Below, one piece after another: positions 1-64,000 of a stretch of 64,000 nt of DNA. The first letter of the stretch is position 1. Every line of letters begins with the position of its first letter. The notes below the pieces were generated by a model. That model had not been told where the DNA came from. It worked only from the letters and a program-made list of their open reading frames with translations, and searched no databases. Source of the stretch: Limonium bicolor (lineage: Eukaryota > Streptophyta > Magnoliopsida > Caryophyllales > Plumbaginaceae). Location: contig CM041779.1 of NCBI GenBank assembly GCA_023374045.1, forward strand, positions 296,184,167-296,248,166, given 5' to 3'. Made by a program: the position numbers and the translations under genes.

Positions 1-530
1 AGAAATCGATGCTCGGCGCAGAGGATTCTACCCTTGTGCCGCTCCAACCAATTCATTCCAATTATCAAGTCGAATCCCAATCCATTAAACTCGATGAAGG
101 ATATGGGAAACGATTCGCCTTTGATTTCAATCGTGGCTGCTTTGTAATACTTGGTGCACTGTACTCGCTCCTTCGATGGGAGAGTAACTAGGAAATTAGG
201 TAGCTCATCCGCATCTAGCTTCGACCTCTTCACAAAAGATGGTGATACGAAGGTGTGAGAGGCGTCGGAGTCGAATAACACATTGGCATCAATGCCGTTC
301 ACTGGGAAGGTTCCCGTTAAGATGGTGCCGCTTCTGCCGGCTTGTGCTTCGGTGAGGATACTCAGGACACCTTCGGTACCGAGTCCACAACCTATTGGAT
401 TCACAATTGGATAAGTATTGATGGTGGACACAAGTGGAATTAAATCAACACTGCTCTTTATTGATAAACCAACCATCATACATACCGTGTCTCTAATACA
501 CGTTCCTAATACATTACATGATACTATGAA
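1..530 (-). pseudogene. Retropepsin-type aspartic protease region of pol (partial)
   Basis: The minus-strand frame is open from about position 530 to the window edge. It contains the classic Ty3/gypsy protease blocks: a leader with LTEAQAGRSGTILTGTFPV, then the catalytic loop VLFDSDASHTFV, then an Ile/Leu-rich flap region and LIIGMNWLERH near the C-terminal end. The protease would release gag and pol products from the polyprotein. The catalytic loop normally reads Asp-Ser/Thr-Gly; here it reads Asp-Ser-Asp (codons at 272-264), which should weaken or kill activity. The frame differs from that of the AlkB domain just upstream and overlaps its stop at 532-534. Whether pol was reached by frameshifting or splicing cannot be told from one decayed copy. 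Confidence 0.8.
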
Positions 531-531
531 T

Positions 532-1286
532 TTAATACTTCCTAAAGGTAAGGTTCAGGCGTCCTGGTTTCATGTGTGTGGCATTGATTATTGCCGGTGG
601 TGCCGTATTCAACTTGATCTTGTTGATCCCGTGATACAGCATCCTAGAGTTTCCACCCATGATTAGGACATCTCCTGATCTCAATACCAATTTCTCTACG
701 AGGTCCACACGCTTCTGCTCGCTATACAGGAATACGGCGTCATCACCAATGGACCAAGACACTACGGGCACTCCTTGTTCAAGAGATTCCGCTCGTCCTT
801 GTCTTGGTGTAACCCAAGTCGTCCTTCTTTTCCATAGAAGTTGACGATACAAATGTCCGCTTCAAGTGCGGGGATCGGATCTTGTTCGCATTGTTGTGCA
901 AGTTCTACTGCTTGTGTGACGAGTGTCTGAAACTCTGGAGGTATTGTCGGTGGCATCGCTCCATCTTGTGTTCGTGTCTCCTGGTATGTCTTGGTATAAG
1001 GATTCCAGTCCTTTCCCAAGCACATCATCTTCAGCTTCATTTTCACTCCACCGGGGAATTCGGGTGTATAAAATCCTCCTTGACCCGTTCCTAGCTCGTT
1101 GCATCGTCGAATGATTGAGATTTGCGCTTCGGGTGTCAGGTATTCCCTTAGTAGAATCATACCTGGTCGGATGACCTGACACTATTCGTTGGTGTAGTAG
1201 TGGTTGGTGATGTCGATCTCTTCTTGATTCAGGTTTATCGGTATAGGATAGCAGATACTAAAGCTTCCTATGGTTATAAATTTCAT
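532..1286 (-). pseudogene. AlkB-like 2-oxoglutarate/Fe(II) dioxygenase domain inside the retrotransposon gag-pol
   Basis: AlkB proteins remove alkyl or methyl groups from nucleic-acid bases by oxidation. The sequence resembles plant ALKBH1-type proteins. From N to C it shows VIRPGMILLREYLTPEAQ, then GGFYTPEF and KMKLKMMCLGKDW, then NFYGKEGRLGLHQDKDE with the iron ligands His (809-807) and Asp (803-801). These are followed by VPVVSWSIGDDAVFLY, the third iron ligand His in MLYHG (633-631), and the 2-oxoglutarate-binding block RLNLTFR (561-541). All expected metal and cosubstrate residues are present. The copy is broken by an in-frame stop at 1184-1182 and by a one-base frameshift just after the HxD motif (about 770-795). 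It ends with its own stop at 532-534, next to the protease. Same strand and phase as gag if the upstream intron is removed. Identification as AlkB is secure; activity in intact relatives is inference. Confidence 0.9.
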
Positions 1287-1421
1287 CTACGGTGAGTACT
1301 AGTTTCAACTACTTCATTTAATGCTCAATACATACTTCAATTCATTTACTCATGCATTCACTCATACGATTACTCTAATACTTAGTCATGCTTCTCAAGG
1401 ATTCAAGGTTTAGATTATTAC
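1268..1421 (-). other. Candidate spliceosomal intron 3 between zinc knuckles and AlkB domain
   Basis: The minus-strand donor is CCAGGTAATA at 1422/1421 and a phase-compatible acceptor ATAACCATAG lies at 1268. It is 154 nt long, phase 1. Removing it places the AlkB domain in the gag reading frame. Other AG dinucleotides nearby could serve, and the pyrimidine tract is weak, so the acceptor is the least certain boundary. Confidence 0.45.
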
Positions 1422-1766
1422 CTGGGCCGGACTTAGGACCGGACCCATCACGGTCGATAACATGAAGGACAGGCTGCCTCTGGGGTGCGCCCCTCTGAGG
1501 ACCCCGGGATCCCGGTCCCTGCGGTGCCTGCTGAGCCGGTGCATCGCCAGATGCAACCTCCTTGCCTTCCCTCTGCTTGTAGCTTTGGAAATTTCCCTTT
1601 GGCTTCCCATTCTCTGGGCATCTATTGGCTGTGTGACCCACTTTCTGGCAGTTGTAGCATTTGATTTCTCTCCCATAGCAGTCCTTGCCGGGATGGTCTA
1701 GGTTGCACTTTCTGCACACATAGGTGCGACCATCGGAGAAGGTTTTGGTAAAACCGGAGCCAGAAC

Positions 1767-1851
1767 CTGAGGTTTAGAGGGTTAGCACATGTGTGCGTGG
1801 ATATACTAGATATGATACTTGTACGAATTCGAATTAGAAATAGAAGTTTAC
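1767..1851 (-). other. Candidate spliceosomal intron 2 in gag, before the zinc knuckles
   Basis: On the minus strand the donor is GGTAAAC and the acceptor is TAAACCTCAG, with a CTAAC branch-like motif about 20 nt before the end. It is 85 nt long, phase 1. Removing it joins the Lys-rich gag linker in frame to the zinc-knuckle segment. Left in, translation leaves the gag frame. Confidence 0.6.
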
Positions 1852-2131
1852 CCTTAGGTGGGTGTGATCTCAGTGGCTTAGCTGCCACCGGTGCAGAAGA
1901 ACCGAGTTGAAGCAGCTCAACCGGTTTGCCCTGCTCAGCATGGGCACTGCTCTCACTTGGGAAGTTCTTTTGAGTTTGATGAAAGAATTTCCCTTTCTTC
2001 TTTTTCCAGCTTTTACACTGGTTCTGCTCCTCGGCACTTGTGTTCTTATTGCTTGCCTTGCGCTTCAACGCGGTTTCTTCATCCCGTAGTTGGCAAGTGA
2101 TCTCAACGCGAGAAGCCGCGTGATAACACTC

Positions 2132-2245
2132 CTGGAGTTTCAGGTATTAGCCGGGATTCTCATTTAAGAAAGGATAAAGAAGAGATTCAAGGAATTCAAG
2201 GAAATTAAGGGATTGAAATGGTACTAAGGGTTAACCGATATTTAC
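2132..2245 (-). other. Candidate spliceosomal intron 1 in gag
   Basis: On the minus strand the left exon ends CTACAG and the intron begins GTAAAT; it ends in CTCCAG before GAGTGT. It is 114 nt long, AT-rich and contains stops. Both exon edges are in phase 0, and the joined protein stays gag-like (Cys-Tyr-His-Ala-Ala-Ser-Arg-Val-Glu after the junction). The boundaries are predicted from sequence only. Confidence 0.6.
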
Positions 2246-2902
2246 CTGTAGGGAGGTAAATCGAGTGTAGCCCATACCGTACCGAAGGCGATGGCTCAGA
2301 CCGCCATAGAAGCGATCGACCAACACCTGGCCGGTGTATCCTAAATCAGGTAGAAGACGGAGAATGGAGGTAAAGGTGCGGTAGTACTCATCGACAGACA
2401 TCTTCTCTGTCATCTTCAAGGCATCTAGCTCTAGCCTTTTCTTAGTTTTCACATGCTCCGGATAGTATTTTGAACGGAGGAGGGATGAAAAAGACTCCCA
2501 ATCGAAGGTGGGGTCATTGACATGCTCATTCTTGATCATTTTCCACCAATCCATGGCTGTGTGCTTTAGATAGTAGGCTGCAACTCTCACTCGAACTCCA
2601 GCAGGAGCTTCGAGGGTCTCAAAGGCTGTCTCCATCTCGGAGATGTAGGCTTCTAGCTTAGCCGAATCACTCTCGCCCCTAAAGTAAGGAGGGCGGAGTT
2701 CCGCTACAGCTTTTACCCAGTTAGCTTCTCTGGGTGGAGGGGGAGGGATTGGCCCCGCTTGTGTTTGGTTCTGTTGGTTCTGCTGCATAGCTTGGATTAC
2801 TTGTGGTAGCATCTGTGCTACCGTGGCAGCGACGATCTCAGCTATCGTCTACGCGCCAGGTCCGTCATTGGTCCCTCGGCGACCTGGACCTCTTCCTGAC
2901 AT

Positions 2903-3111
2903 CTGAATATTTAACATTCACATTAGGCTCCGCAAGATATGACTCAAAGGTCATGGAATTTAAGCAAGGTATCGTTCCTAAGAACGTCAAGGGTATCCGT
3001 TGGTAACAACGGTAGTTCCTAGTTAGGTTTCTAAGTATTCGTCTTACGACGGTTGAAATCCTAACTCGGTAATCCCTATGCTCGGTACTATGGACATCAG
3101 AGCGTTACTAC
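2903..3111 (-). other. Untranslated leader of the Ty3/gypsy element
   Basis: About 210 nt between the primer site and the gag start codon. I see no open frame or known domain in it. Confidence 0.6.
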
Positions 3112-3123
3112 GCTCTGATACCA
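3112..3123 (-). promoter_or_regulatory. Primer binding site for initiator Met-tRNA
   Basis: The minus strand reads TGGTATCAGAGC, complementary to the 3' end of plant initiator methionine tRNA. It lies five bases inside the LTR end (TGTTACA, 3129). This sets the element's orientation and LTR boundary. Confidence 0.9.
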
Positions 3124-3128
3124 CTTTT

Positions 3129-6100
3129 TGTAACACCCCTACCGTTAATCCTATGCTTACCGTCCAATCATCCCATAATTCAGAGTTACTTGCAGCGGAA
3201 ATACTACCTACTACGGCGGGTGATACAACGCCGCCAACCGCCCATACGGCTAGCAAGGCTACTACTACTTACAGTAATGGTCTGATGAACATAATATACT
3301 AAGCTACTATATTACTTACCAAAATACCACCTACCAGATACTTACATCAATGGATCACCGAGTATTAAAGTATATTCAATTACATTCCCATTTCCAACCT
3401 ACCAAAAGAATGAGTTTAATCACCTACTCATCTATACCAATACTCCATTCTATTCATATCCAAAAAGGTGTACCCCATGGTACACCGGCTAACAAAAGCT
3501 ACAGCCGTGTACTACTTAGTACACCATTCATAAATCCATGTTTACAATCCAAAAAGAAGACAAAGAAAATAAACTAAGTCTTCAACAGCTTCATCCCTCT
3601 CTTGCACCTGCATTCATATTAAAAACGGTGCCCCAAGGGGCTCAGCAAAAAGCTGCGCATAAACTCCGCATATACCGAGTGCTAGCTAGGGCACGCCGAC
3701 TATTTGACGTCCACTAAACATGCGATTCATTACTTTCATACATACATGCTTTGCATACAACATACATACATATACAATACATTATACACTCCAAGGCAAC
3801 AATACAATAGCATACACACAATACTTACCTTCACCGGGTTAGCCAAGTTACGCATCCGGGTTAATCGGAATGTTTTTACTCTTTTACTCATTTCATGGTA
3901 CTTACTCTTACTTTACTTACTTACTTCCAATTACTTACTTACTTTTACTCATGTTAAGTCGGTATGACCTCCGGCCCGGGGACTACTCCGTCCCACCACC
4001 GGGATTTACTTGACTCACCAATCCGGGATGCTACCCACTTAAGGGATTTGGGCCGCGGACCAGCTTAAGAGTCAGGAATTGGAGCCAACCTCTCGTGACT
4101 CCGCATCCTCACGCGTGGCCGAAACTATATCGGACTTCTACTCATTCCAATTTAATTACCAATTTAAGTTAGTTAGGTTAGCTTGTTAGGAACAAGTTAG
4201 AAGTCCAATCTCAATAACAATCGGTCACAGTACAGTATATCATACATACACACATTCATTATCGTCCATACATTTCATGAATTATACAAACTAAGAGTTA
4301 AAGAAAATATTCACAACATACAACACTACATATTCACAAGTATGTATAGTAACTCCGATTCGTGCATTTATCTTATTTGGTGATCAATTAGCACACAACA
4401 CACAAATCAGAGTAACCAAGATAGCATACGGGGCATGAGGAATTCATACCGTTCACCGTTGTACGTGTTCCCGAACGTCCTTCGGTGTCACAAATCAAAT
4501 CCTATGATATACATGCAATCGAATGATTAATCTAACTATCATTAACTTAATTAGATTACTCTTACGTTTCCTAATTCATACTTACTAAGTCTTCACATTC
4601 CTATACTTGAATTTTATTTGTTTACTTTTCATTACTTAACAATAGTATTCTCATGTATATATGTACATATGTATATGTGGGTATACATACATATATATAT
4701 ACATACTTACTATAGTTATACATTTTTTTTTGTAAGTAATGGGCCGTCCGACCCACCGTCTGACCCAAGCCCTGGGTCGGACCATTCCAGTAGGTTTACG
4801 TCCTCTGAAATTCTTTCCGTCCGACCCAGCACTATTCCGTCTGACCCATACACCTCTGGGTCAGACCATTCCAGAAAGTTTCGGTTCTGTCGTCCAAGCC
4901 CTGTCCGACCCACGTCCGACTCACCCTCTGGGTCAGACGGAGTCAGAAACTTCGACGACAGAAATTTTTTGCCTGTCCGACCCACGTCCGATCCACGGCC
5001 CTGGGTCGGACCATTCCAGAAAGGTTTACGTCTCGTTGTTTAAGCCATGTCCGACCCACGTCCGATCCAGACTCTGGGTCGGACGGTAGCAGAACATTGC
5101 TACAGACTTTATTTTTCTTTCCCAATTTCACCCATTGCTTCCCAACAATACATCTACATGTTAAACATTTAAACACTCTAAATCATGTTAATTCACTTCT
5201 TAATTCGTCACACAGTCCTATACTAACTTATACACATAATTTTCCTAGTTTTACTTCAACACCTACACAGTTTTCTTCCTTGATGCATCTTGCTACAGTT
5301 TTTGACACTTACACTCTCCTTCTATAACTCCCTCTTCTAATGTCATTTTTAACACCTCTAATACATTACAACTACATTAACTATCTGTCCAAATATACCC
5401 TCTATTTATTTAAATCAAAATCTGTTACAACCTATATCATTCACCTAGTTTTCAATTCATTAAGTGTTCTAACCCTAGGTAAATTTCGCCATAGTCTCCC
5501 CTATATTTTTATACTATCACCTCATTGTTTTCATTCATATTTACATTATATCACCTGTTTTAAACAACCAAAAATATACAAGCTCCCATACACGATACCA
5601 ATACTAAAACACTCATAAAAATTCCTGCACTCAACATTAATTCCCAACTATGTTTGTGACAGTTTTTAATTGTTTACAAAGGTTCAACACACTTGTTTCC
5701 TCCTACACATTTCACTACCAATACACTACCATTTAACAATACCAATTTTCACTTCTAAAAATCTGTTACATTATACATTACTAACTACACAAGAGAATGT
5801 GATTTACCTTGTTGCTTTACTAGCTTCTCCTTTCTTCTTCCTTCTTCTTTCCTTCTTCCTTTTCTCTCTTTCCACCGGTTTTAGCAACTTCCACAATCTT
5901 ACACTACAGCCCATATACATACACATTTCAATACACTAAACACTAACCCTAACTATTATTAAGCTTTAAGTAGGTTTTAGGGTTTAGAATTCTCATTACC
6001 TTTTAAGGGTGCAAATGAAGCTTGGAGTGGCTCAAGAACAAGATTTCCACCCCTTCCAAGAGACCAAAATCGGCTGGGTACAAAAGGAGGAAGGAGTTCA

Positions 6101-6974
6101 AAACTTGAAATCTTTATTTTGCAATGAGGGCAAGAAAAGGAAGTGGTTTTGGATTTCTTTTTACCTTAAACCAAAGAGGAGAAGGAGGGCCTTCTAATGG
6201 TGGTCTTGAAGCTCCAAAACAAGAATACCCATGGAGATGAAAGTTCTTGTTTTCGAATTTTGGAAAGATAGAAACGTTGCTCTTGATGAGAGGAAGACAA
6301 TGGTGTAATTTTTACAATTTTTGGAGAAGGTTCAAGAGGGTAACAAGAGGAGAGAAGGTGGTATTTTGTGGTGTTCTTCAATTCTCCATGGTTGCCATCG
6401 GTTTGGAGAAGAAGAAGGAAATGAGAGAGTGAGGGAGAGGGGATTCACGTGAGAGAGGAGGAAATAGAATAGGAGAGAGAGTGTGAGAGTGTGGGGATAA
6501 TAAAGTGGGTCACTTTATTGTTTTGTAGTTTTGTAAATAAGGAGAGTTAATAGAGTGTGAGAGAGAGAGGGGGAGCCCATCTGCTGCCAGCCCACACACA
6601 CAAACAGTTTGCATTTTTATTTTAAAAGTGGACACATAAGCTTGTTTTATTTATGTTTCTACCCCACAACTTCCCGTTTTTGACAGTTTTTACTAATTTC
6701 TCGTTTTCTTGATTTTATTGGTTCTAAAGCTTCACTAATATTTATTAATGATTATTTAGTTGACCAAAATTGTTACGAGTCTATTTGACCCGCTTAAAGA
6801 CACGTTTTCCCGGTAACCTCGAAAAATGCGCTTTAAGGTTCTTTAGTGATTTTAATCTGTTTTAAGGATCCGTTTTCTTTGGGATTTGTTCCTTCATGAT
6901 TATTTATACTTAATTAAGCTTCTAAATTATTCATTAGCCTAATTAATCGCTATTTTTAATTACGGGGTATTTCA
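3129..6974 (-). repeat. 5' LTR of the AlkB-carrying Ty3/gypsy element (about 3.8 kb)
   Basis: On the minus strand it begins TGAAATACCCCG at 6974 and ends GGGGTGTTACA at 3129, next to the primer site, so both ends carry TG...CA. At 3,846 bp it is very long. It contains AT-rich sequence, (TA)n tracts, a GC-rich hairpin array (4733-5095) and small ORFs without recognisable domains. The outer part from about 4590 is homologous to 6975-9509. Confidence 0.8.
4733..5095 (-). repeat. GC-rich array of short hairpins in the LTR
   Basis: Four to five degenerate units of about 80 bp. Each has facing copies of GTCCGACCCA and TGGGTCGGAC that can pair as a hairpin, separated by a spacer that in LTR orientation reads TTTCTGGAATGG. 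The array stands out against the AT-rich LTR. Equivalent arrays with different stem sequences lie at 7161-7435 and 42950-43285. Confidence 0.8.
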
Positions 6975-9509
6975 TCTTTACATTCTAGACTTGATTTAAA
7001 AATCATTCTTTACTCTTTACTACTTGAACTTACTTTCTTACCATTATTGTTACATTAATGGTGTATTACTAAAATCCCATATATATGTACATATTTATAT
7101 ATATGTATACATACATATGATTACTATATATATATATATATATATATATATTTTATAAGTTAGGGCCGACCGACCCACCGACTGACCCAACCTCTTGGGT
7201 CGGTCCATTCCAGTAAGTTTTTCCGTCCTCCAGACTTACCCGACCGACCCACCCACCGACCCAACCTCTGGATCGGTCGAAGTCAGAAACTTCGACGTTC
7301 AAGAATTTTTTGCCTGACTGACCCACGACCGACTCACGGCCTCTAGGTCGGTCCATTGCAGAAAGTTTTGTTCCAGTTGTTTATGCTCCGACCGACCCAC
7401 GACCGGTCCAACCTCTGGGTCGGTCGGTAGCAGATTTTGCCTACCTTTGTTTTCACTTCTTTTTCTTACCCCTTTCTTCCCCAATCTTCCTACATGTAAT
7501 CCCACATGTTTTAGTACCATTTAGGCTTCCTAAAGTACCTTAATTCATACACCAAATCCATTACTATATTCCTTTCCCATCCTCATATTGATTTACATAA
7601 TTTTCCTCATTTCCATTCCAGCACTTGCATCAGTTTTTTACTCCTCCTTTGCTACAGATTTTTAAACTCTCTTCTACCTCCCAATACTTCCTCAACTAAT
7701 GCCACTCCTAGCCTTCTAAATACATTATCTTACACCCTAGTTTTATCCCATCAACTAGTTCTTTTCCAAATCTGTTTCAAGATACTAAACTACTCCCTTT
7801 ACACTCTACAAATACACCTAGTTATTGTCTAGGCTATTCCCTCTCCTTACACATCCAAGTCCTCCAATTTTCCATACAAATTTGGGCAGAGGTTCCCCTA
7901 TATTTTTAACATTGCCCACATACATTTTCAGCTCACACATTCTTTCCGATTCCCATATCAAGTCACACATCATTCTACACACTATAACACAATATTTTTC
8001 CTGCACATACACATACATTACCCAATGTTTTACCCAAGCTTTTAAACCTCTTTTAAAACTTCAAAACTGTTACATTCTCTTCCTCATTATACTACAATAT
8101 ACTCACTACTCATTACTATATACTTTACACACTTCTAATACCCAAAATCTGTTACACTACATAATACAAAACCAACTCAAGGCAAGAGCATTTACCTTGT
8201 GATTTTAATTCCCCTTTCTTTCTTCCTTTCTCTTTCCTTCCTCTTTCTTCTCCTTTCTTTCCTTCTTGTTCTCGATTTCAAATGGAGTTCCCACTCCAAT
8301 GCTACAGCCCATACCAATACACATCAACTACTTAGCATTCATTCTTAACTAACCCTAGAGTTTAGATGTTTTTAGGGTTTAGAGAGAGGCATTACCTTCC
8401 AACCAATGAGTGAGGTCCTTGGTTAGCAAGAGAGTGAGATTTCAATCCCAAAGAAGAAGCCAAATTCGGCTGGAGCACAAGGAACAAAACAAGGGTTCAA
8501 CATGAATTTTCGTTTTGCCAAATGGGGCTAGAAAAAGATGAGTTTTCAAGATTATTTTTACCTCAAAACACCAATGAGAAAGAGGAGCTTCCAATGGTGG
8601 ACTCAAACCTTCAAATGGATAATACCCATGGAGATGAAAATGGAGCTTTTGAATTTTTGAAAGGAGAAAGATGTTCTCCTTTGCAAGGGGAATTCAATGG
8701 TACTAATTTTGTAATTTTTGGAGAAGGATTAAGGGTTGAACAAGAGGAGAGAAGGTGAGTTTTGTGGGGGTTTCCCCAAATCTCCATGGCTGTCGCCCAA
8801 GGAGGAAGAAGAGAATAGAGAGGGAGGGGGAACCTTGAGAGAAAGGGGGAGTAGAGGTGAGAGAGTGTTTTTATTTTTGTTTTTTTACTTTATTGTTGTC
8901 CTTTAGCATATTAGGAAAATAAAAGAGAGTGTGAGAGAGAGGGCTGCCGATTCCACACCCACACACACCCAATTCTTTTGCTTTTTATTTACAAAGGTGG
9001 ACACACTAATTTTGTTTATTTACACTCTCACCCCACAACTTCCCGGTTGTTACAGTTCTTACTAACCGCAACCCGTTTTCCGGAATTTTCTCGTTTAATT
9101 AATTTTATTGGTTATTAAGCTTCCATTAATGCTTAATTATTGTTAGTTAATGATTTATAATTTTTACGGGTTCGTTTGACCACTTAAAATCACGTTTTCG
9201 GGTTTTCTCGAAAAACGTGCGCTAAAGCCCTATTAGCGTTTTAATACATTATTTGGATCCGTTTTCTTTGGGAGTTGTTCCCATATATTATTTAGGCATC
9301 ATTAAGCCTTAAGAATCCATATAATACTCTAACCGAGGTCTCGTACCTCCTATGGTTATTTAACGCTTATTTAGCGTTTTTCGCTTTTCAAGCGTTTCTT
9401 TATTTCTTTTGGATTTATTTTTCCTTACTAGTATTACTTAGGTGTTATTAGGCCCTTAAATATGTATTAGAATAATCTTAATCCCTATATCTAAGTTTGG
9501 GGTATTTCA
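6975..9509 (-). repeat. Distal part of a second, related LTR interrupted by the AlkB-carrying element
   Basis: On the minus strand it begins TGAAATACCCC at 9509 and resembles the outer 2.4 kb of the 3129-6974 LTR. Shared features are the TA tract, the hairpin array (7161-7435), a CT-rich segment with CTACAGCCCAT, and a TTTAGGGTTTAG stretch. It stops exactly where the neighbouring element ends. The simplest reading is that the AlkB-carrying element inserted into this LTR and pushed the rest of it beyond the left edge of the window. No gene seen. Confidence 0.65.
7161..7435 (-). repeat. GC-rich hairpin array in the second LTR
   Basis: About four units with facing GACCGACCCA and TGGGTCGGTC arms and the conserved spacer CTGGAATGG (one unit CTGCAATGG) in LTR orientation. 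The stems differ from those at 4733-5095 on both arms, so pairing is kept. Confidence 0.8.
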
Positions 9510-10646
9510 ATAAGCACAAGTAGTTTGATGAACTATTCCTTCTCGAGCGAAATAATTTCTCCCTTCATTCAAACTACCCAATTATTTTGCATTATCACTA
9601 CGGACCACTTTTACCTTGGCATCGAACTGACGTTCTACCAACTTAAGGAAGCTTACAAGAGCTTCCCACGCTTCACCCTTGTGTCGCAAAAGTTGAACCC
9701 AAGTAATTTTGGTATTATCATCTACAAAACAAATGAAATATTTGTAACCATTATAAGTGGTGACATTAAATGGTCCCCAAACATCCACATGAACCATCTC
9801 AAAAGGTTTTTGAGTTTTAATTTCTGAGTGTCAAAATGGAAGACATTGTGCACGAGCTTTATAACAAATGTCACAAGCATAATCTGACGGAACATCATTA
9901 CTCTTTATAAGTCCCATTTGAACTAGCTTCTGAAACGGAACATGGCCTAAACTGTAATGTAACTCCACAGCCTTGGCACTAACTCCAGAAACAAGACCAA
10001 AATGCTAATGACCAGCTCTCTTTGTCGTGTCTCCAGAGACCCTGAAAACCTGACTAGCTCGTTCCGCGTCCAAAATATAAAGACCTTCTTGATCCAGCCC
10101 TATGACCTCAACTTTATTTGTGATAGAATCTTGTGTAAAACAATATTTCTCACCAAAAATGAGCAGCTGAGCAATTTGTTTTACTAACCTTTTAACGGAG
10201 AGTAAATTGAATTTAAAATCTGGGACGTATAACACATCTTAACCCAGAAATCTTTTCCCAATTCCACATCTCCAACCATAGAAACAACCTGTGGCCTACT
10301 GTCAGGCAAAACCACTGACCTGGAGTGTGACAAAATTTTCTAATAGACAAAGAAATTATGAGCTCCAGACATATGACCTGTTGCCCCATTGTCCACACTT
10401 TATAGAAAAAATATAACTAGTTTGTGAATTCTTACTCAATAAGCAAAGACCTGCTAGTTCTTTCTCAGATGGATCGACATACAGAGGATCTGAATAACCC
10501 ATCGCGCTTGTCTCGGCACCAGGCTTCTTCTATGTTCCTTTTTTGCTAGTCATGTCTGTCTGAGGAAAGAACTGCGATCGTTCTACAACACTGTTCTTCA
10601 ATTTGTCATAATCTAAAAGAAAAACATCGATACCTGCTCTGATACC
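9510..10646 (-). mobile_element. Ty1/copia retrotransposon fragment (gag remnant, protease, pre-integrase, integrase)
   Basis: In minus order there is a primer site (GGTATCAGAGC, about 10634-10645), a short gag start remnant with DPLYVDPSEKEL, and a protease remnant NGATGHM with one stop. A GAG-pre-integrase block LYVPDFKFNLLSVKRLVKQ (10005-10235) follows, then a Cys-Asp-Ile-Cys zinc motif, then the integrase core with VHVDVWGPF, FVDDNT and VVRSDN (9582-9797). The coding sequence continues as far as EGIVHQTTCAY and is cut at 9510 by the inserted LTR; reverse transcriptase lies outside the window. Most of gag is missing, since only about 240 bp separate the primer site from the protease. Multiple stops make it a pseudogene. 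Confidence 0.85.
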
Positions 10647-10647
10647 A

Positions 10648-10700
10648 TAATGAAATTGATAGAAATCTAACAGAAATTTGAAATAAAGAAGATAGTAGAA
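10648..10700 (-). repeat. LTR end of the copia element, left arm of a 53-bp perfect inverted repeat
   Basis: These 53 bases, just outside the copia primer site, are the exact reverse complement of 11201-11253. As the 3' end of the 5' LTR they fit the minus-strand copia element. Confidence 0.85.
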
Positions 10701-10703
10701 CTA

Positions 10704-10905
10704 ATTCATGCATGTCTCAAAGATTAAGCCATGCATGTGTAAGTATGAACTAATTCAGACTGTGAAACTGCGAATGGCTCATTAAATCAGTTATAGTTTG
10801 TTTGATGGTATCTTCTACTCGGTCAACCATAGTAATTCTAGAGCTAATACGTGAAACAAACCCCAACTTTTGGACAGGATGCATTTATAATCTAAAGTGT
10901 GTTAT
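10704..10905 (+). pseudogene. 18S ribosomal RNA fragment (5' domain), about 200 nt
   Basis: From about 10706 the sequence matches the conserved 5' region of plant 18S rRNA, starting near nucleotide 25 of the gene. Recognisable blocks are TGTCTCAAAGATTAAGCCAT, GTGAAACTGCGAATGGCTCA and AATTCTAGAGCTAATACGTG. Similarity fades near AACAAACCCCAAC...GGATGCATTTAT at about 10890. It has several substitutions and is bounded by copia LTR-like sequence on both sides, so it is a captured fragment and not an rDNA unit. Confidence 0.9.
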
Positions 10906-11253
10906 TTAATGTAGATAGTTTCATCAATTTATTTAGTTTCTTAAGTTTCGTCAGTTACATCAGTTTCTTAAATATAGATAGTTTCGTCAATTTATTTAAT
11001 TTCTTAAGTTTCGTCAGTTACATCAGTTTCTTAAGTGTCATCAATTTATTATTGTAGTATATGTAGAGTCTTCATTAAGTGGGCATAAGTAAAGGTTTGT
11101 GTTTTGTCTTAGATTATAAATAGGAGAGTCTGTTATGAATAACAATACAAGGTCTGAAATACAAAAACAATCTCTTCCTTTTATATCAAATTTCTATCAA
11201 TTCTACTATCTTCTTTATTTCAAATTTCTGTTAGATTTCTATCAATTTCATTA
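10906..11253 (+). repeat. LTR-like sequence in opposite orientation, with TATA box and right arm of the inverted repeat
   Basis: It contains direct repeats of a TTTCTTAAGTTTCGTCAGTTACATCAG type, a TATA box TATAAATAG at 11115-11123, and ends with the 53 bases that mirror 10648-10700. It reads as the 3' part of the same copia LTR in plus orientation. Together with the 18S piece it makes a rearranged or chimeric 5' end. Confidence 0.65.
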
Positions 11254-11684
11254 GATGCTTGGCTGGTTGGGGCTGGGCAAGACGACGGAGAAGGTGATTT
11301 GTTTTGCGTCTGTAGTGTTTCGGTGGTTAAGGTTGGAGGTGGCGGCGTTGCGACGGAAGAGGGATTTAGTGGTGGTGGAGACATGGTGATTGGGAGACGA
11401 CGACCGAAGATGAGGGGATGGAGCGGGGGAATTTTTTGAAGAGAGGAGAGAGCATTTTGAAAATGGTTTTAGATATCACTCTTGTTAGTTGGTAGTTAGA
11501 ACCATGCTTTGTGAGACTGTGAATAGAGTGAACTCTGAAGTTTTGTACCCTTTGCTCCAGTCCATTTCATTATTTTTATTTTTATTTTATTTATTTATCT
11601 GTGGTGTTATTGTTTTGTGATGTGTTAGTATTATTTGTATGATGTATTTTAAGTATTATATGATAAATCATATATTATTCTGAC
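11254..11684. other. Unassigned sequence between copia remnant and MITE
   Basis: The first 200 bases are GC-rich. A short plus-strand frame from 11257 (about 44 codons) has no domain I recognise. The rest is AT-rich with nothing identifiable. Confidence 0.4.
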
Positions 11685-12204
11685 TAGGGGTGTCAAAATC
11701 GGGTTTTGGGTCGGGTTGAGCTCAACCCGAACCCGACCCAAAAATAGTTTTGGTCAACCCGAACCCGACCCGAACCCGGAGCGGGTTGTACTTCTTTAAC
11801 CCGAACCCGGAGCGGGTTGACCCAAACCCGACCAGTTTTTTCAAAAATTTATTTTATTTTTTAAATTTTAAATTATTTAATATAAAAAGATAATACTATA
11901 ATATTAATTAATTATTATGTACAATATATAATCATATGTTATCGATTAAATGTTTATTTTAGTCATAAATTAATCATTAAATACTAATTAAGTCATTAAA
12001 TATAACATATTTTCTATTTTTAATTAAATTTTTTTTTCGGGTTACGGGTTAGCGGGTTCAACCCCGAACCCGAAGCGGGTTTCAATGACCCAAACCGAAC
12101 CCGACCTGAAAATCATTTCGGGTAAAAAATCTCAACCTGAACCCGGCTTTTTACGGGTCGGTTTCAGGTCGGGTTTCGGGTTCGGGTCAAGACTGACATC
12201 CCTA
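11685..12204. mobile_element. hAT-type MITE with 8-bp target duplication
   Basis: Terminal inverted repeats TAGGGGTGTCA and TGACATCCCTA (one mismatch) bound 520 bp. The flanks are an exact 8-bp duplication, ATTCTGAC, at 11677-11684 and 12205-12212. Eight-bp duplications and this terminus are typical of hAT non-autonomous elements. The interior starts and ends with many copies of the ACCCGAACCCG type facing each other around an AT-rich centre, so the element can fold back. No coding capacity. Confidence 0.88.
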
Positions 12205-13062
12205 ATTCTGACCTACCAATTTCGGAACAGATAATGAATCTGTCATATTTTATGGGGCACTATTATTGTTGTATGTTATATCTAATTTTATATGGTGAGT
12301 CATAAGTCTTGTTGATATGTACGTGTATATATATATATATATAGTCAATATAAAATTTTAAACTTATCAAAACTATCATGTTTTGTTTTAAAAAAGCTTA
12401 AACAAATCATTTAAAGTCAATGGAATTTTTTACTCTCGTTCATATATCAGGTAAGGAACCGCACTATTCTTTCAGTGGCCATACCGTATACTAAGGATTG
12501 AACTTACAGCCTAAATTTCAGGATTCCAATGTCTAATATCATAAAACTTCAAAACTAAGGGTTGAACCTTACGGAACTTCTATAGACTGCTGATCTGACA
12601 TCTTTTTCTTTTATGAAGTATACATAAAAACCCTAGTAGAAAACAATGAAAGTTACTGATGAATCTGCTTCCCGCTGCATCTTTTCTTTTCAAGGATACA
12701 TCCATAACAGCGCATAAGACCACAAAAGAAGAACAATCTACTTCATCGTATCTAATCAATGATCGAGTCTGTCTAGATCATCAAATACAGATTATGAGAC
12801 AACAGATGAAGAACAATATCTATACAATGTGGACATAAAAGAATGCCATTCTCACTACTACATTCCTTTCAAAAATCTACCACTCACGCAACATCATTGG
12901 CTGATCAATAAGGTTAATAGAGCCACTTTCCTTCTTTTATAGTAGAATCAGGAATGGGTTATCAACTATATTGTTGTCATCTCAATTACCCCGACATTTA
13001 CACGTATATATAAACCAAAACTTCTTTCTATTTCCCCACTTGTCCCTACCTTTGCTGGCTTA
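12205..13062. other. Downstream region of EGY1, including its probable 3' UTR
   Basis: AT-rich, no coding potential recognised. The part adjoining 13063 should hold the EGY1 3' UTR on the minus strand; I cannot fix the polyadenylation site. Confidence 0.5.
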
Positions 13063-16000
13063 TCAGAATGTGGTTACGAGACCTATGCCCAGCTCCTCTG
13101 CAAGCTCATCCCCAACAGGCAAGAGAGTCAGCAAGACGAGGAGAATTACGGCCACGAGAACACCTTTTCTCCAGGGTCCAACCTCTGTCACATCATTCAA
13201 GCATGGCTTTTCTGGTGTTCTCTGCAGAGTTTTGGATTTCCACACTTGTAACAAAAGGGCTTTTGTGGTGGAGGTAGCTATAAGTATTTGTAAGAGAAAT
13301 ACCCGCATACCTGGCAAATAAGCACATACAATCCCCAAGGAAGTGATAAAGGACCGCCTAACTGCAGATGTTTAAGATGAGAGAAAATGGTCAAGGGAAG
13401 GACTGAAATCAGATAAGCAAACATTGTCGTGTCTTGTTAAAAACCCAAGAAGAGAAGTTGGAGGTCTATAAGATGCAACGATTGACATTACCACACCCAA
13501 CCCAAGCAATGTGTAAGTCGTCAAACCAAAAGCAAGAAGAGCATTCTTTCCAAAAGCACCCTGAAAGGAATATCATATGCATTAGACAAGTCAGATTTGT
13601 TTGTCTCCTCAGAGGTCAATACCTTTCCTCCAAAAGACTACACAAACCCTCACTCTGACTAACTTAACTCAATACTAAACCTTGTGGAAAAAGTATCACT
13701 TAATTAACCTATCCTTGGCATCTTCCATTATTTCCAAGTTCAAAAATTGCCTTTTCCTATTTCAAACAGAGCATGAAGTTGTTCGATACCTGCACAGCCC
13801 GCCCACCATCAAGACATCCCACTGGGAGCAGATTGAATGCTGATGTCGTTAAGCCACACCTGCAGCAACAGTTCCTATATGAAAAGCTCTTCGAAGGTGA
13901 GAAGTGAGAACTAATGAGAGCAGAAGACTGACCATCCAGCAATCACAAGTGGATGGATTGAAACCGTCGAACTATGCATAGCTCTGCATCAGCACAGAGT
14001 CAAGTTTAATTTCATGACATAAACCAAATGCGGTCAATTATGCTTTTAAATCTCAAGGAATAACACCAATCCATCGATCAGTTAGCAGGTCAAGGCTTCA
14101 TATTTTACGTTGATAGATGTATAGTTTGTTTTTTTACATCCTTGTCTTGCAAAACGACTACAAATCTTGTATTTTCCATTTTTTTAAAGAAAAGAAAACG
14201 TGACTAGATACCAAACTATGTCTAAGGTTACTACAAAAGCACAAGTGACAAAGAGAAGATACATACACATAGCCAAGAGTGGCTCTGCTGATAAGTCCAA
14301 GAAGCAAAGAACCCTGAAATAACATGCTAGGAACTTGCACTAAATCCCCAGCAGTATCTGGGTGTGAGGAGAGAGCCAAACCAACAGCAAACATAGATAA
14401 AGCAAGGGCACCCCCAGCTAATGGACCAGCGAGAGAAATATCAACTTTAGCCTTTCTATCGGGAAGGATGGACTTGAACTACAAAAAAGTAAGACTTGCA
14501 ATAATGAATATTGGCATACCTTATGCGATGAAGAAAAATATTACAAGAGAAACAGACAATCAACATGTCATGTTAAAAGAAACAAATAATAAATCCCAAC
14601 ATGCATATATTTGGGCCACAATGGAAATAAATAGCTAAAATACTAGACAGTGTATGTTGTGACAGCAGCTCATGCCCATATGACATCAATGAAGGGCTAA
14701 GCTTAAGAATCACGAAATGGGTTTTGGAGAAATAAATTATCGACACTAATAAAGGATAGTACCAAAAGTATCCCATTACAGCATCAAAAGAATAATAAAA
14801 GGTGGAAAATGCAAATTCAGACAACTATCGAGTGTGGGTTCAAACACATTAAAATGATGAGTTCCGATGTAAGTATAGGGTGACTAGAAGAAAAAGGTTT
14901 TTGAATGAAGAAAACAGAATGGGACAGATGTACTCCACCCAGAGGTAAAGTTGAGAATAAACCGTATACTCATTTCAGCACCAGGCAGTCAATTTGATTT
15001 CATGTTATCAAACCAAGTGGCTTTCCACGTTAATTATTGAGCTTGTGATAACTCATCTTGGTTGCTTTGTCAACATCAAATGGAGCAAGTACATCATTTT
15101 AGATTTATACCAAGTAAGAAATGGCAGAAACATAAACACTATTTAGCATGAAAAAAATCCAGTTTCAGATAAAAGGTGCTGATGTGGAGGCACTTCAGGA
15201 TTTAGAATTAGAGCAAACTTATTTTCTACCAGATTAACAGAATCCAGTTTGACGTAGCAATATATAAATAGGCAGTGAGAATTGTGAACAACCCTACCTG
15301 TGTGATAGCACCAAAACTACCAAGAGTTATGTTTGGGATGAAATAAGGTATGCCAAGCTTAACTTTCCTTGGAACTGCTGCCAGAAAATGGCCAATTTCC
15401 TGCAGAGGATAATGTTTTCTATTAAAATTATATCAACAGAGCAACATCCTAGCTCAAATTAGGATCTGACCCACCAAAAGTTGTTAGCACCATCAGATAA
15501 ATCTAAGCAGTTCCCACTTCAGGCTTCACCAGAAGATGTACAGTAAGATGAAAAAGAGCAGTTCCTTATACATGTATGGACTCGGGTTAATCAATAGGAA
15601 GTTGTTGCTTGAAGGGTATAGCAAGGAACTTATCAAATGGATTAGTTCACTTCTTAACACTCGAGATGGTAATATAATTCATAATAATCAAGAGGTGCAA
15701 CTCCCTCAAAGTTTGTCAATTTTATAATCATCCACATTCTCGTGTCCTGCAACCTCCGACCCCTTCAACATATTCAAACAAAAATGCTTTAAATATCAGA
15801 AAAATGCCTAAATGGGACCAAAAGTGGCTGATTGGGGGATAGCAATTGAATTGGTGTAAGAGTACTTCAGAGCAAACGAAAAATTATTTATCACGTAGCA
15901 AATCATACATCTTGGAAGAGGCAGGATTTGAGTTGAAGGAAGAATCAAACAAAAGAAAAGGACCACGTGACTTATCATCCACTTCTAATTTCTTACTGTT

Positions 16001-18038
16001 AGAAGTAATTTTCTTACATGGAATAACTGCACCCCAAATACTCCATATGCCAAGGGCAGAGCAGTTTCAACAAAAGGGAGTAATAACTGCATATCTGGCG
16101 GTTCAATTGCATCAGGGTCAGTGAAGTACTTGACAACCTCTGGCGGAAGTCTACTTACCTGCAACATATAAAATGGTATCGTGAGTCATCAATGAGCAAG
16201 GTAAGTCCAAAGGATAAGGTCAGTCCACAGAAAAGAAAATTTTGAAGTTTCAGGTTGCTCAAACTCTACCTGAGATGCAATTCCTAACTCCACTGAGGAA
16301 CCAATTGTAAGAAGGAAGAGCAAGAAGGCTATCACATACTGCCAGAGCGTAGTTGCGCCAGGTTCTGACACTTCTTTGCGTAACATACCAAAACTAACTC
16401 GAGGACCCCCACGGGGGTCTGTTCCTTCAGAATTGGGTTCCTCCACCATAAAGAGATTATACTTGTCGGCAAATAGATCTCTAAGCTGCAACTGAAGTTT
16501 ATCAAAAACTTCTTCTCTTTTCCCTCTCAGATTTCCAAGGAAAAGAACTCCCTCACCGAGATCACCAAATGGCTCTTCTCGTGTCACCCAGAAAGTTGAG
16601 TATCCAAACAACTTATCTTTAATCATCTTTACATCAGACGGGTCAACCTTCTCAGGTCCTAGGAGCTCCATTAACTTAAATGAGTCAATTTGGAAATTGT
16701 TATACGCTGGCTCTATCGAGGAAATGGTCGACTGGAAACATTGAAAGAATCATTATAGCAGGCTTCATTAAGGATGTAAGTTAAATGCTTTTAGTGACAC
16801 CTTTTATACCCAACATTTGAATCATAAAACAACCAAACTTAAGCATGAAATATTGCAGTGGATTTTTAAATGACAATAGAATCCATATTGACTATCTTTC
16901 CCACATAAACCATGATATTTGGAACAGGGAAAACAACAAATGATCAAAATTAAGAAAGAAATAATAATCCCCCAGGACAGTCTAACTAGCAATATTAGAC
17001 TAGCAAGCAGTATTTTACAAACTGGAGCCATTGTTCCTAGGAGTGCTTCCGAAAACCACAAGGCTTTTCTTTATAAAGGTCCAAGTAGTACAACAGGTCC
17101 TGGGAACCACTCTTGATGCTTGAGCAAGGACAAATGTCAAGGTTCAAATAGTTGGATAGTGGCCAACTGTACAAACTGACTTGAAAAGGATAAGCCAAAT
17201 CCTGTTTGATTGAGAGGCCATGCAAGCGAAGTCACTCATTCCTAGGACTGCATCAATAACTTCTAACACTCATGGACTACACATTTAAATATTTAACAAA
17301 GTAAAAGTCTCGCCTTAAATTGCAGTTGGTGCAAATTTTTCTTCCCCTCCACCCATAGAAGTGGTTGTTCTTACGCAGGTGTCCTACCCTCGTATATGCT
17401 AATAGAAGTTTCTCAATACTCATCATTATATCAAAGTGCGAGTAAAATCAGCAGTTGCACTGAAGGAATGAAACAAAATCACCTACCCAATTATATCTTC
17501 TAAAAAACTGTAAGGGTCTGTAGGAGTGTTATAAATGAACAATCCTACCGCGAAAACCATTTTCATTCTATGCTTTAAAGCTCCTGATAGGTAAGTTTCT
17601 TCGATCTTCAAAAACTTAAAATACCTATAACCATCAGGAAAATGGAGAACATATGAATAGCAGGATTTATAAATTAAAGTGTTTAGTATGTTTTACCCTG
17701 GAAGTTGATTCAGAGCCCAATTCATCTTTCTCGGTGGGGCTCTCCTGGGCCTCTTTCGTGGCCAAATTCGAATCGCTGGACCCGTTGCGCTCTTCGTCGC
17801 CATCATTCCCACTAAAGCATCTCAACCCATCAAACCTTCGTCTAGATGCAATACTCAAGCCCTGTGTCCTTCTACCCATTCTTTGACACATGTAGCAGTT
17901 TCTGAGGGGCCGATAACCATTATCAAATTGCCTGAGACTTCTGACGTCCAAAAACGTCGCAGCCAAGCCATTGCTGGACGCTGAGCGAAGGATGGAGATG
18001 TTCCAAATGCTTGGACTACACCCCGCAAGTGTCCCCAT
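13063..18038 (-). CDS. EGY1: EGY1-type chloroplast site-2 zinc metalloprotease, 10 exons, intact
   Basis: Exons on the minus strand: 18038-17697, 16731-16270, 16158-16018, 15399-15298, 14478-14267, 13983-13933, 13859-13790, 13560-13492, 13361-13311, 13221-13063. All junctions are GT...AG and in phase, giving 552 residues, close to the usual length of about 550. It is a thylakoid intramembrane protease of family M50; Arabidopsis EGY1 is needed for chloroplast development, chlorophyll accumulation and gravitropism in the hypocotyl. Visible features are a Ser/Arg-rich plastid transit region (1 to about 60), an acidic Ser-rich stretch, GNLRG at 180-184 and several membrane segments. The zinc site HEIGH is at 315-319, split by intron 3, and NLLPVGCLDGGR (from Asn446, Asp454) carries the third ligand. 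The protein ends GLVTTF. I chose EGY1 over EGY2 from LFGYSTFWVT, EEPNSEG and the C-terminus. No disabling change seen. Confidence 0.95.
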
Positions 18039-18793
18039 TCAACTCAAACTCAAAGATAATAGAAAAAAGGAATGGATTATAGTGTCAAAATTAGAGAGAA
18101 CGTGTTGAGAGATTCTTTTCAGGAAGATGGATGCAAATGCGTTGCAATGTTAATGGTGGATAGGAGAAGCATTAGAAGAGTTGGTCGGTGGTCACTGGAG
18201 CTCCTTCGTGGACAAATTAACGCTGCTTCTGAGGGGAGGGGAAAAAAGGAGAGGAAGTCTAAAACTGGGAGTGGCAAATTACTTGAGGGAGGGGGGAGGG
18301 GGGTGTGGAGAGGATAGATGAGCGGTTTATCCGTTTCTGAGTCCTGAGTTCATCAGTGATTCGAGAGTGTGAGAGATCATTTCGACCATCGTAAGAAGTT
18401 AGGAAGCCAATTTAGAATAGAATATTCTCATTCTGAGCTGATGGCTAGCAGCACTTCCAAACAGAATTACAGACTTCCAACTGTGGGTTAAAGGAAAATA
18501 TGCTTTTTAACTAGGTATTACTATAGAATTAGTACTGTCCAAAACAAAATTAGAAATGAATGATAATACATAGTAGTAATCTAGCTAGCCTTAGCCATAA
18601 CTGTTACCCATTTTCAAACACTAATGTCCTTTGCCTTGTTTATGAGAACATTTATAGTAACTAAGATTCAAGTATTGAGTTTTATAGTTTTTGGTAATTG
18701 TTATAATAGATTATTTTAGTAGAGGAATGATGCATTGTAGGCCCTAATTATTTTAGGAATAAGATTTTAAAGTTATTGTTCTTGTAGAAAACA
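18039..18793 (-). promoter_or_regulatory. Upstream region of EGY1 (5' UTR and probable promoter)
   Basis: Sequence upstream of the EGY1 start codon. A GA-rich stretch at about 18220-18310 and AT-rich sequence beyond are compatible with a leader and promoter, but I see no clear TATA box at a fixed distance. No other gene is recognised here. Confidence 0.35.
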
Positions 18794-19025
18794 ATACTCC
18801 CTCATCAGAAACATTAATTGTTTTAGCATTCAAATTTTATTCTAAAATATAAGTCATTTTAATAGCACATTATTTTCTATATTTGCCCCTAGTATTTAAT
18901 GTAAAAGTAATTGTTGTTTAAAATGAAAAATAAAAAGTAGGGGTACATGCGTTATTTTTTTTATTTTTCTTAATAAGTGTCCAAATTTCTAAAACAACGT
19001 ATATTTTTGAACATGTTGAGTATTT
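18794..19025. mobile_element. Possible decayed mariner/Stowaway-like MITE
   Basis: It begins TACTCCCTCATCAGAAACA, close to the common plant mariner-type terminus, and is AT-rich. The right end is degenerate and no convincing inverted repeat or TA duplication can be shown. Confidence 0.3.
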
Positions 19026-19340
19026 AAGTGTTATAAAAAAAAAATTTGTTCATAGTGGATATACATTTATTAGACTTTTCATCTCTTAGATTTTTCATCT
19101 ACAAAGTCTTTTGATGTTGGTTTTCATCAACAATTGTACTTGTGTTGCTATTCACTTATACTACTTAGGTATTTATTTTCCTTAGTAGATGACACGAGCA
19201 TGTAGCGAATGAAGCAGTTATCTTTGAATCATAAGGATGTCAACGATTATTGTGTGTGTTGGATAAGTATGGCTCGGAGAATGATGTTGTTGCGGTGACT
19301 AAAGAGGCGACCTTGGAGAAAACCAGGGGCCCCCTGGAGC

Positions 19341-20290
19341 CATGAGTTGTCTGGCTGCGAACTATCAGGGTTTGGGTGATCATCTCGTTGTTAGATAGCT
19401 TCAGGACTTGGTCCTGGGAGAATCGCCTAACTTGGTCTTTATGATGAAGACCAAGTTGTCTAGTAGAGAGATGCGAAGGGTGAAGTCTAAGTTAGTAGGT
19501 TATTGTGGGTTAGTTGTTGATAGTAGGGTAGAGGGGTGGTGTTGCTATGTTTTGAAAGATTGGGGGTTGATGTGTGGGTGGTGTCTTATTCGTTGCATCA
19601 CGTGGATTGTTTGGTTAGGGTGGATGGTGCGAGGGAGCAGTGGAAGAAAACTGGAGTTTACGGATGGTCGGAGGTTGGTGACTGATGGCGAACTGGTTTT
19701 GTTAAGGGAGTTGGTTGGGAATTATGATAAGTCATGGATGGTGTTTGGGAACTTTACGAGACTTTGTTTAAGTCTGAACATAATGAGAGGGGTAGGAGGT
19801 GCAAAAAGAGTAAGTTGGTGTTTAGACAATGTGAAGACGACTGTGGGTTGGTGAACCTTGGGTACCAAGGTGATGTGTTTACCTACACAAATATGGGGTG
19901 GGGAAGGGGTAACTCTATGAGCGAAATTGATAAATGGTTAGCAAAAGAGGGGTAGGTGAGGTTGTTCCCTAGTGTTAGGGCTTGTCATCTTGGCTGGTGC
20001 AGGTCTAATCATCGGCCTATTAAGGTTTTTCTTAGCGCTAGTGTGGGACGTGGCCTGAAGCCTTTTAGCTTCAAGGATTGTTGGGTTAATGATGAAGGTC
20101 GTAAGTTGGTTGTGCGTCATGTTGGGTGTAGTAGGGGGGAAGCGGGTGATAATAACTTGTCTAAGGTTCATAGGTGTGGTTTTGTGTTACGAAAAATGAG
20201 GAAGGAAGAAGGTTTAGGATGGGAATGTCATGACTATTAGATTGAAGCAAAAGATTGACGTTGCTACTACTAGAGTTGGGGTAGGTGTTG
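19341..20290 (+). pseudogene. L1-type LINE, endonuclease region (5' part)
   Basis: After the start codon at about 19341 the frames read SCLAANYQGLGDH, then VFMMKTKLSS, DVFTYTNMGWGRGN and SNHRPIKV. These are the order and spacing of the APE-type endonuclease of plant LINEs, whose last block normally carries the catalytic Asp-His. The remaining part ends with a segment preceding the reverse transcriptase (RLKQKIDVATTRVG). Several frameshifts and stops interrupt it. The reverse transcriptase of what is probably the same element lies at 48130-49705, with the nested block 20292-48085 between. Confidence 0.75.
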
Positions 20291-20291
20291 G

Positions 20292-20899
20292 TGTGATACC
20301 CCCATCTCACATCGGGGATGAGTAGTCATATGAATGGTTTATATGAATACATGTGGGTTGGCTACCACAAGGTCTTCCAGCTTCAGGTGGTTCATACCCT
20401 CATCCTACATCGAGATATGAGTAGTAATTTGAGTGGTTTATAAGGTTACATATGAGTTGACTACAACAACAAGGTCTTCCACTTTTAAGCCCAAGTAAGG
20501 ATTAAGGGCCTTAAGTGACTAGTTTTCAAGCCTGATGGCTTGAGAGCTTGGTTGTTAGACAGTTGCCCATAGGGGGTGTTAGAAATGATGTCAGAGCTAA
20601 CTCAGGACCATGTCGGGATGAGCTACTTGACACCTACCGAGGAGGTCTATGGGACTTAGATGTTAGGCTTACAATGAGGATGTCGTGCTCTTCGAGTGGG
20701 GGAGTATGTAATACCCCCATCCCACATCAGGATATGGGTAGTAATGTCAGTGGTTTATAAGGTTATATATGAGTTGACTACAACAACAAGGTCTTCCACT
20801 TTTAAGCCCAAGTGAGGACTAAGGGCCTAAAGTGGCTTGTTTTCAAGCTAGATGGCTTGAGAGCTTGGTTGTTAGACAGTTACCCATACGGGTGTTATA
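20292..20899 (+). mobile_element. TRIM-like miniature LTR element
   Basis: Two LTR-like copies of about 190 bp (about 20392-20582 and 20707-20899) share CCCACATCAGGATATGGGTA-type starts, GTCTTCCACTTTTAAGCCCA and GGGTGTTA ends. The 125-bp interior begins with TGATGTCAGAGC (20586-20597), a two-mismatch form of the iMet-tRNA primer site, and ends with a purine tract GAGTGGGGGAGTA. A third truncated LTR copy lies at 20292-20390. No coding capacity. It sits inside the LINE. Confidence 0.7.
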
Positions 20900-21250
20900 A
20901 GCTAAGAGGGCAAGGATCATGTGGATTTTAGGAGGGTGGGACCTGACACTCGGATTAGCGGGCCGGGTTGCAGTCAATCCTAACCCAATCTGTAACACCC
21001 CTAACTCGTAAACTTGAATTAATTACAATCTCGGTGAGAACTTCCCAAACTTAAATATAATAATACAGTGGAAGGATTACAACAAACACTAACTCAGGTG
21101 CTACCGCCATTACTTACCCATGTGAGCAACGAAGTGTCCAATTACTATAACAACATAACCACTGTGATGACAGAGATAGAAAACCGAACTGTATAATACA
21201 CCTTTCCATAACCAAATCTGTACAAGTGAGCAGTCTAAGTAAACCCAAAG

Positions 21251-24200
21251 TGAAATACCCCTAACCTTAAAAACTTAATTAAATGATCTAATAATGATCT
21301 AAGATGGACTAAACATCTAATCACATTGACTAAGGCCTAAACGTGCCTTAAAAGTCAACTGAGAACAACAGTGGTCAACACAAAGCAAGACTTTGCACCC
21401 TTTGACTGTTTAGGGTAAATAAATACCCAAATGAACTACTTAGGACCTAAAAAATTTTCCTAAGCTTATTAACACATTACTAAACATATTAAAATTGTTG
21501 GACAACACTCTAACACAAAGAACAAGCATTTTCATGCTTCAAGGTCAAGTAGGGCAAAAATATGCTCTAAGGGAACCTTAAAGGTCTAATGACCTCTAAA
21601 TGATATAAAATTGGATACCATGATCAAATATCATGTAAGGAACACAACAAAACAATTCTCAAAGAAAACAGAGCTCAGAAACACCCTGCGACTCAAAATG
21701 TGCACTAAAATTCCTTAAAGCACGTTTTTGTGTAATTGCCTTCTAAATTGGCTTTTAAATGGGCTTAAAGGTTATAATTACCTATAAATATGCTAATATA
21801 TCATATTATAACATATTAGGAATTTAATTCCAGAAATTTACAAATTTTTACAAATTTAATATTAAAATATTAATAAAACCCTAAAAGGGGGCCCGTTTGA
21901 GTCAACGTTGACCAAGAATGGTCAAGAGGTCAAAGTTGACCCCTTGGATTCCATAGATTCGACAGCCACAAGACAGGGGGAGCCTGATTGAACTGAATTA
22001 TTGACAAAAGGAGACTTAGTGGAGTGTTACTTTTCCATTTAATAAGAAATTAATACTTTAACTTACCTTTTCCTTATTTTCTTCATTATTCCTCCCTTAT
22101 CTCTTGTCTCCAACGACTTCTTGCTCCTTCCTTCTGTCCCATCCAAGCTCAAATGCTCCCAATCTCACCATTGTTGAGGTTTGAAGCTATCTAGCAAGGA
22201 AACCAACCTAATTCACCTAAGGTAATGGTTTAAGGCATAAAATAGCTCATTTTCTTCCTTTCTTCAAGGGCTATCTTATGAGCTAACTTCTATACTCTTC
22301 CCATGGCTCAATCTCAGTGTGTGGATGCTAGAGTAAGAGTTCAAATTCGTTGGTAGGGGTTCTTGGAGCTAAGAACACAAAAATCATCCTTTAAGGTAAA
22401 AATGTGCTTTAAGCACATATCTTTTGATTCCCTTCAAATTCGGCTGTGAAACTTTGTTTCTAAGCTTATAATCTTCATCTTAACATACTTATTCAGTTGG
22501 TACATCAAGAGCTTCGAAGTATAACCAGATCCAAGCCTAAAACACCATTTTAGGCATTTTAAACAAGGTAAAGATTAGCCATCTTCTAATCTGAGTTATA
22601 CCAGTTTAAAGCTTGGTTTTAGTAGCTCTTTTAACACTCTTTGCCTACTGTAAAAAAAGGCCGTGACCAACCTTATTTACCTTGGTATTTTGAGGTAAAT
22701 TTTACCTTGAAAATTGACATTAAACACTTCTTATGGTTAGATCTTGCTTGGAGACTAAAGGCCTTAATTGCTGTTTGAAAACATTAAATAATGCTGCTTG
22801 TGGAATTTTATCCTAAGCTGGGCGGGCCAAACAAGGCTTAAACTAGGCAAAAACAAGGTATAAATCACTTAAAACTTCACTTGTGTATAGAATATGTTTT
22901 TAACATATGTATATATATTGTGCCGTGAGTGAATGGTTACTTAAGGTCTTATTTTGACCTTAGGTGGTTAAGAATGGTTTAATAAATTAATATAACTAAT
23001 TTAAAAGCATAATTGTCAATTTAAGACATTATGTGGAAAATTGGTAAATAAAGAATATACGGTAAGGGCCGAGAGTTATAGTACTTTTGGACATTAATGT
23101 GTAATTTATTTATAAGCCAATGTTTGTAATAAGGCCATGTACTTTAGGCCATTTTATTTATGCATTATAAGCTTTTAATTAAGTTTAGGTGCTAAATATG
23201 CATTACCGCATATTATTGGGGTTTTAGTGTAAATAAATAAACTTAGGGGCTATATATTAATAAAGCCAAAAATTGGAAGTTTAAATGAATTATATAAAAT
23301 TATAAGATTATATAAAGTTTTTGGGTGAAATTGCAAATATTGGAAAGTTAGGGGTAATCTATGTAATTACCATGGAAGTAGGGTCAAAATGATGTTTGGA
23401 AGTCAAACATTGACCAAGCAAAAGACTTTGACCAGATTTGATGATTTATTAATTTAATTATCAAATTATACTAAGTTATGTATTAAAATGTAAAATTACA
23501 TAACACATGGGTATATGTGTGATTACCGAAAGTTTTAGGTATGAAATGGTGTTTTATACACCTATGGAGTACTAGGAATTTTTAGGAATTTATTTGGTTA
23601 AGTTGGAGTTAATATGGATTTTATGAGTATAATATATGATATTTTATATCATTGTTACATATAGGTAACATATATGGTGGAAACCGTAAATATTGAAAAT
23701 ATAAGATTAGGAATGATGTTTATAACCTTTTGGTATAGTTTGGTGATTTTTGGAGTTATATATAAGGCTTTATAAAGATATATGTATAATATATGGTTTT
23801 GATGACATAAGGAAACTATGTATTATAAATTGGGGGGATTTGGTAATTATACAAAGTTAGGTGGAAAGAATTTAATTTAACAGACCCTAGGGTCTATTCA
23901 TTCGGTAATTATAAACCTTTAAAACAATAGGTTATAATTATGTTAAGGTTTAAGGATTATAATATAAGGTATATATTATAAGTGTGACAATGGAATATAA
24001 TTTGGGATTGATTTGTAAAATCTGAAAGTATGGTGGAATTTAATGAAACCGAAAATACTATGGTCCATTTGGTAATTTATACAAATTATAACTATAGGTT
24101 ATAATTGTTTTAATGACATAAATGTCATAATATGTGTTATATAACTATAATATAACATTATATAAATGGTGTGGTGGATTTTGTAATAATTAAGAGAGCA

Positions 24201-26565
24201 AGAGTGCTGTTCGGAAATAATGGGAATTTTAGACAAAAAATTATAATATGGTTTTCAATGTTATGAAGGTTATAACATTTGTAATATAAGAAATTTCGTT
24301 AAAAGAGAATGAATATATTATAAGATTTACCATATAATAAATGGTCTCATATACATGTATATAAATAAATATATGTTATGATGTGGAAAAATATAATGTG
24401 GTGCAATAACCATATATGATCATAATTAAAATGATATAGATAAGGAGAGAAGAATTAACAAACATTAGATATGGAAATTCTAATGTTAGGAGTATACATG
24501 GAAAATGAGGATTTATATAATTCAAAGTATTTTTACATATGAATTATACCACATTAAACTTGGAAAAACAAACCTTAGGAAAATAAATACTAAGGTGAGA
24601 TGTATAATAAACGATTAAGATTATACATGCAATATAGTGACAAGCTATATAATATACAAATGTGTATTAAATTACATGCGATAATAGACGTTTAAAGTTA
24701 AGTATATTAATATACTCGACGTAACCACGCAAATAGAAGTATAACGTCTTTCCTAATCCCGAGTCAAACCGAAAACACACAAACGTTATCAGTTAGCAAC
24801 GGGGAATAAACCGGGATGGGTTAGTAACGGTACGGGGTGCCAGAGTGTATTGTTAGTATGAGATGCTGATGTATAGTGTGATGCATATTGATAGATTGTT
24901 AGAGACGACACGAGGAGCATCGGATCTAGCTGGATTATACTCCACCGTAATACTTTCAGGGTGAACGGTATGTTATTTATTTGGCTTGATTGTCTCTGAG
25001 GATTTCCTCAGTTCAGACATTGTGTGAAAATCTGTGATAAGATTGAATGTCTGCTTGTGTGAATTAATATGCTTGAGTTGTGTATTAATGTTGCCTTATT
25101 AATACTGTGGTACGATAACAGTACCGTTCGTATATATGAACATATTATAAAACGAACTAGCGCAAATGATGCTATCTTATATGTGTGATATAAAGAACGT
25201 AAGTAAAAACGTTGTAGCATTAGGATAATAAGATATATACATATATTATCCGAGACTTATATACGGAGCATTGGCCTGTTTAACGCCGCTCTCGTGTTTA
25301 ACACTGGATCCCGAGTCGACATACTCATTATTGGACTAATGACCTTAGTCTGCTGTGTTAAGAAGAATAGTAGAACGATGCGATGGAATAAGTAAGTTTA
25401 TCAAGGGGATGTGGCTCTTGTTGTGAACTGTGATCCTTAACGATACTAGGATACCGTGTGGTAGCCGTAAGTATCTGGATAAATTCCAACGAACTACAGA
25501 TGGTTCGTAGGTCGGAGACTCTACCGCTGGAGTGGCTACTACGTGGGTGACCCGCCATAGATGATGGTTAACTTAGCGACACGTCGTTCTAACGAGACGT
25601 TGTCATTAGACATGACTGAACAATTACGAACGACTATATTAGCTCGTACATTAGGCGGACATTATTCTGGGCTTGCCTGCCAAAGACGAGAATTTATACT
25701 CGTTTATAATTCTTTGTTGTTTTCGACTTGTTGTTCATTGGTTATGCTTGGTGGTTATGTGTGGTATGTTGGTGGATTGGTTGAGGTGAGTCATTGTACT
25801 CATATGTGTGTTGTGAATTGGTTTGATTGAGTCGTTGTACTCTTGTCTGTTTGGTGAACTGCTTTAGTCGAGTCGCTGTGCTCGTGAGTGGATTATTGTG
25901 GATCGTTGTCGAGTGAGTCGCCGTACTCATATTATGAACTATCAAGTGTTTGTTGAAATAGGGTCTTGTACACGTATAAGCGTTGTACGCTTTCAGGGTG
26001 GTGTTTACGATGCGATGTGTGAAGCCGGGGGCTTGTTGTTAATTGAATTTATTGCTATATATATCGTTGCTTTACAGTTTTATATTAAACTACTTGCATG
26101 AAATGATGAATTGCATGCTCTCGACCAATTAACTGAGGGTCTGAGGGGGCATGACGGTCATGTAGTAACATACTCAGCAGGGGCTGATTCCATACCACAA
26201 ACAACCATTTTTGCAGGTATGCAGCTTCCGGTGTCGGCAAAGAGAGGGACGCGCTGGGTAGTTTAATTACAGTTGTTTAAAATATGCACTGTTGCATTTT
26301 GATACGAACTTAGAAAAGTGTATAGGATTGGGATACTTATAATGCTCACTGTGAATGTATTTTATATTGGTTTGGGAAGGTTAGATCTATCTCTTGTTGT
26401 CACTGTGGGAAATTGTTTCGTATTTAAGAATATGTCAGTAAGCACCTCATTACTCGTATGGGCGAGTGAGAACGGTGACACCAGTAGTTCAAGTATTGAG
26501 ATTACCGCTGCGATTATAATGTTAAGTAAGATGATTAGGAGCCGATTAGAGTAGGGTGTGTTACA
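21251..26565 (+). repeat. 5' LTR of the LARD element
   Basis: Starts TGAAATACCCC and ends GGGTGTGTTACA. Extremely AT-rich centre (about 22900-24700), more balanced 3' third. No ORF with a recognisable domain. Confidence 0.92.
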
Positions 26566-26569
26566 AAAG

Positions 26570-26581
26570 TGGTATCAGAGC
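26570..26581 (+). promoter_or_regulatory. Primer binding site for initiator Met-tRNA (LARD)
   Basis: TGGTATCAGAGC, four bases after the LTR end. Confidence 0.92.
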
Positions 26582-29500
26582 GGAGTACCGCTCTGATGAC
26601 AAGAGATAGTAGGATTTTACTAGAGTGAGCATAGGTTTTGGAAATACGAGAAAGTTGTGAGGATACGTGACCTTGCGGGGTTGATGCAATGCTTAAAGCT
26701 TGCACACCATAGTCGTGGAGGCACTTCAATATTAAATGACCAAGACTACGGTTATTAGACCGAGTAAAGGTCTACCCGTCCTCTTGACTTATGTCAGAGA
26801 GAGGTCTGGGTAACAGTACTAAGAAGAGAACACGGCAGCGGAAGGTGGTGAAGGTCCAGCAACCCCAAGTAACGCGAATGGTATGAACCGCTCGCACTCG
26901 ATGGGAGAGCATCCCGGGAAATTTGCAATGGTACCCCACCCGCCGCAGCCCGTATCTCGAGTATACTATCCAGTGAGACAATGAAATGAGAAACACCACG
27001 GAGATAATCTCCTGATCGGAAAGACCCGATGTGGATGCTAAGAAGATTATGTTAAATGTAGAAAATAAGACTTTGTGTTTTTGATGTAGTGTTTAGGACG
27101 GGGGTCCTGGTAATGACGTAATGTCTACCATACGAGGATGAAGTAAGTAATAGACCGAGTTTGAGGAGAAAATTTCATGTAGGACTAATGGGGCTAGCTT
27201 GCTATAAGCAAAGCAACCCTGTCTACATCCAGGAAAGCACTGATTAGTGCGCTTGGGGGAAAGAAAGTGGAAATGACGAGTAATGATTAGTTATGATATA
27301 TTTACGGATGGAATGGATGACCTTATAGAAGTCTCACCCGAAGCGAGTAACTCTATCATGCATACTGAAGTGTTCAAAATGGCCTGATGTGTATGAGGAG
27401 AGATATGAGAGCTGTAGAAACAAGAACTCGCTAAGTTGCTATCATGCAACGCCTCGAGAGGAGAGTAAGACCTTACTACCATGGTAACTTGTGAGAACGA
27501 GTGTGGTGTGAGACTATAAGATTAATTTGAATAAGAACTTTTGACTGGAACAGGACCCGATTAGGGAATAGCACTGCTCACATGACACACCGTACCGGGG
27601 GCTCAGTCTGCATGGTGCACTGGCCACTACAAGTGCCACATTAACCAAAGCATTAAATTTCACCACCTTCTCGCACTTGCTACAGCAAGTGCAGCAACGG
27701 TAAACTAACCCCGAAGGACCGAGTGGTCCAGGTAGTTACCAATAAACACTAAATCTTATGTGAGTCCGTAATGCAATAAAGCAGGACAGAGCCTTCTTAA
27801 GGGCAGGGTACGAACCCTTGGGTTGGAGGTCGATAAAACCTCAGGAAGACCTAGCCGGTCTGACCATTAAACCTGAAAATAATACACCATTGAGTAGAAT
27901 ATTAAAATGGGAGTAAATGAGAATAACAATAATTAGTACCTGCAAGCCTAACCCCAGTGCCGGTATGGACATTAAACGTCAATCATTACCGGTGGGGAGT
28001 GACGGGTCTTCAGGACCAGCATAACCATATTTAGAGAGTGCGCGACACTCGTGGTTAAACCACTACCATTGAACATTGCCAGAGGGCAAGAAGTGAGCTA
28101 TACGAGTCAGGACTTTAGAAAAAATAATTAATAGACAGATGTGAACGTGCAATAAAAGGGCCGATGTTATGCCCGCACCACACACACCGGAGGTGTTGTT
28201 GATCCATTATGTTGCTAGACTCCCGTATGGAGGGCAGTGGATATAAACAAAAAGGTGAAAATTGCCTGATGACGGAAGTTACCGTTACCTCGAAAGAGGA
28301 TGGAAGAAATACGAGTTGAATAAGAGTAAGGACTACACAATGTAGAGCGATGATTAGCGGAACCCACTAAGTTGTGAGTATCCAATTGTGACCTGAGGAG
28401 AAAGTATTCGAACCATTTGGATTAAATTAAATAGAAAGACCAATAATCATTCGACTATCAGAATAAGCATTGAGCCTGAGTATCGTATGGCATAGGCCTA
28501 CGAAAGGATGCCTTTAGTACCACCAAAAATGACCCAAAACTAAGAAAAAAGGTGATGAATCACAAATACTGATTAATAGCAGACTAAAGAGGGACTACCA
28601 TAAGGTAGGGGAAACACGAGGTGTCAACCTTTATCATGGAGTCCGGACTACACCTGAGGGTGTAACCCAATGGATTGGGTGGAGTTCTAGAACTAAAAAC
28701 TCATATCTGAAGGCGTTAACAGCCTAGGAGTGAACGAGAGATAATAAGTAATTACTGATCCCCACTCACAGATACCAGATGACGAGCATGTGAAAACTAG
28801 AATTAGGGCGATAAGTCGCAAACACCTATCTTAGTGAAGGTAAAGGAATTACACATTAAACAAGGAAACCATAGAACCTAATATTAGGGCCATTCCGACA
28901 TCAAAGGTTAAGAATTAGCAGCATAGTTACTTAAACATAAATTACCAGGATTAAGAGTACGATAACCACCGGGTACGAATGCTACGAGTGCACTAAACGA
29001 GACATGGGACGACCGCACTCCTAGGAGCTTGTGGGCCTGACAAAACTCACATTAAGTTAGTTGGGTAAGTAGTAATGTATCAGTATGGTACCCCATGTAG
29101 GTAAATGAGTAGTGTGAGGACCCAGGAGGTAATCAACTCTGTGTCTAAGTCAGTGAATGGGACCCTGACTAGGTAAACCATGTATTGACGAGAGAGATCT
29201 CAGTCAAACTAACAAGGTTAGGAAAAATCAAGGATAGCTTGATAATAAAGTGACATAAGTTGCAACTCCACAGTGGAGGAGTTAGAACATAAGTTTTGGG
29301 GATTTTAGTAAACGAGTAAACCAAGGCCAATTTAATGGTAACAGCAAACTAAACCCGTGAATGAGGAGGGATTGTGGTATCTAAGGAAGTTGTATTAGAG
29401 AAACCTTTGTGATAATAGATGCTACCCAAAAAGGGGGCACAGAAAGAGTTATATCTTGCGCTGAGGGCGCTGCGAGGATGTCGCATTAAACAATAATAAC

Positions 29501-31346
29501 CACGTGCTCAAGCCATAAAACGTTAGTATGTTAGTACCAATTAGGGTTGAACAGAAAATGAATACCAAGCTAAAACGTGTTTACAACAAACGAAGGGCAA
29601 AGCAAGCATTACAAAGAGATACTCTAAGCTGGAGATTAGGTACTCCATGCAAACCGCAATGGCGGATAACCGTCCAATCGACTGGTACATGGTGCGCAAC
29701 AAGCGACCATTATAATAACTGTTAACCGAATTATGCCGATGAGAATCAGAAGGTGGAAGATCAGATAAACAAATGGATTCCTCTAATCGAGAAGAGGGAT
29801 GAACCATATACGTGGATACTAAAATACCAACACACGAGGGATACGAGTTCACACTAGCAAAAACGGACCTACAAGGTACCCAAAGAACGAACTCGTGCCA
29901 GAGGGAAATAACTTGGAGTCATCAGGCGCCAGTAGTTGTGCATATCAGACTCGTCTTGGTATTTTAGAGACAACTATTGCAAGCACTAGGTGCTAGAGCA
30001 TAGCTCGACAACCCTTATACCAAAGGTTAGTTCGGTAGGGTGGCATGAACTCTTGGGAGTATATCATGAGCATGTATAGAATTCAGGAGGACTGAATAGA
30101 ATAGCTAGTTGAAATAATAAGCGTGTGTGACAAACGATACCACACAGCCAAATAATTACTCCATCCCCATAATTATGGAAGACCGTGTACAAAACACCGT
30201 CACAAGGAGTTGCAACCGACATGAAACTACTACCTAAAAGGGGGGTAAAACTAACCCTAAAGTAGTTGGGCATACTGCTTGCGGAGCGAGTGGGCCCATA
30301 TTGCTTAGGTTTGACGTACCTAGCGGTTTGGGAAACAAATGATGGGTTTACATCTCCCGATCAAACTGTATATGAATATACACACACCTAACCGAGATAG
30401 GCAGTATAGCCTGAGGGGCTAAAGCCCGACCATATAAAAAGGGGTAATGAAATATGTAGCACATTAGTGCACGAATAATTCCACTAAAGTGGAACGTCTT
30501 AAACTTATTGTTTCAAGATGATATATTCGTAGATTACGTGGGCGTAATCATTTTTAAGGGGGGTAGAGCGATTTCGCACGCTTAAAATATACCGGATACG
30601 TAGCGCATGGTACACATGCTGCAAACTATTATTGTAAGTAGAGTACAAGTATTATGACTGTGTTATATTACTTGAGGTAATATTATGATGTATTATGTGT
30701 ATGAATATATATATATATATATTTTAGTTCGCATTGTTGTGGCGAATAGGAAAGGGAGAACAGATAGAGTGTTCTTTTTCTATTTCCGATTATTTATGCA
30801 AACGTTGCGAACATTAAACACATAAACGCCTAACTTGTTAGCTCCGGTTGAGAGTTCAAGTAGCTTCGGTGGGAGATGTCAAATAGAAGGAGCAGAAAGC
30901 TCCATCCTATATGATTTGTGACTCGGTATGAAACCGATTATTGGAATACGATGAGTAAGTCGGCATGAGACCGATGTGTAACCTAGTGGAGGTAAAACCT
31001 CTAGGAATTGTATGAATAATTATAAGTCAAGTGAACTTGGTACATGGTTAGGATACATGATCCTATATGCCAATGACTAGATTAATTACACTAGTTGACT
31101 TGTGTACCTATAGGACACAAGGTGGCAAATATCAAGAGGAAACAAGATTAAAAGTGAATAAACAATTGATTGATTGAAATTGACGTGGGAAGTTGAACTT
31201 GATCCTGGTCCGATCAAGCGAAACTGAACACAAATTGAGGTGAGAGATAGTTCAACACTGACGCTGACCACGTCGGGGTTGAATGACTCTCAAAACTTCC
31301 TACAAGTGGACACAGATATGAATAGAAATTGGAATTTAGGGCGTCA

Positions 31347-31545
31347 CTCGAAGAGCCGTGGACCGTGGAGTCCTTCGTCATTAGACCGGTGTGTTTGCGA
31401 GTGACATCACCCAGAGAGCCGTGGACCGTAGAGCCCTTTGTCATTAGACCGGTGTGTCTGTGTGGTGACTAAGGAAATAAGGTGATACTGTCCGAGGAGC
31501 CGTGGACCGCAGTGTCCTTCGTTATTAAACCGGTGTGTCCGCGGG
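31347..31545 (+). repeat. Tandem repeat, three units of about 70 bp, in the LARD interior
   Basis: Three imperfect copies containing GAGCCGTGGACCG, a variable GTCCTTCGTCATTA and GACCGGTGTGT. Confidence 0.85.
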
Positions 31546-31734
31546 TAGTGGACGTTGGTTAGCATGGGGTTGGGGATCGTCAAGTCCTGGTCTTTAAGAC
31601 TGCTTCCCTGTGATTTGTCAACGTTAACTATATGTGCACACATACATGTGGAATGATGTGTGGGTATCCTCGCGAGATACTAACATGTAGATAGGGATGC
31701 GTGGAGTATCCCTTGCAAACACCTTTGAGTACTT

Positions 31735-31835
31735 TATGGGTTTTGCACCTTGTCTAGTGTTGTGTATGATTGAGTTTTGCACCTTGTCTAGTGCTGTGTA
31801 TGATTGAGTTTTACACCTTATTTAGCGCTGTTTAT
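31735..31835 (+). repeat. Tandem repeat, three units of about 37 bp
   Basis: Three copies of the TTTTGCACCTTGTCTAGTG type, each followed by TGTGTATGATTGAG, the last one more diverged. Confidence 0.8.
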
Positions 31836-32020
31836 CAATGAATGTGTCGTGATTATTGACTATATGGAATGAGATTATTGCTGTATCAAATGTAATACAT
31901 ATAGACTAGATCTGAACGTAGTGGGATGTACTCCCTAGTGATGATCTGTCTGTGATTACTTAGTGGAACTGGATTCCTTAGGTGAACTGTTGATGAGTAA
32001 GGACTTCGGGACGAAGCCTT

Positions 32021-32035
32021 TTTAAGGGGGTAGAC
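32021..32035 (+). promoter_or_regulatory. Polypurine tract of the LARD element
   Basis: TTTAAGGGGGTAGAC directly before the second LTR, the expected site for plus-strand priming. Confidence 0.85.
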
Positions 32036-35000
32036 TGAAATACCCCTAACCTTAAAAACTTAATTAATGATCTACTAATGATCTAAGATGGACTAAACAT
32101 CTAATCACATTGACTAAGGCCAAACGTGCCTTAAAAGTCAACTGAGAACAACAGTGGTCAACACAAAGCAAGACTTTGCACCCTTTGACTGTTTAGGGTA
32201 AATAAATACCCAAATGAACTTCTTAGGACCTAAAATTTTTTCCTAAGCTTATTAACACATTACTAAACATATTAAAATTGTTGGACAACACTCCAACACA
32301 AAGAACAAGCATTTTCATGCTTCAAGGTCAAGTAGGGCAAAAATATGCTCTAAGGGAACCTTAAAGGTCTAATGACCTCTAAATGATATAAATTGGATAC
32401 CATGATCAAATATCATGTAAGGAACACAACAAAACAATTCTCAAAGAAAACAGAGCTCAGAAACACCATGCGACTCATAATGTGCACTAAAATTCCTTAA
32501 AGCACGTTTTTGTGTAATTGCCTTCTAAATTGGCTTTTAAATGGGCTTAAAGGTTATAATTACCTATAAATATGCTAATATATCATATTTAACATATTAG
32601 GAATTTAATTCCAGAAATTTAAAAATTTTTACAAATTTAATATTAAAATATTAATAAAACCCTAAAAGGGGGCCGTTTGAGTCAACGTTGACCAAGAATG
32701 GTCAAGAGGTCAAAGTTGACCCCTTGGATTCCATAGATTCGACAGCCACAAGACAGGGGGAGCCTGATTGAACTGAATTATTGACAAAAGGAGACTTAGT
32801 GGAGTGTTACTTTTCCATTTAATAAGAAATTAATACTTTAACTTACCTTTTCCTTATTTTCTTCATTATTCCTCCCTTATCTCTTGTCTCCAACGACTCC
32901 TTGCTCCTTCCTTCTGTCCCAGCCGAGCTCACATGCTCCCAATCTCACCATTGTTGAGCTTTGAAGCTATCTAGCAAGGAAACCAACCTAATTCACCTAA
33001 GGTAATGGTTTAAGGCATAAAATAGCTCATTTTCTTCCTTTCTTCAAGGGCTATCTTATGAGCTAACTTCTATACTCTTCCCATGGCTCAATATCAGTGT
33101 GTGGATGCTAGAGTAAGAGTTCAAAATCGTTGGTAGGGGTTCTTGGAGCTAAGAACACAAAAATCATCCTTTAAGGTAAAAATGTGCTTTAAGCACATAT
33201 CTTTTGATTCCCTTCAAATTCGGCTGTGAAACTTTGTTTCTAAGCTTATAATCTTCATCTTAACATACTTATTCAGTTGGTACATCAAGAGCTTCGAAGT
33301 ATAACCAGATCCAAGCCTAAAACACCATTTTAGGTATTTTAAACAAGGTAAAGATTAGCCATCTTCTAATCTGAGTTATACCACTTTAAAGCTTGGTTTT
33401 AGTATCTCTTTTAACACTCTTTGCCTACTGTAAAAAAGGCCGTGACCAACCTTATTTACCTTGGTATTTTGAGGTAAATTTTACCTTGAAAATTGACATT
33501 AAACACTTCTTATGGTTAGATCTTGCTTGGAGACTAATCATGCCTTAATTGCTGTTTGAAAACATGTAAATAATGCTGTGGAAATTTTATCCTAAGCTGG
33601 GCGTGGCCAAACAAGGCTTAAACTAGGCAAAAACAAGGTATAAATCACTTAAACCTTCACTTGGTATATTAATATGTGTTTATACATATGTATATATTTG
33701 TGCCGTGAGTGAATGGTTAATTAAGGTCTTATTTTGACCTTAGGTGGTTAAGGAATGGTTTAATAAATTTATATAACTAATTAATAAGCATAATTGTCAA
33801 ATTTAAGACATTATGTGGAAAATTGGTAAATAAAGAAAATATATGGTAAGGGCCGAGAGTTTATAGTACTTTTGGACATTTATGTGTAATTTATTTTATA
33901 AGCCAATGTTTGTAATAAGGCCATGTACTTTAGGCCATTTTATTTATGCATTTATAAGCTTTTAATTAAGTTTAGGTGCTAAATATGCATTACCGCATAT
34001 TATTGGGGTTTTAGTGTAAATAAATTAAACTTAGGGGCTATATATTAATAAAGCCGAAAATTGGAAGTTTAAATGAATTTTATAAAATTATAAGATTATA
34101 TAAAGTTTTGGGTAAAATTGCAAATATTGGAAAGTTAGGGGTAATCTATGTAATTACCGTGGAAGTAGGGTCAAAATGATGTTTGGAAGTCAAACATTGA
34201 CCAAGCAAAAGACTTTGACCAGATTTGATGATTTATTAATTTAATTATTAAATTATACTAAGTTATGTATTAAAATGTAAAAATTACATAACACATGGGT
34301 ATATGTGTGATTACCGAAAGTTTTGGGTATGAAATGGTGTTTTATACACCTATGGAGTACTAGGAATTTTTAGGAATTTATTTGGTTAAGTTTGGAGTTA
34401 ATATGGATTTTATGAGTATAATATATGATATTTTATATCATTGTTACATATAGGTAACATATATGGTGGAAACCGTAAATATTGAAAATATAAGATTAGG
34501 AATGATGTTTATAACCTTTTGGTATAGTTTGGTGATTTTTGGAGTTATATATAAGGCTTTATAAAGATATATGTATAATATATGGTTTTTGATGACATAA
34601 GGAAACTATGTATTATAAATTGGGGGGATTTGGTATTATACAAAGTTAGGTGGAAAGAATTTAATTTAAACAGACCCTAGGGTCTGTTCGGTAATTATAA
34701 ACCTTTAAAACAATAGGTTATAATTATGTTAAGGTTTAAGGATTATAATATAAGGTATATATTATAAGTGTGACAATGGAATATAATTTGGGATTGATTT
34801 GTAAAATCTGAAAGTATGGTGGAATTTAATGAAACCGAAAATACTATGGTCCATTTGGTAATTTATAACAAATTATAACTATAGGTTATAATTGTTTTAA
34901 TGACATAAATGTCATAATATGTGTTATATAACTATAATATAACATTATATAAATGGTGTGGTGGATTTTGTAAATAATTAAGAGAGCAAGAGTGCTGTTC

Positions 35001-37350
35001 GGAAATAATGGGAATTTTAGAACAAAAATTTATAATATGGTTTTCAATGTTATGAAGGTTATAACATTTGTAATATAAGAAATATTCGTTAAAAGAGAAT
35101 GAATATATTATAAAGATTTACCATATAATAAATGGTCTCATAATACATGTATATAAATAAATATATGTTATGATGTGGAAAAATATAATGTGGTGCAATA
35201 ACCATGTATGATCATAATTAAAATGATATAAGATAAGGAGAGAAGAATTACAAACATTAGATATGGAAATTCTAATGTTAGGAGTATACATGGAAAATGA
35301 GGATTTATATAATTCAAAGTATTTTTACATATGAATTATACCACATTAAACTTGGAAAAACAAACCTTAGGAAACTAAATACTAAGGTGAGATGTATAAT
35401 AAACGATTAAGATTATACATGCAATATAGTGACAAGCTATATAATATACAAATGTGTATTAAATTACATGCGATAATAGACGTTTAAAGTTAAGTATATT
35501 AATATACTCGACGTAACCGCGCATGAAGTATAACGTCTTTCCTAATCCCGAGTCAAACCGAAAACTCGACAAACGTTATCAGTTAGCAACGGGGAATAAA
35601 CCGGGATGGGTTAGTAACGGTACGGGGTGCCGTAGTGTATTGTTAGTATGAGATGCTGATGTATAGTGTGATGCATATTGATAGATTGTTAGAGAAGACA
35701 CGAGGAGCATCGGATCTAGCTGGATCATACTCCACCGTAATACTTTCAGGGTGAACGGTATGTTATTTATGTGGCTTGATTGTCTCTGAGGATTTCCTCA
35801 GTTCAGACATTGTGTGAAAATCTGTGATAAGATTGAATGTCTGCTTGTGTGAATTAATATGCTTGAGTTGTGTATTAATGTTGCCTTATTAATACTGTTG
35901 TACGATAACAGTACCGTTCGTATATATGAACATATTATAAAACGAACTATCGGCAATGATGCTATCTTATATGTGTGATATAAAGAACGTAAGTAAAAAC
36001 GTTGTAGCATTAGGATAATAAGATATATACATATATTATCCGAGACTTATATACGGAGCATTGGCCTGTTTAACGCCGCTCTCGTGTCTAACACTGGATC
36101 CCGAGTCGACATACTCAGGATTGGACTAATGACCTTAGTCTGCTGTGTTAAGAAGAATAGTAGAACGATGCGATGGAATAAGTAAGTTTATCAAGGGGAT
36201 GTGGCTCTTGTTATGAACTGTGATCCATTAACGATACTAGGATACCGTGTGGTAGCCGTAAGTATCTGGATAAATTCCAACGAACTACAGATGGTTCGTA
36301 GGTCGGAGACTCTACCGCTGGAGTGGCTACTGCTGTGGGTGACCCGCCATAGATGATGGTTACTTAGAGACACGTCGTTCTAACGAGACGTTGTCATTAG
36401 ACATGACTGAACAATTACGAACGACTATATTAGCTCGTACATTAGGCGGACATTATTCGGGCTTGCCTGCCAAAGACGAGAATTTATACTCGTTTATAAT
36501 TCTCGTTGTTTTCGCCTTGTTGTTCATTGGTTATGCTTGGTGGTTATGTGTGGTATGTTGGTGGATTGGTTGAGGTGAGTCATTGTACTCATATTGTGTG
36601 TTGAGAATTGGTTTGATTGAGTCGTTGTACTCTTGTCTGTTTGGTGAACTGCTTGAGTCGAGTCGCTGTGCTCGTGAGTGGATTATTGTGGATCGTTGGT
36701 CGAGTGAGTCGCCGTACTCAGTTATGAACTATCAAGTGTTTGTTGAAATAGGGTCTTGTACACGTATAAGCGTTGTACGCTTTCAGTGGTTGTTACGATG
36801 CGATGTGTGAAGCCGGGGGCTTGTTGTTAATTGAATTTATTGCAATATATATCGTTGCTTTACAGTTTTATATTAAACTACTTGCATGAAAATGAATTGC
36901 ATGCTCTCGACCAATTAACTGAGGGTCTGAGGGGGCATGACGGTCATGTAGTAACATACTCAGCAGGGGCTGATTCCATACCACAAACAACCATTTTTGC
37001 AGGTATGCAGCTTCCGGTGTCGGCAAAGAGAGGGACGCGCTGGGTAGTTTAATTACAGTTGTTTAAAATATGCACTGTTGCATTTTGATACGAACTTAGA
37101 AACATGTATAGGATTGGGATACTTAGAATGCTCACTGTGAATGTATTTTATATTGGTTTGGGAAGGTTAGATCTATCTCTTGTTGTCACTGTGGGAAATT
37201 GTTTCGTATTTAAGAATATGTCAGTAAGCACCTCATTACTCGTATGGGCGAGTGAGAACGGTGACACCAGTAGTTCAAGTATTGAGATTACCGCTGCGAT
37301 TATAATGTTAAGTAAGATGATTAGGAGCCGATTAGAGTAGGGGTGTTACA
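32036..37350 (+). repeat. 3' LTR of the LARD element
   Basis: Same length as the 5' LTR (5,315 bp), same TG...CA ends, followed by the CAAAG duplication. Confidence 0.92.
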
Positions 37351-39919
37351 CAAAGTATATACCCGTAGTGTATAATGTAATACAAATCTATAAGTGCGAT
37401 AACAAAATACCGCTAACTACTCGAAAGTATCCCGCACTCCGGCTTCAGTCTCGATCGAGCACCTGTAATGTTGTTGTATAGGCTCAGCACAGCTGAATAT
37501 GCTAAAGTAAGATCCTAGAATCCTTTGGACTCCTTAAGTCATTTAGCCATCTCTACATGCGGGTTAATTTCATGTGTTCCGGTTTACAAGTATATATTAA
37601 AACTGTAAATGTTGTAATTAAACACACACATTCCATCCAATATAATCACATCAATCCACAATAAATCATCCACATAACAATAATGAATAAATACAATAAC
37701 GAAACGAGAGTCGCTTTCTTGTGAACGGTTGTCATTACTCGGCCTTCGAGACCCATTGTTTATTATCCATGTTACAAGAGATATTGTAATCTCATGCTAT
37801 GGTATATTGATACTCGTAGTTTTAATCGTTTATTCTTAAACTCATATTAGGCGTCATGTTAGGATAACCCCTTTATAACTCACCACACTTATTTAGTTGG
37901 ACAGTCGTCCTATGTGCACCAGCAGTAGTGTCCTCCGGATAACGATCGAAGATCTCTGAACTTCATCTATCCCTAATAAACGTGTCTCATGCGGCCGTAG
38001 CCATGCACCGTCAGCAGTGTCCTCTGACCAACGATCAAATGTGGCTCATCGGATTTCCATATCGAGTGGACCCATTTTGAAGGTCCCCTCTAGTGATCAC
38101 TCTGTGCAACCAGGTAGTCCGTAGACTACCCTAGGTTTAACCTTCTCATCATACACCAATTCTCACCATGTGATTAAGTAACTTAATCAATTACCTAAAA
38201 TCTACTCTTAGGGTATAAAGAATACATTTTATTATAGTTGCCATCAACGTCTTACACATTCACCTAGACGCCGGCTAGGTCATATTCATGTTCGAGTATA
38301 ATGCTCTAGAGATTGATAATACCGAATCTCTTTCCTAAGTTTTTTACTTAGGTTGATTAGGAATAATATGGTAGTCATTGAACTTTAGTAAGTAATGATC
38401 CTCATCTTGCTCGTGACTTAATTCGAATTACAGTCAATATTACAAGTCCGAAAGACGTTCGCGCACAGTTAAAAACGCATAATAGTCGAGCATAATAAAT
38501 CGTATAAGCACATGCATATATCACACATATTGCTCTTAACATTTAAACACACAATACGTCTGAACCTAAGGAAACCCTCAGGACGTTCAGACGACACAAT
38601 AACATACCGTACACCCGAAAATGAGAGAGAGTAGACGTCCGAACCCCGTTGTCCATCCTCTATACGCACATCCTCTAATGCACTCAGCTCTGGAGGACAA
38701 GACTAAACATTAACCCTCTATAATGTTAACTAAGTCAGCATCCCGATTAGTCGCTAATCTCGTTGGTAATTAACCCCTTAATTAGTTGGTTGTTATTACT
38801 CGGGTTTTCGAATGTGTTCGGGATTAGTTAAATCATCACCTATTTATGTTATAAATAACATGTAATATTAATTTACTACTTAGGATTTAATCCAAGGTAC
38901 CTATCTTATTTATTCATAGGTTTAATATATATATATATACATCTATATAGTTTGTTACTATATGTTACTTATACAATTGACCTTGTAATATTATAAATCT
39001 TTAAAGTTCTTATTTAATTTATGAGTTGGTCAACTTGACCCTCTTTGGTCAATTAGATTGACTTGGTCAATTGGGTTGACTTGGTCAATGTATCCAAGCA
39101 ACATGTTCATATAATTCATAAATAATTCCTTGAATTATATGATTCATTTGGTTGTTCAATTCTTTATACCATGACATTAGATATTAAACCTAATGTTTAA
39201 TAATTCAATCCTCCACTACATAATATACTATACTTCAATTAATATGATTGTCCAATCATATAATATAATTTTCTGCACTCCATATATATATATATATATA
39301 TCTATATATATATATATATTCATCTTATGAATATAAAATCCCTTATATAAATGATATTCCTCATCATTTTATGTGAAGCACTTGATTTTTCTTATTTGTG
39401 CTATCATTCACAAATCAACATTAAGACTATATTATTAATGTTATATTTTACAATATATCAAACTCCAAACTTCATTAAGTTCCAAACATTATCTTATAAT
39501 TCCACGTTCCCAAAATATTCACATTGTTTTACGCGAATTATAAAATTCCTTAACTTATATTCATTTCCATCTTAATGAATATTAAGACTTATATTTAATG
39601 TAACACTTATCCCATTTCCCACCATATACTAAAATTCATCCCCCACCTTGTTACGTTCTTGCATTTACTCACATATTTCCAAATTTACAATCTTTCCACA
39701 CTAGCTTTTATAATATTACAATTTAACCCCAAATATCATATACTATGATATTTCCACTCTTATTTTTTTAACACAAAGTTTTCCATCACATTTTTATATT
39801 ATCGAACAGACCCCCTTTCTGTCCAGTTTTATATCCTTCACCTCTAACTTTTGTTTATTCATAAATTGGCCCATATTTTTTTACAACCTTACAATATCAT
39901 CCTTAAACTATATATTATA

Positions 39920-40157
39920 CTCTCTCCGTCCCAGTCAAAGTGTCCAGTTTACTATTTAGATGTGTCATTTGACTTCAATATTTAACATGTAAGATAATAT
40001 ATTTTTATAAATCTATGTTTTACAATGGAATCCTTATGTGAAAAACTATATATTGTACAGCTTAATTTTTAAAAATTATTTTATCTTATATGTTTAATAT
40101 TGAAGTGGAAAAACGTACCAAAAAGCAAACAGGACACTTTGACTGGGACAGAGGTTG
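39920..40157. mobile_element. Stowaway (Tc1/mariner-type) MITE
   Basis: Near-perfect inverted ends of about 26 bp containing CCCAGTCAAAGTGTCC and its complement GGACACTTTGACTGGG, flanked by TA on both sides, 238 bp in total. Located in the split solo LTR. Non-coding. Confidence 0.9.
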
Positions 40158-40517
40158 TATAATCTTTCTATTTTAATTCCAAACTCAACCCTTAAAATTC
40201 CAGAAATCTCCAAAAAGACCCTAGGCCGGTTTTTAATTCCATTTTGCCCCAAACTTTCAGAAATTACAATTTGGTCACATGTATACAATTAAGTCCTAAA
40301 CTTCTTTAAAATTCCTATTTTAATTATTTATCTCCTCTAACTTGGCCCACACTCTTAGTATAGTCAAGGTTGACCACCATACACTCCCTTGACCCATACT
40401 TCTCTATAATTATGAATTTGACCCCAAACTTTCGTAGAATTACATTTAACTCCTAAACTATACTTTAACATATAATTTTCATTTCTTTTCAACCCAACCA
40501 TAATATCTTGAGCTTAT

Positions 40518-43500
40518 TGAAATACCCCAAACCTTGATATATTGTTTAAATACTAAAATATGATATTTAAAGGATAAAAAGTGCCTTAGAAACATCAGTG
40601 TACGATTTAAACCATGGTGAAAACAATAAAGTACCATAAATACAGTTTGAGCAAAAACATGCTCTAAACTTGGAGTGAACTTGGTTGGGACCCAAAGAGC
40701 CTACCAAGACTTAGTGATATTCAATTATGATTTAATAAGGCTAATTAAGTCCTTAGGAAACCTTGGTAGACAATTAAACCAAATAAAACACAAATAAATA
40801 CCTTAAAGTCAATATGGGCAAAAATGTGCTCTAAGCTTGGGATAAATTTGTATAAGACCTAAAGGTCATATCTATACCTTAATAATATGTTAATGAACAT
40901 ATTAAATCAATTACTAAAGAAAACCAAGCTTGAAACAAGTTAAAACACAAAATGTGCTTTAAGGAGCCTTAAAGCACATTTTTGATAAATTGTCTTGTAA
41001 ATGAGTTTTGAATGGCTAAATGTCCATCATTACTCTTTAATTAACATGTGTACTACTTAGTATCACATTTGGAGGTCTAAAACATGGGAAATCAAAATTT
41101 CACAAGAATGTGCCTTGTTTTTGTGAATAGTAACAAAAAATGCTAGTTTATGACATAAGTCAATATAAGTAAGTTAATTGGTCTACAAAGACCATGACTT
41201 GGCCTAAAACACTAAGGGGGCCGGTTTTCCAAGTGTGACTCATCACACTTAACTAATGAATCAAATAAGAAAGGAAAAAGCAAGTAAATTCACTATTTAC
41301 TTTACAACTTTAAATATCTACTAAAGTTACCTCTCACCTCACCTTCTTCATTCCTTCTCATCCCCACCGATTTCTTCATCTTCTCCCACCTCCACCGGTT
41401 TGCTACAGCAACTACACCATCTCCTTCTTTGAATGCTTGTAACTCCTAGTTGCTCCATGGTCCAAATTCAATTTCAAGACCACCATTCTTCTAGTTTGAG
41501 CAAGCTCTACTCTTCTATCTTTTCAAATCTTCAAAAGCCTCATTTCGGTGCCATGGAGATTCACCATGTAAGGAGCTTGAGTTTATATATTTGTGCCTTG
41601 TTGATCACCCTTGCTTCAAGGTAAGGAAAAACCAAAGAAAACTTCATTTCCTTCACTTTTGTTGTTGACCGAAAATTCACCATGTAATGGTGTTTCTCTT
41701 GCTCATTCATAGCTCATTCTAATCATTCAAGGTCTTGGTGGGAACCTCTCTTGTTACATATTCAAGTTCTCTTTCAAATTCAAAGGTAAATATCATTTTA
41801 GTGTATTAAAACACTTATGTTAAACTAGGGTTTGTATATGAGTTTAAGTGTAAATTCTTAAGCTCATTACCCTTATATGTGCATTGATTAGAAAGTTGAC
41901 AAGTGATCAAAATCCTTGCTGATTTTCGGTACAAGGGAACAAGAAAGAAGTTTGAGAGGAAAAGAGGTAAACAAACTATCTCAATGTAGCTTAAATGCCT
42001 TAGGGAAAAATGAGCTTGATTTGCTTAATAAAATACCTAAGGAGCCAATGGTGAATGACCTAGTAAAATGCTCTCAAGGAAACTATTAAAGGGCATATGT
42101 GTTGTTGTATGTAATTGCAGGTCAAAGGCATTATTTATGTGGGAAATTCAGTGTTTAAGGTTTATGCAATTTAAGGGCCTAAGAGCCATGTTATTTAAGG
42201 GCCTAAGTGCCAAGCAATTTAATTATGCACTATATGTGATGTAGTGTAAATTTGGTGAAGTTTTGTGTGTGAGAATATTCTTGATGGATTTGGGTGTTCT
42301 TGAATGTCTAATGGTGGAAAACAATGTGTTTTGGTATGTCAATGTGCTAGGAGAACCTATGGCAAAATTTGGGTAATGTATAAGAAGATTTAAGTGTTTA
42401 ATGAGCTTTGGTGAGCTAGGAAATGTGAGGAATGGATGAATGTTTACTAGGGAAGAAAAACATGTATTAAGGTGTTGTAGAGTGTTACAAGGACTTAGGT
42501 ATTGTCTTGGAAGTTCTAGGAATTCAATGGGTATTTTTGGGATGTAATAAAGTCTTGGAGAAGTTTGTTTTAGGTTTAGGTAGTGTTGATGTACAAGGAA
42601 TGAAATGTTTAGGTAAGGTTGTGAGAAAGAAATTTTAAGAAGGTGTGAACAAGGAAATTTAGTTAGTAAGAAAAGATGCTTGGGAGATGATGTTAAGGTG
42701 TAGAGGAAACATCTTGGTATAGTGGTCATTATAGGTGAAATACCACTTAGAAATCCTAAGGAGAAAACATTCCAAGTGCTAGGGATTTTGTAAGAAATTT
42801 GTGGAATGATAAAGATGGTTTTGGTGTGTGAATTAAGGAGTTTAATGAAGTCTTAAGGTGTGTTTGAGGTGCCCAAATGAGGTTAGAACATACTAGGATA
42901 CTTGAGGTGAAGTTTGGAGTCAAATGGGAATTTAGAAACAAAGGTCTGGAGCCGACCGACCTTAGGGACCGGACCTGCAAGGTCGGTCGAGCTCAGTTTA
43001 CACTACCGGAAAGAGTTTCTGGAATGGACCGACCTTGGGGACCGGACTTGCAAGGTCGGTCAGGCTTGTATTTTGGTATGGATTAAGTTTCTGGAATGGA
43101 CCGACCTTGGGACCGGACTTGCAAGGTCGGCCGTGTCTAAATTTTTGAACGGGAATTGTCTCTGGAATGGACCGACCTTGTGGACCGAACTTGCAAGGTC
43201 GGTCGGAGTAGAATTTTTGACGGTAATATGTTCTGGAATGGACCGACCTTGTGTAAGGTCGGTCGGTAAGGTCGGTCGGACCAAAAACATTGTTTAAGGT
43301 TATAGGATGATGGGGATTATTAAGTAATGATGTTATAAGATTGTTAAGGACATGTTAAGTGAGTTATAATGACAATTTCGTGGGGGAAAAGTTGTATCAA
43401 AATGAAAATAATAAAACAAGTTAAAATGTGAAGTTATTTAACTAGTTAACGGGGATAAGTTATGAGCATTAGACTTTAAACAATCACGTTACCCCAATGT

Positions 43501-45146
43501 TAATAAAGTAAATGTAATGTTATCAGTTGTTCAAAGATGTTATGAGGAACATGTGATGGCACGTTAGAGTGAAACCCCGGTGACAGGTATGGTTTTCTTG
43601 CAACCTGTGTCCTACCGGATCACACCGGCTTGTATGCCAATGTGTTTTTCTGTATGTTGCCATGTTGTAAGATAAAAACATGTAATGAGTTATAGCAATT
43701 CATTTATGTGGCGTGTTCAATTCTGATACCATTTAACCTCGAAAGTGTTAAACCTTAGCTAACTGAGTCTAGGATCACATGAGAGATCGGTATTCGGATT
43801 TAACGACCCGAACCATGGGACGTTCTAACCACGGCTATGCGTGAGTTAATTGTGTGATGTTGTGTGTGAATGTATGGACCTCCCTCGTGTGTTTAACCCA
43901 GTCGAAATACCTTCTTGGTGTGTGGATGTGATAGGTCCCATAGTGGGGCTCTAACTAGTTATCTACAAGTAAATGTGTACTAACGGGGGTGAGGAATCCG
44001 GTTAGGCCGGTCGCGCGTTGTTTGGGAGTGGGTATCCTTTTTAGCCTTACCCTCCTCTCTGTTATGGTTGTTTCCCTCACGGGTTACGATCTCCCATTAG
44101 CTTACTCCAAAGCTTAGCTATTCTGACTTATGATAGGTTTAGGGGGAAGGGGGAACATGTGTTTGTGTGGTGTGTTCGGGTCACTAAATCCGAACCATCT
44201 TAACTTAAGTTACTCGTCCGACTATTAGGACGGTAATGAGTGTTGTATAACGAGTTTATCATGAGGGTGACATCATTCTCTAGGCTCACCAGTGAATTAA
44301 CTATGTTTGGGTCGGTTCCTAAGAGAACCGTTCCCGTTATATTATGTGTTATTATTGTACTGCAATTCCCATTGCGATGTTATGTTATGTGCATGATGAA
44401 ACGTGAAAAGTGTTGTTATGTGGTGTATGTGGATCATGGATATGAATCCCAGTTTATAAAAGAGACGTTTAAGGATAACCCGATTAATGGGTGAGTGTCG
44501 TCTATTAAGGAAGTAGCTCCATTAGAGGAGAAACACTCTAGGGGTAATGAACACCATGAGTGACTTATCAAGTAAGGATGTGTTATCTGTTTGTTGAGCC
44601 CATTGAGGTGGAATGTTATGTGTTGTGTGTTTATAGTTTACATGCATGATTCAAATATAATCAACCGCATGCTAAGACGACAATTAGTTGTGCGTGGTCC
44701 GGTAGCATGCGGGCTGCGGGATTACCATACCAGCAAAGGTGCTGAGCCCCTGGGGGGCCACCCTTTTCTCTTCTTTTTCCTATTTTAGGTACAAGGAGCT
44801 GGAAGCCGTTCGAGAGTAGGACGGGGTAGTCGTTTGTACATGGGTAATCATTTTAGGTATATTTGTACAGTAGGTGTAGTAAGACCGAAATTGTAATCGG
44901 CATTAGTTTGTGAATACTCGGTACAGTTGGAAGGTATGTGTATGTTTTGTTGTTAATAAAAAGGGATAGCAATGTGTAGTCGCTCGGGAATCTAGTCCAT
45001 CAGACCGATACAATGTATATGTAATAGCCATGTTAGCCACGTGGGTGGTTAACGGCGTGTAACACCAATGAGTTAAGTAATGTGATGAAGTATGTTTTTC
45101 CGCTGTAGTTTGTTGTAAGTGTGTTAATGTTGGATGAGGTGTTACA
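40518..45146 (+). mobile_element. Solo LTR of 4.6 kb, Ty3/gypsy type
   Basis: It starts TGAAATACCCC, ends GAGGTGTTACA and has an exact 5-bp duplication CTTAT (40513-40517 and 45147-45151). It is related in style to the other long LTRs here, with a hairpin array (42950-43285) and a conserved module near its 3' end (about 44700-44830). No primer site or coding region adjoins it, so it is a solo LTR. Several short ORFs lack domains. Confidence 0.92.
42950..43285 (+). repeat. GC-rich hairpin array in the solo LTR
   Basis: Five units of about 65-75 bp, each with GACCGACCTTG facing CAAGGTCGGTC, spaced by TTTCTGGAATGG. The spacer equals that of the arrays at 4733-5095 and 7161-7435 while both stem arms differ. 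Confidence 0.85.
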
Positions 45147-47499
45147 CTTATTTATAGCTCAGCCCCTATATTTTATTTCCTTTACATGTTACCACCTTTT
45201 TATAGTCTAAAGTCTATTAAATGGTTATATAAACTTTATAATTCATTTTAAAGTAATTCTTTGTACTTAAAGACTCCAAACACCTTCCAACCACTAAGAT
45301 ATTTTTCCCAAGTCTTCCAAATGACTTAATTCATCAAATAACCCCAAAACTTATGCACATTTCACCAGATTTATAACTTATGCTATTTATAGCATTTTAT
45401 GTTACAAAAACCTTACAATATACAAGCCTAAACAAATGGTTATAACTTAAACTTTAACATAAGCTTTAAATGCATTAATATACACATTAGCCACAGTTTA
45501 TTCTTGGCTTTTCCTCAATGTTTCCAGAAATTACATTCTTTCCACATAATCTTTTTAAACTAGTCATTTTAATCCTTAATACTTCGCTAACCTAACCAAA
45601 TGTCCTAACACAAGTATATGCACACATTTAGGTCATTTTGGGCCATTTGGAACAGCACTCTCACGGCTTTATTTGTTCTATACCCCAAGGTTTCTAAAAA
45701 TTGCATTTTAGCCCTTTTTAACTTAATACTTGTACATCTAAGTCACTTAACCACCGTTTAACACATCCAAATGTTATAATGCAGTTTTCTACACATTATT
45801 AGCTCAACATAGAACATTTACCTCTTAGAGCTCTCGGCCATATATGGCTTCCATCATAAGTTAATCCTTAAGACATAATAAGGTGTTCTAGCTCATTAAT
45901 CATTAGTTAAACTTAACTCAAAGTTTATATGTTGATTTATACTCATTCATCGGTCAAAATGACCCATTTCAGCCGTTAAATTTGGCTAATATTTGTAATC
46001 AACATTAAATAACTTAAAGACATCAAAATGAGCATTAAGGATGAATTATTTACCTTAAGCTCAACCACTTGTTTCCAGCACTCAAACTTGATAATCTCAG
46101 CCCTAACTTACACAGGGGTTTAGGGTGAGTTTCTTGCACCAAATCAAAGCTGGACTCATAGGTTATAAGCTCTTAGATTTAGGTTAAATTTACCTTGTCT
46201 TTAAGTAGATTTTTCCGTGTCTTTGGCACTTCAACTCGGCATAAACTCAAGTCATTGAAGGCTTCACATTTCAGTGATGAAAAGAAGAAAAAAAATATCA
46301 AGGTTCAAGGCTTAAACAAATTCTAATTGAAGGAACTAGCTCAAAAGTGCTAGAAATTGATTTTTTTTTACTTTATACACTCCTTAAGGAGTTTTCTGTC
46401 CAATAGCTTGCTAGGATAAAGGGGGCTTATTGAAGCTTTATAAACATAAGAATGGATGAAGAAGAAGGAGCCAAATCAGATAGGTTTTCGGACATCACAT
46501 GATTGAAGGGAAAAAATATGCTTTAAGCCTTATTTTCTTACCTTAAGCTTGATTATAAGGTAGGTAGATGTCACCCTTGAAGAGCCACAGTTTTTTCTTT
46601 CAAAATTTCTTATTTTATAGTGGAGAATTAAAGATATGAAGGGAGGTGAGCTTCCTTGTTGAAAATGAAGAGAAAATGAGATTTAAGCCTTAAACTTGTA
46701 GTTTAGGTTTTTGTTTGGCTAACTATGATTGTGTACTGCCATGAGATCTTGGAGATGAAAATATAGATCTTATGAAGGGGAGAGAATATGGCATCCAAGG
46801 GAGAGAGAGAGAAAATGAAGTGATGTGTGATAAATGAAGTGTAAGGGAAATATGACTTTAAGTAAGGTGTCTTACTTTTTAAAAAGGGAAGTTGGAATTG
46901 GTGTGGTGAGTCACCCTTAAGCAGCCGGCCCTATTTATGTATTTAGCTAGGTGAGTTTGACTATTGACCAAGCCAAATGAGAATAAGGCCTTGTTTGGCA
47001 TTATTTGGTACTATTCACAAGTTGGTGCCATATTTCTGATTTTTTTATTTCTTTGAATTAGGATTCCGAATGTAGTACATTATAATACACAAATTGATTA
47101 TGATGTATAAAAGCCTAATTAACCATCCAAAGTTAATTTCTAGACACTTTTATAAAAATGTGTCTTAAGGAGTTTTAGGACTCCATATTGTGTTTCAACT
47201 CATTTTAGAGTTTGATTTTCTTTGGTAATCATTTTATCTTTTTCTTACTTAGATATAAGGTTTATTAATCCACTTTGTACCCTAATTGAGGTTACAAAAT
47301 CTCTTAGGTTTCTTAGAGCACATCTTTGCCCTAAGTGATCTTAAAGCATATTTTTGCTTATAGGTGATCTTAGATCGTTCCTCAATGATCTTAAGGCATA
47401 CTTTAGCCTTATTAATCATTAAGTAACCTTTGGTTAGCTCTTTCATTTAATTAATTAATGATGAATTAATGTAATTAAGGTTTGGGGTAATTCACAATC

Positions 47500-48085
47500 C
47501 ATTTAAAAAGTATGGATCCAAACCTAACCCGATAATTAATCGGATTAGGATTCTCAACCCTATTCCAGTCCATCAACCCACGGATCAACCCGCGGATAGA
47601 CCCAATTAAGTAAAAAACACTATCTTAAATATATAAACATATATTTAATAGCAAATCAAGCATCCTGAAAATAGAAGAAATTAGTATGCTGGATACATAG
47701 ACAATAAAAGTGACTTGTTCTAGTACAACAAAACTTCTAGATCGATGCATAATGGGTATCCATCCAAAGCTAAAAATATATTGCATCCCTTAATAACCAT
47801 TTAACTCCAAATCTAGCAAAGACTAATACATAATAATGACACAATCAACCTTAAACGGCAAAATAAATCTTGAAGCAACATAAATAATATATATTTATGA
47901 CTATATAAATTAAACGGATTCACGGGTCACGGATTGAAAAGATACAACCCTAACCCAACCCATTTATATTTAAGTTAATCCTAACCCAACCTATTTATTA
48001 AATGGGTTGAAAAACTCAACCCAATCCACTATAAACAGATTGGTTTTGGGCCAGATTGGTGGGTTGAACCCATTTTGCCATGTAT
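47500..48085. mobile_element. Probable remnant of a foldback DNA element split by the solo LTR
   Basis: Repeated CCTAACCC/CAACCC runs at both ends and an AT-rich centre resemble the hAT-type MITE at 11685-12204. The left portion would be the short GGGCCGGGTTG...CCTAACCC segment at about 20940-20990. Termini and target duplication cannot be defined. Confidence 0.35.
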
Positions 48086-48129
48086 AGAAGCACCTAGTTC
48101 TTTTTTCCAAGGGTGTGTCTTAGGTAGAT

Positions 48130-49705
48130 AAGGAAGTTAATTCATGAGTTCTATGCTAGATATGGGCGCAAATAGACTGGGTGGGTGAAAATTGAAGAAG
48201 TATTAAGGGGGTTTTTTATGAGCTACTTTTTCGCATGGGTCTAAGGTTAGTCACCATCTCTTAGCTTGCGTGGAGAATATGACGATGCCTGAGTTGAATG
48301 CTACTACTGGGCTGACGGCTAGGGATGAGGTTTTGGAAGTTGTAGAGAGACTTGAAACCAAAAAAGGTGCTAGGGTCGAACAATATTAATGGTACATTTC
48401 TTAGAACTTTTCGGGATTTGATCGGTGATGATGTTGTTAATTGTGTCCTGTAGTATTTGAACCATGGTGTTGTCCCTAATGTCTTTAATCATACTCACAT
48501 TATGCATATATTCCTAAGAAATATAGATCTGTTGTTGCATGTATGATTTGCGTCCCATTTCTTTATAGGATATTATGTACAAAGTGGTGGATTAAAATCT
48601 GGTGCGTAGAGTTAGAACCTTTAACATAAAAATGTTGGGCTTGAGGAATCTGCCTTTCTGCATGGGCGGGTGATTTATGATAATGTGATTTTTTCTCATG
48701 AAGTGTTTCACTCTGTGCGTTTGTCTGCTGCTAGAGTTAAGAGGTTGTTTGCTCCTAAGGTTGATATAGCAAAGGCATGTGATAGGGTTAAGTGGAGCTT
48801 TTTGTCTGGCCTGTTGGGGTCTATGGGTGTTCTTATGTGATGGGTTAATGTTGTAATCATATGTGCTTCTTTAGTTTCAATGGTTGTTTTGGTTAATGGC
48901 TATCTAGGGAAGGTGTTTTTCTCGGGAAGAGGGCTCGGGCAAAACAATCATTTTTCCCTTTTATTGTTTTTGCTTAGTATGGAAATTTTGTCTACTAGTT
49001 TGAGTGTTATGACCTGGGATAGAGCTTACTATGGGGTTATTGTTGGTAAGGGTGGCCCTGAAATTAGCAATCTTTTGTTTGTTGATGATTAAGTTAATTT
49101 CGTAAACTGTTATTGGTAATGCTAAATGTTTGAAGGGGATCCTCAATGAGTATGAAGTGGCTTATGGCCAATGTATTAATGCTGCAAAGTATGGGCTCAT
49201 GTTTTATAAGTTTGTTTTGTGAGGTGTGAGAAGGGAGAAGGATCCTAGGGTTAATGAGGGGGTTGATCTGGGTGTGTATTTAGGTTTCTCTAGTGTGGTG
49301 GGAGGAACATAATGAAAATCTTTAGCTACATTTGGGACGGAGTTTTTCCTAGGATCCAAGGGTGGAGTGGGGCGGTGTCCTAGGCCAAAAGAATGACTCT
49401 TATCAAGAGTGTTCTCCAAGATGTGCCTAGCTATGTCATAGGGCTCATTAAGTTTCCCAAGAGTTTTGTTAATGAGATTCAAGGGTTGATTAAATCCTTT
49501 TAATGGAAGGGGGAAGAATCTAGCTTGGAAGAGTTGGAGAGTCATATATGAGAAGAGAGATAGTGGTGACCTGGGATTCTGAGACCTTGGATGCTTCCTT
49601 GATGCCCTATTAGCCAAGCAAGGTTGGCGTGTTCTCATGAAACTAGGGTCATTAATGTCTCGTGTGTTTAGAGCCAAGATCCTACTTGGTTATAATGACC
49701 ATCCA
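48130..49705 (+). pseudogene. L1-type LINE, reverse transcriptase region
   Basis: Frames with stops and shifts contain FLHGRVIYDNVIFSHEVFHS, KVDIAKACDRVKWSFLSGL, VLVNGYLGKVFFSGRGLGQ and the polymerase motif LLFVDD (ending about 49090). Towards the 3' end there is a WKSW...SGDLGF...LLAKQGWRVL block. This is the standard order of plant L1-type reverse transcriptases. It continues the endonuclease at 19341-20290, and the segment in between is the nested block. The C-terminal zinc-knuckle region is missing; an A-rich stretch follows at 49715-49780. Confidence 0.8.
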
Positions 49706-49805
49706 TCAAATTTAAGCACCTACAAAGAAAAAGAAAAACAAAAATTTATACATGAAAAGGGCAAATCAAATAAATAAAAAATATGCGTAATAACTTAACC
49801 GATAA

Positions 49806-51105
49806 TGTAACACCCCGGATTTTACGAAAATATAAAGACTTTGGAGTGTAACACTACAAACGAAGAGAAGAACGGAAGTCAAATGAGCCTTAAAGCTGAA
49901 AATATTGTCGTGTCCGGGCTTTTGTCCAGACTAGGAAGCCCAGACATAAGTCGAGACTTCAAAACAGTGATGTCAGGACTTGTGTCTGGGCTTGAAAGTC
50001 CAGACACAAGCTAAAGCCAGAAACCATAGATGTTCGGACTCTTATCCGGACTTGGAGAGTCCGAACGCAAGTCCGATGAAAATCCTTACGTGGGTCCGGA
50101 CTTACGTCCAGGCATGGAAATCTGGAAAAATGTCGAGACTCCAACCCATATTCGTCCTTGCCTTCTGCTCGGTCATGCAAGCACGGACAGATGTCCAGAC
50201 ACAGCGAGTAGAAGAAAAAAAGTGCTCATGGGGCCTGTTCGGACGTACACATCCGGACAAGGTCAAGTTTTCTAAAAAAAAGGGTGAAACTTCACCTTCA
50301 ACATATCTTCGCTATAATTATAATTGTCATTCAAGAACGAAAACCTTATAGAAGATATTCAACAATTGAGCCAATTTAGCATTCGTTTACAGCATAATAA
50401 CAAAACTAAATCCAAGACATTACCGCCACATCCATACAAAAGTGTTAAGGCTAATACTTCAATCTAACTCAACCTTGTTTGCAAAATCTAAATGAATCAA
50501 CATAGAATAATACTATTCCATAGTCGTTTACAATTGAAATCAACAATAGCTTCAACTAATAACTATCAACTATATATGTGGTGATGTGTTCCCAACCTCA
50601 ATGTCATAGTCATCATCACCTACGATCAGAAAATGCACAACTATACACAAAAAGGGACCGCACAAATCAGGGAAACTGAGTAAACCACCACTTCGCAGTG
50701 TAAAATTCATTTTATTTGTAAATCGTTTGAGCTTATATTCCACGCAGCAATCATAGTCAATAGAAACAATAATTGCAGCAAGAAATAACCATCACAATTA
50801 AACAATGATAAGGGCTTTCAACAGGCAACCAATAATCATTCCACCAATGGACACTCAATAATCGGGCCGCAAAATCCACCAATAGACACCTAACATAGTG
50901 GGGCCACAAAATCGAATTCCACCTTACTTGACGTCCTTAAGTGTACACACCCTTCTAAGGTTACTTCTGATCACAAAGAAGTAGATCAATAGAGCTTAAC
51001 TGTTATATAGTGATCGCGGCGCAATATGTTTAAATTCAATGTACCAGTGTGTACGAATAAACCTAGTGAAAGTCTCCTAGCTCAATGTCAAACATTCCAG
51101 ACATA
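49806..51105 (-). repeat. LTR-like sequence, first part, interrupted by the CACTA element
   Basis: It starts TGTAACACCCCGG on the plus strand, the signature end of the long LTRs here in minus orientation. It contains a repeat array (49905-50275). It probably continues at 60885-61130 after the CACTA element. The other terminus is not identified, and there is no primer site next to 49806. No gene seen. Confidence 0.5.
49905..50275. repeat. Array of GTCCGGACTT-type inverted repeats
   Basis: About five degenerate units of 60-75 bp with facing copies such as TGTCTGGGCTTG/AGTCCAGACA and GTTCGGACTC/GAGTCCGAAC. It is the counterpart of the hairpin arrays in the other LTRs, with a different core. Confidence 0.7.
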
Positions 51106-51119
51106 CACTAGTACAGAAA

Positions 51120-51355
51120 TGGTCTATCGCAGCGCCCCTACCGCAGCGGTTGTAAAAACAACCACTGAGATAGGCCTTTTTTTAAAATCCCGCAAACCTA
51201 TCTCAGCGGTTGTAATTAACAACCGCTGCGCTAGGGTCGTTTAAAAAAAAAACAACTCTATCGCAGCGGTTCCTACTAAGAACCGCTGAGATAGGTCTGT
51301 AAAAAAGACCTATCTCAGCGGTTCTTAGTAGGAACCGCTGCGATAGAGCTGTTTT
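51120..51355. repeat. Left subterminal repeats of the CACTA element, with a long hairpin
   Basis: Multiple copies of the ATCGCAGCGGTT/AACCGCTGAGAT type in both orientations. At 51254-51353 two arms of about 44 bp face each other across an A-rich loop. In characterised CACTA elements such motifs bind the TNPA-type protein. Confidence 0.85.
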
Positions 51356-53591
51356 ATTTCCCCCAAATCGGCTCCAGTTCATCTTCTCCTCTCATTCTCT
51401 TCTGTAATCGCGAGAACGAAGACGAAGAAGACGACGGCGATTCTCACGACGCCTGCGACTCCGCCACACCGCCACCACCGCCACCTTCTCCTTCCGCGCG
51501 CGCCACCACCGTCGCCGTCGCCGTTGCCCTCGCCGTCCCAAGTCGTCCAGGTCGCAGGCGTCGTTCGTGGGTGCTGCGCGAACCCTAGGTTCGAATCCGA
51601 TTTCTAACTTCGAAATTATGTTAATTATTGTCTTGTTGATTGAATAACTTGTTGTAATATTGTTATTGATTGTTAGTTTAGTTGTGTGTGCATAATTTGA
51701 ATATAGATAGATTATTGAACAAGTATAAATAGTTGTGCATATAAGGTGTTCGATAAAATGCCTAAGTTGATATTTTTGCTGTTTGTGCCCTCTGCATACA
51801 ACCCAAAGTTGTAAAAAAAACGGTACGGAATATTGCGTAACAATTACAATTATGATGCTAGTGATAATGCATCCTTGTTTCTTCAGTAATATATTACTAG
51901 AGATTATTTTTGGAAAAAGCTACTAATGTTCGATAAGTAATTTATGTATCAATATTTCTTCCGCTGGACTTGACCTGAAACATAATCAAACATGATATCA
52001 AGTTGGTCATTTAGGAGTCGCGTTGAATTGATCAGCCTGAAGACAACCGAGTACAAACATGTTTTGATCCTAAGATAATTATCTTATGTAGGTGACAAAG
52101 CTACTTTAATTAATTAGTTGCGTGGATTCTTTTCTTTGATTGTGAAAATATTTATATATATATATATATCTGTGTGTAGAAAAGGCCAAATCCAGCTATT
52201 TGATGGAGAGTCACAGCTTCTCACGTCCTCCATGTCTAACATTTTACAAAAATGAAATAAACAAGTACACTCGATAAAAAAAATATAGTTTGTTCCTGGC
52301 AATGTTTGTTAAAATCAGATGCTTAGGATTGGAATCATGTGTAGTCAAACGTATGCAGAACAATGGATTAATTAAAATAGGGAACTTTATTAAAAAGATA
52401 TTTTTATTAGTTTAATTTATAAGTTACTAATAAATCATCTTAATTAATTTTTAAAAAATATACTTTTTATTAGTTAAGTTCATAGCTATAAGTTATCTTA
52501 ATTAATTTTTATGGAATTTGCAGTGACTATATTTTTACAGTCACCAATTCAGTCACACTCTCTAATCTCATTAAATTAATAATGTATTATACGACCATCA
52601 TGGAGACAAAAACGATGATACATTTTTTCCTCATATACGTGCTTAATATGATAATGCTTATAGTAATGGATTTCTTGCCCCCCTAATATTATTACCTTGC
52701 TTCACCGCTGTCTGCAGTAATTGGGGTGGTCTCTGTGTCTCTTTCTTCCTCATTGCTTCTGTTGTGCAGCATGAGCTGAAAGGTAACATCTTCATCTATC
52801 TTTTTCTCTTTTTTATTTTCTTAATATGATAATGATTATAATAATGGATTTCTTGCCCCCCCTAATATTATTTCCTTGCTTCCCGCTGTCTGCAGTAATT
52901 GGGGTGGTCTGTACTTCTTCTTCCTTATTTATTCTGCTGTGGACTAAGAGTGAAAAGGTAACATCTTCATCTATCTTTCTCTTTGTGTGTTTAATTAATT
53001 ACTGCAAAAAAAGTGGTTGTTGTTAATATTGAGTGATTGGGAATAAGGATGGTTGCTGCCAATTGTTGAATTTATTTGTCGTGGTAAATAAGATGTTGAT
53101 GAATGCTTAATGATAAGCATGGGATTAACACGATTACGCAAAGGTCATGCCGAATTTTTTCTAGAATCGTATTAGTCTTATTAATTAATTTTATTGGTTA
53201 TTTGTGTATAACAATCTTTACTTTTCTTTGTCAGGTCTTCTGAATCTGCTATTGGATTTGTACCAGTACTTTCCCAGCCCATCACCAACGCAGTCTCCTA
53301 GCTTCCCCCTCTGTAGAACCTTAGAACAAGTAAGTAATTAAACTTTATTTTTGTTTTAATAACGCAATGATTTGTTGAAGTTAAATTAAATGTGTTAGAA
53401 TTGTTAGAATAAGGCTAGATTAGTTACGTTGGAACGTTAGAGTACTTAGGCTACGTTAGTTTGGTTGGAACCATAGAGTAGTGTTGAGTTTGGTTACAAC
53501 CGTACATCTAGTAGAAACACGCTCCATACACAAATGCAGACGAAACTGAAAGACAAATCAATCTGAAACTTGTTTTGTTTTCACATATAGA
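51356..53591 (+). other. 5' non-coding region of the CACTA element
   Basis: At 51370-51600 there is a GC-rich, GA- then CCG-repeat-rich stretch resembling a plant gene leader. A tandem duplication of about 175 bp lies at 52648-52824 and 52825-52990. Each copy has CTGTCTGCAG before TAATTGGGGTGGTCT and a GGTAACATCTTC donor-like end. A further exon-like piece spans about 53236-53331 (TTTGTCAG before, AAGTAAGT after). These are probably untranslated leader exons of the transposase transcript. Confidence 0.5.
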
Positions 53592-56500
53592 ATGGAGCGT
53601 GACTGGATGTACGGCGATCGAGGGGATCACTACTTTGATGAGAAGCTGAAAGAGTTTCTCAAAGCGGCAATGCAACACAAGGACAGAACAAAGGCGGACA
53701 ATATTTCATGTCCTTGTGTTGACTGTGGGGTCGTAAGGAAATATGAAGACATTGAGGAAATTAGATTGCATCTTAAGTCCCGTGGATTCATGCCACATTA
53801 TAAACGTTGGAATTTTCATGAGAGAAACTGTTGCAGCTAGTGCTTCAACATCATCAAGTGCTCATGATCCATGTTACGCAAGTACCGCTCACACCTTCAA
53901 TACCATCAATCTGTCGGTACCGTAAGTGATTCAGGATTCGATGACAGTGAGGCCACTCACCATGATGAGCAAATGGATGAAATGTTAGAAAATGTTGCCG
54001 ATACTTTTGACGATAAGCCGGAAGAGTATCAAAGATTGTTAGATGCATCAAAGACACCTTTGTACCCTTCGTGCGTTAAATACACAAAATTGACTGTTGT
54101 ACTTAATTTGTTCAACTTAAAGGGGAAATATGGAGTTGGTGACAAGTGTTTCACTTCATTTCTAGAGCTGATACATGATATGCTTCCTGATGAGAATGGT
54201 CTTCCTACATCCACCTACGAGGCAAAGAAATGGATGTGTCCAATGGGAGTTGAATATAAAAAGATTCATGCTTGCCCAAATAACTGTGTGCTTTATAGGG
54301 GTGAATACGAACATCTAGACAAGTGTCCTAAATGTTTGTTGTCCCGGTACAAGGACAAGGATGAGGATTCCTCCTTTCAGAAAAAAAATCGTCCAGTGAA
54401 ATTATTGTGGTACTTGCCGATAATTCCTAGATTCAAACGGTTGTTTGCCAACCCGAAAGATGCGAAGAACTTACGTTGGCACGCGGATGGTAGAAAAATT
54501 GATGAAAAATTAAGACATCCTGCAGACGGACCTCAGTGGAGAAATATCAACAGAAAATTCAAACATCATTTTGGGGATGAGGATAGGAATCTGAGACTTG
54601 GATTGTGTACCGATGGGATGAACCCGTATGGCACGTTGAGCAGTCAGCACAGCACTTGGCCGGTGCTACTAGTGATCTATAATTTACCGTCATGGCTGTG
54701 CATGAAACGAAAATACATTATGTTATCACTCCTAATTTCTGGTCCAAAGCAACCTGGTCATAACATTGACGTATATCTTGCACCACTGATCGACGATCTG
54801 AACTTGTTGTGGAATGAAGGGACAGTGGTATATGATGCTCATGCGAAAGAAAATTTCACACTGAAGGCGATGTTGTCTGTACTGTTAACGACTTTCCTGC
54901 CTATGGGAACTTGTCAGGATACTCTGAAAGGATTCAAAGCGTGTCCGGTATGTGAGGATGACACATGTTCAGATCGTCTGAAGCACTGCGGCAAAAATGT
55001 GTACATGTGTCATCGACGGTTTCTTCCAGTAGACCATCCTTACCGTTCGAGAAAGCGAAAGCTATTCAACAATGAGCACGAGACTCGTGTGGCTCGTCTG
55101 CCTTTGAATGCAGAGGAAGTGTATGCAAAGGTAAAAGACATTCAAAATGTCTTTGGAAACACATCCAAGCCGCCGAAGAACATTTGGAAAAAACGTTCCA
55201 TTTTTTGGGATCTACCGTATTGGCGGCATATGCCTGTTCGACATTGTTTGGATATCATGCACATTGTGAAGAACGTCGGTGAGGCAGTGTGTGGTACTTT
55301 GCTCAACATACCCGGCAAGACGAAAGACGGATTGAAGGTGAGGAGAGATATGCAAGAGTTGCGCATACGAAAAGAACTACACCCAATAGAGGATGAGAAG
55401 CGAACATATCTACCTCCTGCGTGTTATACCCTCTCTAAGAGTGAAAAATTAAGTTTTTGCAAGTGTTTGCACACATTGAAGGTACCATCTGGGTACTCTT
55501 CAAACTGGAAGAACCTAGTTTCAATGAAGGATTTGAAACTGTTAGGCATGAAATCTCATGATTATCATGTGTTAATGTTGCATCTTCTTCCAGTTGCAAT
55601 ACGAGGGATATTACCAGAAAATGTCAGAAATGCTCTAACTCGATTATGTTTCTTCTTCAACGCTGTCTGCTGCAAGGCAATTGACTCAGACACCCTCGAT
55701 GATCTGCAACATGAAATTGTTGTGACAATATGCCAGCTTGAGATGTATTTCCCACCATCTTTCTTCGACATAATGGTGCATTTAGTAGTGCATATTGTCC
55801 GAGAGATCAAATTGTGTGGTCCGGTCTACTTACGTTACATGTATCCTTTCGAACGATATATGGGGATTCTGAAGGGTAGAATGAAAAACAGATATAGACC
55901 GGAAGGCAGTATCATCGAAGCAACAGTGACTGAGGAAGTCACAGAATTCGTGACAAGTTATTTGAAGGATGCAGAGTCAATTGGTATTCCCAAACCACGT
56001 CACCATGGTAGATTTAAGGGTAAAGGAGTTATTGGCAAAAAGGTTGTTCGTATCTCTCGTGATCTTAGTAATCAGGCACATTTGTTTGTACTACAACACC
56101 TTGAGGTTGTTGAACCCTACTTCGATATTCACATTGCTAAGTTGAGTCGACAAAACCCTACCAAAAACCGTATCTGGCTTAAACAAGAACAAAATCGAGT
56201 ATTCGTCCAATGGTTTAAGGACTATGTGTTTGAGCAAGCTTCATTGAACCCCGAAGATGTCAGTGAAGAAATCAGATGTCTAGCTGTTGGTCCTGGAACA
56301 GATATTGTATCGTTTGAAGGGTATGACATTAATGGATGCACATACTACACTGCACGCCAAGATGCTAAATCAATACATCAGAACAGTGGGGTAAAAATTG
56401 AAGCTTCGGTGACTGAATATGGTCTAGGTAACCAGGTTCAACCAATGAGCAGTAGTAGTTGGTATTATGGTGTGATAGAGGACATATGGGAACTAAACTA

Positions 56501-56885
56501 TCACATTGATTCGTTTCTATTGTTCCGCTGCAATTGGGTGGACAACCGACATGGACTCCAAAATGATAAAGGACTTATTTTGGTTGATCTTTCACGTGTT
56601 ACAACTAATAAGGAAGATCAGTTTGTGTTGGGTAAAGACTGTGACCAGGTGTTTTATGTTGAAGACCCAAAAGCTAGTAGATGGCATGTTGTTCTTCCAG
56701 GGAGAAGACCGGTTTTGTTTGAGGATGAAAACAACGACGATGATGATAATGAGATGATAGATGAAACTGTATCGTTGCATACAGGGTTGCATGATTCAAC
56801 TGATGATTTACAAAATGATGATGTTCAGACCATCTACGCTCGATCAGACCATAATGAGGGGGTTTGGGTAGAAAACAGATCATGA
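53592..56885 (+). pseudogene. TNP2-type CACTA transposase (nearly intact)
   Basis: It cuts and pastes the CACTA element by binding its ends in the nucleus. The start codon at 53592 opens a transposase-associated N-terminal domain, with CPCVDCG at about codons 37-43. A +1 slip near 53820 and a compensating shift near 53920 interrupt the frame. The main frame 53871-56885 encodes 1004 residues. In it the TNP2 core spans about 200-410, including LCTDGMNPYG, WPVLLVIYNLPSWLCMKRKY and NIDVYLAPLIDDL. HCLDIMHIVKNV lies at about 457-468, a DUF4218-type domain at about 550-665 (YPFERYMGILKG), and a DUF4216-type domain at about 865-940. An acidic C-terminal tail follows. Only the N-terminal junction is damaged. 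Confidence 0.92.
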
Positions 56886-57046
56886 TATATGTTACTATGT
56901 CTAGGTAATACCATTGGTTGAAATTACATTATATAATTCATATTATTGTTGTTACAATGTTATCAGAATTAATTATTTATGTTTATTTTTGCAATTATAC
57001 ATCGTTCCATGAATATTGATCTAATGTGTGTGTTTTTGTTCCTCAG

Positions 57047-60000
57047 TGGATGATGATCCTATAGGACGACTGCTCCTGACTGGGGAAACTCAGCCACAGC
57101 AGAGTAGACCGGCAAAACACACCACACGAGGTGGTAAAAAGAAATCAAAGAAAGCAGACGTAGAGACCACCCCACAGCAGACCGAGACAGCAGGGCCTTC
57201 ACAGGAAGGACAAGAGTTACAAGTTGCTCCTCCGCCTCTCAAGAAACCCAAAAACGAGGGGCAACCCGTGGCTGAAAGCAAATAGAGGCCCCTGACAAAG
57301 CCTTTGGAGTTTAATGAATTTAATCAGCCCACGGGTACCTGGAAAAATGATTTCACTGCTCTAGCCAGGCATTTGGTGAGTACATATTTCAATATAAACC
57401 ACAATTGGAAGCAAGTGCCTCAGGCATTGAAGGAGCAGATATTTGAACGTCTCAAGGTATTTGTTACACTTAATAGTTTGTTTTAAGATTTATATAGTTA
57501 CTTTTTTACACTAATCCATTTTTTTGTGCATATAGGACCGATTCTGTATAGATCCTCTCTGAAGGATGATGTGATGAAGGGGATTGCCACACAATTCAAA
57601 GACTTCAGATCTCTGCTCACGAGGCAGTACATTTACTGTGAGGAGCCCGCAGAGATAGAGGAGGCAGAAGGTGAAGATGTGGATGATCGGAGACCACCGT
57701 GGCAAAAATATGATGGTATTACTGAGGAGCAGTGGAATGAGTTTGTTGCGAAGCGTTTGACCCCTGAGTTCAAGGTGAGTTTCACACTATTAGTTGTTCT
57801 TTTGTATGATAAATGTTTAAAGTGTCCTTAGAGTTCATTTGGTTAATTCGTCTTTTTCATATATTATTTGCATAATTTGTCTTTTCATACATATATGTAG
57901 GCTATACGTGAGAAACAACAACAAAATGCAAAAAAAAATCGTTACCCCATCACATGGGGAGTACAAGTATTGCTCAGCGTGTGCCGCAGGGGGAGAAAGA
58001 GGGGTTGCTGCCAGCTGGCTCGAATGTCAGCGAACGAAGGATGAAGGTTTGGGACTTAAGTCGACGGAAGAAACCTTCAAATCCGCGCGGCACCTGCTGA
58101 GTATGATGACGCCACGAGAGAGGTCATCAACCAAATGGTAAGTGATTTTTAGTTTAAAAAATGTTTATTATATTTATAGAGTAACAATAGCAGTTAAATA
58201 AACCGAAGTATCCTTATTGACTTATTAAACTCCATACAGGAAGGAAGAGTTAAGCTCCCAGATCACCCAGGGCAGTTGGCAGCCCGTTAGGCAGGATGAT
58301 CCACTTTCCCGCGCTCTCGGGAAGAAGGATCATCCGGTCGTGCAGTAGGCTTTGGTGGTCATGTCGGTATACGCCAAGCCTTCGGTAATCCTGGGTCCAG
58401 ACACGGTGCAGGAGGGAGCATTTCATATGAGGAGCACTTACGCCAGAATGCGGAGCTCGAGCAGCGACTACGAAGTGAGTTTCGGGAGTCGATCGCTCAA
58501 GCTATTGATATGATCCGATCTGAGAGGATGAGTCAGGAGGTTTCTAGACCGCCAGATCAGGCACAAGCATCAGAGCCCGCAACAGTGCCTCCCAGTAGTG
58601 TTCACTCCGTCAACCCATTTCCATATTCATCTCTCAAGGTTAGAACAACATGTTAACTACGAATAAAAAAAAACAAATTATACACTTGTTTATGTGCATC
58701 TAAAATCTTTAATTTTGAAAATTTAGCAACCGATTGACTGCACATTGTTCCAAGAGATTGGCGTTGACGAAGTCGAAGTAGGGTGGGGAAAACTTTTCAA
58801 GTCTTGTGCTGGAGACACCGTGAGGAATGCAGCGCTCCGAGAGTACCATGGCCGGGTGCTTGTTGAAGGTTACGCGCCTGCTTACGCGGATTGTCAGATA
58901 CCGGTGCCCACTGCAGACATATCCACCCTTCGTCAAGCTGAATCCATGACAGTACAGTGGCCCAGTAGATTGATTAAGCTTGGGGAGCAGCAGGTAACCC
59001 CATGAAAAAACTTATTCTTTAACATATCCTAGAGTAGAAACATATACTTATTAAATTAATATATTAGGAACACATTCAATCAAATTCTGGTAAGGCAAAA
59101 GGAAAGAGAGTTGTTGTTGCTCCAGCTAATCCTTCGATGGCATCCGCGACTAGAGTTGCGATGAGATCGAATTTGCTACTACAACCGGCGGTTCTGAACG
59201 CCTTACCCCCCAAGCTGAGAGTATTGCACTCCACACTGTTGATGACGCCGCCAGCAAGAGATTCGGTTACAATGGAACCAAGACCGGATCTCTTTCACTA
59301 TACAGGCGCTCAGAGTTTTGAAATCTATCTTACTGATTTTGTGGAGTTGTTCACGAAGGATTGGTTGAGTGCGTCGATTCTCAAATCGGCTTGCATGTGA
59401 GTAATTACCATACGTTGTACACATTTTACTCTGTATATTTGAAAATTAAATTCATAATATTGGTTTCTTTATATTGTGCAGGTTTATTGATGACAAGGCG
59501 GTCCAAGTACATGAGAATAGTAGTTTCGGGTTCTTATGCCCTGACTACTGTTCCGAAGCTAATATGGGATCTGACCCCCAATCGTTGGTCCAGTACTTGT
59601 CGAATGTGATACATGCGTGTCTAGTTGCAGATAAATCTTACATAATGCTGCCTCTTCATCAAGTGTAAGAATTTTATCTAATGTTAAGTTAGTTTAAAAA
59701 TTATGATATTTGTATTATGTAATTGATTGAATTAAGTTCTGCCTGTATTGTAATCTATGAACAGCCGACACTGGTCTTTGCTCGTTCTCTTCTAAAAAGC
59801 CCAAGAGTCCTGCAGCTTGACTCAGCATCTCTGCGTCCCAAGAGGCCACTTATATATAACATGTTGATGAGGTGATGAATTACTTAACTTGATTAATTAT
59901 CAATTTTTAGTAATTTCTTAATCATCTGATTGATAACTTTTACTTTATCTGTGTGTATGAATTCTAGTGCCTTTGTATCTGTACTAACGAATGTCCGGGG

Positions 60001-60468
60001 AGAGAGATTTAAGAGAGATTCCGTGGAATGTAGTCAAGGTATTTGTAGTCCTTATTCAAATTTTGTAATATGTTCATTAGTTTTGACATAGGAACAGTAT
60101 ATAATTTATGTGTTAAATCGATTTTGAATATGTACGTATATGAATGTGCAGTGTCCACAGCAGCCGGGAGGTTCGGAATGTGGCTACTATGTCATTCGGT
60201 TTATGAGTGACTTGATAGCGGGACCGAGACTCTTGCCAGAGAAGTCTCTAGACAGGTAGGTAAGTAGCATTCTCGAAATATTTTGGTTTTGTAGATAATT
60301 TTTAACATTGATTCTTAAACTCAAAGTATTATTAGCAACTAATCATATTTCTTTTGTGTTAATTTCAAGGCTTTTGAAGACTTGGTAGATGGTTATGGTG
60401 AAGGACATATAATCGAGGTGCTCGAAGAATGGGCAGAATTCATGAATGTTAATGTAGGTTGCTTTTAG
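57047..60468 (+). pseudogene. CACTA second gene: transposase_24-like region plus ULP1/C48-type cysteine protease domain, multi-exon
   Basis: Likely exons, all with GT...AG introns: 57047-57456, 57536-57774, 57901-58137, 58240-58638, 58727-58993, 59068-59396, 59482-59664, 59765-59871, 59968-60038, 60152-60255, 60370-60468. The N-terminal part is Lys/Gln/Pro-rich. The middle has the PPWQKYDGITEEQWNEFVAK and EYDDATREVINQM phrases of plant En/Spm proteins and a coiled-coil-like RQNAELEQRLRSEF. The C-terminal part shows FGFLCPDY, catalytic His-Trp in RHWSLLVL (59769-59774), the Asp in QLDSASL, then QQPGGSECGYYV with Gln and catalytic Cys. ULP1 proteases cleave SUMO. Damage seen: stops at 57283, 58288 and 58346 and frameshifts near 57555 and 59800. 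Start codon not settled. Confidence 0.8.
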
Positions 60469-60744
60469 GGTTTGGTAGGATTAAGTAGGATATTTTTGAA
60501 ATTCTCAAGGAAAAATTGTGGTTTCTGTAAAGATTTTGTTGATATTTGATTAATTTGCTCAAATTTGTAAATGTAAGTGGATTATTGCCCATAAATAAGT
60601 TTGGTGGCTATTTAAATGGTGAAATGGTTGATCTAATGCCCCACTGTGGTGGTATTGTTAATTGCTATATCTTAACAGGTTTGATTGATTTTGGGTGTGT
60701 GTGGTAGAATTGTAGGGTGGAATGGAAAAAACAAAAAAAAAAAA

Positions 60745-60870
60745 ACCTATCGCAGCGGTTCTTACAAGAACCGCTGCGTTAGACTACCTACCGCCCCCCC
60801 CGCCGGGCCACCCATCGCAGCGGGTTTCAACCGCTGCCATAGGTACCAAACAACCGCTGCGGTAGGGTCT
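60745..60870. repeat. Right subterminal repeats of the CACTA element
   Basis: TATCGCAGCGGTTCTT facing AAGAACCGCTGCG, then further GCAGCGG/CCGCTGC copies, mirroring the left end. Confidence 0.85.
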
Positions 60871-60884
60871 TTTTACTACTAGTG

Positions 60885-61190
60885 AACTCATCTCATTCCA
60901 CCAAAATTCATAATAAGTCCACAACCCTAAAATTCCACATCAATTCACCAGCAATCCACTATCCAGCATTCGAATTCATTCAAACAATCAATAAATGTTC
61001 ACACAGAATAATTTAAGCGAACACAGTAGTTTTCCACGAGTCTGCACTCAACTTTAGGCTAGAAAATTACGCACAATCACTAGCACCCACCGTCAACGAA
61101 CTCGGAATCTAGAATTTAGTACAAATTAATTTTAGGGAAAATTACGTCCCCACCCATGATGTTTGGTGAAATCACACACCCACCCACGAG
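60885..61190. other. Probable continuation of the LTR interrupted by the CACTA element
   Basis: AT-rich, same base composition and CA-rich style as 50600-51105. No coding potential and no terminal motif found. Confidence 0.35.
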
Positions 61191-61616
61191 GTTTTAACAT
61201 TTACTTTCCCCATCCATGTAGTCACCCGTTTTGCATCTAGCAACTTCTATTTTTTGTTCAACTCAGAAGATACTTAAATGTTGTCCAAAAATGATGAAAC
61301 TTTACATGAATGATGTTAATGTGTTATATTTTGATCTAATGTCAGATCTACAGTTTATTAAGCTCACATGTGACCTGTGGGACCCAATGAAACATGTGAC
61401 ATGTGGATGTGTTTTCATTGGGTCCCACAAGTCACATGTGAGCTTAAAAAACTTTGGATTTGGCACTGAACCAAAATATAACACTTCAGCAACGTCCATG
61501 TAAAGTTTCATCAATTTTGGAAAAACATTAAGCATATATTAAGTTGACCGAAAATTAGAAAAGTTGCTAGATGCAAAATGGGGGAAACCACATGGGTAGG
61601 GAAAGTAATTTTTTAA
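61191..61616. mobile_element. Foldback element: near-perfect 426-bp palindrome
   Basis: The arms (about 61191-61392 and 61415-61616) are reverse complements with scattered mismatches. Examples are TTTTGCATCTAGCAACTT facing AAGTTGCTAGATGCAAAA, and AAGCTCACATGTGACCTGTG facing CACAAGTCACATGTGAGCTT around a short loop at about 61404. Short ORFs on both strands are a by-product of the symmetry. It is probably a non-autonomous DNA element; superfamily not assigned because no target duplication is clear. Confidence 0.8.
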
Positions 61617-62239
61617 ACTGGGTTGCTATTCGCAGTACAAAATTACTAATCGCCACAGTACAAAAATTTGTAAATCATTTTAACGTTGTAAACATGTAGT
61701 GACATCGTGTCGTAACTTTTGTTTTTTTTTAAATCATTTCATCACCATAAACAGTAAAAAATGCTCTCATCAAAAATGAAAGACCCTAAACCTGTGTTTA
61801 TTACGTTTTAACGTTATAATTGTGAATTGACATTTATTCAGTTAAATTATAGACGTTCTAATGTATTTACTACCAAACGGCGTTAATATATTGAAAACGA
61901 GTCACAACGAGTGTTTTTGCCAAAAAACACTCAAAAACGCGTACGTTAGATATAAAAGGAATGTGTCTTGTATCTTCATTTCTCACGCACACACTATCTC
62001 TCCTCTAAATTACCTCGCCGGAATCCTCTCTTCTAGATCGCCGGACCACCGCCGGAGCCACCGCCGGACCACCAACGGACCACTGCCGGAAAAAATTTCT
62101 GGTGAGTTTTTTGAATTTTTTCCCAAGTTGTAGATCTTGATGTGGCGATTCCAACTTTGGTGTTAGTTTTACAAAAACTAAATGATTTAGGCTAGATCTA
62201 CAATTAAAATTCTGAAAAAAAACTTGAAAACTCCATTTA
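61617..62239 (+). promoter_or_regulatory. Promoter-like region with TATA box and GC-rich leader
   Basis: TATAAAAGG at 61951-61959 is followed by a CT-rich start region (TCTCACGCACACACTATCTC) and a leader with CCGCCGGACCACC repeats (62030-62095). It then ends in a donor-like TCTGGTGAGTT at about 62097-62107. No coding exon is recognised downstream. It may be a transposon-borne or captured gene promoter. Confidence 0.4.
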
Positions 62240-62660
62240 TGGAGTTCTTGGAGCTCGCCCTGGCAAGAGACATGAACATCGTCGATTCACCTCGCCTAGC
62301 GACGCGAGTAGCTCCTGGTCGCCACGCCTATCGACGCGATTCACTCCTAGTCGCCTCGCCTGGCAACACGAGCTGTGCCAGTTCGCCTCGCCTCCCGACA
62401 TGGAATGCTTCAGCGTGCCTCGCCAGAAGACACGAGTTGTAGAGACTCGCGTTGCCTGTCGCCCCGATCTCGCTTCGCCTCTACACTCGTCACGGCCTGC
62501 ACCAGGTTGCCTCAACAAGCGACACCAACCTAGGCTGTTCACCCCGACAGAAGAAGCGAGTGAGCTGAACTCTCCTTGGCGGCGGACACTAATTAGGGCA
62601 ACTCACCTCGGCAGCTGACGCAAGCTGGCTAGTTTCGCCCCGCCTATCGGGGCGACTTCG
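62240..62660. repeat. GC-rich degenerate repeat array (CGCCTCGCC...GACGCGAG type)
   Basis: About eight to ten loosely repeated units of 40-50 bp with CGCCTCGCCT, a variable GGCGACGCGAG-like half and spacer, in an otherwise AT-rich region. The halves are partly complementary. The frames crossing it have no recognisable domain. It looks like the arrays in the long LTRs. Confidence 0.6.
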
Positions 62661-63834
62661 TTTTTTTTATAATAAATCTTTTTAAATTTATGAAAATAAT
62701 TATAAATCTTAACTTTAAAATTAACAAGTACTAATAAACCAACTCAAATATTAAAAAAGAGAATGACAATTATAAAGTCAAGAGTTACAATAATGTTGAC
62801 CAGGAAGGTCAAAGTTGACAAACTCATAAGAAAGATGGGATTCTTAAATGAATTAAACATTATAAGTCTTGAATTATAGCAATTCCAATTTATCTTATAA
62901 TAACTTAGACTCTTTATGTCTAATGTTTTATAATATGATTTATACATCAATTATAACCTAAACATATAATTGTAACACTACGTAAGTCCTTATAATTCCA
63001 AATGAATCTTAAGGTTCCTTAGACTTATACTAACTTTACTTAGCTAGTACATAAGGATGTAATACATAAATTGTTCTTTGTTCCTTGTTGTGGCCGATTT
63101 GTGTGAGGTTTATGATCTGATTTTTGTGTATTTTTAGAGATAATTGAAGTTAATATAGGTTATATGAGGTTATATTATCTGTTGGTTTAAATTAATTTGA
63201 TATCACAGCTTAGCTACAATTAATTGTCGAGGAAAGGAAATTAACTGTCGTTTGGTTTTCTGTTGCTCATGTAAGTTTGGGTTATGATCAGTTTTTGAGC
63301 GTCGATTGATCACTTGGTTGGTTAACTCGATGATTCTGAGCCAGCAAAAAAGTGTACTAGTATTTACTGTGAAATTAATGTTATTGTGAAATCTTACCCT
63401 TGTAGGATCGGACAGCTGACTCAAACCAACTCAAGGTGTGAGTCTGTGAGATGGTTTGACTTAGTCGAAGTAAGAATAGAAGTACTTATGGTGGAAGCAC
63501 TTAGTCAAACTAAGTGTGCGGAAGTGATTTACTTGAAGTTAAAGTGTAACATAGACTCAATGGAACTTATTTGGAACGACACTTGAAAGCTTGAAGGACT
63601 TAGGGAAACTCAACGAGATACACAAATAAGTTATTTATTTTCTGGCCCAAACAATATAACTTTCAATGCCCACTCCGTAGATGAAATCTACTTCATGGTT
63701 TTCACTCACTTACCCTATACAATATCTGATCACCTCGATGACAAGTGTAGTGAAACTAGGATCTTCCTAGAAGGAGTCTATCTGGAAGCTCTAATAGAAT
63801 TTGGTACGAATTCTCTCTCTAAATCGAAAAGCAA
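62661..63834. other. AT-rich intergenic or decayed LTR sequence
   Basis: No gene recognised. GGTCAAAGTTGAC-type phrases (about 62800) recall the long LTRs elsewhere in the window. Confidence 0.35.
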
Positions 63835-64000
63835 CTCTCTTTCTCTCTAATCTCTTACAATCTCTATCTCAGAAAGCGTAAAAGTTAAACTAACTATTAC
63901 ATTCCTATTTATACTAATTCTAAGTACAACAGCTAAGGGAGTCAATTCCGAATTTATCGGAACTAACTTAGTGGATGCGTGTTTAGAAATATCACGTCAG
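63835..64000 (-). promoter_or_regulatory. Minus-strand LTR-like promoter at the right edge
   Basis: The minus strand has TATAAATAG (63913-63905) followed by a GAGA-rich leader (63850-63820). This is the usual arrangement of a copia-type LTR promoter. The element itself would extend to both sides and its ends are not visible, so only the promoter-like part is called. Confidence 0.4.

Follow-up and report, generated by a model that had tools for sequence, protein, structure and literature searches.

An ALKBH1-type domain as a probable alternative exon between gag and pol in a Ty3/gypsy retrotransposon of Limonium bicolor

Does an AlkB-type demethylase domain lying between the gag and the protease of a plant retrotransposon belong to the element, and, if so, how is it expressed and what might it do? 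The question is raised by a stretch of 64,000 nucleotides from Limonium bicolor (contig CM041779.1, hereafter the window), at one end of which the original prediction, made from the letters alone, had placed such a domain. Our reading, to which we give a probability of about 0.78, is that a multi-intron, chromovirus-like Ty3/gypsy element captured the catalytic part of an ALKBH1-type enzyme and retains it between gag and pol, where it serves as an alternative exon.

Anatomy of the element and place of the AlkB domain

The minus strand of positions 1–6974 carries the 5′ part of a Ty3/gypsy LTR retrotransposon, with its LTR, primer site, gag, AlkB, and protease (Table 1). The 5′ and 3′ LTRs differ in 59 of 3844 columns, a K2P distance of 0.0155 that corresponds to about 0.6 million years at the rate of 1.3e-8 per site per year, and the target duplication AAAGA is found on both outer flanks of the pair. 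The primer site is, we assume, of the tRNA-Met type. In the window, the Pfam names attached to the element are Retrotrans_gag, zf-CCHC, 2OG-FeII_Oxy_2 (both AlkB pieces), and RVP_2; the reverse transcriptase (RT), RNase H, and integrase zinc-binding domains of the same element lie outside the window, with integrase after RT. A piece of the integrase core scores 28.8 bits, below its cut-off of 32.6, and the chromodomain PF00385 in the element tail scores 24.3 bits (E 2.9e-5), below its cut-off of 25.1. The Ty3/gypsy identity that had been predicted is confirmed by the paired LTRs with their target duplication, the primer site, gag, protease, RT, and RNase H, and by the position of integrase after RT; the element may be a chromovirus, perhaps Tekay/Del-like. 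About 6.9 kb separate the integrase-core and chromodomain pieces (locus L129, sense 2338–9223), probably owing to a nested insertion.

Table 1 Features of the element in the window, in order of transcription
Feature	Position	Strand	Remarks
5′ LTR	3129..6974	-	3846 bp; starts TGAAATACCCC, finishes GGGGTGTTACA; partner 3′ LTR in L129/L130
Primer binding site TGGTATCAGAGC	3112..3123	-	five bases past LTR
gag exon 1 (capsid region)	2246..2902	-	PF03732 match in 2231-2848
Intron 1	2132..2245	-	GT-AG, phase 0
gag exon 2	1852..2131	-	present in 46 of 48 AlkB-selected copies
Intron 2	1767..1851	-	GT-AG, phase 1
gag exon 3, CCHC zinc knuckle at 1659-1618	1422..1766	-	PF00098; donor common to AlkB and protease
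Intron 3, ahead of AlkB	1268..1421	-	GT-AG, phase 1
AlkB exon, ALKBH1 type, own stop 534-532	532..1267	-	PF13532
Non-coding spacer with protease splice acceptor at end (AG 393-392)	392..531	-	
Protease exon	1..391	-	PF08284; runs on beyond window into RT, RNase H, integrase (L129)

The AlkB domain of the window copy is recognized in two pieces by PF13532 (cut-off 31.2 bits), at 762–1181 (E 6.3e-20, 72.6 bits) and 535–861 (E 4.2e-21, 76.5 bits), both on the minus strand, and it shows the HxD motif, the distal histidine, and the RLNLTFR block. Gag (PF03732), the CCHC knuckle (PF00098), and the protease (PF08284) are encoded on the same strand, and the domain sits between the knuckle and the protease. 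Domain, motifs, and order are thus as the original prediction had described them, while the limits of 532 to 1286 given there stand at the 532 end only: the predicted acceptor ends at 1268, so that the exon begins at 1267, and the ATG at 1286 falls within predicted intron 3. A chance resemblance to AlkB is excluded by these E-values together with the recurrence of the domain in other copies, described below. The window copy itself is damaged, with an in-frame stop at 1182–1184 and a frameshift near 795 in AlkB and a stop at 2851–2849 in gag, and its protease reads DSD at the place where that of copy L081 reads DSG.

Recurrence, selection, and kind of enzyme

Protein searches with the window AlkB recovered two relatives that run through to the C-terminal motif, P0001 (69% identity over 210 residues) and P0002 (59% over 273 residues), and the search with gag gave one hit at E 0.001, P0121. 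The gag protein P0121 and the AlkB protein P0001 each derive from a 26,621-base contig of another source, which suggests that gag and AlkB are linked there as well. P0001 gave matches at 150 of 150 scored places in the 2.92-Gb genome from which the window comes, 137 of them without a stop; the first-look match counts of 50,036 and 65,172 are not copy numbers. Among 48 copies selected by AlkB similarity, and so biased toward an intact AlkB (two of the loci contain 500 N), gag exon 3 and AlkB were never missing; protease was present in 47, exon 2 of gag in 46, and its exon 1 in 44, with the order gag exons, AlkB, protease preserved. The catalytic motifs (HxD or HxD-like, YHG, and RxNxTFR) occur in 48/48 of their translations, with or without stops. 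A second set of 19 copies was drawn by gag, taking approximately every eighth of the best 150 matches to window gag exon 1; AlkB lies between gag and protease in 19/19, as an open frame of 252 residues in seven and broken in 12. Three of the best 150 gag matches (C6:290263676, C1:330009481, and C4:268387987) have open frames of 327–352 residues in place of the usual 230 or so and are possibly copies without intron 1. No relative of the element was found in the viral contigs scanned, and none of the 49 long proteins with an ALKBH1-like domain carried a gag, protease, or RT domain according to Pfam annotation.

Comparison of the domain across copies, as had been proposed, gave a pN of 0.134 and a pS of 0.709 for the window against the 48 copies, a ratio of 0.194 with synonymous sites close to saturation; shifting the codons by one or two bases raised pN/pS to 1.32 and 1.50. 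The corresponding ratios were 0.223 for protease (44 copies) and 0.254 for gag exon 1 (42 copies). For AlkB, the ratio was 0.223 over the 190 pairs formed by the gag-selected copies and the window, 0.149 among the seven open gag-selected copies, and 0.196 between open copies of the window subfamily and eight of the other subfamily. Judged by these substitution ratios, AlkB has been under purifying selection about as strong as that on gag and protease.

The double-stranded beta helix fold, HxD...H, and RxNxTxR characteristic of AlkB family dioxygenases are all present. In the sequence search, the closest solved structure for both window pieces was rice OsALKBH1, and ALKBH5 was not among the hits at E 0.01. 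For the intact relative P0001, the predicted structure (pLDDT 93.3) superimposes best on OsALKBH1, with a TM score of 0.91 and 52% identity; E. coli AlkB comes second (TM 0.82, 32% identity) and ALKBH5 is at rank 45 (TM 0.56). By sequence and by fold, the element enzyme is therefore nearest to the plant ALKBH1 subfamily rather than to other AlkB homologues, in keeping with the resemblance originally reported. Phylogenetic analysis of 69 sequences united the window with P0001, P0002, P0003, and P0005 in a single clade (98/92), placed outside the land-plant ALKBH1 proteins sampled; grouping this clade with angiosperms (p 0.40) or with seed plants (p 0.45) is not rejected. The AlkB tree proposed at the outset was thereby realized for ALKBH1 among the plant ALKBH subfamilies. 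A search of prokaryote contigs (80 of 578 loci kept) yielded bacterial AlkB proteins. AlkB proteins mostly from Acidobacteriota (L001–L033) are 39–47% identical to the element enzyme, compared with 32% for E. coli AlkB.

Splicing of gag around the AlkB exon

The coding pieces are separated by gaps bounded by GT and AG, with matching phases. When the window is compared with copies L081, L084, and L087, on which this comparison rests (L087 has N at intron 1), exons and splice dinucleotides can be aligned, but not the bodies of the gaps. P0121 finishes three residues past LQ, the same LQ that closes window gag exon 1, and in the natural copy L122 introns 1 and 2 are absent to the base with intron 3 retained. 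The conserved splice sites and the precise intron loss in L122 rule out that the gaps are mere decay.

The phase-1 donor of gag exon 3 is in phase both with the AlkB acceptor ending at 1268 and with the protease acceptor ending at 392. A search of the main subfamily for the predicted junction of gag exon 3 to protease, allowing up to three mismatches, found 14 places, eight of them exact, against three for the reversed-pattern control, which was thus not empty. AlkB is missing in all 14, where the join links gag exon 3 to protease. Six copies (L133, L134, L137, L139, L142, and L146) have lost both intron 1 and intron 2, and five (L135, L140, L143, L144, and L145) have retained both; L136 retains intron 1 only, and L138 and L141 are partly resolved. 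The predicted junction of gag exon 3 to AlkB was found at nine places in a related subfamily, distinct from that of the window (four exact, control 0), all nine in phase across the join, though L151 is frame-shifted at a point further upstream. For the window type, the junction of gag exon 3 to protease likewise gave nine places (four exact, control 0); the four examined (L175–L178) lack AlkB and are of one sequence type, three of them (L175–L177) being 80–82% identical to the window in gag exon 1. They may represent one loss that multiplied, and, with AlkB-less copies in existence, AlkB may be dispensable in cis. Copy L177 also lacks introns 1 and 2, so that gag to protease forms one reading frame.

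As read from these genomic copies, gag is divided into three exons and one donor is used in two ways, and both splice products have been reverse-transcribed into the genome. Joined to the AlkB exon, the donor past the zinc-knuckle exon would yield an in-frame Gag-AlkB fusion ending at the AlkB stop; joined past AlkB to the protease acceptor, it would yield an in-frame Gag-Pol. Since AlkB has its own stop, and the protease frame closes before it in all 35 of the 48 copies with a recognized acceptor, Pol should generally require the splice that skips AlkB. The 35 closed frames rule out frameshifting from AlkB to protease as a general route to Pol; the window copy is the exception, its protease frame being open across the AlkB stop, so that frameshifting is possible for that copy alone. 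The original prediction of an AlkB domain carried in the element holds in that the domain is a stable member, and is amended in that it appears to be an exon that is spliced alternatively and ends in a stop of its own, and not a plain piece of a gag-pol open reading frame.

The genomic pattern bears on two other accounts of the locus. One would make AlkB a fragment of a host gene inserted once, outside the element proper, as the broken state of the window copy could suggest; the domain is nevertheless at the same place in 19/19 gag-selected copies, adjoins gag exon 3 in 48/48 AlkB-selected ones, and is under selection, which leaves this account a negligible chance and answers the doubt, voiced with the original prediction, that relatives elsewhere might lack AlkB. 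The other sees in the AlkB-less junction copies an older lineage that never had AlkB, and not splice products. L144 and L145 are indeed near each other and divergent from most, and L175–L177 share their one sequence type and their distance from the window. Against this, the 13 usable AlkB-less copies of the main set need 11 changes on the gag-exon tree, among 44 AlkB-bearing copies and the window; AlkB-bearing sisters adjoin AlkB-less copies, as with L140 by L095 and L135 by L124; introns 1 and 2 are also absent from at least six of the 14; and the join coincides exactly with the predicted splice sites. An older lineage is on these grounds very improbable, and splicing remains our preferred source of the AlkB-less copies.

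Possible role, known systems, and neighbouring features

The Gag-AlkB fusion most likely acts on cDNA or RNA of the element itself, a view built on an inferred packaging and substrate. Unspliced RNA would be the usual genome of the element, and the Gag part of the fusion would bring AlkB into the virus-like particle. There the enzyme could strip N6-methyladenine from single-stranded cDNA, the form that rice ALKBH1 prefers, or alternatively take methyl marks off the packaged RNA, and demethylation would give the element protection against silencing based on modification or against lesions that stop reverse transcription. The full proposal is tentative, and we rate it somewhat below even odds: alternative splicing of the intron-split gag would put a host-derived demethylase on part of the coat, and the enzyme, packaged with the genome, would remove N6-methyladenine (or m6A) from the nascent cDNA or RNA before integration, as a particle-borne counter-defence against a host that marks element nucleic acid with adenine methylation.

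Two other roles have to be set beside this one. AlkB might repair alkylation lesions (1-methyladenine and 3-methylcytosine) in element nucleic acid, like E. coli AlkB and with no erasure of host marks; E. coli AlkB is the second-best structural match, yet fold and sequence are nearer to rice ALKBH1, which is described as a 6mA demethylase in the part of the source available (PMC10469495), and repair appears to us unlikely, though not by far the less credible role. It is more doubtful still that AlkB has its target outside the particle, in RNA or DNA of the host, where it would loosen silencing either as a protein translated by itself or as a soluble Gag-AlkB. The ATG shortly upstream of the AlkB exon in the window copy would suit such a role, as would the orchid enzyme, which is a separate ORF whose authors, in the accessible text, discuss a host RNA target (PMC9289625); that ATG, however, is within a predicted intron, and AlkB is joined in frame to gag at nine genomic junctions. 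Action on element nucleic acid within the particle is the role that we prefer. Should 6mA prove to be the substrate of the enzyme, the contested function of this mark in plants could be tested, since a parasite would be keeping an eraser of it under selection.

The orchid elements correct the view, expressed with the original prediction, that no standard Ty3/gypsy architecture with AlkB is known. According to the available portions of that study (PMC9289625), Gypsy_Pa_2799 of Phalaenopsis and its kin are Ogre/Tat elements with an ALKBH5-type domain as a separate ORF, the enzyme demethylates m6A in single-stranded RNA in vitro, and a screen of 121 genomes found the domain in no other genome. 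The orchid elements and the element of the window are alike in being multi-copy plant Ty3/gypsy elements with an intact captured AlkB-family enzyme. As far as the same portions describe them, the Phalaenopsis elements have a dual RNase H, a tRNA-Arg primer site, an enzyme of ALKBH5/9/10 type, and AlkB in a separate ORF2 with gag and pol in one ORF (PMC9289625), whereas the window element has a chromodomain-like tail, the primer site TGGTATCAGAGC, an enzyme of ALKBH1 type, introns in gag, and, placed between gag and protease, an AlkB exon whose reading frame continues that of gag. It would thus be a second capture of AlkB by plant Ty3/gypsy elements, from another AlkB branch and with a different architecture, and methylation of nucleic acids becomes a plausible pressure to which plant retrotransposons are repeatedly exposed. 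Among the matches listed in the open-licence PMC literature there was neither an ALKBH1-type AlkB element nor an alternatively spliced one. Rice OsALKBH1 (5xeg/5xoi) and ALKBH1C/1D of other plants share the fold and catalytic residues of the element enzyme, which differs in forming a clade separate from the sampled land-plant proteins and in its predicted fusion to Gag by splicing. Dinoflagellate and charophyte retrotransposons have also acquired a nucleic-acid modification enzyme, in their case, as the consulted part of the source has it, a cytosine methyltransferase and not a putative demethylase (PMC5890265).

Plant LTR elements are generally without introns, Ogre and EVADE being the exceptions named in the available text of a 2025 review (PMC12786077). 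Ogre carries a single intron that separates gag-protease from RT, in EVADE a single splice takes out the protease domain, and in both, so far as the sources seen in part describe them, splicing sets the ratio of Gag to Pol products (PMC6317226, PMC12786077), as it would here. Unlike Ogre and EVADE as so described, the window element has gag in three exons and a captured enzyme as alternative exon; here a plant LTR element combines a gag interrupted by several introns with an alternative exon, the use of which appears to be recorded in genomic retrocopies.

Directly upstream of the element, on the minus strand at 7080–9509, is a truncated LTR with the same start point, 67–80% identical in pieces to the element LTR, which may be an older relative into which the element inserted. 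Imperfect short repeats of a GGGTCGGAC-like unit occur within both LTRs, at 4741–5094 in that of the element and at 7166–7434 in the truncated one. Elsewhere in the window, 21251–26570 and 32036–37356 are direct copies of 5.3 kb, 97.6% identical, that resemble the LTRs of another large element. An open piece at 16189–16749 (minus) presumably resembles plastid EGY metalloproteases, and the open frame of 1005 residues at 53868–56885 (plus) resembles what we take to be a CACTA transposase.
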